A stretch of DNA of 34,319 nt, taken from positions 1 through 34,319 of the forward strand of contig JAMFSE010000050.1 of NCBI GenBank assembly GCA_026225115.1. The letters run 5' to 3'. The notes below the pieces were generated by a model that searched no databases, had not been told where the DNA came from, and saw only the letters and a list, made by a program, of their open reading frames with translations. A program made the translations under genes and the position numbers. Positions 1-34,319 of this stretch are shown one piece after another. The stretch is from Rhodovastum atsumiense. Lineage in GTDB: Bacteria > Pseudomonadota > Alphaproteobacteria > Acetobacterales > Acetobacteraceae. Positions within the stretch are counted from its first letter, which is position 1. Every line of letters starts with the position of its first letter.

Positions 1-2
1 AG

Positions 3-23
3 TTACACGTATTTGTACACGTT
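3..23. other. Left pair of ACACG motifs, candidate integrase arm-type site
   Basis: Two ACACG motifs lie 12 bp apart (ACACG at 5-9 and 17-21) with TTT between them. The same arrangement, ACACG-N2-TTT-N2-ACACG, appears at 20324-20340 near the second tRNA fragment. A variant pair with 11-bp spacing lies at 183-198. The left pair starts 73 bp before the tRNA fragment at 78, and the right pair starts 76 bp before the fragment at 20400. Tyrosine integrases bind short paired arm sites flanking a tRNA core, so this is a plausible attachment-site arm. The function is inferred; the repeat and spacing are seen. Confidence 0.5.
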
Positions 24-77
24 AATATTCTAAATTGCGAATTAAGCTTTACTTTCAACGCGTACGACGTTTCGCGG

Positions 78-127
78 TCAGGCTCATAACCTGAAGGTCG
101 TTGGTTCAAATCCAACTCCCGCAACCA
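78..127 (+). repeat. 3' half of an initiator tRNA-Met-like gene (att remnant)
   Basis: The sequence contains a perfect 5-bp anticodon stem (TCAGG/CCTGA) with loop CTCATAA carrying the CAT anticodon. It continues into a perfect T arm (GTTGG, loop TTCAAAT, CCAAC) and a 3' acceptor strand ending in CCA at 125-127. The 5' half of a tRNA is not present upstream, so this is a fragment rather than a gene. A second fragment in the same orientation lies at 20400-20449 (41 of 50 bases identical). Integrative elements that enter the 3' end of a tRNA gene leave exactly this kind of direct repeat. The intact gene should lie outside the window. Confidence 0.75.
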
Positions 128-550
128 AGTTTTCAATGACTTTCAGGTCGTTGATCGACACTAAATCCCAATAAAACGCCTTACACGCTATTTACACGTT
201 TTGGCTAACAGGCCTCGCTAAGCCAGGAATTAGCGCGCACGCTCCTGAAACCTTCCCCCGCCGTATGTCCGTTCGGCCGGTTTGAGTAGCCAAACTTATG
301 ATCAGTCACGAGATCATGGCCGGCAAAGTCGATGTCTATCTGCACGATACCAGTTCCGTCTGGCAGTGTATCTCAGATTGAAAAGATCGGCGCAGCATTC
401 GTGGAGCGTGTTGGGGCAGTTGCCCGAAATCGGGCTGGCAGGCATCCCGACGCAGTGCCGTACTGGCCAAAAATGGCACTATCCGTCATGCCGAAACCGG
501 AACAGTCAGAAACCAAGAAACAGAATCAAATACGAGGCACGCGGCGGTGA
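128..550. other. Intergenic stretch without a recognisable gene
   Basis: I see no protein family here. Open frames are short and look like chance or shadow frames. The one structured item is a second ACACG pair (TTACACG at 181-187 and TTTACACG at 191-198) about 55 bp after the tRNA fragment. It would fit a right-hand arm-type site of the same attachment region. The reverse strand reads through the tRNA fragment as a short open frame ending in GFEPTTFRL. That tail is often seen on genes that run into a tRNA attachment site, but the frame here is under 40 codons. Confidence 0.5.
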
Positions 551-977
551 GGTTACCTCGTCATTCGTGGAGATCTCAGCGCGTCGAGCGGCGGCGCCTC
601 CAGCTCGTTCAATGTCGGTCGGGCAGCGCTGTCCGGGATTCCGGATTCCGCCGCGCGTCCGAAGGAGGTCACCGGCCTTCACGAGCGCCGCGGTTTTACC
701 GCCGTCACCCTTCGCGGCAACCGACATCCATTAGGCGGCAGCAGTGCGGTTCAATTCAGCTTCGATCTCCGACATGCTTTGATCCCTTACGTTGCTTCGC
801 TTATGACCGATCTGGACAGCACCGCGTTGCCGTTGCTGACCGCGTCGAACACCACCGACGATCAGCGCCAGGTCAGCCAGGAATTGCGCGTGACGTCGCC
901 GCTCGGCTACCGGGTGGATTACACCAGCGGGCTTCATTATTTCTACCAGTCGATCAGCGACCAAAGCCTTGAGTCGC
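551..977 (+). pseudogene. Remnant of a TonB-dependent receptor gene
   Basis: The forward frame from about 779 reads TDLDSTALPLLTASN, then QVSQELRVTSPLGYRVDY and TSGLHYFYQS. In TonB-dependent outer-membrane receptors, a beta-barrel strand with S-Q-E-L-R-(V/L)-T-S-P-x-G followed by D-Y-x-x-G-x-Y-F is a common pattern. Only roughly 60 residues fit. Upstream sequence in the same frame (551-778) is weakly receptor-like and may need frame changes. There is no plug domain, no start and no barrel C-terminus. The match breaks off abruptly at about 965, where sequence of another protein begins. I read this as debris of a receptor gene; the family call rests on pattern memory. Confidence 0.5.
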
Positions 978-1106
978 ATGCCGATCCAGAAGCCGATGGC
1001 GGTGACATTGGCGTTCGACGCGACGGTGGATGGCGAAGCAATCGCCGGCACCGCCAAGCTGGGCGCGCTGGGATCGGCAAAATTCAATGGCGTGCGAGCC
1101 GCCTGA
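978..1106 (+). pseudogene. C-terminal fragment of a small beta-rich protein
   Basis: A 42-residue frame starts at ATG 978 and ends at TGA 1104. It reads MPIQKPMAVTLAFDATVDG and then EAIAGTAKLGALGSAKFNGVRAA. It resembles the C-terminal end of small (about 120-residue) uncharacterised proteins whose repeated pattern is F-x-A-x-V-D-G-D-x-I-x-G. These proteins often occur near catabolic genes in sphingomonads. The N-terminal two thirds are missing and TonB-receptor-like sequence takes their place in another frame. The fragment is convergent with the MFS gene, 49 bp away. It is most likely a non-functional leftover of a recombination; the family statement is from memory and uncertain. Confidence 0.4.
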
Positions 1107-1155
1107 TTGATCGTTCCGGCCTGGTTGGAAACCGGGCCGCGCATCATCGGCCCGG

Positions 1156-2559
1156 TCAGTTGCCGGTCAGCGGGTCGTGCAGTACTTCTTCCTCAAGCGC
1201 CCTGCGAATTTCCAAGTGGCGTGCTTCGTCGATTGGAAAGTTGAAGATTAGAGCAGCGGAAATCAAATGCGCTAGCGCCGGGCCGAGGGCGAATACCAAA
1301 ACAAGCCCATGCAGCGCCTGATGCGTATTCACCGGCAAAGCCGGATTGAAGCCAAGCCATGCAACAAGCGGTAGCCCTACGCCGGCGGCGACAGCAAGCC
1401 CGGTTTTCATGGAAATGCTGAAAACCGAAAAGAATAGCGCGGTGCGGTCGGTGCCGGTTTCAAGCCGGTGACGGTCAGCGACGTCGGCCACCATCGATCG
1501 CAGCATGAGATTGCCGGAACCCTGGGCGAGGCCCTGCGCCACGGTCAGCCCAAGTAGCAGCGCCACATGCCCGGGCACCACCAGCAGCAGGCAAAGATTG
1601 ATTGCAACCTGTACTAATTCGCCGGTGGCGGCAGTCCGATGTTTTCCAAGCCGCCTGGCGATTGCCGCCCAGATGGGCGACGCCGCAACGCCGAAGATGA
1701 ATTGCAGAAGAAAAACCGCGCTCGCCAATTTCGGCAAATGCATATAATCCGTCACGAAAAAGATCGCCAGAACGCCACGGACGCCTTGCCCCGCTGAGAC
1801 CGCAAAATCGGAAAAAAAGATGCGAAGCAGTGCGCCCTCCCGCAAAATCAACGCAAGTGTCTTTACCGGAGCGAGGCGCGCGGGCGGCGCTGCCGGCTTC
1901 AGCGTCTTCGGTACGGAGCGTAATGTCAGCAGTAGGGAAACCGGCAGGGAGAGCAATATCACACCGCCCATCGCGCCAAGCTTGAGCACTGCATTCTTCG
2001 GCGAAATCTGATCGATGATCGTTGGCAAAATGAGGATTAGCAGGAGGGAAAGTGCTGCTGCCACGGCCTGGAACATCGCGATCCGCGTGCGCTCATGATA
2101 GTCGCTTGAGACTTCGCCCGACCAGGCGAGGTAGGGGATCTGGATCATCGACCAGGCCAGATAGAAGGTGAACAATGTCGCGGTGAGAAAAACTGGCGTT
2201 ACGTGGACGAAGGGCAGGGTTGGAAAAAACAGAAACACAGTGGCCAAGGCATAAAGCAAGCCGCCGATTAGGATCCAAGACTTCCGGCGGCCGAAGCGGC
2301 TCTTGGTGCGGTCGCTCAATATGCCGATGATCGGATCGGCGGCCGCGCCCCAGACCCGTTCGGCTAAAAAGATCGCGCCCAGCGCTGCCAGGGGAATTCC
2401 GAAATACTGCGCATATAGAGCCGGCAGAAACGCCGCCATCGGCACCTGCGCCGCAGTTATCGGCAGCATCAGGGAGGCGAATGCGATGAGACGGCCGCGC
2501 GGCAATTGTTTGGATTCAGCGTCGCCTGGCTGAAGCCCGGTTCTCGATTTTTTATTCAT
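1156..2559 (-). CDS. MFS transporter, GPH (glycoside-pentoside-hexuronide) symporter type
   Basis: The product has 467 residues and about 12 hydrophobic segments. After the second helix it carries DPIIGILSDRTKSRFGRRKSW, closely matching the GPH-family loop D-P-x-x-G-x-x-S-D-R-T-x-S-x-x-G-R-R-x-P/S-W. It should be a secondary inner-membrane symporter for a sugar, steroid-like or aromatic compound; the substrate cannot be read from sequence. I chose ATG at 2559 (MNKKSRTG), because the longer frame begins with a TTG at 2604 that has no clear ribosome site. Similar carriers often sit beside TonB receptors and oxidoreductases in sphingomonad-type catabolic clusters, which fits the debris to its right and the enzymes beyond. 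An inverted repeat at 2657-2671 lies upstream and may control it. Confidence 0.85.
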   Translation of the reverse strand: MNKKSRTGLQPGDAESKQLPRGRLIAFASLMLPITAAQVPMAAFLPALYAQYFGIPLAALGAIFLAERVWGAAADPIIGILSDRTKSRFGRRKSWILIGGLLYALATVFLFFPTLPFVHVTPVFLTATLFTFYLAWSMIQIPYLAWSGEVSSDYHERTRIAMFQAVAAALSLLLILILPTIIDQISPKNAVLKLGAMGGVILLSLPVSLLLTLRSVPKTLKPAAPPARLAPVKTLALILREGALLRIFFSDFAVSAGQGVRGVLAIFFVTDYMHLPKLASAVFLLQFIFGVAASPIWAAIARRLGKHRTAATGELVQVAINLCLLLVVPGHVALLLGLTVAQGLAQGSGNLMLRSMVADVADRHRLETGTDRTALFFSVFSISMKTGLAVAAGVGLPLVAWLGFNPALPVNTHQALHGLVLVFALGPALAHLISAALIFNFPIDEARHLEIRRALEEEVLHDPLTGN

Positions 2560-2656
2560 GCTGCCTGCCGCGAAGATATCCGAGTCCAAAACGAATTCTT
2601 TCAATCATCTTTGTCTCGGACTTATGGCGTCACCGCGTATAGATTGCAAATTTACT

Positions 2657-2671
2657 ATACCAGGTCGGTAT
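2657..2671. promoter_or_regulatory. Inverted repeat ATACC-N5-GGTAT, possible operator
   Basis: This is a perfect 5-bp inverted repeat with a 5-bp centre (AGGTC), about 100 bp upstream of the MFS start. The size and symmetry fit a dimeric repressor of GntR or TetR type, and the AGGTCGG centre resembles GntR-type half sites. No regulator gene is found nearby. The function is inferred from position only, and a 5+5 match can arise by chance. Confidence 0.3.
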
Positions 2672-2786
2672 GCTTATCCGGTCGTTCGGCCTGGCCAGGT
2701 TGCGCATGTCTCTGCGCCGATCGGATTGGCACGTGACGTGCCCGACGATGGCTTGTCCATCGGAGCTTTGTCGGCGCCGGTGGCAC

Positions 2787-3020
2787 TCAGTGATAGGCGC
2801 AGCCGTAGCCGTTTAGACAGGCGGCAAGTTCCGGATTTTCCAGTGCGTTGGATTTGGATTCGGCTATAGCGGGAAGAGGTAGAGAATCCGTGGTTGAGGA
2901 AACTGCGGTTTCCGCATCCATGCGTGCCGGATGGGCGTTACTGGAATACACGACGCCGGTGCCTCTGCGGAAGCGAGGCACGCCCCAAAGGACGAAACTG
3001 TTTGAAGACTCGAGGGCCAT
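2787..3020 (-). CDS. Small cysteine-ending protein of unknown function
   Basis: A 77-codon frame begins with ATG at 3020, and GGAG sits 8 bases before the start, a good ribosome site. The N-terminal half is basic (WGVPRFRRGTG). The middle is polar with DSLPLPAIAES. The end reads NPELAACLNGYGCAYH, placing both cysteines in the last twelve residues. I do not recognise a family. The shape, a polar leader-like stretch followed by a short Cys/Gly/Tyr tail, is like a modified-peptide precursor. However, no YcaO, radical-SAM or lanthipeptide enzyme is in view, so this is only a possibility. It sits between the divergent MFS promoter and the broken glutathione transferase and is probably transcribed with them. 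Confidence 0.4.
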   Translation of the reverse strand: MALESSNSFVLWGVPRFRRGTGVVYSSNAHPARMDAETAVSSTTDSLPLPAIAESKSNALENPELAACLNGYGCAYH

Positions 3021-3117
3021 GGGAACACTCCAAAGGACTGCCGTAGATAAGACTACTTAATGAGTATAGTTATTGGCTCCGTAGATTGCAATCATTGTTT
3101 GTTGGCAAGTCTGATTT

Positions 3118-3863
3118 TTAGCGCTCGTTCGTGGCGCTTGCCTTTGGAACCGGGCGGGCGCGTTGATTGTAAAGCAGCCTGGCACGGCGCTCGCTTTCTT
3201 CCGCCGAGAGATTATCGGTATCCGTTGAAAAATCGCTGCCGACCGCCAATCCGCGTTTGACGGCAGGGCGTGCGTTGATTTCATCGAACCAGCGCGCGAA
3301 ATAGGGAAATTCCTCAATGTCCTGATCCTGGTCCTTCCAGTTGACGGTCCACGGATAGGAGGCGATGTCGGCGATCGTATATTCGTCGCCCGCCAGATAG
3401 TGGTGGTTGGCAAGCTGATTATTCAACCCGCCGTAAAGCCGGTTGGTTTCGTCGGAGAAACGGCGCACCGCATAGCTTTGGTCGCCCTTTGTCTCACTTA
3501 GCCTTTTGAAATGACCGAACTCGCCGGTCTTTGGGCCTTGATTGGCCATTTGCCAGATTACCCATTGCACCACGTCGTATTTTTTCCGTGGCGTCTGCGG
3601 CCAGAGTTTTCCGCTTTTCTCCGCCAGATAAAGCAGGATGGCGCCAGATTCAAAAACGCTATCGGCGCGCCGCCGCCGATCGGTTCGTCGTCCACCAGTA
3701 ATGGCATGCGGGTGTTAGGGTTGAGCTTCGGAAAATCCCCCGCGAATTGATCACCGCGGCCGATATTGCAAGCGACAATGCGATAAGGCAATTCGGCTTC
3801 ATCTACAAATATCGTGACTTTTTTGCCGTTTGGCGTAGGCCAGTAATGCAAATGCAGGGTCAT
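3118..3863 (-). pseudogene. Glutathione S-transferase-like gene (YghU/YfcG type) with a frameshift
   Basis: From ATG 3863 (AAAGG upstream) the frame reads MTLHLHYWPTPNGKKVTIF and continues to the thioredoxin-fold cis-Pro region (NTRMPLLVDDEP, then GGGAPI). Near 3655-3662 the expected continuation VFESGAILLYLAEKSGKLWP appears in the next frame. It runs on without a stop to DVVQWVIWQMANQGPK, the helical domain, YTIADIASYPW, and the stop at 3118. Adding one base would restore a 248-residue protein, the normal length for nucleophilic Ure2p/YghU-type GSTs, which reduce glutathione disulfides or conjugate glutathione. A single missing base could be a real mutation or a sequencing error. Otherwise every domain is intact. 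It is divergent from the flavoenzyme gene at 3993. Confidence 0.8.
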
Positions 3864-3992
3864 TGAATACACAGCCTTTCCGGCCAATGATTGGAACCGT
3901 CGAAATCTCTCCGAAACGGTGCTAAAGTATTTACTATCAGATTTATAGAGTTATATCAGACGGCTAATCTTTTGCAAACAAAGGACATTTGG

Positions 3993-5192
3993 ATGGATGC
4001 GCAGGATGCCACGATGGTAGCCGATCTTGATCAACTCAATCGCCGGATCGGCGATACTGTGCTGGCGGATCTATCCGCCGAATTGGCGATAACCGCTGGT
4101 TTGCATGATCGCGCGGGCAGCTTTCCGTTTGAGAATTTCGCCCTGCTGCGCAAGCATGGCGTTATTGGTCTGCAGGCGGCGCGTGATCTTGCTGGCGATC
4201 CGTTGGACCTCGCGCAGGCACGCCGCATTGTCGCTGCCATTGCCCGCGGGGAGCCCTCAACGGCTTTGGTCCTGGTTATGACCTGGCTGATCAGCCTGCA
4301 GATTGCCCGCAGCCCGCATTGGCCGAAGGCCTTGCGTGCGCATGTGCTGCGGGATATCGCGGTGAACGGCGCGCTCGCCAACGCGCTGCGCGTTGAGCCG
4401 GCGCTTGGCACACCCATACGCGGCGGGCTGCCCGACACGACAGCGAGAAGGGTCCCCGGCGGCTGGCTGCTCTCCGGCCATAAATTATATTCCACCGGCA
4501 TCCCCGCGCTGGCCTGGCTTGCCGTCTGGGGCCGCACCGATGATGCGCAGCCCCTGGCGGGATATTTCCTGGTGCCCGGCAATGCGCGGGGCATTCGAAT
4601 TGTCGAGACCTGGGATCAGCTCGGCATGCGCGCTTCGGGCAGCCATGACGCCATCTTCGAAGATGTTTTTATCCCGGAAGAATATGCCGTCGACATCCGG
4701 CCGCCGGAGGCCTGGGAAGCGGACCGGACGCCGGAACAACTCGCCTGGATGACGGTGCTGCTGGGCGCTATTTACGATGCTGTGGCCCGCAATGCGCGGG
4801 ACTGGCTGGTGCAATTCGCGCTCACCCGGCAACCGAGCAATCTTGGCGCCGCACTTTCCACCCTGCCGCGCTACCAGGAGGCGATCGGCGAAATCGATGC
4901 ATTGCTCTATACCAATACCGCCTTGCTCGACCGTTCAGCTGCTGCGGAAATTGGCGAGATCTCGCCTGTCCAATGCAATTTCGTCAAACTTACCGTCACC
5001 AATAATGCCATTAGGGTTGCTGAAAAAGCGCTCTCGCTGGTCGGCAATCCGGGCTTGAGCCGCGGCAATTCGCTTGAGCGCCATTACCGCGATGCGCTGT
5101 GCGGCCGTGTGCACTCGCCGCAGGATGATACGGTGCTCATCGGGGCGGGAAAATTTGCGTTTGGGTCTTTCAACCAGGCCGTTTCTTCCTAG
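3993..5192 (+). CDS. Acyl-CoA dehydrogenase-fold flavoprotein
   Basis: The protein has 399 residues starting at ATG 3993, where AAAGGA lies 8 bases upstream; the longer frame from 3891 lacks a ribosome site. The order of parts fits acyl-CoA dehydrogenases. There is an N-terminal helical domain, then a central beta domain with WLLSGHKLYSTGI (the GxKxYxTG flavin/substrate strand), WDQLGMRASGSHD and VFIPEEY. A C-terminal helical domain ends in LERHYRDALCGRVHSPQDD. The tail resembles the DszC/SfnB-like and Acyl-CoA_dh_2 groups, which include monooxygenases using reduced flavin. I see no clear catalytic glutamate of classical dehydrogenases, so oxygenase chemistry is possible. Its stop overlaps the stop of the convergent gene at 5189 by four bases. 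Confidence 0.8.
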   Translation: MDAQDATMVADLDQLNRRIGDTVLADLSAELAITAGLHDRAGSFPFENFALLRKHGVIGLQAARDLAGDPLDLAQARRIVAAIARGEPSTALVLVMTWLISLQIARSPHWPKALRAHVLRDIAVNGALANALRVEPALGTPIRGGLPDTTARRVPGGWLLSGHKLYSTGIPALAWLAVWGRTDDAQPLAGYFLVPGNARGIRIVETWDQLGMRASGSHDAIFEDVFIPEEYAVDIRPPEAWEADRTPEQLAWMTVLLGAIYDAVARNARDWLVQFALTRQPSNLGAALSTLPRYQEAIGEIDALLYTNTALLDRSAAAEIGEISPVQCNFVKLTVTNNAIRVAEKALSLVGNPGLSRGNSLERHYRDALCGRVHSPQDDTVLIGAGKFAFGSFNQAVSS

Positions 5193-6454
5193 AAGAACAC
5201 GAAGGATCGGACCACGACGTTCTTGCGGCATCTCGCATCGGCCGGCGCAATCGGATCTATGCAGGCGCTGTGGAACGACCATCGTGAAACCGAACCATCG
5301 GTGATGGAATCATAGCATTTCAGCATCGAGACCTCGTTCGACTTCTGCTGCGGCAGCCAATACCATTCGTGATCGGGGCGATGGGTAAAGCGCGTGGTCT
5401 CGCCGACGCGGTCGTCATAGATGCGATAGTTCGTGATATAAGGCTGATCGGCGAAAGAGGGCCAGGCGCAGAGCACGAAGGGGAACTGCTCGACTGTTTC
5501 CATCGGCTTGGCAAGGTTGATCGACATGAAGCGGCGCGACATTTTTGCGTCGGCTTCGGCTCCGGTGTAATGCTGGGCGCGCCCGAAATTGCGCAGATTG
5601 CGGGTGAGCAGTTCGCGGCAGCGCACCCGGCCGCTGTTGTCATTCAAATCATTATGCACGATGTTGGCGTATTGCGCGTTGACGCCGGGATTTTTCGCAT
5701 TCTGGTCCTCGGTGCGGTCGCCGGTATAGTCCTTGTCGAAAACATCGTGGTTATAGACCAAAGCGTCGGTGGCGCCCGGAAAGAATTCCAAGAGGAGCTT
5801 CTCGATTTCGGGATAGAACACGCGCTCGACCTCAGCGGAATCATAGAAATTTGCGCATTTGGATTCGAGGTGCGCGAGTGAGACGCCGAGCTTGTCCATG
5901 GATTCCGGCGTTTCCGGCGAGAGGCCGGGGTAATACTCGCCGATGCGCCGGGCATCGCGCAGGACCTGCGGGAAATAGAGTTCCGGGCGACGTTGTGCCA
6001 GTTCCCCGCTGTTGCGCAGCAGCTCCGCCAGATCGACCTGTGCCGGATCCCGCCAGATCGCGTGGGAGGAGACTACCGAATAGGTTGACCGTTCCAACAC
6101 GGTGTAGCGCAAAGGCAAGGCGACGCCGCCAGCGGGCGCTTCGATATTATTGGCGCGGATATGTGCCAGACATTCGTCATAGCTGCGGAAGCCCAGACCC
6201 CATTCAGTTTCGATCGGGCCTGGCGGGGAAGTTTCGATCTGCTCAATCAGGCGCTGCTCCGCACCGCTAAGAAGTTCCGCGCGCGCATCTTTGAGCGCCA
6301 CCGCGGTTCCGGCGTCGCCGTTGCGCTCGAAGGCCATGTAGGAAAGCCCGCCATGCGCCGCGATCGGCGGCGGCTGGCCAGCGGTGCGTTGCAGCGGCGG
6401 CACAAAACTCGGGTTTGACGCGGTTGTTTTGTCGACGACATCCAGTGGGCTCAT
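5189..6454 (-). CDS. CmcJ/NvfI-family putative Fe(II)/2-oxoglutarate-type oxygenase
   Basis: The product has 421 residues; ATG 6454 is preceded by a strong GGAGGT five bases away. The C-terminal half matches the CmcJ/NvfI family. IVHNDL places H267 and D269 as an H-x-D pair. Later come SINLAKPMETV and FVLCAWPSFAD, then HEWYWLPQQKSNEVSMLKCYDS, and H395 in WSFHSACIDP as the likely distal iron ligand. The family includes CmcJ (cephamycin 7-alpha functionalisation) and NvfI (endoperoxide-forming oxygenase). Bacterial members are mostly uncharacterised. This one carries an extra N-terminal region of about 100 residues with a GLGFRSYDECLAHI segment. Its neighbours suggest oxidation of a small organic compound. 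The family call is firm, the substrate unknown. Confidence 0.8.
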   Translation of the reverse strand: MSPLDVVDKTTASNPSFVPPLQRTAGQPPPIAAHGGLSYMAFERNGDAGTAVALKDARAELLSGAEQRLIEQIETSPPGPIETEWGLGFRSYDECLAHIRANNIEAPAGGVALPLRYTVLERSTYSVVSSHAIWRDPAQVDLAELLRNSGELAQRRPELYFPQVLRDARRIGEYYPGLSPETPESMDKLGVSLAHLESKCANFYDSAEVERVFYPEIEKLLLEFFPGATDALVYNHDVFDKDYTGDRTEDQNAKNPGVNAQYANIVHNDLNDNSGRVRCRELLTRNLRNFGRAQHYTGAEADAKMSRRFMSINLAKPMETVEQFPFVLCAWPSFADQPYITNYRIYDDRVGETTRFTHRPDHEWYWLPQQKSNEVSMLKCYDSITDGSVSRWSFHSACIDPIAPADARCRKNVVVRSFVFF

Positions 6455-6566
6455 GGAATACCTCCGCTCCGTTCAAAATGATCCTGCCATGGGCGGCGCA
6501 TTTTAGCTGGGTTCTAAAAATAGATGTAGTGTCTTAACTGGAATTGTCGATATGGGTTGTCCTGCA

Positions 6567-7193
6567 TCATGTAAGCGGCCGCGCGGCAATGACATGATCG
6601 CAATAGGCCTGGCTGCTTGAAAGCAATTCGAAATAGGCTTGAATTCGGTGCTGGACCGGATGGGGGATCGGCAGCTTGAACCAGCGGCTGATGAGTTGAC
6701 CGATCGGGATGTCGCCGATCGTAAGCCGGCCGCCCAGCAAATAGCCGTCGGCGGGAAGTGCTGCGGCGAAAAGATCAAGGCCGCGCACGACCTTGGCAAT
6801 CAGCGCTTCATCAGAGACGCTGCTCGGCGTTGGTTGGTTCAGAACCAGGCGCAGCCAAAGCGTGGAAAGTGCCGGTTCAAAAGTGATGGACGCCCAATCC
6901 ATCCAGCTTTCTGCCCTGGAATAATCACGCCGGTCCGCCGGCGCCAGTCCATCTGCGCCGTGGCGGTTGGCGAGATAGCGGACGATTGCATTCGACTCCC
7001 ATAGGGTGAAGCCATCCGGTTCTTCGAGAGTCGGGATTGTGCCGTTGGGATTCTTGGCGAGATAGGCGGCGGTGTCCGTGATGCCGTGGCCATGGCCTGC
7101 CTCCACGCGTTCATGCGCAACACCCAGTTCGCCCAGAGTCCACATCACCTTTTGCACCGAGCTGGACCCGCGCCTTCCCCATATCCGCAGCAT
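6567..7193 (-). CDS. Glutathione S-transferase
   Basis: The product has 208 residues from ATG 7193. The longer frame to 7271 has an unconserved extension without a domain. The N-terminal thioredoxin-like domain begins MLRIWGRRGSSSVQKVMWTL; the serine cluster at 10-12 is where GSTs of the beta/zeta-like and Gtt2-like bacterial groups keep the catalytic serine. TIP (52-54) gives the cis-proline, and the glutathione gamma-glutamyl contact is ES at 66-67. The helical domain includes GGRLTIGDIPIGQLISRWF, the N-capping box. It is a cytosolic enzyme that likely conjugates or isomerises an electrophilic substrate using glutathione. It follows the CmcJ-type gene on the same strand, being upstream in transcription by about 110 bp, so the two may be co-transcribed. 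Confidence 0.85.
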   Translation of the reverse strand: MLRIWGRRGSSSVQKVMWTLGELGVAHERVEAGHGHGITDTAAYLAKNPNGTIPTLEEPDGFTLWESNAIVRYLANRHGADGLAPADRRDYSRAESWMDWASITFEPALSTLWLRLVLNQPTPSSVSDEALIAKVVRGLDLFAAALPADGYLLGGRLTIGDIPIGQLISRWFKLPIPHPVQHRIQAYFELLSSSQAYCDHVIAARPLT

Positions 7194-7436
7194 GGCTATT
7201 GGTTCTTCCCGGGTTTGCACATAAAAATTCAGCCGCGCCGGCGGCGACGCATACCGCCCTATCGTTCGCATGGTTTCCAGCGTCGGAAAAACGAGGAATA
7301 ATCATAGGTGCATTAATTTGCTCAAACTGTTCGGCGCAGGCGACGTATTTTTGCGCTTGGTCCTGAAATCTTATGCTTGCCAGATGTCATAAATATATAA
7401 TATCTATAGAAAAAGAGATTTGATCAGGGGAATTCG

Positions 7437-8222
7437 ATGCATTCTATCATTCAGCCGGCTTATGTGTTTTCCGGCGCGCTTGTGGGCATACTTGTGGGGC
7501 TGACCGGGGTCGGCGGCGGGTCTTTGATGACGCCGCTGCTGGTTTTGTTCTTCGGGATCCATCCTTCTACAGCCGTCGGAACCGATTTGCTGTTCGCCTC
7601 GGCCACCAAGGTGGTGGGCACCGCCATTCATGGGTCCGGTAAAACCATCGATTGGAACATTGTCGGAAGGCTTGCCACCGGATCCATTCCAGCGACGATC
7701 CTGACGCTGATTGCGGTCAATCATTTCGGTGTTGAGAGCAAGGGCGTGGCGGTGGTGATCTCGCTCACCTTGGGCGTGGCCCTGATCATCAGCGCAATAT
7801 CGCTGCTTTTGAAAGACAGGGTGATCGCCATCGCCACCAAGCGCAATCCGGATTTTGGATTGCATACATCGTACTGGGCAACGGTTGCGGTAGGGTTTGT
7901 CGTCGGAATTCTGGTCTCGCTCTCATCGGTGGGCGCTGGCGCGCTGGGGACGATCGCGTTGTTTTTTCTCTATCCGCGCCTGCCGATCGTGCGCATTGTC
8001 GGGACCGATATCGCCCATGCCGTGCCTTTGGCCTTCGTTGCCGGCATCGGACATTGGCTGCTGGGTTCTGTAAACTTTCATCTGCTGGAATCGCTGCTGG
8101 TCGGCTCCATTCCGGGAATTATCGTCGGCAGCCTGGCCGCGCGGCATGCGCCGGATTGGGTGCTGAAACCGTCCCTTGGGCTGATCCTGACCATTGTCGG
8201 CGTCAAGATGCTGACGGCTTGA
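7437..8222 (+). CDS. TSUP (TauE/SafE) family sulfite/organosulfur permease
   Basis: The product has 261 residues with about eight hydrophobic segments and the internal duplication typical of the family. GLTGVGGGSLMTPLL is followed by STAVGTDLLFASATK in the first half. In the second half, VSLSSVGAGALGTIAL is followed by VRIVGTDIAHAVPLAFVAGIGH. ATG 7437 has GGGG eight bases upstream. Known members export sulfite, sulfoacetate or related anions, or take up sulfur compounds across the inner membrane. Its place beside two glutathione transferases and a DszC/SfnB-like flavoenzyme is compatible with organosulfur handling. The direction of transport and the substrate are not shown by sequence. A strong hairpin follows the stop codon. 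Confidence 0.85.
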   Translation: MHSIIQPAYVFSGALVGILVGLTGVGGGSLMTPLLVLFFGIHPSTAVGTDLLFASATKVVGTAIHGSGKTIDWNIVGRLATGSIPATILTLIAVNHFGVESKGVAVVISLTLGVALIISAISLLLKDRVIAIATKRNPDFGLHTSYWATVAVGFVVGILVSLSSVGAGALGTIALFFLYPRLPIVRIVGTDIAHAVPLAFVAGIGHWLLGSVNFHLLESLLVGSIPGIIVGSLAARHAPDWVLKPSLGLILTIVGVKMLTA

Positions 8223-8226
8223 TTTC

Positions 8227-8262
8227 AGCTTGGCCCTGGTGATGCGCTGCCAGGGCCAAGCT
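8227..8262. terminator. 13-bp perfect hairpin after the TSUP gene
   Basis: AGCTTGGCCCTGG (8227-8239) pairs perfectly with CCAGGGCCAAGCT (8250-8262) around a 10-base loop. It starts five bases after the TSUP stop. No U tract follows, so it is not a canonical intrinsic terminator. It could stop transcription from either side or protect the mRNA end, since the next gene is convergent. Confidence 0.55.
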
Positions 8263-8348
8263 TGAGCTGGCTAGCAAACGCGTGACAAACTGAAAGCTAT
8301 GAAGAAAACACATAGGGCGGAGTTTTTAGAAGCCCTTCAAAGTGAAAT

Positions 8349-8996
8349 TCAGGTTGACCCATTACCCGGCAACCGGTTGAAGCTTTGTGCCATGCGTCCG
8401 AACAAATCACGCATGTCATCCCATCGGGTGGTTCCGAAGCCTAGCACATACGCAAGTGTGGAACCATCGATCATAAAATAGTGGCGGCAATTCCAGATGG
8501 CGTCTTCTACAGGCTTGTTGAAATCGAGCGTCAAGACTGTTTTCGATCCTATCTTGGTTTCGCCAGATACGAAGTTTGAAAAATCATGTTTCTGGAGAAT
8601 TTCCTGGATCTTAGTTGAATGGGCTTCCGGACTCTGTTTCGGATCGTATGGCTCGCTAAAGACGATCAGAAGATGCCTACCTTCCTCATTTGAGGCGAAA
8701 CGGCTTACCTCGTAAGGACTATTTGTGGGTATAGCCGGAAAGATATTCCACCGCGAAGGGATATCCAAACTGAAATTCCATTCGCTATTGGCGTAGCGCT
8801 TCATTTCAAATGAGTTCTGCGGCGGTGTTAACGATTGACCGTCGGAGAAAGCGGCCAAACAGGCGCGCCAGCCGTTGTAACCATGTTGTTTGGCAACTTG
8901 CTCCAGCGCAACGCTGTGCTTGATCGGTTTCCCAGAATCTCGTGCTTTTGCCTCAAGCGCACTGGCCTCGGCCTTCAATTTGTCGAGCATGGACAT
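8349..8996 (-). CDS. Glyoxalase-related N-terminal domain protein with a DUF1795-like C-terminus
   Basis: The product has 215 residues. I chose ATG 8996 because AAGG is nine bases upstream; ATGs at 9005 and 8990 are alternatives. Residues 1-50 (LDKLKAEASALEAKARDSG, then HSVALEQVAKQHGYNGWRACLAAF) match the short helical domain called glyoxalase-related in many plasmid and island proteins. The rest (EWNFSLDIPSRWNIFPA, SRFASNEEGRHLLIVFSEPYD, a final FGRMAQSFNRLP) looks like a PsbP/DUF1795-type alpha/beta fold. No signal peptide or catalytic motif is evident. Such genes are common on mobile DNA, which agrees with the island setting. The function is unknown. Confidence 0.65.
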   Translation of the reverse strand: MSMLDKLKAEASALEAKARDSGKPIKHSVALEQVAKQHGYNGWRACLAAFSDGQSLTPPQNSFEMKRYANSEWNFSLDIPSRWNIFPAIPTNSPYEVSRFASNEEGRHLLIVFSEPYDPKQSPEAHSTKIQEILQKHDFSNFVSGETKIGSKTVLTLDFNKPVEDAIWNCRHYFMIDGSTLAYVLGFGTTRWDDMRDLFGRMAQSFNRLPGNGST

Positions 8997-9216
8997 GACA
9001 ACCATCCTTAACTCGCGAGAATTTCAGGGCGTGGCTCCATTCGTCCTGCTCGCGAACCAAGGGGTTGGCGCCAGAAGCTCAGATGCCGCTATCTGCCAAA
9101 ACCGTGTTAAACGGCGGAACCGGGAGGCCAGCGGCGGCCTTGATCATTATCAAAGACTAAGAATAATGGTCGGTCAAGAGCCTGTGATTGGATTAAGCTC
9201 CAAGCCGTCGAACAAT

Positions 9217-11712
9217 TTAAATATTGCTCTTACGTACTGACAAAATTCTCTCCTGGCGCGCAATCAGGTTTTTAAGCGCGCGCCAGCGAGTGACGAACAC
9301 TGCTGCCGTCCCGAGGTTGGAGGTGAGACCGGCGTGCAGGCTGTTGAACCCTGCCAGGAAGCCGCCAGCGACCGCGGCGAGGTTGGCAAGGTAGACGGTC
9401 CGGTAATCGGCCCTGAGCTCGCCGGACCTGTGCATTGCTGCCAGGCGGGCGGGGGATAGCGCCAGAAGATTACCGTTGAGGAGTAGGATATCCGCAAAAT
9501 CCTGTGCCAGCCTGTCGATACCGGCGGTGGAGATGCTGACCGCCGCCGCCGCACGGGTCGTGGCGGTTGCGGCGTCGCTTCCATCGCCGACCCAGGCAGC
9601 ACGGGCGCTCATTGAGCGCATGACCTCGGTTTTCGCATCCGCGCTCAGATCGCCGAAGACGGCGTCCAATCCGAGTTCCAAAGCGCGGGTCTCCGCATCC
9701 TCCTGCGGTGAGGACGAAAGATAGACGAACCTCGTATCGGGAATTTCCAGGCGTAAGGCCGCTACTGCATCCGCGGCCTCAAGCGGGCCGTTGCGCTCGA
9801 ACCGTACCAGACCGAGAATATTTCGGGCGCGGGCGACGGCGAAACTGCGCGTCGCCGGGTCGGTTCGCGGCGCGGCGGCTTCCGCCTTCAGCTGCGCTGC
9901 AAGCGTTGCGGTTGGGGCGTACAGGCCCTGGGCGAGCGCCAATGCCGGCGACAGCACGGCAATTTCCGAACCGGTATCATCACGGAACAGAATGGCTCCG
10001 GCGAGGCGGCGGGTGTCGCTGGCGGTCGGCACGAAAATATGATTCCGTTTTGCCTGCCGGCGCAATGCCACCGCGCGCGGATCGTCGATGCCGGAAACAG
10101 CCGCCGCGGCATAGCGCAGCGCATCATCCCGCGCCTCCTGGTTCTGGCAGAGAATTCCGTTCAACTGCACGCGGCGCCTGGAAAAATCGACGCCGTCATC
10201 GAGGACGCAGATATCGGCGTCGAGTAGCCGGTCCAGCGCCGCCGGATTGCGGAACAGCGCGCCGCCCGCGAGCGATTTTGCAACCGCTGTCAGGGCGGAG
10301 AGATGGGCGCTGAGGCGCGGCGCGGTGAGATAATCCGGTCTTATGATGACCTGCGAGTATCTCGGCATCCGGGTTGCCAGCAGCATGACGGTGGCACCCA
10401 GCAGCGCCGGCCTGGCGTTGCGGTGAGCAACCCGTTCAACCTCCTGCAAGGAAGGCAAATTGCCTATCGGCCTGTGCGGCAGCAGGCGGGTAAGCGCGGC
10501 GGCGGCGGTCGCCTCGCCGGCATGGGTGACGCGGAGTGCCAGCTTGCCATCGCGGACGAAGCCACCGGCATGGACCGCATCGCCCGGCAGTTTGTCGGCA
10601 AGGCCGTTGCCGCCGGTCAAAGGCGATTCCTCGACCGAGGCCAGGCCTTCCACCACCACGCCGTCCGCCGCGATGTAGTCGCCCTTGCGCGCCGTGATGA
10701 TCATGCCAGGCGTAAGTGCCGCGACGTCGATTTCCACCTCGCCTTGCGCATCGTTCATCCGGGCCCAAACCTGCCGGCGCCGATGCGGAGCAAAAAGCCG
10801 CCGCTGCGCGCCCATGGCGAAATTATTGGCAAGCTGCGGCCAGGTCTGCGCGAAGGTTGAGAACAGGCTGGAGGCGAAGGGCAGGCGGAACCACAGGAGG
10901 AAGGCAAAGCCAAGGGTGTGCATTGCCGGCAGCCCGACGCGGCGGCGGCGCAAATCGCGTAAGGCGGCAATCACGTTCGGAGAATTGTACAGCAGTACGA
11001 CCGCCGCAGCCCACGGCAGCAAGGCGTTACGCAGAAACTGCGCCGTGAAGGAGAAAGCCAGCATCGAAGCGGTAAGTGCCAGCCGGCGGGGCAGTGGCGG
11101 CGCAGGCGGCCCCTGCAGCAGTTGGCTCCAGGAATCATCCAGAAACCGCAACAGATGCTCAGGTGAGACCAAATTCGGATCGTAATGGATGATCACGGTT
11201 CCCCATAGCCGGGCCGATCGCAGCGATATGACGCCGTGCACTGTACTTAGGCGCTCCAGCGCGCGGAACTTGACATTACGGTCCCGGAGCAGCGGGTGTG
11301 AGATGCGGATGCGCGCCGCGGCGAGCGGGCGAACCCGGAAGGTCGTGAGCGTCTGGCCAAAGCGGGTGACGCGCACTGGCAGGCCAGGGGCCGCCGGGTG
11401 CAGCTGCAGCCGGTCTGCCTGGGTTTCGCGTGACCGCTCGGGCAGTTGGATACGCCGCAGCAATGCGCCCAACCGCTGCCAAATCTGGCCTGGGTTGGCG
11501 TTTTTGGCGAGGAAAAAGCTGATCGATCCACTATCCTGGCGGATCGTCGCGGATTTGATCTCCGGCAGTGAGAATGCCAATTCCAGTAGCCGGGTAAGGG
11601 GAGAGCCGTTACCAAACAACGCCGCGTCGCGCAAAACCAGCCGGTCATTGATAATGCGGACCGCTGGCGGGTGCGCTGGCTCGGAAGGAATTATCGGGGT
11701 CACCAGGGGCAT
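9217..11712 (-). CDS. Degenerate P-type ATPase homologue (probable pseudoenzyme)
   Basis: The 831-residue product shares the layout of the intact ATPase at 12062. Two N-terminal metal-binding-like domains (about 20-75 and 110-215) are followed by hydrophobic pairs near 220-265 and 275-300, an actuator-like domain (EVEIDVAALTPGMIITARKG), a transmembrane pair near 435-455, a HAD-like domain, and a terminal hydrophobic pair. Every catalytic signature is altered. TGES is TGGN (366-369), DKTGTLT is DDGVDFS (505-511), and GDGxND is GDGSDA (709-714). D505 remains where the phosphorylated Asp would be, but the KTGT needed for chemistry is gone. The frame is open and long with GC-rich codon usage, so it is maintained, not decaying. 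A structural or regulatory partner of the intact pump is the simplest role. It is divergent from that operon with a 0.1-kb shared promoter region. Confidence 0.75.
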   Translation of the reverse strand: MPLVTPIIPSEPAHPPAVRIINDRLVLRDAALFGNGSPLTRLLELAFSLPEIKSATIRQDSGSISFFLAKNANPGQIWQRLGALLRRIQLPERSRETQADRLQLHPAAPGLPVRVTRFGQTLTTFRVRPLAAARIRISHPLLRDRNVKFRALERLSTVHGVISLRSARLWGTVIIHYDPNLVSPEHLLRFLDDSWSQLLQGPPAPPLPRRLALTASMLAFSFTAQFLRNALLPWAAAVVLLYNSPNVIAALRDLRRRRVGLPAMHTLGFAFLLWFRLPFASSLFSTFAQTWPQLANNFAMGAQRRLFAPHRRRQVWARMNDAQGEVEIDVAALTPGMIITARKGDYIAADGVVVEGLASVEESPLTGGNGLADKLPGDAVHAGGFVRDGKLALRVTHAGEATAAAALTRLLPHRPIGNLPSLQEVERVAHRNARPALLGATVMLLATRMPRYSQVIIRPDYLTAPRLSAHLSALTAVAKSLAGGALFRNPAALDRLLDADICVLDDGVDFSRRRVQLNGILCQNQEARDDALRYAAAAVSGIDDPRAVALRRQAKRNHIFVPTASDTRRLAGAILFRDDTGSEIAVLSPALALAQGLYAPTATLAAQLKAEAAAPRTDPATRSFAVARARNILGLVRFERNGPLEAADAVAALRLEIPDTRFVYLSSSPQEDAETRALELGLDAVFGDLSADAKTEVMRSMSARAAWVGDGSDAATATTRAAAAVSISTAGIDRLAQDFADILLLNGNLLALSPARLAAMHRSGELRADYRTVYLANLAAVAGGFLAGFNSLHAGLTSNLGTAAVFVTRWRALKNLIARQERILSVRKSNI

Positions 11713-11813
11713 CGGACGGTCCTATAAATCTGTATTGTCTATTATATTAGTTGACTAGTCGGGTCATGTCATTAAGCTGTCATACTTATAGTGGTACTGA
11801 CGTGAGATTGCAT
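11713..11813. promoter_or_regulatory. Divergent intergenic region between pseudo-ATPase and ATPase operon
   Basis: About 100 bp of AT-rich sequence separates the divergent genes at 11712 and 11814. It must hold promoters for both directions, which suggests coordinated control of the two paralogues. I cannot assign -35/-10 boxes with confidence. The palindrome ACTAGT at 11754-11759 is short and may be chance. Confidence 0.35.
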
Positions 11814-12053
11814 ATGACGTTGAAGAAGATGCGCCGGACTGATGGCTGGAATGGACGGACGAAACAACTGGCCCAGATTGCGGTTGCCGCCGTTGACGAA
11901 ATCTCGGCTTTCTATGCCGTCATGGCGAGACTTCTGATCGGCCGGGTCGAGGATTTCGCGGATATGGAAGCGCAGCGGCGGTTGCGGCGGCTTAATCTGG
12001 CGGCTGCCAAGCAACAGCCAGAGGCCGCCAAGCCGGCACGGCGCGGGGCTTAA
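11814..12053 (+). CDS. Small basic protein preceding the P-type ATPase
   Basis: The product has 79 residues from ATG 11814; a TTG-started longer form (11751) and ATG 11829 are alternatives, and none has an outstanding ribosome site. The middle reads KQLAQIAVAAVDEISAFYA and then RLLIGRVEDFADMEAQ, an amphipathic helical stretch with acidic residues near its end. A basic, Ala/Pro-rich tail (AAKPARRG) follows. Only eight bases separate its stop from the ATPase start at 12062, so the two are co-transcribed and probably translationally coupled. I do not recognise the family. A cytosolic or membrane-surface accessory factor for the pump is the natural guess from context. Confidence 0.6.
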   Translation: MTLKKMRRTDGWNGRTKQLAQIAVAAVDEISAFYAVMARLLIGRVEDFADMEAQRRLRRLNLAAAKQQPEAAKPARRGA

Positions 12054-12061
12054 GTTCGGCC

Positions 12062-14629
12062 ATGTCATCGCTTAAAACCAAACTGGATGCGCAGCGCAAA
12101 CGTTCCGATTTAGCATCGCCGCAGGTATCCGCGCAACTGGCCCCGCCGCGGCCGATGCGCGCCCGCAAACCAAAACTGCAGTCCGGCGCCTTTGTCGACG
12201 CGAACGAGCCCGGTAAGATCCAAATCTTCGGCGCCGCTTTTCTTTCGGACCCGACGGGCCCTACGGCGCGGTTGTTTGTCGAGCGGGCATTTTCCGCCGA
12301 TGCGGTGCGCAGCGTTTTTATCGACGGCAAGCGAGGTAAGGCGGAAATTCACTACCGGTTCGGCGAGGACGGGCCGCTGGATGAAATCCAGAATATCTCG
12401 AAAATCATCGGCGGTGCCGGCGGAGTTTCGGTGCCGTGCAAATTGCCGGCGACCTATGGCCATGGCGCCGATAAGCAGATTTTTCTGCAGCGCTACGGAA
12501 GCCAGCTCTCGGGATGGAAGGTGAAGCATGAAATTGCCGGCCGTGTCCGGTTTCAAAACCCGATCCTGATCCGCCGGGGCGCGCTGCGGCAGGCGATCGA
12601 GGGCGAATTGGTGAATGCCTTCGGGATCGATAAATTTTCGGTGCAGGAATTCACCGGCACGGTGCTGGTGCATTACAGCGCCAAGCAGATTCAGAAACAT
12701 CAGATCATCGCGTTGCTGGATTCGGCACTTGAAAAGACAGAGGATTTTTCGCTGGCACCGATCGATTACGATCTGCCCGTGGCGCTGGCGACCGTGACGC
12801 TTGCCGGTCTCAGCCGGTTTGTGTTCCCGGCATTGACGCCGTTAAGCGCGATTGTGTTCCTGTATTCGGTTATTCCGAGCTTCAAGGGCGCCTATGATCT
12901 GCTGGTCAAGGAAAAGCGGCTCGGCGTCGATGTGCTGGATGCGATTGTGGTTGCCGCCTGCTTGGCGACGGGGCAAATTCTTGCGGGATCCGTGCTGTCG
13001 CTGACGCTCAGCGTTTCGCGCAAACTGGTGGAACAGACTGAGCGTAAATCCAAACGCATGCTGCTCAATGTGTTCGGAAAACAACCCCGCTTTGTCTGGC
13101 TGGATGCCGATGGCGCGGCGGTTGAAACGCCGCTTGAGAAGGTGAAGCCCGGCGATATCATCATTGTTCATACCGGCGAATCCGCACCCGTCGACGGCAC
13201 GGTTTTTGACGGCATGGCGATGATCGATCAGCACGCGCTGACGGGTGAATCCGCGCCGGTAGAAAAAACGACCGGTGACGAGGTGTTCGCCGGCACTACG
13301 GTGATTGCCGGAAAAATTCGGGTTTCCGTTACCAGCGCGGGCTCGGAAACCACTGCCGCCAAGCTTGCGCAAATTCTGAACGAAACCTCCGGCCATACCT
13401 TGAAGGCGCAGTCGAGCGGGCAATTGCTTGCCGACCGCGCGGTGGTGCCGACCTTGGCGCTCGGCGGCTTCAGCCTGGCAGTGCGCGGCGCGGCAAGCGC
13501 GGTCGCGGTGGTGAATTGCGATCTCGGGACCGGCATCCGCATGGCGGCGCCGATCGCGATGCTCTCATCGCTTACCCTTGCGGCACAGCAGGGCGTGTTG
13601 GTAAAATCCGGGCGCGCGCTTGAATCGATGAGCGAGATCGATACCTACCTGTTCGATAAAACCGGTACGCTGACCCGCGAGCGGCCGGAGGTCGGCCGGA
13701 TTCTGACCTTCGGTAATCACGATGAAAATACCATCCTGAGCTGGGCCGCAGCGGCGGAAAATAAGTTCAGCCACCCGATCGCGAAAGCTATTCTGGATCG
13801 ATTCCAGGCGCTCGATTTGCCGATGCCGCAGACAGATGAGACCAAATACGCCGTCGGCTACGGCGTCACCGTCGGCGTCGACGGCCATGTGGTGCGCGTC
13901 GGCAGCGCCCGCTTCATGGCACATGAGGGCATCAAACTACCCTCGGCGCTCGACCGTGAAATCGAACATGTACACGACGAAGGTCATTCGCTGATCATGA
14001 TCGGGGTCGATAACGAACTCGGCGGCGCGCTGGAACTGCGCGCGGCTGAACGCAACGAAGCGCAGCTTGTCATCTCCGGATTGCGCGAACGCGGCGCCAA
14101 ACACCTTGCTATCATCTCAGGCGATCACGACCGCCCCACCCGCAACCTCGCAAAACGCCTTGGCATGGATCGCTATTTCGCCGAAGTGCTGCCGCAGGAC
14201 AAAGCCCGCTACGTTACAACCTTGCAGAAGGAAGGCCGGAAAGTCTGCTTCATCGGCGACGGCATCAACGATTCCATTGCCCTGAAACAGGCGAATGTCT
14301 CGATTTCGCTGCGCGGCGCCTCCAGCATCGCCACCGACACCGCCGAAATCGTTTTCATGGAGGAGAGCCTGGAGAAGCTTCTGCAGATCCACGATATTTC
14401 CAGAGATTTGCAGCGCAATATTAAAACCAGCTGGCGTATGATCGTCGGCGCCAACGCGCTGTGTATCGCAGGCGCTTTGTTCGGCAATTTCGGCGTCATG
14501 CACTCAATGGTATTCAACCAAATCGGCGGCCTGGCCGCCGTCGCCAACGGCCTGATCCCGCTCCGCAAAGCCTCCGCGCTGCAGCGTGAGAAAGATGCGC
14601 TGACGGCGCTGCTGGCGGCGCAACAGTAG
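12062..14629 (+). CDS. P-type ATPase, P1B-like, with atypical transmembrane metal motif
   Basis: The 855-residue product has complete catalytic signatures: TGES at 394-397, DKTGTLT at 532-538 with phosphorylated D532, a nucleotide-domain HP (KFSHPIAKAI), and GDGIND at 732-737. Two N-terminal HMA2-like domains lie near 50-120 and 150-225 (VRSVFIDGKRGKAEIHY; HEIAGRVRF then FTGTVLVHY) and lack the usual CxxC. The helix before the P-domain has NCDLGTGIRMAAPIA (485-499) where P1B pumps carry CPC, SPC or CPH. C486 and D487 are the candidate ligands. It is an inner-membrane ATP-driven cation pump of unknown specificity. Its gene follows a small ORF by eight bases, and the first three-hairpin element lies just behind its stop. 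Confidence 0.85.
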   Translation: MSSLKTKLDAQRKRSDLASPQVSAQLAPPRPMRARKPKLQSGAFVDANEPGKIQIFGAAFLSDPTGPTARLFVERAFSADAVRSVFIDGKRGKAEIHYRFGEDGPLDEIQNISKIIGGAGGVSVPCKLPATYGHGADKQIFLQRYGSQLSGWKVKHEIAGRVRFQNPILIRRGALRQAIEGELVNAFGIDKFSVQEFTGTVLVHYSAKQIQKHQIIALLDSALEKTEDFSLAPIDYDLPVALATVTLAGLSRFVFPALTPLSAIVFLYSVIPSFKGAYDLLVKEKRLGVDVLDAIVVAACLATGQILAGSVLSLTLSVSRKLVEQTERKSKRMLLNVFGKQPRFVWLDADGAAVETPLEKVKPGDIIIVHTGESAPVDGTVFDGMAMIDQHALTGESAPVEKTTGDEVFAGTTVIAGKIRVSVTSAGSETTAAKLAQILNETSGHTLKAQSSGQLLADRAVVPTLALGGFSLAVRGAASAVAVVNCDLGTGIRMAAPIAMLSSLTLAAQQGVLVKSGRALESMSEIDTYLFDKTGTLTRERPEVGRILTFGNHDENTILSWAAAAENKFSHPIAKAILDRFQALDLPMPQTDETKYAVGYGVTVGVDGHVVRVGSARFMAHEGIKLPSALDREIEHVHDEGHSLIMIGVDNELGGALELRAAERNEAQLVISGLRERGAKHLAIISGDHDRPTRNLAKRLGMDRYFAEVLPQDKARYVTTLQKEGRKVCFIGDGINDSIALKQANVSISLRGASSIATDTAEIVFMEESLEKLLQIHDISRDLQRNIKTSWRMIVGANALCIAGALFGNFGVMHSMVFNQIGGLAAVANGLIPLRKASALQREKDALTALLAAQQ

Positions 14630-14640
14630 AGCAAAAAGAA

Positions 14641-14766
14641 AGCCGCTTTTTTGAAAAAAGCGGCGCAAAAAATTTTATTAATCTCGAACCGGAATGTTGA
14701 AGCATCCCGGCTCGAGATTACCAGAGTTTTTTTGGTTCTTTTTCCTCAGAAAAAGAACTGCTTCCC
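14641..14766. repeat. Three-hairpin intergenic element, copy A (bidirectional terminator-like)
   Basis: The first hairpin is an 11-bp near-perfect palindrome (GCCGCTTTTTT at 14642-14652 with its complement at 14654-14664), followed by GCAAAAAA. A central inverted repeat has AATCTCGA at 14680 and TCGAGATT at 14712. The terminal hairpin, GTTCTTTTTC (14735-14744) against GAAAAAGAAC (14749-14758), has a CTCA loop and is followed by TGCTTCCC. The same order occurs at 25298 and 30001. Copy A sits exactly between the convergent ATPase and membrane-protein genes. U-rich and A-rich arms on both strands fit termination in both directions. Confidence 0.75.
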
Positions 14767-15201
14767 TTAATGCCTAGCGGTGCGCTTTGCTTTCGCTTTC
14801 ACGGGTGCCTTGCGCCTGGTTTTTGCGGGGGTGGGTTCCTCGTCGTCCTCCAGTTCCTCGGCTTCATCGGTCAGTTCGCGGCGTTTGGATTTGCGCGAGG
14901 CGGTTTTTGCGATGGCGGCGTCAAAGCCTTCGTCGGCGCCGTCTTCAAAACCGCGGCGGAAGACATTCTTTTCCGGGAGCAATTCGACCAGGAAAACCGC
15001 GCCGAAGACGATACCGAACGCGACGCCGTAGGAGGCGTGATAGGCGCCGGAATGCGCGGTCTTTTTAACTTTGACGGCCGCTGCCTTGGCGGTAACTTTC
15101 GCGTTGGCTGCCGCGTGTCCCAGTGATCCGGCTGCAGACTCGATGGCCTCGCCCAGGGAATTCAGCGGATCGGCATGCGTTGTGGTTGCTTTAGCGTTCA
15201 T
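14767..15201 (-). CDS. Single-pass membrane protein with a basic C-terminal tail
   Basis: The 144-residue product has AAGGAG about 9 bases before ATG 15201. Residues 1-50 form an Ala/Lys-rich amphipathic stretch. Residues 54-76 (YHASYGVAFGIVFGAVFLVE) form the only transmembrane helix. FRRGFEDGADEGFDAA follows, then an acidic run (EAEELEDDEEP) and a Lys/Arg/Ala histone-like tail. I recall small proteins with a similar SYGVxFGxVF helix and an xGxxDGA segment next to HMA2-type P-ATPases, so it may belong to the pump module. This is memory, not a search. It is downstream of the APC permease on the same strand by 75 bp. Confidence 0.65.
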   Translation of the reverse strand: MNAKATTTHADPLNSLGEAIESAAGSLGHAAANAKVTAKAAAVKVKKTAHSGAYHASYGVAFGIVFGAVFLVELLPEKNVFRRGFEDGADEGFDAAIAKTASRKSKRRELTDEAEELEDDEEPTPAKTRRKAPVKAKAKRTARH

Positions 15202-15275
15202 AAAAATAACTCTCCTTGTTTAACGAACTTATTTTGATAACAAAAATTTGTCGATGGAAATTAAGCTGCCTTCAC

Positions 15276-16700
15276 TCAATTCTCCTCGAATATGTCTGCA
15301 ATATCCTTGGCGCGGGATTTTTGGACGAAGGTTAGCCAGCCGACACTGACCACCATGAATCCGATAAACATCCAGACCAGGATATTGGACGGGTAAGACG
15401 GCGGCGGAAACAGTGAGGATCCGGGCAGGCCGATTGTTCCCAGCATCGGGATCAGCATGAACAGCACCGAGAGCGATGCGATGAGGATGGCTTTTTTGGT
15501 AAGCTTGCCTCGCTTGGCGAGGTAGACCGGAGCGGCCGCCGAGATCAGCATATATACGACGATGAAGCCGAAGCTGCACAATGTGCCGAAATAGCCTTGC
15601 CCATCGTAATCCGAAATGCCGAACAGCGACAGGCTGAGTGTAACAGCCAAGGTGAGCAATGCGGCAAAGCCGATGGCGACATAAGGGGATTTGCTGCGTG
15701 GATGCACCTTGCCAAGCGCAGCCGGCACCAGATTATGCCTGGCCATCGAGAAGATGATCCGGCCGGTCGCGTTGACGGAGCCAAGCGTGCAGGAGAAGAA
15801 ACTAAGCACGACGCCAAAGCTGATGAGTTCGCCAAGCCAGGGCATGTTGTAATGGTTCGAGAGGACGGAGAGCGGCAATTCGGTTGTCGCCAGATTTACG
15901 TTCAGGCCCTGGAATCCAAGAACCACCACATAGGCCATGAAGATAAAAACGCCGCCGGAAATCAGCACGCTTTGGGTGACCGAGCGTGGGATTGAGCGCA
16001 GTGGGTCCTTGGCTTCATCGCCAAGCGAGGTGGAGCTTTCAAAACCCGAAAATCCAAACACGACCAGTACAACGCCAATCAGCACGCCACCAGGGCTAAC
16101 CCCATGCAGGCTGAGTTGCTGGCGATCGATCATGCAGCCTTTGTGCCGGAGGATGACCATGCCGAGCGCCAGGATCGCGGCGATGGCCGCACCTTCGAGG
16201 TACAGCATGGTTTTGCTGGAAAGCCTGATATCGCCGGCGGCGAAGACGAACACCGCGGCGATCGCCAGCGTTGAGAGCAGGATTGGCGGGACATCAAGGC
16301 CGAGGCTGGCGAGCAGGCTGTGCATCGCAATTGCGAAGCCGCAAAGGGTCGACATTCCGGTGACCATATAGCCGAACAGCAGGCCGCAGCCGCCGACGAG
16401 CCCGACCGTCGGGCCCAGCCCGGTGACGATATAGCTATAGAGCGAGCCGGAGGAGGAGGAGTGCCGCGCGAACTGGTTGATGTTTAGGCTGACCAGGGTG
16501 AGGCCGAGCATGCCGATCAGAAAGGCCAGCCAGGTACCGTTGCCGGCGGTGGCAAAAATCAGCCCCAATACGGCGGCCGGCACGGTGGACGGTGCGATCA
16601 CCGAGACGGATTGCGCCAGAACTTCCGGATAGCTCAGACATTCAGCGCGTAGTCCGGGCGCCAGCGGGTCGGCATAAATCACTCCAGTCGGCGGCGCCAT
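15276..16700 (-). CDS. APC-superfamily amino acid/polyamine permease
   Basis: The 474-residue product starts at ATG 16700, with GGAG eight bases upstream; the longer frame to 16754 adds an unconserved cysteine-containing stretch. About 12 transmembrane segments are visible. LAQSVSVIAPSTVPAAVLG in helix 1 and VFGFSGFESSTSLGDEAKDP around helix 6 are typical APC substrate- and gating-region signatures, as is ARHNLVPAALGKVHPRSKSP after helix 8. It should import or exchange an amino acid or amine across the inner membrane. The substrate is unassigned. Together with the gene at 14767-15201 it forms a likely two-gene transcript ending at hairpin element A. Confidence 0.85.
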   Translation of the reverse strand: MAPPTGVIYADPLAPGLRAECLSYPEVLAQSVSVIAPSTVPAAVLGLIFATAGNGTWLAFLIGMLGLTLVSLNINQFARHSSSSGSLYSYIVTGLGPTVGLVGGCGLLFGYMVTGMSTLCGFAIAMHSLLASLGLDVPPILLSTLAIAAVFVFAAGDIRLSSKTMLYLEGAAIAAILALGMVILRHKGCMIDRQQLSLHGVSPGGVLIGVVLVVFGFSGFESSTSLGDEAKDPLRSIPRSVTQSVLISGGVFIFMAYVVVLGFQGLNVNLATTELPLSVLSNHYNMPWLGELISFGVVLSFFSCTLGSVNATGRIIFSMARHNLVPAALGKVHPRSKSPYVAIGFAALLTLAVTLSLSLFGISDYDGQGYFGTLCSFGFIVVYMLISAAAPVYLAKRGKLTKKAILIASLSVLFMLIPMLGTIGLPGSSLFPPPSYPSNILVWMFIGFMVVSVGWLTFVQKSRAKDIADIFEEN

Positions 16701-16826
16701 TCTCTTCTCCTGCGTTATCGTTTTGTTACAAACGCAACCATCGTCCATAGCCACATTGACAAAAAAGACCGCTTATCTAGAGTATATCCACTAGCTTTGT
16801 AGAGTTTTGGGTTTTATGTCAATCTG

Positions 16827-17765
16827 ATGACAATGTATATGCCGATCAAGGCGATTGAAAACCCCGATTCGATCCGCCGTAATAATTTCTTAAAGCTTGA
16901 TTCTATTGGGTTTTCGTGGTCCACCCGGTTGGAGGCGAAGGCCAATCTCTCGGCTCGGCTGCGCCGGGTGCTGTCTGAGCACCCGCACGTGCGCGAGTTC
17001 TCGATCCAGAAAATCATTAACGCATTGCAAACCGAAGCTACCCCCTCGGTTTTGGCGATGTTTTCTGCCGCCGGTGTTTTTGAAGTTCCAGATGCCGCCA
17101 GCGTCTCCGGCAGGATGATCGCCAGCATCGGCGCGGGCTTGGCAAGTGGCCGCCGCAGCATCACGCTGCCGCGCCGGCTGTTGCGCCGTAAAATTCCCCG
17201 CAATTCCCTGTCCATCCTGGTCCAAGGGATCGTCTCAGTCATGGATACGGCGGGCGCTAAAGTGCGGGAACGCTGGAGCTGGGTTTTCCACCCGGCGATG
17301 AGCGTCGCCTTGGGCGTGATGCTGTTTCTGCTCGGAATTGTCAGCATGGCGCCGGTGATCGGTGGCGGCATTCAGCATGCGGCATCGGCCTTCATGATCG
17401 GCGTCGGGCTTGCCGAGCGTGACGGGCTTACCGTCATGATCGGCGCCATCGCCGGCATGGCCTCGATCGCTTACGCGGTTTACAGCGTCGTCACTGGACA
17501 CAAGCTATGGTGCCGGGTGAAAGCCTGGCTGGTCCGCTGCGTGCGCCGGCTGCATTTGAATTTCCTGGCGCGCATACTCGACGGGATTTGTGACGGTGTG
17601 GGGGATCTGGCGCGCATTCGCTGGGGCGGTTTGCTATTGTTACTGGTGACCCCTGGAGAGCCCTGCGAGGCGCAGCGCGCGCGCGGGGGCAAGATCGGCG
17701 GACGGTTGAAGCAGCGGATGCACTTGGCCCTGTCGGGTACTGGCGCGATCGAATTCGCGTGCTAA
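16827..17765 (+). CDS. ExoD-family membrane protein with a C-terminal extension
   Basis: The product has 312 residues; ATG 16827 is used, with in-frame ATGs at 16833 and 16839 and no decisive ribosome site. The body follows the ExoD (exopolysaccharide synthesis) pattern: LSARLRRVLSEHPHVREFS, a FEVPDAASVSGRMIASIGAG helix, LPRRLLRRKIPR, then membrane segments ALGVMLFLLGIVSMAPVIGG and FMIGVGLAERDGLTVMIGAI. An unusual tail of about 80 residues (ARILDGICDGVGDLARIRW, then LLLLLVTPGEP) adds another hydrophobic stretch. ExoD in rhizobia affects exopolysaccharide and alkali tolerance, but the biochemical role is not known. It is divergent from the APC gene and is followed by 17776. Confidence 0.75.
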   Translation: MTMYMPIKAIENPDSIRRNNFLKLDSIGFSWSTRLEAKANLSARLRRVLSEHPHVREFSIQKIINALQTEATPSVLAMFSAAGVFEVPDAASVSGRMIASIGAGLASGRRSITLPRRLLRRKIPRNSLSILVQGIVSVMDTAGAKVRERWSWVFHPAMSVALGVMLFLLGIVSMAPVIGGGIQHAASAFMIGVGLAERDGLTVMIGAIAGMASIAYAVYSVVTGHKLWCRVKAWLVRCVRRLHLNFLARILDGICDGVGDLARIRWGGLLLLLVTPGEPCEAQRARGGKIGGRLKQRMHLALSGTGAIEFAC

Positions 17766-17775
17766 TCATGCATGC

Positions 17776-18096
17776 ATGAATCTTGAGCAGTTCTACGTAT
17801 TTCCAATCAACTCCGCTTTAAACTCAACCAAGCGCAAATTGATCGAAGCACAGATCGAGGAAAACGCGCAGCTCTTCGAGCGGGATGTGGAATATAAATG
17901 GCTGAAGCGCGGTGACGAAAAATTCCTGCGCATTCTGTCCAGCCCGGTGACAATTGAAATCGTGTTTCACGTTGATCGCGTGGAACTCTACGGCGCGGCA
18001 CCCGCCTGGGCGCGGGCGCTGTTTACGAAAGCGCGCAAAAAGGAGCTGCAGGAGCGCATTCAGGAGGTGCTGATCGTCGCCGGATTCGTTAAATAA
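17776..18096 (+). CDS. Small alpha/beta protein of unknown function
   Basis: The product has 106 residues, starting 10 bases after the ExoD-like stop, so the two are probably one transcript. The sequence shows a helix (KRKLIEAQIEENAQLFERD), beta strands (EYKWLKRGDEKFLRIL; VTIEIVFHVDRVELYGAA) and a basic C-terminal helix (RKKELQERIQEVLIVAGFV). The fold resembles the small polyhydroxyalkanoate-granule-region proteins but without a decisive motif. No signal peptide or membrane segment is visible. It converges with the J-protein gene with only three bases between stops. Confidence 0.55.
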   Translation: MNLEQFYVFPINSALNSTKRKLIEAQIEENAQLFERDVEYKWLKRGDEKFLRILSSPVTIEIVFHVDRVELYGAAPAWARALFTKARKKELQERIQEVLIVAGFVK

Positions 18097-18099
18097 AAG

Positions 18100-18528
18100 T
18101 CAACGCTGGCGCCGCGACAGACTGCTCAAGCCAATCCCGATTACGGCGATGGCGGTTGTGAAAACAGCTGCATAAATTCGCGCGGCATCGAGCTTATGGT
18201 TCGCCGGCGGCGGCGATGCTTCGGCAGTCTTGGCTGCTTCGCGTGCAAATGCCTTATCGCGCCGCATCCGCAGATAGTTGCGTTTGTGCAGGCGCCGGTC
18301 CAGCCAGACGGTCATTCTGGAATAGGTCACGTTGATTCGCGCTGCCATCGCCTCCGAGCCGCCGCGATCAGGATGGTGGTTCTGCATCAGCCGGTCTCGC
18401 TGGCGACGCAAGTTCGCCTGGGAAAACGCCTGTTCCGGGTCCAAGCCCATCCAGGCGACATCATCCAAAAATTGAGTGCGGCCATAATGGTACGGCAAAA
18501 ACACTTCGTCGCGGTTGCGGCTGTTCAC
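18100..18528 (-). CDS. Membrane-anchored mini J-domain protein
   Basis: The 142-residue product uses a GTG start at 18528 with AAGG upstream. The J domain is compact: helix II and the loop are LRRQRDRLMQNHHPDRGGSE, with HPD at 52-54, followed by helix III (MAARINVTYSRMTVWLDRRL). HPD is the residue triple that stimulates DnaK ATPase. A basic linker leads to one C-terminal transmembrane segment (RIYAAVFTTAIAVIGIGLSS, about 115-137), so the J domain would face the cytoplasm and recruit DnaK to the inner membrane. There is no Gly/Phe region, zinc finger or client domain. This differs from DjlA, whose anchor is N-terminal. Confidence 0.75.
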   Translation of the reverse strand: MNSRNRDEVFLPYHYGRTQFLDDVAWMGLDPEQAFSQANLRRQRDRLMQNHHPDRGGSEAMAARINVTYSRMTVWLDRRLHKRNYLRMRRDKAFAREAAKTAEASPPPANHKLDAARIYAAVFTTAIAVIGIGLSSLSRRQR

Positions 18529-18748
18529 TGGACTACCTTAATACAAATTTGAAAATGCGCTGTGCTCGAGGTTAGCCTAATCTACCATTTAAACGACTTC
18601 TATTGCCCGTAGTAAAGGCAGATTCGAGATTTCGTGAGGCATGGTCGCATTGGACATACTTCGCAACGGCGCCGGTATTGACCCATCGGAGCAATTCCGC
18701 GATGCGGCGGATCGCTGATCTTAAGGCTAATTTTTAAGGAATAGTTTG

Positions 18749-19056
18749 ATACGTGACAAAGGTGAGTTTTCGTTTACGTCCGAGTCGGTTTCCGAAGGTC
18801 GCCCGGACAAGGTAGCAGACCGTATTTCCGATACCGTGGTGAACGCCTACCTAACCGCAGACCCCTTCGCGCGGTGCACGTGAGACGATGGTGACCACCA
18901 ATCGCAGCGTCCTGGCAGGCAAAACCCGTGGTTCATTACCTTGGCCTTACCTTGGCCTTCGGGCATTTCGGCCGCACGCCAGATCGTAGATTAGGTAGAT
19001 TCACCTGGGAAGAGACCGATCTGGTGCCGGCGCTTAAAGTTGCGTTTGGGCGCTAA
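18749..19056 (+). pseudogene. metK: Gutted S-adenosylmethionine synthetase gene (metK remnant)
   Basis: The sequence reads [20 protein letters not shown] and then [20 protein letters not shown], an unmistakable MetK N-terminus. The first codon is ATA at 18749 instead of ATG, although AAGGA is still upstream. After a frameshift near 18870, [13 protein letters not shown] continues the MetK order. Then most of the enzyme is missing. From about 18957 the C-terminal end follows ([24 protein letters not shown]) and closes with TAA at 19054. About 100 of roughly 390 residues remain. It cannot make an enzyme, and the cell must have metK elsewhere. It is a decayed duplicate near the right island edge. 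Confidence 0.9.
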
Positions 19057-19227
19057 TAAGACGCTTAAAAGTTGCAACAGAATTGTTCAACTGACATGCT
19101 ACGCTGTTGCCTTTATGTGACAAACCTGATAACTCTACCGAAGAACTATGTATACCGCTTGTAGCTTTACGGTTTTTCAGCGAACGCGGGCAGAGTTACC
19201 CGTTAGTAACCATCGGGGATGGTAAGG

Positions 19228-19848
19228 ATGTCACTGGAAACGGGTACGCAGAAGGCAGTTATCGTCGGGATGGACTTTGAACGGGCAGCTCTATTGTCAA
19301 GCGAGCTTTCCAAATCGGGCGTCAAGGTTTGGCTCGCCGCTAACGAGACCGTGGATTTTCATTCTTTGCAAGTCGACGGCGACGTTTTTCTACATCGTCT
19401 ATTCCATAATCGTAATGCTTCCTTGTACGAGCTGTTCGAAGCGGTCGATGCACATCCCGGCGAATTGGAACTCGTCATTTTCCAGGTGGGGCACGCATTT
19501 GATAGAGATGCCAAAAAACAAACCATGTCCGACCCCAATACTATCGCGATTATAACGACGATTGCCCAGTCAATCCGGCGAATGGAATCGCAAAAGAAGG
19601 GGGTGATATATATTTGCGATGAGCAACAAAGTCAAAAAACTTCTCCACTATTAGCACTTTTCACAAAAACCCAATCGACGCAGAAAATGGTTGAGGGCGC
19701 TGCCTCTGAGGCGAAAAATAGCGGTATCCGCATAGAATATCTTACTTCTGCGGATCAGCTTGGAGACGCTGACTGGTTGATGCGTCACGCAACGAACCCG
19801 CGGGACAGTGGAATAGGTCGTTTTCCGGTTGGCCGGACCCTATCGTAA
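19228..19848 (+). CDS. Rossmann-like protein, possibly a degenerate short-chain dehydrogenase
   Basis: The product has 206 residues from ATG 19228; GGGGA lies eight bases upstream, which favours it over ATG 19219. The start KAVIVGMDFERAALLSSELS and GVKVWLAANETVDF alternate strand-helix-strand as in short-chain dehydrogenases. The middle strand (LELVIFQVGHAFD) and the later helix/strand (GVIYICDEQ) also fit. But the Gly-rich nucleotide loop, the NAG motif and the catalytic YxxxK are absent. It could be a pseudoenzyme or another Rossmann-fold protein. Base composition is more AT-rich than its neighbours, suggesting transfer. It lies alone between the metK remnant and the tRNA fragment. Confidence 0.5.
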   Translation: MSLETGTQKAVIVGMDFERAALLSSELSKSGVKVWLAANETVDFHSLQVDGDVFLHRLFHNRNASLYELFEAVDAHPGELELVIFQVGHAFDRDAKKQTMSDPNTIAIITTIAQSIRRMESQKKGVIYICDEQQSQKTSPLLALFTKTQSTQKMVEGAASEAKNSGIRIEYLTSADQLGDADWLMRHATNPRDSGIGRFPVGRTLS

Positions 19849-20399
19849 ACCCCTGCGTAATAGGTGGGATTCACGTCAACGCTGGTTTATTTGCAGTTCG
19901 ATGGTAAGAGTGATGAAAATCCGTGACCGCGCTGCAGACCGTGCTCCGCAGTGGAAGGCTGCAAATAGGCGAGGGCGAACCAATCCTGGCCTCCGCTTTC
20001 GGACGCCTCCGCATCGACTTTCTTACGTCCGACTCAGGCGCCAAGCTGCCTTCGGGCCCGGCCGACCCAGCGGTCAATCGGACCTGTCGAAAAATAACGT
20101 GGCCCGGCAAAAGCGGTCCTACAGAGTCATTTCACGATCCATTTTTTAAGAGCTTTAGCTTCTGGCCTCTGCATGAGTTGCGGTGAGCCGCGGCGCCATT
20201 CCTAAGAAGAAACACGAGCGATACTCACAACGCATTCAATAACATTATTTTCCGACCAGATTGCCTCACAAAGCGTGCTTGAACACGCTTCACGCGATAC
20301 CGTAGTGAAGGCGATTCGAGCGAACACGGTTTTGAACACGGCCTGCCAAAGAAAAGGAGAATTTAGTATTATTTATCAATAGCTTGGCGCTGTATTCTA
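19849..20399. other. Gene-free stretch at the right island edge
   Basis: I find no protein family or RNA gene in this stretch, which is AT-richer than what follows. Open frames are short and lack ribosome sites. The only structure I can name is the ACACG repeats at 20281-20340. Together with the decayed metK upstream and the tRNA fragment downstream, it looks like an eroded junction of mobile DNA. Confidence 0.5.
20281..20340. other. Right-hand ACACG repeats, candidate integrase arm-type sites
   Basis: GAACACG occurs three times (20281-20287, 20322-20328, 20334-20340). The last two are 12 bp apart with TTT between them, the same layout as the pair at 3-23. The pair begins 76 bp before the tRNA fragment at 20400, against 73 bp on the left. 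Same motif, same spacing and same distance to a tRNA 3' half argue for matching attachment architecture. The function is inferred. Confidence 0.45.
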
Positions 20400-20449
20400 T
20401 CAGGCTCATACCCTGAAGGTTCCTGATTCAAATCCAGGCCCCGCAACGA
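20400..20449 (+). repeat. Second 3' half of a tRNA-Met-like gene (att remnant)
   Basis: This direct repeat matches 41 of 50 bases of 78-127. The anticodon stem (TCAGG/CCTGA) and CAT anticodon are kept. The T stem has changed to CCTGA/CCAGG, which still forms four of five pairs because both strands changed together. That points to a different functional tRNA-Met as the source, not to random decay of the first copy. The acceptor end is CGCAACGA, one base off CCA. No 5' half is present. On the reverse strand a short open frame ends in AGPGFESGTFRV inside this fragment, a tail style common in genes reading into tRNA attachment sites. Confidence 0.7.
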
Positions 20450-20740
20450 GATTAGCTGAACAAGAAACATGTCGGGCTCGCGGGCCAACGCCTTCGATTT
20501 CCGAAACGATCCCGGTACTGCCAAATTCCATACCTGATCGCATGCGTTCCAGTTGCCGCGTTAGAGGCGCGGCCCCCGGCATCTTTCGCAAAATCACCTT
20601 TATGGCGGGTAGCGCGATCTCCCCATAAGGCTATTCATTTCATGCAGGCCCTGGCTGTAAATGGCCGTCTTCCACCAGATTATTGTTGCTAAGTGTTTCG
20701 ATTCGGTTAGCATTAAACCCGGTGCAGCGCAGGGGGTGTC

Positions 20741-22120
20741 GTGCAATCCGGGGTACAAGCGGTTAAAGCGGAGCCGATTGACGTGCCGCGCTGGCGGGGC
20801 CTTGCCGGGGCCGTCGCGATGATCCGCGACCCGGCCGCGCATCTCGCCTCGCTCACCGAGCAGCACGGCGACTGCTTCCGCTACGCCTTCGGCGGCGTCG
20901 CGGCCACGCTGGTGATATCGCGGCCGTCCCTGATCCTGCATGTCCTTAAGACCTGTGAAGCGGCCTTCACCAAATCCGATATCCAGACCCGGTACATGCA
21001 AGCCTTCCTGGGTAAGGGACTGCTGACGCTGGCGGGAGAGGAATGGCGGCGGCAGCGCCGCGTCATCGCGGCCGGGTTCCGCGCCGACCGGCTGGAGAGC
21101 CTGTCCGAGCCGCTGGCCCGGCTGGTGGTGGCTGGGCTCGAGGAACTCGCGACCAGTGCTGCGAACGACGCGCCAGTTGCGATCGATATCGATATGATGC
21201 GATTGACCTTCCTTGCAGTCGCACGGGCGTTATTGGGAGCCGATATCGATGAGGCGGGCGTTTCCCGGATCAGCGAGGCGATCCTGCGGATTCAGGGCCA
21301 TCTTGTCCGCCGCATCGTCTTGCCCTGGGCAGATTCCTGGTTCCGCCTCTCGGGCGCCGATGAACGTCACCAGGCGCTCCGGCGCGCCGGCGACGGCGTT
21401 CTTGCCGCGAGCATCGAGCGCCGGTTGGCGGCGGGGGTGCCGACCGGCGAAGGCGATATGCTCGATGCGTTGCTGGCCGTGCGTGATCCTGAAACCGGCG
21501 AGCCGATGTCGCGTGAAGCGGTTGTTGCCGAACTGATGCAACTGCTGGTCGCGGGGCATGAAACCTCCTCGACCGTGCTTGCATGGACCCTGTGGTTGCT
21601 GGCCCGCCATCCCGAGGCGCTGATGGCGCTGCATGAGGAGTGTGACGCGGTGCTCTCCGGCCGCATCGCCGGCGCCGGCGACGTCTCCCGGCTGCCGCTG
21701 ACAATGGCGACGCTGAAGGAGGCCATGCGGCTCTACCCGCCCTTCTGGATGATCGACCGCCTCGCGGTCTCGGACTCTTCCTGCGACGGGATCGACATCC
21801 CGGCCGGGACCCGGATCGCGCTGCAGGTTGCCATCGTCCATCGCCGGCCGGATTGCTGGGCCGAGCCTGCGGCTTTTCGGCCCGAGCGTTTCCTGGGGCC
21901 GGAACGCACCAATGAACGCAGCGGCGCATATGTGCCATTTGGCACCGGGCCTCGCACCTGTGTCGGCAATGGTTATGCCTGGCTGCAAATGCTCGCGATC
22001 CTGACCGGGCTTGTTCAGCGCTTCGACATCGCCGCGGTCGACGACGCCGTAGCGCCACGCGCTTTGCTGATCCTGCGCCCGGCCGGCGGTATCGCCATGC
22101 GGCTGCGGAGGCGGGCATGA
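20741..22120 (+). CDS. Cytochrome P450
   Basis: The 459-residue product starts at GTG 20741 behind a strong AGGGGG. Hallmarks in order are W-R-R-Q-R in the C helix, the I-helix oxygen motif AGHET (271-275), ExxR (E327-A-M-R330), the FRPERF meander and the heme loop FGTGPRTC with the axial thiolate C407. No membrane anchor is seen, so it is a soluble bacterial P450. It would hydroxylate, desaturate or otherwise oxidise a substrate, here plausibly an acyl chain tethered to the carrier of the next protein. Its stop overlaps the start of the ligase-reductase gene (ATGA), so the two are translationally coupled. The redox partner is not in the window. Confidence 0.9.
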   Translation: MQSGVQAVKAEPIDVPRWRGLAGAVAMIRDPAAHLASLTEQHGDCFRYAFGGVAATLVISRPSLILHVLKTCEAAFTKSDIQTRYMQAFLGKGLLTLAGEEWRRQRRVIAAGFRADRLESLSEPLARLVVAGLEELATSAANDAPVAIDIDMMRLTFLAVARALLGADIDEAGVSRISEAILRIQGHLVRRIVLPWADSWFRLSGADERHQALRRAGDGVLAASIERRLAAGVPTGEGDMLDALLAVRDPETGEPMSREAVVAELMQLLVAGHETSSTVLAWTLWLLARHPEALMALHEECDAVLSGRIAGAGDVSRLPLTMATLKEAMRLYPPFWMIDRLAVSDSSCDGIDIPAGTRIALQVAIVHRRPDCWAEPAAFRPERFLGPERTNERSGAYVPFGTGPRTCVGNGYAWLQMLAILTGLVQRFDIAAVDDAVAPRALLILRPAGGIAMRLRRRA

Positions 22121-25100
22121 GCACCACATTCGCAACAGCAGCCGCGCAGAGCGTCGAGCCGGCGACGATCGTGGAAGCACTGGACGCGATCACGGCGGCT
22201 GATCCCGCGGCGCTGCTTTACACGTTCCACGATAGCAGGGGGCGCGTTACCGCAAGTTTCGACCGCGCCGGCTTCCAGCGTCGTGCCGCCGGCATCGCCG
22301 CCGAATTGGCGGCACTTCCGGGCTGGGCCGTGGGAGACCGGGTGATCCTGGCCTACCCCGCCGGCCTGGAGATGATCGCTGCTTTCTTTGGAACGATGCG
22401 GGCGGGCGGCATACCGGTGCCGGTGCCACCGCTCGGCAAGCAGTCAACGCGACACCGGATCGATCAGGTCGCCGGGGACTGCAGTGCTCGGGCAGTGCTG
22501 ACGGTCGGCAGCGGATCTTATCCGGCGCTGCCAACCTTCGATAGCTCGCTCTGGCCCGACGCCGTTCCGGAGCCGCCGCGCGCCGCGCCAGACGGGATCG
22601 CCTTCCTGCAATATACGTCCGGATCGACAAGCGCGCCGCGCGGCGTGCGCGTGACCCATCGAAACCTGCTGCATAATGGGGCGCTGGTCGTCGACCATCC
22701 CCGGCCGGTCGCGGTCAACTGGCTGCCGCAGCATCACGATATGGGGCTGATCGGCTACTGCCTGTATCCCGCACTGGCCGGCGGCGTGATGCATGGGCTG
22801 GCGCCCGAGGCATTCGTGGCGCGGCCAAAGCTGTGGCTGGAACTCATCACGCGCTATCAGGCGACGGCCAGCTCGGCACCCGGCTTTGCGTTCGACCATC
22901 TGCTGGACCGGCTTCAGCCCGGCGATCTGGACGAATTCGACATGTCCTCGATGCGGTTTCTGATGGCCGCCGCCGAACCGATCCGGCCCGAAACCTACGC
23001 CCGCTTCCTGAACGCAACGGCGCCGCTCGGGCTCGACCCAAGTGCCTTCTATGTCGCCTATGGGCTCGCCGAGGCGACGCTGGCGGTGACCAGCTACGGC
23101 CGCAGGCGGCTGACGCTGGGGGCCAAGGACCTGGCCCGCGGCCAGGCCCGCGAGGCGGCGACGCCGGCCGCTGTCGCCGCCGGCATTCGGGTGATGTCCT
23201 GCGGACTGCCGCTGGGGGACACGCAGGTCGCAATCGTGGGTCGCGGCAGCAGCGCCGGAACGACGCTTCCGCCTGGCAAGGTTGGCGAGGTCTGGCTGGC
23301 CGGCGACAGCATATGCCCCGGTTACTGGGTCCCGGGAGGTAGAGACGCCTTCAGTAAAAAGTTGGAAGGCAGTGACGCGCAATGGCTCGCCACCGGCGAT
23401 CTGGGGTTCCTGGATCAGGGTGAACTGGTGATTTGCGGCCGCGCCAAGGATTTGATCATCGTCCGCGGGCAGAACCTCTATCCGCAGGATATCGAGGCGA
23501 GCATCGCCCGCGCTTTGGGACTGCGGCCGGAAGTGGTTGCCGCCGTCGAGCGCGATGGCGAGGTGCTGGCGGTCGCCGAATGCCCGGGGCGCGCCAAGCC
23601 CGACCCGCTAGCAGCTGTGCGGCAGGTGCGCGTCGACCTTGGCATCGAGCTTGCCGAGCTGCTGCTGGTGCCGCCGCGGACACTGCCGCGCACCAGTTCG
23701 GGCAAGCTGCGGCGCCATCTCGTCGCAGCACTGCCGGATACGCCTGGTCTGAAGGTGATCGCGCACTGGCGCCGGGCTGCGTCCGCCGCCGGCGATGCGC
23801 CCTTCAGCTGGCTGCGTGAGCGTTACCAGCTCGACGGAACCGAAAGTCAAAACCTCGCCGATATCGGAGTCGAATCGCTCGACCTCGTCGGGCTGCTCCA
23901 TGAGATCCAGGAACTGCTCGTCGAGCATGGGGCCAGCAGGGTGGCCGAAGGCATCGACGCGCGGCTGGTGCAGCGCCTGGCGGTGCGTGATCTGATGGCA
24001 ATCGCCGACTCGCTGGAATGCGATCCGGCCGGTACCATCGCGCAGCTGGCAAGCGAGTTCGCAGATGCAGCCGCTGAAGTTCGCGCTGCCGAGCTGGCCG
24101 CGATGGCCGCCGACGCCGCCCGGCCGCCGCCGGTCATGGCTGCGGCGGGACCGGTGCCGGGCCTGAACGATGGGCCAGTGCTGTTGTCGGGCGCGACGGG
24201 CTTTCTGGGGCCGTTTCTGATCGCCAGCCTGCTCGCCCAGACAACGGTGCCGGTCATCGCACTGGTTCGCGCCGCCGATGCCGCCGAGGGTCAGCGACGC
24301 CTGCTCGCCGCCGCCGAGGCGACGGGCCTCGACAGGGCTGTGCAGGCGGCGATGGCGGAACGGGTTGAGGTGGTGCCCGCCGATGTTGCCCGCCCCGACC
24401 TCGGCCTCGATACCGCTACCTGGACCAGGCTGGCAAATGAGGTGGCGTCGGTGTTTCACAACGCCGCGCTGGTCAATTATTTGTTCGACTATGGACGGAT
24501 GCAGCCCGCCAATGTGCAGGGCACGGACGCGATGCTGGAGCTTGCGGCGCGTGGCCGGCGCAAGGTCTTCAACCATGTGTCGACGACCTTCATCTTCGGC
24601 TGGGCGACCAAGCCGTTCTTGCTTGAAACCGACGGCAATGCCGAAATGGCGCTGCTCGACTTTGGCTATAGCCAGACCAAATGGGCCTCGGAACAGCGGG
24701 TGTTGCGCGCCAGCGAAACCGGCCTGCCGATGCGCATGTTCCGCCCGGCGCTGATCACACCGTCGCTGACCGGCGGCGGCAATGCCATCGACATTACCAT
24801 CCGGCTGCTGAAGTTCATGATGGACCATGGCATCGGCGTCGATGCGCTGAACCAGGTCAGCTTCACACCGGTCGATCTCGTGGCCAATAACATCGTCGCC
24901 ATCGCCGGACTGGAAGACACGCTTGGCGGCAATTTCCATGTCGTGCGGGATGATTTCTCCAGCATGGCCGATGTTACGGATTGCATCACCGCCACCACCG
25001 GCCGGCCATTCACGCAGTTCCCGCTCAAGGGCTTCGTGCCGGAGGTCCTGCGCCGGGCAACCCGCGACGACCTGCTGTTCCCCTTGCTCGATTTTCTGAT

Positions 25101-25266
25101 CAACTCCATCGACAATATCGCCTCGATGGAATTCAAGCGCTATGACTCGACGTCCTATCAGGCGGCGCGTGATCGCAGCCCCTGGGGCAGACCCGATCCT
25201 TCGCTGCCCGAGACGGTCAGCGGCATCCTAGCCTTCATGAACCGGCAGGGGCTGATGCGCTACTAG
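22117..25266 (+). CDS. FAAL-type acyl-AMP ligase / carrier / thioester reductase fusion
   Basis: The 1049-residue product has three parts. The adenylation domain (about 1-545) has the ATP loop YTSGSTSAPRG at 166-176, WLPQHHDMGLIGYCLYPAL, MAAAEPI, and GRAKDLIIVRGQNLYPQDIE, typical of fatty acyl-AMP ligases. The lysine K530 lies in RTSSGKLRR. The carrier (about 560-645) carries the phosphopantetheine serine S587 in IGVESLD. The C-terminal Rossmann domain (about 685-1049) has GATGFLG (692-698), NHVSTTFIFG and YSQTK (Y851, K855), as in NAD(P)H-dependent thioester reductases. A free fatty acid would be adenylated, loaded on S587 and released as an aldehyde or alcohol. The layout resembles carboxylic acid reductases but with a FAAL-like front. 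The second three-hairpin element follows the stop. Confidence 0.88.
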   Translation: MSTTFATAAAQSVEPATIVEALDAITAADPAALLYTFHDSRGRVTASFDRAGFQRRAAGIAAELAALPGWAVGDRVILAYPAGLEMIAAFFGTMRAGGIPVPVPPLGKQSTRHRIDQVAGDCSARAVLTVGSGSYPALPTFDSSLWPDAVPEPPRAAPDGIAFLQYTSGSTSAPRGVRVTHRNLLHNGALVVDHPRPVAVNWLPQHHDMGLIGYCLYPALAGGVMHGLAPEAFVARPKLWLELITRYQATASSAPGFAFDHLLDRLQPGDLDEFDMSSMRFLMAAAEPIRPETYARFLNATAPLGLDPSAFYVAYGLAEATLAVTSYGRRRLTLGAKDLARGQAREAATPAAVAAGIRVMSCGLPLGDTQVAIVGRGSSAGTTLPPGKVGEVWLAGDSICPGYWVPGGRDAFSKKLEGSDAQWLATGDLGFLDQGELVICGRAKDLIIVRGQNLYPQDIEASIARALGLRPEVVAAVERDGEVLAVAECPGRAKPDPLAAVRQVRVDLGIELAELLLVPPRTLPRTSSGKLRRHLVAALPDTPGLKVIAHWRRAASAAGDAPFSWLRERYQLDGTESQNLADIGVESLDLVGLLHEIQELLVEHGASRVAEGIDARLVQRLAVRDLMAIADSLECDPAGTIAQLASEFADAAAEVRAAELAAMAADAARPPPVMAAAGPVPGLNDGPVLLSGATGFLGPFLIASLLAQTTVPVIALVRAADAAEGQRRLLAAAEATGLDRAVQAAMAERVEVVPADVARPDLGLDTATWTRLANEVASVFHNAALVNYLFDYGRMQPANVQGTDAMLELAARGRRKVFNHVSTTFIFGWATKPFLLETDGNAEMALLDFGYSQTKWASEQRVLRASETGLPMRMFRPALITPSLTGGGNAIDITIRLLKFMMDHGIGVDALNQVSFTPVDLVANNIVAIAGLEDTLGGNFHVVRDDFSSMADVTDCITATTGRPFTQFPLKGFVPEVLRRATRDDLLFPLLDFLINSIDNIASMEFKRYDSTSYQAARDRSPWGRPDPSLPETVSGILAFMNRQGLMRY

Positions 25267-25297
25267 CGCGCGATAGGCTAGGTCGGATCAGTAAGAG

Positions 25298-25430
25298 GCC
25301 GCTTTTTGGAAAAAAGCGGCGCAAAAACTTTTTTGAATCTGGGCCATGGCCGTTGGCGTTTTCAGCGCCAATAGCCCAGATTCAAAAAGTCTTTTTGCTT
25401 CTTTTTCTTCAGAAAAAGAAGCGCTTCCCC
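25298..25430. repeat. Three-hairpin intergenic element, copy B
   Basis: The first hairpin is GCCGCTTTTT (25298-25307) with AAAAAGCGGC (25311-25320), followed by GCAAAAACTTTT. The centre is a long inverted repeat (TTTTTGAATCTGGGC near 25330-25344 against GCCCAGATTCAAAAA at 25374-25388) enclosing a smaller one (TTGGCG and CGCCAA). The terminal hairpin is GCTTCTTTTTC (25397-25407) against GAAAAAGAAGC (25412-25422) with a TTCA loop, then GCTTCCCC. It lies between the convergent ligase-reductase and monooxygenase genes. The centre differs from copy A in sequence but keeps its pairing. Confidence 0.75.
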
Positions 25431-25453
25431 GCTGCTGACTCAACCCAAAATGA

Positions 25454-26893
25454 TCAGGCTTCGACGTCGACGAAATCGGCGGGATTGAGCTTTCGCAGCC
25501 GGCGCCGGAAGCCGGCGGTGAGACCAGGGTAGATCACCGAGTTGCGCCCCTGTCGGTCCAGGAACCAGCTGCTGCAGCCGCTGGCCCAGACGGTGCCCGG
25601 CAGCCGGCCCGCCAGCCATTGGTTGTAATCCGCCTGGCGCGCGGCATCCGGCATGATCGGCCCGCGTTGCGCCAGCAGGCGCAGCCATTGCCGGACATAG
25701 GCGATCTGCGATTCCGCCACATGCACCGCCGAGGAATGGCTGAGCCCCGAATTGGGACCGAGCAGAAAGGCGAGGTTCGGAAAACCCGCGGCCACCGTGC
25801 CCAGATAGGCGCTGACGCCACGCTCCATCCACAGCTCGGGCAGGCGGTGGCCGGCAACGCCTCCGACCGGCAGGAGACCGTCCGCATCGGCGACATGATA
25901 GCCGGTGGCGAACACCACGTGGTCGGCCGCGATCCGCCGTCCGTCGGCAAGGATTGGGCCGTCGCGGTCGAACCCGGCCAGCGCGCCGCGCAGCAGGGTT
26001 ACGTCGGGACGCGCGAAGGCCGGCCAATAGTCGTCGGACACCATGATGCGCTTGCAGCCCAGCCGATAGTCGGGCCGAAGCAACGCCCGGGTCGCGGGGT
26101 CCGGCACTTCGCGCGCCAGCTTGGCGAGCGCCACCCGTTCGACAAGTGCTGCCATTGGCCGGTTGCCGAGGTTGCCGAGGCCCAGTGCCTCCAGCTGCCA
26201 GTAGCGGGCGCCGCGTTCCAGCCGGTCGAGCATCGGCAAGGCCCGGCCCAGGCGGCGGCGCCAAGCCGGCCGCTGCCGGTCGCCACGCGGGAGCACCCAG
26301 GCCGGCGTGCGCTGGATCGCCGTCACTCGCGCCGCCGTGCCGGCGAAAGCCGGGACGATCTGTACAGCACTTGCGCCGGCGCCGATCACCGCGACATGCC
26401 GGCCGGAGAGGTCCCAGCTGTCGTTCCAGGCGGAACTGTGGCACCAGCTGCCCGTGAAATCCGCCAGCCCCGGATAATCCGGCCGGCGCGGCCGGCTTTG
26501 CGGCCCTAATGCCAGCAGCACGGCGCGCGCCCTCACCGTCGTTCCGCCGATTTCGAGCCGCCAGGCATTGCCTTCCCAGTGCAGCCCGTCGACCTGGCTG
26601 TTCAGGCTGATGTGATCTTCAAGTTCTCGGGCAACGTCTGTGAGATAGGCGTGGATCTCGGCGCGCCCCGCAAAGCGTTGTGACCAGTCCGGATTGGGCC
26701 GGTTGGCCAGGCAGTAGAGCATGGATGGGACGTCGCAGGCGGCACCCGGATAGCGGGTATCGCGCCAGATCCCGCCGACCGCCGAGCCACGCTCGAAGAT
26801 GCGGAAGCGCCAGCCGTCGGCGGCGAGTGCCAGGCCTGCAGCCAGCCCGCTGAACCCGGCGCCCACCACTGCCACATCGAGCGTGGCAGTCAC
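25454..26893 (-). CDS. Flavin-containing monooxygenase, Baeyer-Villiger type
   Basis: The 479-residue product starts at GTG 26893, overlapping the upstream methyltransferase stop (GTGA). It has two dinucleotide-binding sites: GAGFSGLAAG (11-20) for FAD and VIGAGASAVQ near 175 for NADPH. YPGAACDVPSMLY follows the first. The Baeyer-Villiger fingerprint appears as F146-x-G148-xxx-H152-xxx-W156, but with N157 where P or D is usual. ATGYH occurs late, as in the family. It should insert oxygen next to a ketone or oxidise an aldehyde or a heteroatom, using NADPH and O2. In this cluster an aldehyde made by the thioester reductase is an attractive substrate. That link is inference. Confidence 0.87.
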   Translation of the reverse strand: MTATLDVAVVGAGFSGLAAGLALAADGWRFRIFERGSAVGGIWRDTRYPGAACDVPSMLYCLANRPNPDWSQRFAGRAEIHAYLTDVARELEDHISLNSQVDGLHWEGNAWRLEIGGTTVRARAVLLALGPQSRPRRPDYPGLADFTGSWCHSSAWNDSWDLSGRHVAVIGAGASAVQIVPAFAGTAARVTAIQRTPAWVLPRGDRQRPAWRRRLGRALPMLDRLERGARYWQLEALGLGNLGNRPMAALVERVALAKLAREVPDPATRALLRPDYRLGCKRIMVSDDYWPAFARPDVTLLRGALAGFDRDGPILADGRRIAADHVVFATGYHVADADGLLPVGGVAGHRLPELWMERGVSAYLGTVAAGFPNLAFLLGPNSGLSHSSAVHVAESQIAYVRQWLRLLAQRGPIMPDAARQADYNQWLAGRLPGTVWASGCSSWFLDRQGRNSVIYPGLTAGFRRRLRKLNPADFVDVEA

Positions 26894-27675
26894 GCCGCGT
26901 TGGCGGGCCGCCGGCCGCTGAGGACGAGGTAGCGGCGGTCGCCGGCGAGCTCGGCGCGATAATGGCGGATCAGTCCGCGGCCGGCGAAACGCGCCAGCCA
27001 GGCAAACGGGCCGCCGCCGCCGGGCAGCACACCGTTGATGGAGCGCAGGCCGAGCGCCAGCCGCTCGGTGACGTCATCGACGGCGTCGAGCGTGAGGCCC
27101 GCCGCGGTGATCGCGTCGCGCCACTGTGGCTCGGTCCAGCAGAAGGTGTCGGTCAGCCGGTAGAGGAGGTTGTTGCTGCCGCTGATGCTGACCAGCTCGG
27201 CGATGGCGAAGCGGCCGCCGGGCCGCAGCACGCGGTGCAGATTGGCCAGAAAGGCGGGCTTATCGGGATAGTGATGCGCGCTTTCCACGCAGAGTGCCGC
27301 ATTGGCGCTGGCGTCGGCCACCGTGCTGAGGCGCTGGGCATCATCGACGGCGAAGCTGACGCGGGAACCGGTCTGGCCGGCTGCGGACTGCGCGTGCGCG
27401 ATATGCGGCGGATAAAGATCGATGGCGCGATAGGAGGCCGGGTGGTGACGGGTGGCGAGGTAGTTCGCCTGCTCGCCGTTGCCGCAGCCTATTTCCAGAA
27501 CGTCGTGTCCGTCGATGCCGCCGAGCTGCTCGACAACATGGTCGCTGAAACTTTGCTGGCCTTCGATGAGGCTTTGGCCGGCATGAACGAATAGCGGATA
27601 GTGCAGCATCTGCTGCTTGCCGTAGACGGCGCGAAACGCGCGATCCATCGTCCAGTAGAAGGCCTCCATCGCCAT
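26890..27675 (-). CDS. Class I SAM-dependent methyltransferase
   Basis: The product has 261 residues from ATG 27675 (GGGG upstream); the frame can also start at GTG 27684. Motif I is DVLEIGCGNGEQANYLA (61-77). The acidic end of strand 2 is YRAIDLYPPHI, motif II lies near AALCVESAHHYPDK, and RVLRPGGRFAIAEL is the post-motif strand, all typical of small-molecule methyltransferases of the UbiE/sterol-methyltransferase-like kind. The N-terminus (YWTMDRAFRAVYGKQQMLHY) resembles those that act on lipids or quinones. It is the first gene of a two-gene operon with the monooxygenase. It is divergent from the desaturase gene at 27752 with about 75 bp between. Confidence 0.87.
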   Translation of the reverse strand: MAMEAFYWTMDRAFRAVYGKQQMLHYPLFVHAGQSLIEGQQSFSDHVVEQLGGIDGHDVLEIGCGNGEQANYLATRHHPASYRAIDLYPPHIAHAQSAAGQTGSRVSFAVDDAQRLSTVADASANAALCVESAHHYPDKPAFLANLHRVLRPGGRFAIAELVSISGSNNLLYRLTDTFCWTEPQWRDAITAAGLTLDAVDDVTERLALGLRSINGVLPGGGGPFAWLARFAGRGLIRHYRAELAGDRRYLVLSGRRPANAA

Positions 27676-27751
27676 AGCGCCCACCCCCGTGCCACGGCTG
27701 CCTTGCCCTCGGCTAGAGTCCTGCTAGCATATCGTAACGAGGAGATAAACC

Positions 27752-28825
27752 ATGTTCGCAGCGGCAAATGCGCCGGTTTTTGCCGCCTCCTCCGCGTTCT
27801 GGCGGGAGGTTCGGACCGAGACCGCCGCGGCGCTGGCGAGCAGGCCCGAGCATCCGTCCGTCGGCGATCCTCGCCTGCATCGAAAGGCACTCGTCATCGT
27901 AATGATCTTCCTGTCCGCTTATGCCGCTTTGCTCGCCGGCTTTGGTCCGGCGGCGGTTGTGCTGCTGGCCATGCTCCAAGGGGCGGCGGCGGCGACTTTG
28001 GGGCTCGGCGTTTTCCATGATGCGGGTCACAGCACGTTCTCGCGCCGTGCCGCCACCAACCGGCTGGTCGCCCGGGCCTGCTGCGTCATGCTGGGGCCGT
28101 CCCGTTTCTACTGGGACGTCAAGCACCACCGGCTGCACCACCGTGCCCCCAACATCGCCGGCTGGGACGACGATGTTGATGCCCGCGGCGTGCTGCGGCT
28201 GACGCCCGAGGATGCCTGGGCGCCGCGCTTTGCGGCGCAGCACCTGCGGCTCCCGTTCCTCTATGCGCTGAACACGATCGAATGGTTCTTTTTGAAGGAT
28301 TTCCTGTGCCTGTGGCGCGGGCGGTTGAACCCCTGGCAGCCGGCGCGGCCGACCGGCGCGGCGCTGGTGGAGTTCTGGACCGACAAGGCGCTGTGGTTTG
28401 TGCTGTTCGTGCTGCCGCCCTTTTTGCTGCTGCCGTTTGCCTGGGCGGTGATGGCGTTTCTCGCTTATCATTTCGTTTTCAGCCTGGCGCTGACATTCGT
28501 TTTCCAGCTGGCCCATCTGACCCCCGACATGGCTTTCGGCCCGCCGCGGCCAGGCGATGATTTCGCCAGCCACCAATTGCGCACCACGGCCAATTTCGCC
28601 ACCGGCAGCCTGTGGGTCACCTGGTTCACCGGCGGTCTCAATCACCAGATCGAGCATCATTTGCTGCCCGGCGTGGCGCATACGCATTACCGCATGCTGG
28701 CCCCTGTGGTCGCAGCGGCGGCGCGGCGGCACGGCCTGCCCTACCATGATCTGGGCGGCCTTAGCACCGCCATTCGCCAGCATGTGACCCTGGTGCGCGA
28801 GCTGGGATTGCCCCGCCATGGCTGA
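27752..28825 (+). CDS. Membrane fatty-acid desaturase
   Basis: The 357-residue product starts at ATG 27752, with GAGGAG about 7 bases upstream. All three histidine boxes of the di-iron membrane desaturase family are present: HDAGH (89-93), HHRLHH (125-130) and NHQIEHH, with Q299-I-E-H302-H303. Hydrophobic spans near 46-90 and 200-260 make the usual two hairpins. It should introduce a double bond (or hydroxylate or epoxidise) in an acyl chain bound to lipid, CoA or carrier, using O2 and electrons. No fused cytochrome b5 or ferredoxin domain is seen. Its stop overlaps the start of the cyclopropane synthase gene by eight bases, so the two are made together. Confidence 0.9.
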   Translation: MFAAANAPVFAASSAFWREVRTETAAALASRPEHPSVGDPRLHRKALVIVMIFLSAYAALLAGFGPAAVVLLAMLQGAAAATLGLGVFHDAGHSTFSRRAATNRLVARACCVMLGPSRFYWDVKHHRLHHRAPNIAGWDDDVDARGVLRLTPEDAWAPRFAAQHLRLPFLYALNTIEWFFLKDFLCLWRGRLNPWQPARPTGAALVEFWTDKALWFVLFVLPPFLLLPFAWAVMAFLAYHFVFSLALTFVFQLAHLTPDMAFGPPRPGDDFASHQLRTTANFATGSLWVTWFTGGLNHQIEHHLLPGVAHTHYRMLAPVVAAAARRHGLPYHDLGGLSTAIRQHVTLVRELGLPRHG

Positions 28826-29966
28826 CCGGGGCATGGAAGCAGCCGTCAGTAACCTGTTTGCCAAAGCCGGCATCGGCATTGGCGGCGATGGGCCGACCGA
28901 CATCACCGTCCATGACCCGCGCTTTTATTCGGCCGTGCTGCGGGACGGCGAGCTTGGCATGGGCGAGAGCTACATGGCGGGGTGGTGGGACACGCCCTCG
29001 ATTGATGCGCTTGCCACCCGCTTCATCGCCTCGGGACTGTTGGAGCAGGGCTATCGCAGCCCCGCCGTTGTTGCCTACGCGCTGCTGGCGCGGCTAAAGG
29101 GCGTGGGCAGCCGCCGCCGCGCCTTCGACGTCGGCGAGCAGCATTACGATCTTGGCAACGATTTGTTCGAGGCCATGCTCGATCCACGAATGATCTATAG
29201 CTGCGCGGACTGGTCCAGCGCCGAGACGCTGGAGGCGGCGCAGGAAGCTAAGCTGGAGCTGGTCTGCCGTAAGCTGGGCCTGCAGCCGGGCCAGCGCATC
29301 CTCGAGATCGGCTGCGGCTGGGGCGGCTTCGCGCGCTGGGCGGCCGAACGCCATGGCGTCTCGGTGGTGGGCGTCACCGTGTCGGTCGAACAGGCAGCGC
29401 TGGCGCGCCAGCGCTGCGCCGGCCTACCGGTCGAGATCCGCGTCTGCGATTACCGCGCCATCGAGGGCCAGTTCGACCATGTCGCCTCGATCGCCATGGT
29501 TGAGGCGGTGGGCCTGCGCTATCTCGACACTTATATGGAAACGGTGGCGCGCGTGCTGAAGCCGGAGGGGCGTTTTGTGCTGCACGGCTTTTACGGCAAT
29601 GAGCCGGTGGCGCCGCAGCACGCCCGCTGGCTGGATAAATACATCTTTCCCGGCGGCGCGGCGCCGGCGCTGTGGCAGATCATCAAGGCCGCGCAGGGGC
29701 GACTCGCCGTCGAGGCACTGCACCGCCTCGACGGCTATGACCGCACGCTTGGCGAATGGGAGCAAAGGTTCGAAGCCGCATGGCCGCGGCTGTCGGCGCA
29801 GTATGACGGCCGGTTCTACCGCATGTGGCGCTTCTATCTCGGGATCTCGCGGGCGATTTTCCGGGCCCGGCTGTGCCATGTCTGGCACATCGTTTTTTCG
29901 CATCAACTGCCGGGACGCGGACCCACGCCGATGTTCCTGCCGGTCGCCGAGATCGAAGCGCGTTAA
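28818..29966 (+). CDS. Cyclopropane-fatty-acid synthase-like SAM methyltransferase
   Basis: The 382-residue product has HYDLGNDLFEAMLD (109-122), MIYSCADW with the bicarbonate-associated Cys C129, motif I ILEIGCGWGGFARW (161-174), MVEAVG (227-232) with E229, LHGF with H256, KYIFPGG and Y340 in RMWRFYL. These correspond to the known C, E, H and Y residues of E. coli Cfa. The usual MFEHVG has become MVEAVG, with an Ala where His is common. The enzyme would add a methylene or methyl to a double bond, using SAM. Directly downstream of the desaturase that supplies a double bond, it fits conversion of unsaturation into a cyclopropane or branched group. The third hairpin element follows. Confidence 0.9.
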   Translation: MADRGMEAAVSNLFAKAGIGIGGDGPTDITVHDPRFYSAVLRDGELGMGESYMAGWWDTPSIDALATRFIASGLLEQGYRSPAVVAYALLARLKGVGSRRRAFDVGEQHYDLGNDLFEAMLDPRMIYSCADWSSAETLEAAQEAKLELVCRKLGLQPGQRILEIGCGWGGFARWAAERHGVSVVGVTVSVEQAALARQRCAGLPVEIRVCDYRAIEGQFDHVASIAMVEAVGLRYLDTYMETVARVLKPEGRFVLHGFYGNEPVAPQHARWLDKYIFPGGAAPALWQIIKAAQGRLAVEALHRLDGYDRTLGEWEQRFEAAWPRLSAQYDGRFYRMWRFYLGISRAIFRARLCHVWHIVFSHQLPGRGPTPMFLPVAEIEAR

Positions 29967-30000
29967 AGGATCTTATTTTCGAAATGATTCAAGTAAAGCG

Positions 30001-30120
30001 GTCGCTTTTTGAAAAAAGCGACGCAAAAACTTTTGTTACTTTCGAGCCGGGATCTTCGAGTGCCAATGGCTTCGCGCCGAGCGTCTTCCGGTTTTCTTCA
30101 GAAAGAGAAGTGCTTCCCCT
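30001..30120. repeat. Three-hairpin intergenic element, copy C (diverged)
   Basis: The first hairpin GTCGCTTTTT (30001-30010) pairs with AAAAAAGCGAC (30012-30022). Both arms changed together from GCCGC to GTCGC, so pairing is conserved. GCAAAAACTTTT follows as in copy B. The centre is eroded but keeps a GAGCCGG segment. The terminal arm is shorter (CTTC against GAAG near 30094-30110) and ends in TGCTTCCCC. It again lies between convergent genes. The paired change suggests selection on structure. Confidence 0.65.
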
Positions 30121-30163
30121 TAGCTGAAAATACAGGGTCAACTTAAAGATTCAGATCCAGCGC

Positions 30164-31177
30164 TCAGACCAGGCGGTGGAGCAACCGGTGATGGGCTGCG
30201 ACCGCCGTGCCGAAGCGCTGGTTGACGCGGTAGGGCAGGCCGCATTCGCGCGCGGTTGCCGTGATCAGCCGGGTCAGCGCCGGGTAATGGACGTGACAAA
30301 TGCCGGGGAACAAATGATGGGCGACGTGGGTATGCAGGCCGCCGCCGATGGCGGCCAGCAACCGGCTGTCGGGCGCGACATCGGTGGTGGTTGCCAGCAC
30401 ATGGCTTACATGGTCCTCGGGCAAGGCAGCGGGAAAGCTGTTGCCCTCGACCAGATGGGTGATCTGGAACAGCAGCAACATCGCCACCCCGGCCGCCATC
30501 TGGCCGGCGATGAACCCGCCCAGCACCAGGGCCGCAGGCTTTCCCGACAGCAGCAGCGGCAGGCCCAGCAGCACCGCCAGATAGAGCAGCTTGTTGACGG
30601 CCAGCCTTGCCAACGGCTGATTGTACCTGCGGGCCAGCTGGAAATCACGAATGAAGGCGAGATCAAGGAAGCCCATCGCATAGACCGCCCAGGCCAATCG
30701 CGACTGCCAGCGGCCGAGCTTCGAGCGCGGCTGCAATGGCGACACCCGGATCAGGCCGCGGGTGTCGAGCGCGTTATCCACCGCGCCGACGTTCATTACC
30801 CCATGGTGATCGTCATTATGGCTGCGCCGGAAGACGTTCGGGTCCATGCCGCATAGCGACATAACATGGGCCAGCCAGGCATCGATCCGCCGCCGCCGGG
30901 TGAACGCTGTATGCACGGCATCATGGGCGACGTTGACCAGGAGAAAAGCCTGGGCCAGGCCATTGGCAATCCACAAGGTCAGGAAAATCAGCGGCGCCAC
31001 GCCCGGCAGGCAAAGCAAAGCCAGCGTGCCGCCATGCACCGCCAGCCCCAACGCCAGCTTGACCCAGGCGCCAGGATCGGCACCGGGCCGGCGGCCGGCA
31101 AAATAAGTGTTAACCCGGGACCTTAGCAGGCGCCGGAAGCGGACAACATCCCCGAGGTCAGCCGGCACCATGTCCAT
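30164..31177 (-). CDS. Second membrane fatty-acid desaturase with a variant third histidine box
   Basis: The 337-residue product starts at ATG 31177 or 31171; neither has a clear ribosome site. Histidine boxes are HDAVH (85-89), HNDDHH (120-125) and HTHVAHHLFPG (282-292). In the third box the normal Q-x-x-H-H is H284-V-A-H287-H288, and a further His sits at 282. Hydrophobic spans occur near 40-80 and 190-240. It is a di-iron membrane oxygenase, perhaps with desaturase, acetylenase or hydroxylase activity. Sequence is only distantly like the desaturase at 27752. It transcribes toward the cyclopropane synthase, and element C separates them. Confidence 0.85.
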   Translation of the reverse strand: MDMVPADLGDVVRFRRLLRSRVNTYFAGRRPGADPGAWVKLALGLAVHGGTLALLCLPGVAPLIFLTLWIANGLAQAFLLVNVAHDAVHTAFTRRRRIDAWLAHVMSLCGMDPNVFRRSHNDDHHGVMNVGAVDNALDTRGLIRVSPLQPRSKLGRWQSRLAWAVYAMGFLDLAFIRDFQLARRYNQPLARLAVNKLLYLAVLLGLPLLLSGKPAALVLGGFIAGQMAAGVAMLLLFQITHLVEGNSFPAALPEDHVSHVLATTTDVAPDSRLLAAIGGGLHTHVAHHLFPGICHVHYPALTRLITATARECGLPYRVNQRFGTAVAAHHRLLHRLV

Positions 31178-31420
31178 TCGGGGAGCGTATCAGACTGGAT
31201 TTGGCGGTGCAAGCGTGGCGATTCGCGGAAGGACGACTGAAATCACCGGCCACAATGAGAGTCTTCTTGGTTTCACCGCGGCTTTTGCCTTCAGGGCTAT
31301 TGCCTTCGGGCCGGGCGGCGGGCGATAAAACGCCGTGTCCGCAAACCGAACCTTACACTCTGCATTGGTGATTGCGGCACTGGCGCAGGCAATGCGCGTT
31401 GCCGTGCAACGATCCGTTCG

Positions 31421-34319
31421 TTGAGACAGACCGGAGAATCAGGCGGGGGCCTGCTGAGAAATCTCTCGGCGCATGCCATCCACAGCCCGATGCCTGTCAC
31501 GGTGCTGTTCCTGATTCTGGCGATCGGCGGCGTGTTTGGGTTTCGCGCTTTGCCGGTCACGCTCAGTCCGGATACGTCTTTCCCGGTGGCGGTGATCACC
31601 GCGGTCGATCCGGGCGCCGATCCTGCGAGTATGAGCCTGGCGGTGACCGAGCCGCTCGAGGATGCCGTCACGGCACTTCCCAGCGTGCATCACGTGCTTT
31701 CACAAACCAGCTCCGGCGCTGCCATGATCACGGTGGAATTCAACATTGGCGACAATCCCGATAGTGCGATCGCCGCGGTGCGCGCCGCGGTCGATGGCGC
31801 GCGGGCGCGCTTGCCGCCGGATCTGCAACCGCCCAGCGTCGTCAAGCTGGACGCTCAGGGCGGCCCGGCGCTGGTCTATGCCGTGGCCGACCCGGTGCTT
31901 TCACAATTGGCGTTGAGCGAGCTGGTGCGGGTCCGTGTCAAAACCACGCTTTCGGATCTGCCGGGCGTCTCGGCGCTGGCGGTGCTTGGCGCACGGACGC
32001 CGGAGGTCAGGATCTCGGTCGACCCAGCGCGGCTCGCAGCCCTTGGGCTGACGCTGCCGGCGTTGGATGCGCAGATCCGCGCCTCGGCGAGCGTTCCGCA
32101 GGCAGGTGTCGGCAAGCTCGGCAGCCAGGCCGCTTCCGTGCAGACTTTGTCGGCCTATGATTCGGCGGCCTCGCTCGGCAGTCTGCCGGTGGCGCTGTCG
32201 CCAGGAACCTCAGTGCCGCTGGCCGCCATTGCTTCGGTGCGTGAAGCGGCAGCTCCCACCGCCTCGCTGGCGCGGCTGAATGGCAGGCAGGTATTGGCCT
32301 TCGAGATATGGCCATCGCCAGGCGCCAATGTGCTGAAGCTGCAGGCCGCCGTGCAAACCGCGCTGGATGGGTTGGCGGTTCTGCATCCCGGGCTGGTTTT
32401 TACCCGCGTCGGCGGCACGGTGGATGCGACGCGTTCAACCTACGACACCACGATCGAAGCGCTGCTCGAGGGGTTGATCCTGGCCACCGTCACGGTCTGG
32501 CTTTTTCTGCGCGATGCGCGCGCCACGCTGATCGCCGCTCTGGCAATGCCGCTTTCCTTGCTCCCGGCATTTTTGGTGCTGTTGTTTTTGGGACAAACCT
32601 TGAACTCCATCACCTTGCTGGCGCTGGCGCTGGTGGTCGGCATTCTGGTGGACGATGCGATTGTCGAGATCGAAAACATCGAGCGGCATATCGCCATGGG
32701 CAAGCGCCCCTACCGGGCGGCACTCGACGCGGCGGATGAAATCGGCCCAGCCGTGGTGGCCACGAGTTTCGCGATCATTTCGGTATTCCTGCCGGTCAGC
32801 ATGATGCAGGGCGTGGTCGGCCAGTATTTCAAACCTTTCGGTCTGACGGTGTCGGTGGCGGTGTTTGCCTCGCTGCTGGTCGCGCGGCTTTTTACCCCGG
32901 TACTGGCGGCATTTTTCCTGCGGCCCGCGCGAAGCGTTAACCCGGCGCGGCCAGCCTATTCCGGCTGGCTGACCTATTATCGGCGATGGCTCGACCGCGC
33001 ACTTGCCCATCCCGGCGCCGTTTTGGCAGCCGCCGCCGGCGTTCTGCTTATTACCGTCGCGGCCGCAGCGCTGCTTCCAGCCGGCTATCTGCCGGTTGAA
33101 GATCTTGATGAAAGCCAGTTCCGATTCACGCTGCCGCCGGGGAGCACCGTTGCGGCGAGCGACGCGCAAGCCGCAAGGGTGATTGCGGCATTGCGCAGCG
33201 CCCCGAGCCTGCACCGCGATATGGTGTCGGTCTTCACGCTCGCGAGTCATGGCCTTACCGGCGCGGGCACGCAGGTCGCCAATGAGAATCAGGTGGCTGT
33301 CACCATCCTGCTCAGCCCAAAACGGCCGGATAGCGAAGCGAAATTCGAGATCGCTTTGCGCGCCGTGCTCGACCGCATTCCAGATCTCGACTGGCACATG
33401 GCCAATCATGGCGACGACCGGGATGTCGAACTCGATTTCACCGGTGATGATCCGGCAGCCCTTGAGCAGGCGATGCGCAGGCTTGTCGCCGAGGCGGCGT
33501 CGCTGCCCGGATTGTCGCATGCCGGCACCTTCATCGCACCTTACGCCACGCAAATCAGCGTCACGCCGAAGGCCGCCCTGGCCTCAACACTGGGCGTCGA
33601 TACCAGCGATCTCGCAGGCACGCTGGCGCTTGCCACCGGCACCGTGCTGCCGGATGCGCCGGTCATCGCGGAGAACGGCAAGCAAGTTCCATTGCGCTTG
33701 GAACTGAGCGGGGAGGCGAACCAGGCAGCACTCGGCGAGCTGCCGATTCCGGCGGCAACCGGCGCGGTCCCGCTGGCGCTGGTCGCCGATCTTGGGATCC
33801 GGCCAGGGCCGGCGGAGGTGATAAGGGTGGATCGGACGCCGATGGAAGGGGTTGCCGCGGATTTGCTGCCCGGCAGAACGCTGGGTCAGGCGCTGAACGA
33901 ATTGCGCGCGCTGCCGGCCTATCGGGCACTGGCGCATGCGGGCATTGGCGAGCTGGATATCGGCCCTGCGGAATTCCTGAGCGAGATGTTCTCGCAATTC
34001 AGTTTTGCGCTTGGCGGCGGCATGCTGGCTTTGCTTGGGGTGATGCTGCTGCTGTTTCGCAACTGGCTGCAGCCGCTGACCATTCTCGCGGTCTTGCCGT
34101 TGAGCATGGGCGGGGCGTTGCTGGCCCTGCTGTTCGGTGGTTTCGAGCTCGACCTTTCCTCGTCCATCGGCTTGCTCACCTTGCTCGGCATCGTCACCAC
34201 AAACGGTATTTGGAGCGTCGCTGCCGCTTTGACCGAGGAACAGGCCGGGCTGCCGCGGGCAGGGGCAGGGGGGGGGGGGGGGTTGCGGCGCGCGCGACCC
34301 GTGGTGATGACCACGATGG
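31421..34319 (+). CDS. RND-family efflux transporter, 3' end beyond the window
   Basis: One frame runs open from about 31334 to the window end. I place the start at TTG 31421, just before LLRNLSAHAIHSPMPVTVLF, because RND pumps begin within a few residues of this helix; a GTG at 31334 is possible. It shows helix 1, the first porter region, and IEALLEGLILATVTVWLFLR at helix 2. Helix 4 carries the proton-relay motif ALVVGILVDDAIVEIENIER. A second half has FGGFELDLSSSIGLLTLLGI. It is hydrophobe/amphiphile-efflux-like (HAE1). No adaptor or outer-membrane gene is nearby on the left. Beside lipid-tailoring genes it may export their product. A 15-G run lies close to the cut end. Confidence 0.85.
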   Translation, partial: MRQTGESGGGLLRNLSAHAIHSPMPVTVLFLILAIGGVFGFRALPVTLSPDTSFPVAVITAVDPGADPASMSLAVTEPLEDAVTALPSVHHVLSQTSSGAAMITVEFNIGDNPDSAIAAVRAAVDGARARLPPDLQPPSVVKLDAQGGPALVYAVADPVLSQLALSELVRVRVKTTLSDLPGVSALAVLGARTPEVRISVDPARLAALGLTLPALDAQIRASASVPQAGVGKLGSQAASVQTLSAYDSAASLGSLPVALSPGTSVPLAAIASVREAAAPTASLARLNGRQVLAFEIWPSPGANVLKLQAAVQTALDGLAVLHPGLVFTRVGGTVDATRSTYDTTIEALLEGLILATVTVWLFLRDARATLIAALAMPLSLLPAFLVLLFLGQTLNSITLLALALVVGILVDDAIVEIENIERHIAMGKRPYRAALDAADEIGPAVVATSFAIISVFLPVSMMQGVVGQYFKPFGLTVSVAVFASLLVARLFTPVLAAFFLRPARSVNPARPAYSGWLTYYRRWLDRALAHPGAVLAAAAGVLLITVAAAALLPAGYLPVEDLDESQFRFTLPPGSTVAASDAQAARVIAALRSAPSLHRDMVSVFTLASHGLTGAGTQVANENQVAVTILLSPKRPDSEAKFEIALRAVLDRIPDLDWHMANHGDDRDVELDFTGDDPAALEQAMRRLVAEAASLPGLSHAGTFIAPYATQISVTPKAALASTLGVDTSDLAGTLALATGTVLPDAPVIAENGKQVPLRLELSGEANQAALGELPIPAATGAVPLALVADLGIRPGPAEVIRVDRTPMEGVAADLLPGRTLGQALNELRALPAYRALAHAGIGELDIGPAEFLSEMFSQFSFALGGGMLALLGVMLLLFRNWLQPLTILAVLPLSMGGALLALLFGGFELDLSSSIGLLTLLGIVTTNGIWSVAAALTEEQAGLPRAGAGGGGGLRRARPVVMTTM
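34268..34282 (+). repeat. Run of 15 G inside the RND gene
   Basis: Fifteen consecutive G encode five glycines in frame, and the expected tail (LRRARPVVMTTM) follows in the same frame. The segment replaces residues that are normally Glu/Ala-rich in RND pumps. A G run this long would be prone to slippage and would shift the frame. It may also be an assembly or base-calling artefact near a contig end. Confidence 0.7.

Follow-up and report, generated by a model that had tools for sequence, protein, structure and literature searches.

Seven genes between positions 20741 and 31177 of the window, by which we mean the whole 34,319-nucleotide stretch of Rhodovastum atsumiense DNA analyzed here, can with good confidence be read as a dedicated pathway that ends in reductive release. 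A cluster for fatty-acid tailoring and reductive release is likely the best explanation of the locus overall. The initial annotation had proposed a single dedicated, apparently undescribed fatty-chain pathway, and this is supported by family and motif evidence and by linkage of the genes in distant lineages; we found no cluster of this kind described in the open-licence literature searched. Open reading frame calling recovered every enzyme named earlier (Table 1), with all Pfam matches above curated cut-offs and three overlapping gene pairs (P450/fusion, 4 bp; MT/BVMO, 4 bp; DES1/CFA, 8 bp). What had been called an eight-gene set proved to hold seven genes, followed by that of an RND permease, a candidate exporter and possibly a further cluster member. 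The window is the complete contig, whose end truncates the permease gene.

Table 1. Coordinates and domain matches of the cluster genes and the adjoining permease gene
Feature	Position in window	Strand	Length (aa)	Matches and remarks
P450	20741..22120	+	459	PF00067, E=5e-71; first gene of P450-fusion pair
FAAL-carrier-thioester reductase fusion	22117..25266	+	1049	Pfam AMP-binding, 1.5e-52; NAD_binding_4, 6.9e-55
Type I Baeyer-Villiger-like flavin monooxygenase (BVMO)	25454..26893	-	479	PF13738, 5e-17; FMO-like, 5.5e-12
SAM-dependent methyltransferase (MT)	26890..27684	-	264	PF08241, E=2e-19; overlaps BVMO gene
Membrane fatty acid desaturase (DES1)	27752..28825	+	357	PF00487, E=8e-31; three His boxes
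Cyclopropane-fatty-acid-synthase relative (CFA)	28818..29966	+	382	CMAS, 1e-75; NCBIfam NF008686
Second membrane desaturase (DES2)	30164..31177	-	337	PF00487, E=1e-25
RND-type efflux permease	31421..34319	+		PF00873, E=1e-161; truncated by contig end

The view that all enzymes of the pathway lie together holds for the seven that were named, but not for redox partners and a phosphopantetheinyl transferase, neither of which turned up in the cluster. Searching with loose ferredoxin and rubredoxin patterns produced three matches beyond position 17000, none of them inside called genes, so redox partners are probably supplied from elsewhere; both matches to PF01648 (phosphopantetheinyl transferase) in the assembly fall on other contigs. 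Annotation of the window cluster revealed no gene for a hydrolase, a dehydrogenase or a redox partner. Among the NCBIfam models listed (for the fusion, best 25 of 96), none for a P450, an FAAL, a methyltransferase or a flavin enzyme scored above its cut-off.

The fusion is predicted to be an all-in-one FAAL-type fatty acid reducing enzyme, of a kind present in mycobacteria too. Its adenylation domain lies nearer FAALs than CoA ligases in both PDB and NCBIfam comparisons, consistent with the FAAL-type loading domain originally annotated. The best PDB matches are 7r7e (which we take to be the FAAL domain of a polyketide synthase), 3kxw, FadD23, 3pbk, FadD32 and FadD28, several labels among these FAAL-like matches being our own assumption; malonyl-CoA synthetase comes next (2.5e-21), and 5d6j, 5icr and 7wua, also among the matches, were deposited as acyl-CoA synthases. 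The top specific NCBIfam models are FAAL types, all below their own cut-offs (best 25 of 96), with an FAAL model at 294.5 bits versus 292.6 bits for the CoA-ligase-named PRK07768. The loading domain is thus closest to FAALs and would be expected to transfer its acyl group to a carrier instead of CoA. The thioester reductase domain is recognized by TIGR01746 (229.2 bits against a cut-off of 213.35) and is closest to the MxaA reductase domain; Tyr851 and Lys855, presumably the reductase pair, are invariant in ten aligned fusions. Pfam detected no PP-binding (ACP/PCP) domain at E<=0.001. The segment between the adenylation and reductase domains contains S587 (in GVESLDL), which is invariant across ten aligned fusions, usually in a DS context in relatives versus ES in the window. 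This conservation makes a divergent carrier domain likely despite the missing Pfam match.

To place the cluster among its relatives, we scanned named genomes and kept 80 loci of 109 relatives; the counts that follow are among those 80. Fusion relatives occur in 71 loci, 16 outside mycobacteria and 55 mycobacterial (two from one genome); none was found in 36 congeners at E<=1e-80 (draft genomes, 73-100% complete). The initial annotation's criterion of unlinked genes in close relatives therefore does not apply in the form given, while linkage persists in some distant relatives. The conserved synteny sought for the gene set exists in part: partial sets recur in distant bacteria, but all seven genes together occur in no other locus examined. 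The best of these, from a Caulobacter metagenome-assembled genome (MAG; L076, a 13.5-kb contig), carries six of the seven in changed order, and a Fluviibacterium locus (L023) carries five together, also reordered; identities in these two loci are 36-56%. We counted five and not six in L023, and rejected DES2 as a member there, because the DES2 query matches only the DES1 gene. The fusion is accompanied by P450 and BVMO genes in a deltaproteobacterial MAG (L080, 8.1 kb only), by a P450 gene in L027 and by a BVMO gene in L021 and L077. Identities of recurring genes across the linked distant loci are 32-56%. Outside mycobacteria, a BVMO gene lies by the fusion in 5 of 16 relatives and a P450 gene in 4 of 16, which makes BVMO the most frequent cluster-gene neighbor; CFA, MT and DES2 were each seen again in just one relative. 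Two candidates for common membership were rejected: the radical SAM genes of L076 and L023, which share 23% identity over part of their length and have no annotated counterpart in the window cluster, and a 527-aa gene within the L023 cluster, which has no Pfam match, is AT-rich by eye and was taken as an insert.

The flavin enzyme is predicted to be type I BVMO-like, with Baeyer-Villiger activity. Among PDB entries its nearest relatives are phenylacetone monooxygenases (E=6e-51), and motif reading identified the type I fingerprints and the active-site Arg. The segments FxGxxxHxxxW, GGxWRDxxYPGxxxD and GCKR, presumably the BVMO fingerprints, align in six sequences; L023 has Y for F, L080 has L for P, and in the window the residue after W is N. 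The P450 shows the heme motif FGTGPRTCVG, AGHETSS and ExxR, and shares the segment PPFWMIDR, letter for letter, with the P450s of L023, L076 and L080; PPFWMIDR with a downstream heme motif is absent from every other locus compared. Identity to the window BVMO is 47-49% in four linked loci and 33% in L080, versus 44.7% for the best of 15 listed plasmid records, and P450 identity is 36-40% in linked loci versus 34.8% for the best of 12 listed plasmid records. As cluster-specific variants, the two would thus appear only mildly specific. The plasmid neighborhoods of BVMO and desaturase relatives, one of them from a record that carries no annotation, give general hints only.

In the route we envisage, a free fatty acid would be activated as its adenylate by the FAAL domain and attached to the pantetheine of the carrier. 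The desaturases would add double bonds, and CFA would convert a single cis double bond to a cyclopropane, either with the chain on the carrier or, ahead of loading, in membrane lipid. The P450 may add a hydroxyl, which MT would cap, and the chain would exit via the reductase domain. Because BVMO is the commonest neighbor of the fusion outside mycobacteria, we propose that reductase and BVMO share one carbonyl: oxygen would be inserted beside the carrier-bound or just-released carbonyl, and reduction or hydrolysis would then yield a modified fatty alcohol with one carbon fewer than the starting acid. This BVMO-linked shortening step at release, argued by analogy, is tentative. Possible, though short of probable, is that the BVMO acts mid-chain, with P450 hydroxylation and a dehydrogenase encoded elsewhere giving a ketone, the BVMO converting it to an internal ester, and the fusion releasing a full-length aldehyde or alcohol. 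In L080 an SDR (PF00106) gene sits between the BVMO and sulfotransferase genes, and a BVMO relative in Deinococcus sp. NW-56 is flanked by an alpha/beta hydrolase and an SDR; alpha/beta hydrolase, BVMO and SDR are a usual ketone-cleavage set. The clusters of the window, L076 and L023, however, contain no annotated SDR or alcohol dehydrogenase, and L021 and L077 pair fusion and BVMO with no P450 match.

If release does proceed through a shared carbonyl, the locus could represent a bacterial class of cyclopropane-bearing, O-methylated nor-fatty alcohols, in which the FAAL-carrier-reductase and BVMO excise one carbon and tailoring genes are swapped between lineages; this broader reading is doubtful. 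The genes exchanged in it would be those for cyclopropane synthase, radical SAM enzymes, and methyltransferase or sulfotransferase.

Control searches suggest that support for co-inheritance is best for MT and DES1 and less for CFA, P450 and BVMO. A 51% identical relative of MT lies in L076, yet the 375 other class genomes hold none at E<=1e-25 and plasmids gave no match at E<=1e-15; DES1 is 46-47% identical in L076 and 40-43% in L023, while matches at E<=1e-30 in other class genomes (7 of 375) reach at most 34%. CFA scores 450.5 bits against the NF008686 (Cfa) equivalog cut-off of 400 and keeps the residues aligned to E. coli Cys139, Glu239, His266 and Tyr317, which we take to be catalytic; the His following Glu is Ala, and the Ile268 position is Phe. 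The His-to-Ala change was rejected as a signature of the cluster CFA since other Cfa-like copies share it; its combination with the kept Cys and His is particular to the cluster copy. CFA is 46.8% identical to the best of 12 listed plasmid copies.

It is unlikely that the genes are partly chance neighbors, with P450, fusion and BVMO forming a pathway and the DES1-CFA pair and DES2 independently modifying bulk membrane lipids. Cyclopropane synthases normally act on phospholipids, the host genome carries other Cfa-like genes, and L080 (just 8.1 kb), L021 and L077 combine fusion and BVMO with no desaturase matches. Against this, both large related clusters (L076 and L023) also contain DES1, DES2 (39-40% identical) and MT are found again in L076, and the L023 copy of CFA is closer (56%) than eight other copies (38-44%; five genomes searched).

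The 55 mycobacterial copies of the fusion have other neighbors, among them a PF00781 kinase relative beside 52, and the literature searched assigns the mycobacterial fusion no role. Outside mycobacteria, 11 of 16 relatives lack a nearby BVMO gene and 12 of 16 a P450 gene (five of the 16 contigs span only 6.9-8.1 kb). Given these absences and the differing mycobacterial neighbors, the fusion does not belong to this pathway exclusively. A route supplying fatty alcohol or aldehyde to ether-lipid or wax-ester synthesis, in which the oxidases would form side branches, would suit the aldehyde- or alcohol-yielding FAAL-carrier-reductase logic, the mycobacterial kinase association and the presence, in 16 of 55 mycobacterial loci, of a relative (27-31%) of the alpha/beta hydrolase of L021. 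It is improbable, as genes for an acyltransferase, a wax synthase or glycerol-ether formation are missing from the annotated cluster genes and the mycobacterial kinase, PF10118 and reductase neighbors occur in none of the non-mycobacterial loci.

The cluster edge coincides with a rise in GC content from about 56% to 67%, and MAG contamination is 2.2%, so recent transfer or mis-binning of the cluster is possible. A contig chimera was rejected, since the right-arm tetranucleotide bias fits other assembly contigs somewhat better (correlation 0.45-0.69 with six) than foreign loci (0.43-0.55 with six); the ranges overlap, and the comparison favors, but does not prove, one genome for the right arm and the other contigs.

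If the enzymes act as suggested, the dedicated tailoring and release pathway would define an unrecognized metabolite family derived from lipids, in Alphaproteobacteria and other bacteria, standing apart from the polyyne and lipopeptide settings in which FAAL genes are usually met. In mycobacterial meromycolate tailoring, too, a fatty chain is loaded by FAALs, desaturated, cyclopropanated and O-methylated, as predicted here; the window differs in lacking a condensing PKS and in its reductive release, P450 and single small cluster. Carboxylic acid reductases (CARs) share the adenylation-carrier-reductase order in one chain, but CAR identity was rejected because the adenylation domain is closest to FAALs and the NCBIfam CAR equivalog model reaches 133.8 bits against a cut-off of 1300.

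Polyyne clusters such as those for caryoynencin and protegencin also combine FAAL, desaturases and a carrier. In the available text of one survey, their common genes encode an FAAL, a desaturase and an ACP, joined by a thioesterase, a rubredoxin and two further desaturases, with a P450 gene replacing those for thioesterase and rubredoxin in clusters of 10 actinobacterial genomes (PMC8406139). Compared with the gene sets given there, the difference noted in the initial annotation is clear: a separate ACP gene, three desaturases and, as a rule, thioesterase and rubredoxin, versus a fused carrier, reductase, two desaturases, CFA, BVMO and MT. A polyyne/alkyne cassette was accordingly rejected, given the carrier inside the fusion, the terminal reductase domain and the lack of rubredoxin patterns in called genes. 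For the tambjamine YP1 tail, as far as the accessible text describes it, a fatty acid is adenylated and loaded on the fused ACP of TamA (adenylation-ACP), then reduced to the aldehyde by TamH (transaminase-reductase) (PMC5939613, PMC9594044). That route uses two proteins, a transaminase and a reductase domain described as AAR-like, whereas the fusion is one protein with an NAD_binding_4 reductase; no transaminase is coupled to it, and the Pfam scan found no aminotransferase among the cluster proteins.

Release of lysergic acid amides offers a precedent for pairing a reductase domain with a BVMO. Unlike the window cluster, that system is fungal and has a peptide substrate, and to our knowledge it includes no FAAL, desaturase or cyclopropane synthase. 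The carbon shifted in lysergic amides bears nitrogen, and a plain alkyl group migrates less readily in a Baeyer-Villiger step. In the portions of the reports available, lysergic acid alpha-hydroxyethylamide arises through the Lps3 reductase domain and the BVMO EasO, aided by the alpha/beta hydrolase EasP (PMC12571304, PMC9118626), and the formate ester is described as never directly observed (PMC12571304). The parallel with Lps3/EasO, so far as these texts describe it, is a carrier-bound acyl group and a reductase domain paired with a BVMO, seen here as gene association alone. It extends to EasP in L021, where fusion, BVMO and alpha/beta hydrolase genes are consecutive, the only one of five BVMO-linked relatives with a hydrolase; the window cluster has none annotated. 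Should the enzymes act as suggested, a bacterial counterpart of fungal reductase-BVMO release would become directly testable.

The initial annotation had read the interval as a candidate lipid pathway, and the set of lipid enzymes it named is encoded there, seven in all (table). Three gene pairs in the cluster overlap, by 4, 4 and 8 bases. The window is one entire contig of a 3.67 Mb assembly (149 contigs, 98.8% complete, 2.2% contaminated). Per kilobase, GC content varies between 0.50 and 0.66 along the left arm, is 0.56 in the 20-21 kb segment and lies at 0.62-0.71 beyond 21 kb; mean values for seven stretches from other contigs of the assembly are 0.59-0.64. A divergent pair of P-type ATPase genes lies elsewhere in the window: the product of the left gene matches the E1-E2 ATPase domain, with HMA_2 below cut-off only, and that of the right gene matches E1-E2, Hydrolase and HMA_2. 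Two long open frames, of 421 and 209 aa, have no Pfam match.

Genes of the lipid cluster (20741-31177) and other features of the window
Feature	Position	Strand	Remark
Open frame, 421 aa	5192-6454	-	
P-type ATPase, left	9217-11712	-	
P-type ATPase, right	12062-14629	+	
Open frame, 209 aa	19219-19848	+	
P450	20741-22120	+	
FAAL-carrier-thioester reductase fusion	22117-25266	+	
Baeyer-Villiger-type flavin monooxygenase (BVMO)	25454-26893	-	
Methyltransferase (MT)	26890-27684	-	
Desaturase DES1	27752-28825	+	
Cyclopropane-synthase relative (CFA)	28818-29966	+	
Desaturase DES2	30164-31177	-	
RND permease	from 31421		cut by contig end

The adenylation domain of the fusion has fatty acyl-AMP ligase (FAAL) structures as its nearest PDB relatives, with CoA ligases far behind, and no NCBIfam FAAL model scores above its cut-off against it. 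The carrier domain had no match in a Pfam search, and its putative assignment comes from where it lies and from a serine, S587, which like Y851 and K855 is invariant across an alignment of ten fusions. At 229.2 bits the reductase domain clears the NCBIfam threshold for thioester reductases (213.35), and its nearest relative is the myxalamid MxaA reductase domain (157 bits), carboxylic acid reductases (CARs) being weaker (99 bits and less). Because MxaA is a four-electron reductase, an alcohol is as likely a product of the fusion as an aldehyde.

Among the partners, the flavin enzyme is nearest to phenylacetone monooxygenase, and BVMO-like segments and GCKR are present in six aligned flavin enzymes, with single departures in L023 (Fluviibacterium) and L080 (a deltaproteobacterial MAG). 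Each desaturase has three histidine boxes, and MT shows a weak likeness to phthiotriol and fatty-acid O-methyltransferases, scoring at most 77 bits, under the NCBIfam cut-off. CFA scores above the NCBIfam Cfa cut-off and retains the active-site residues that in the E. coli enzyme are Cys139, Glu239, His266 and Tyr317; Ala replaces His240 and Phe replaces Ile268. A second Cfa-like subfamily (L138-L141; L103 is the same gene as L141) has altered active-site segments (e.g., YSSALF / EAVG / LQIITI), accompanied in three of four genomes by Cfa copies with the usual segments and in G781 by the cluster copy only.

Synteny bears out the annotated gene set in part: partners recur beside the fusion in some of 16 non-mycobacterial relatives, but CFA, MT and DES2 do so at one locus each. 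BVMO lies nearby in five (L021, L023, L076, L077, L080), P450 in four (L023, L027, L076 and L080, the last found by tblastn after a simple gene caller missed it), DES1 in two (L023 and L076, a Caulobacter MAG), CFA in L023, and MT and DES2 in L076; the DES2 query in L023 matches the DES1 gene only. None of the six was found at three Methyloceanibacter-type loci, four Oxalobacteraceae loci, L022, L070 or L083; these last three, L027 and L080 are short contigs (6.9-8.1 kb). The lack of a clustered CFA in L076 may be real, since two Cfa-like genes (39% and 44% identical) sit on other contigs of that genome, G780. Radical SAM proteins are encoded within the related clusters of L076 (1465-3147, -) and L023 (19169-20758, -). 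They are scarcely related (23% identity over part); a B12-binding domain is present in that of L023 and falls below the Pfam cut-off in that of L076, and all their NCBIfam scores are below cut-off, those for L023 including ladderane- and hopanoid-associated models.

MT had no match in 375 other genomes of the class (E<=1e-25) and none on plasmids (E<=1e-15); its L076 relative is 51% identical. DES1 matched 7 of the 375, at 34% identity at most, and is 46-47% identical in L076 and 40-43% in L023. The L023 CFA is 56% identical to the window's; eight other copies in five searched genomes reach 38-44%, and the best of 12 plasmid copies listed 46.8%. Four linked loci have BVMOs 47-49% identical to the window's, and that of L080 is 33% identical; the best of 15 plasmid records listed reaches 44.7%, a difference that suggests mild specificity. 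The P450s also point to mild specificity, with 36-40% identity at linked loci and 34.8% for the top match among 12 listed. The P450s of the window, L023, L076 and L080 share an identical segment, PPFWMIDR, which occurs with a downstream heme motif in no other collected locus. In our reading the cluster is a genuine functional unit, tied together most strongly by MT and DES1.

Searches of 61 genomes chosen as relatives (36 congeners among them; E<=1e-80) and of 398 from the phylum (E<=1e-150) turned up no second genome with the fusion. Across 385 genomes of the class, where no more than two candidates were scored in each, ten others matched solely over the FAAL part. Scanning the genomes of named species brought up 109 relatives, 80 of which were taken further. 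Of these, 71 loci are of the fusion type (blastp >350 bits; 55 mycobacterial, 16 elsewhere); contig ends truncate some, L080 spanning 56% of the query and L083 40%. The remaining nine loci are mycobacterial and match over the FAAL part alone. Two of the 55, L059 and L075, share a genome. In the family of Fluviibacterium, 1 of 345 genomes matched, Fluviibacterium itself. This scattered distribution resembles that of a transferred accessory pathway. An integrase-core (rve) gene adjoins the Fluviibacterium cluster (L023, 7000-8010) and an AT-rich, insert-like gene with no Pfam match lies within it (13285-14868), suggesting mobility.

Mycobacterial fusions (L028 and 54 other loci) are 38-41% identical to the window's and have a different, well-conserved neighborhood: a PF00781 kinase relative (52/55), PF10118 (49/55) and a ferredoxin-type reductase (48/55). 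No P450 relative above 80 bits lies within 10 kb of the fusion in any of the 55; a flavin monooxygenase, 27-35% identical, lies about 4-8 kb away in 12. A 427-aa gene found in seven of the loci presumably resembles DesA3.

From the enzymes seen and their linkage, we infer a route in which the FAAL domain would load a fatty chain onto Ser587, the chain would be desaturated and cyclopropanated, the P450 would add a hydroxyl, methylation would cap it, and the fusion's reductase domain would release the chain by reduction. For BVMO we lean, with low confidence, toward action at the carrier-end carbonyl, which would give an alcohol one carbon shorter. Fusion, BVMO and an alpha/beta hydrolase are adjacent to one another in L021; no such hydrolase is annotated in the window cluster or by the four other BVMO-linked relatives. 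We give the same odds to a rival in which BVMO would act on a mid-chain ketone that the P450 and a dehydrogenase produce; an SDR in L080 and the neighbors of a BVMO relative in Deinococcus speak for it. A sulfotransferase gene lies in the same row as BVMO in L080.

Open-licence papers on FAAL with thioester reductase, or with desaturase, P450, cyclopropane or BVMO, yielded no matching cluster; because the search covered that literature only, the cluster may be described elsewhere. CARs share only domain order with the fusion. Polyyne clusters have FAAL, desaturases and carrier in common with the window cluster but as a rule include a thioesterase and a rubredoxin. Tambjamine synthesis converts fatty acids to amines through TamA (adenylation-ACP) and TamH (transaminase-reductase), a similar logic in another architecture, whereas the window cluster has no annotated transaminase. 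For carrier-end action, work on fungal lysergic acid alpha-hydroxyethylamide offers a parallel: a reductase domain and the BVMO EasO handle a carrier-bound acyl group, with the alpha/beta hydrolase EasP a non-essential helper (PMC12571304, PMC9118626), much as fusion, BVMO and hydrolase are arrayed in L021.
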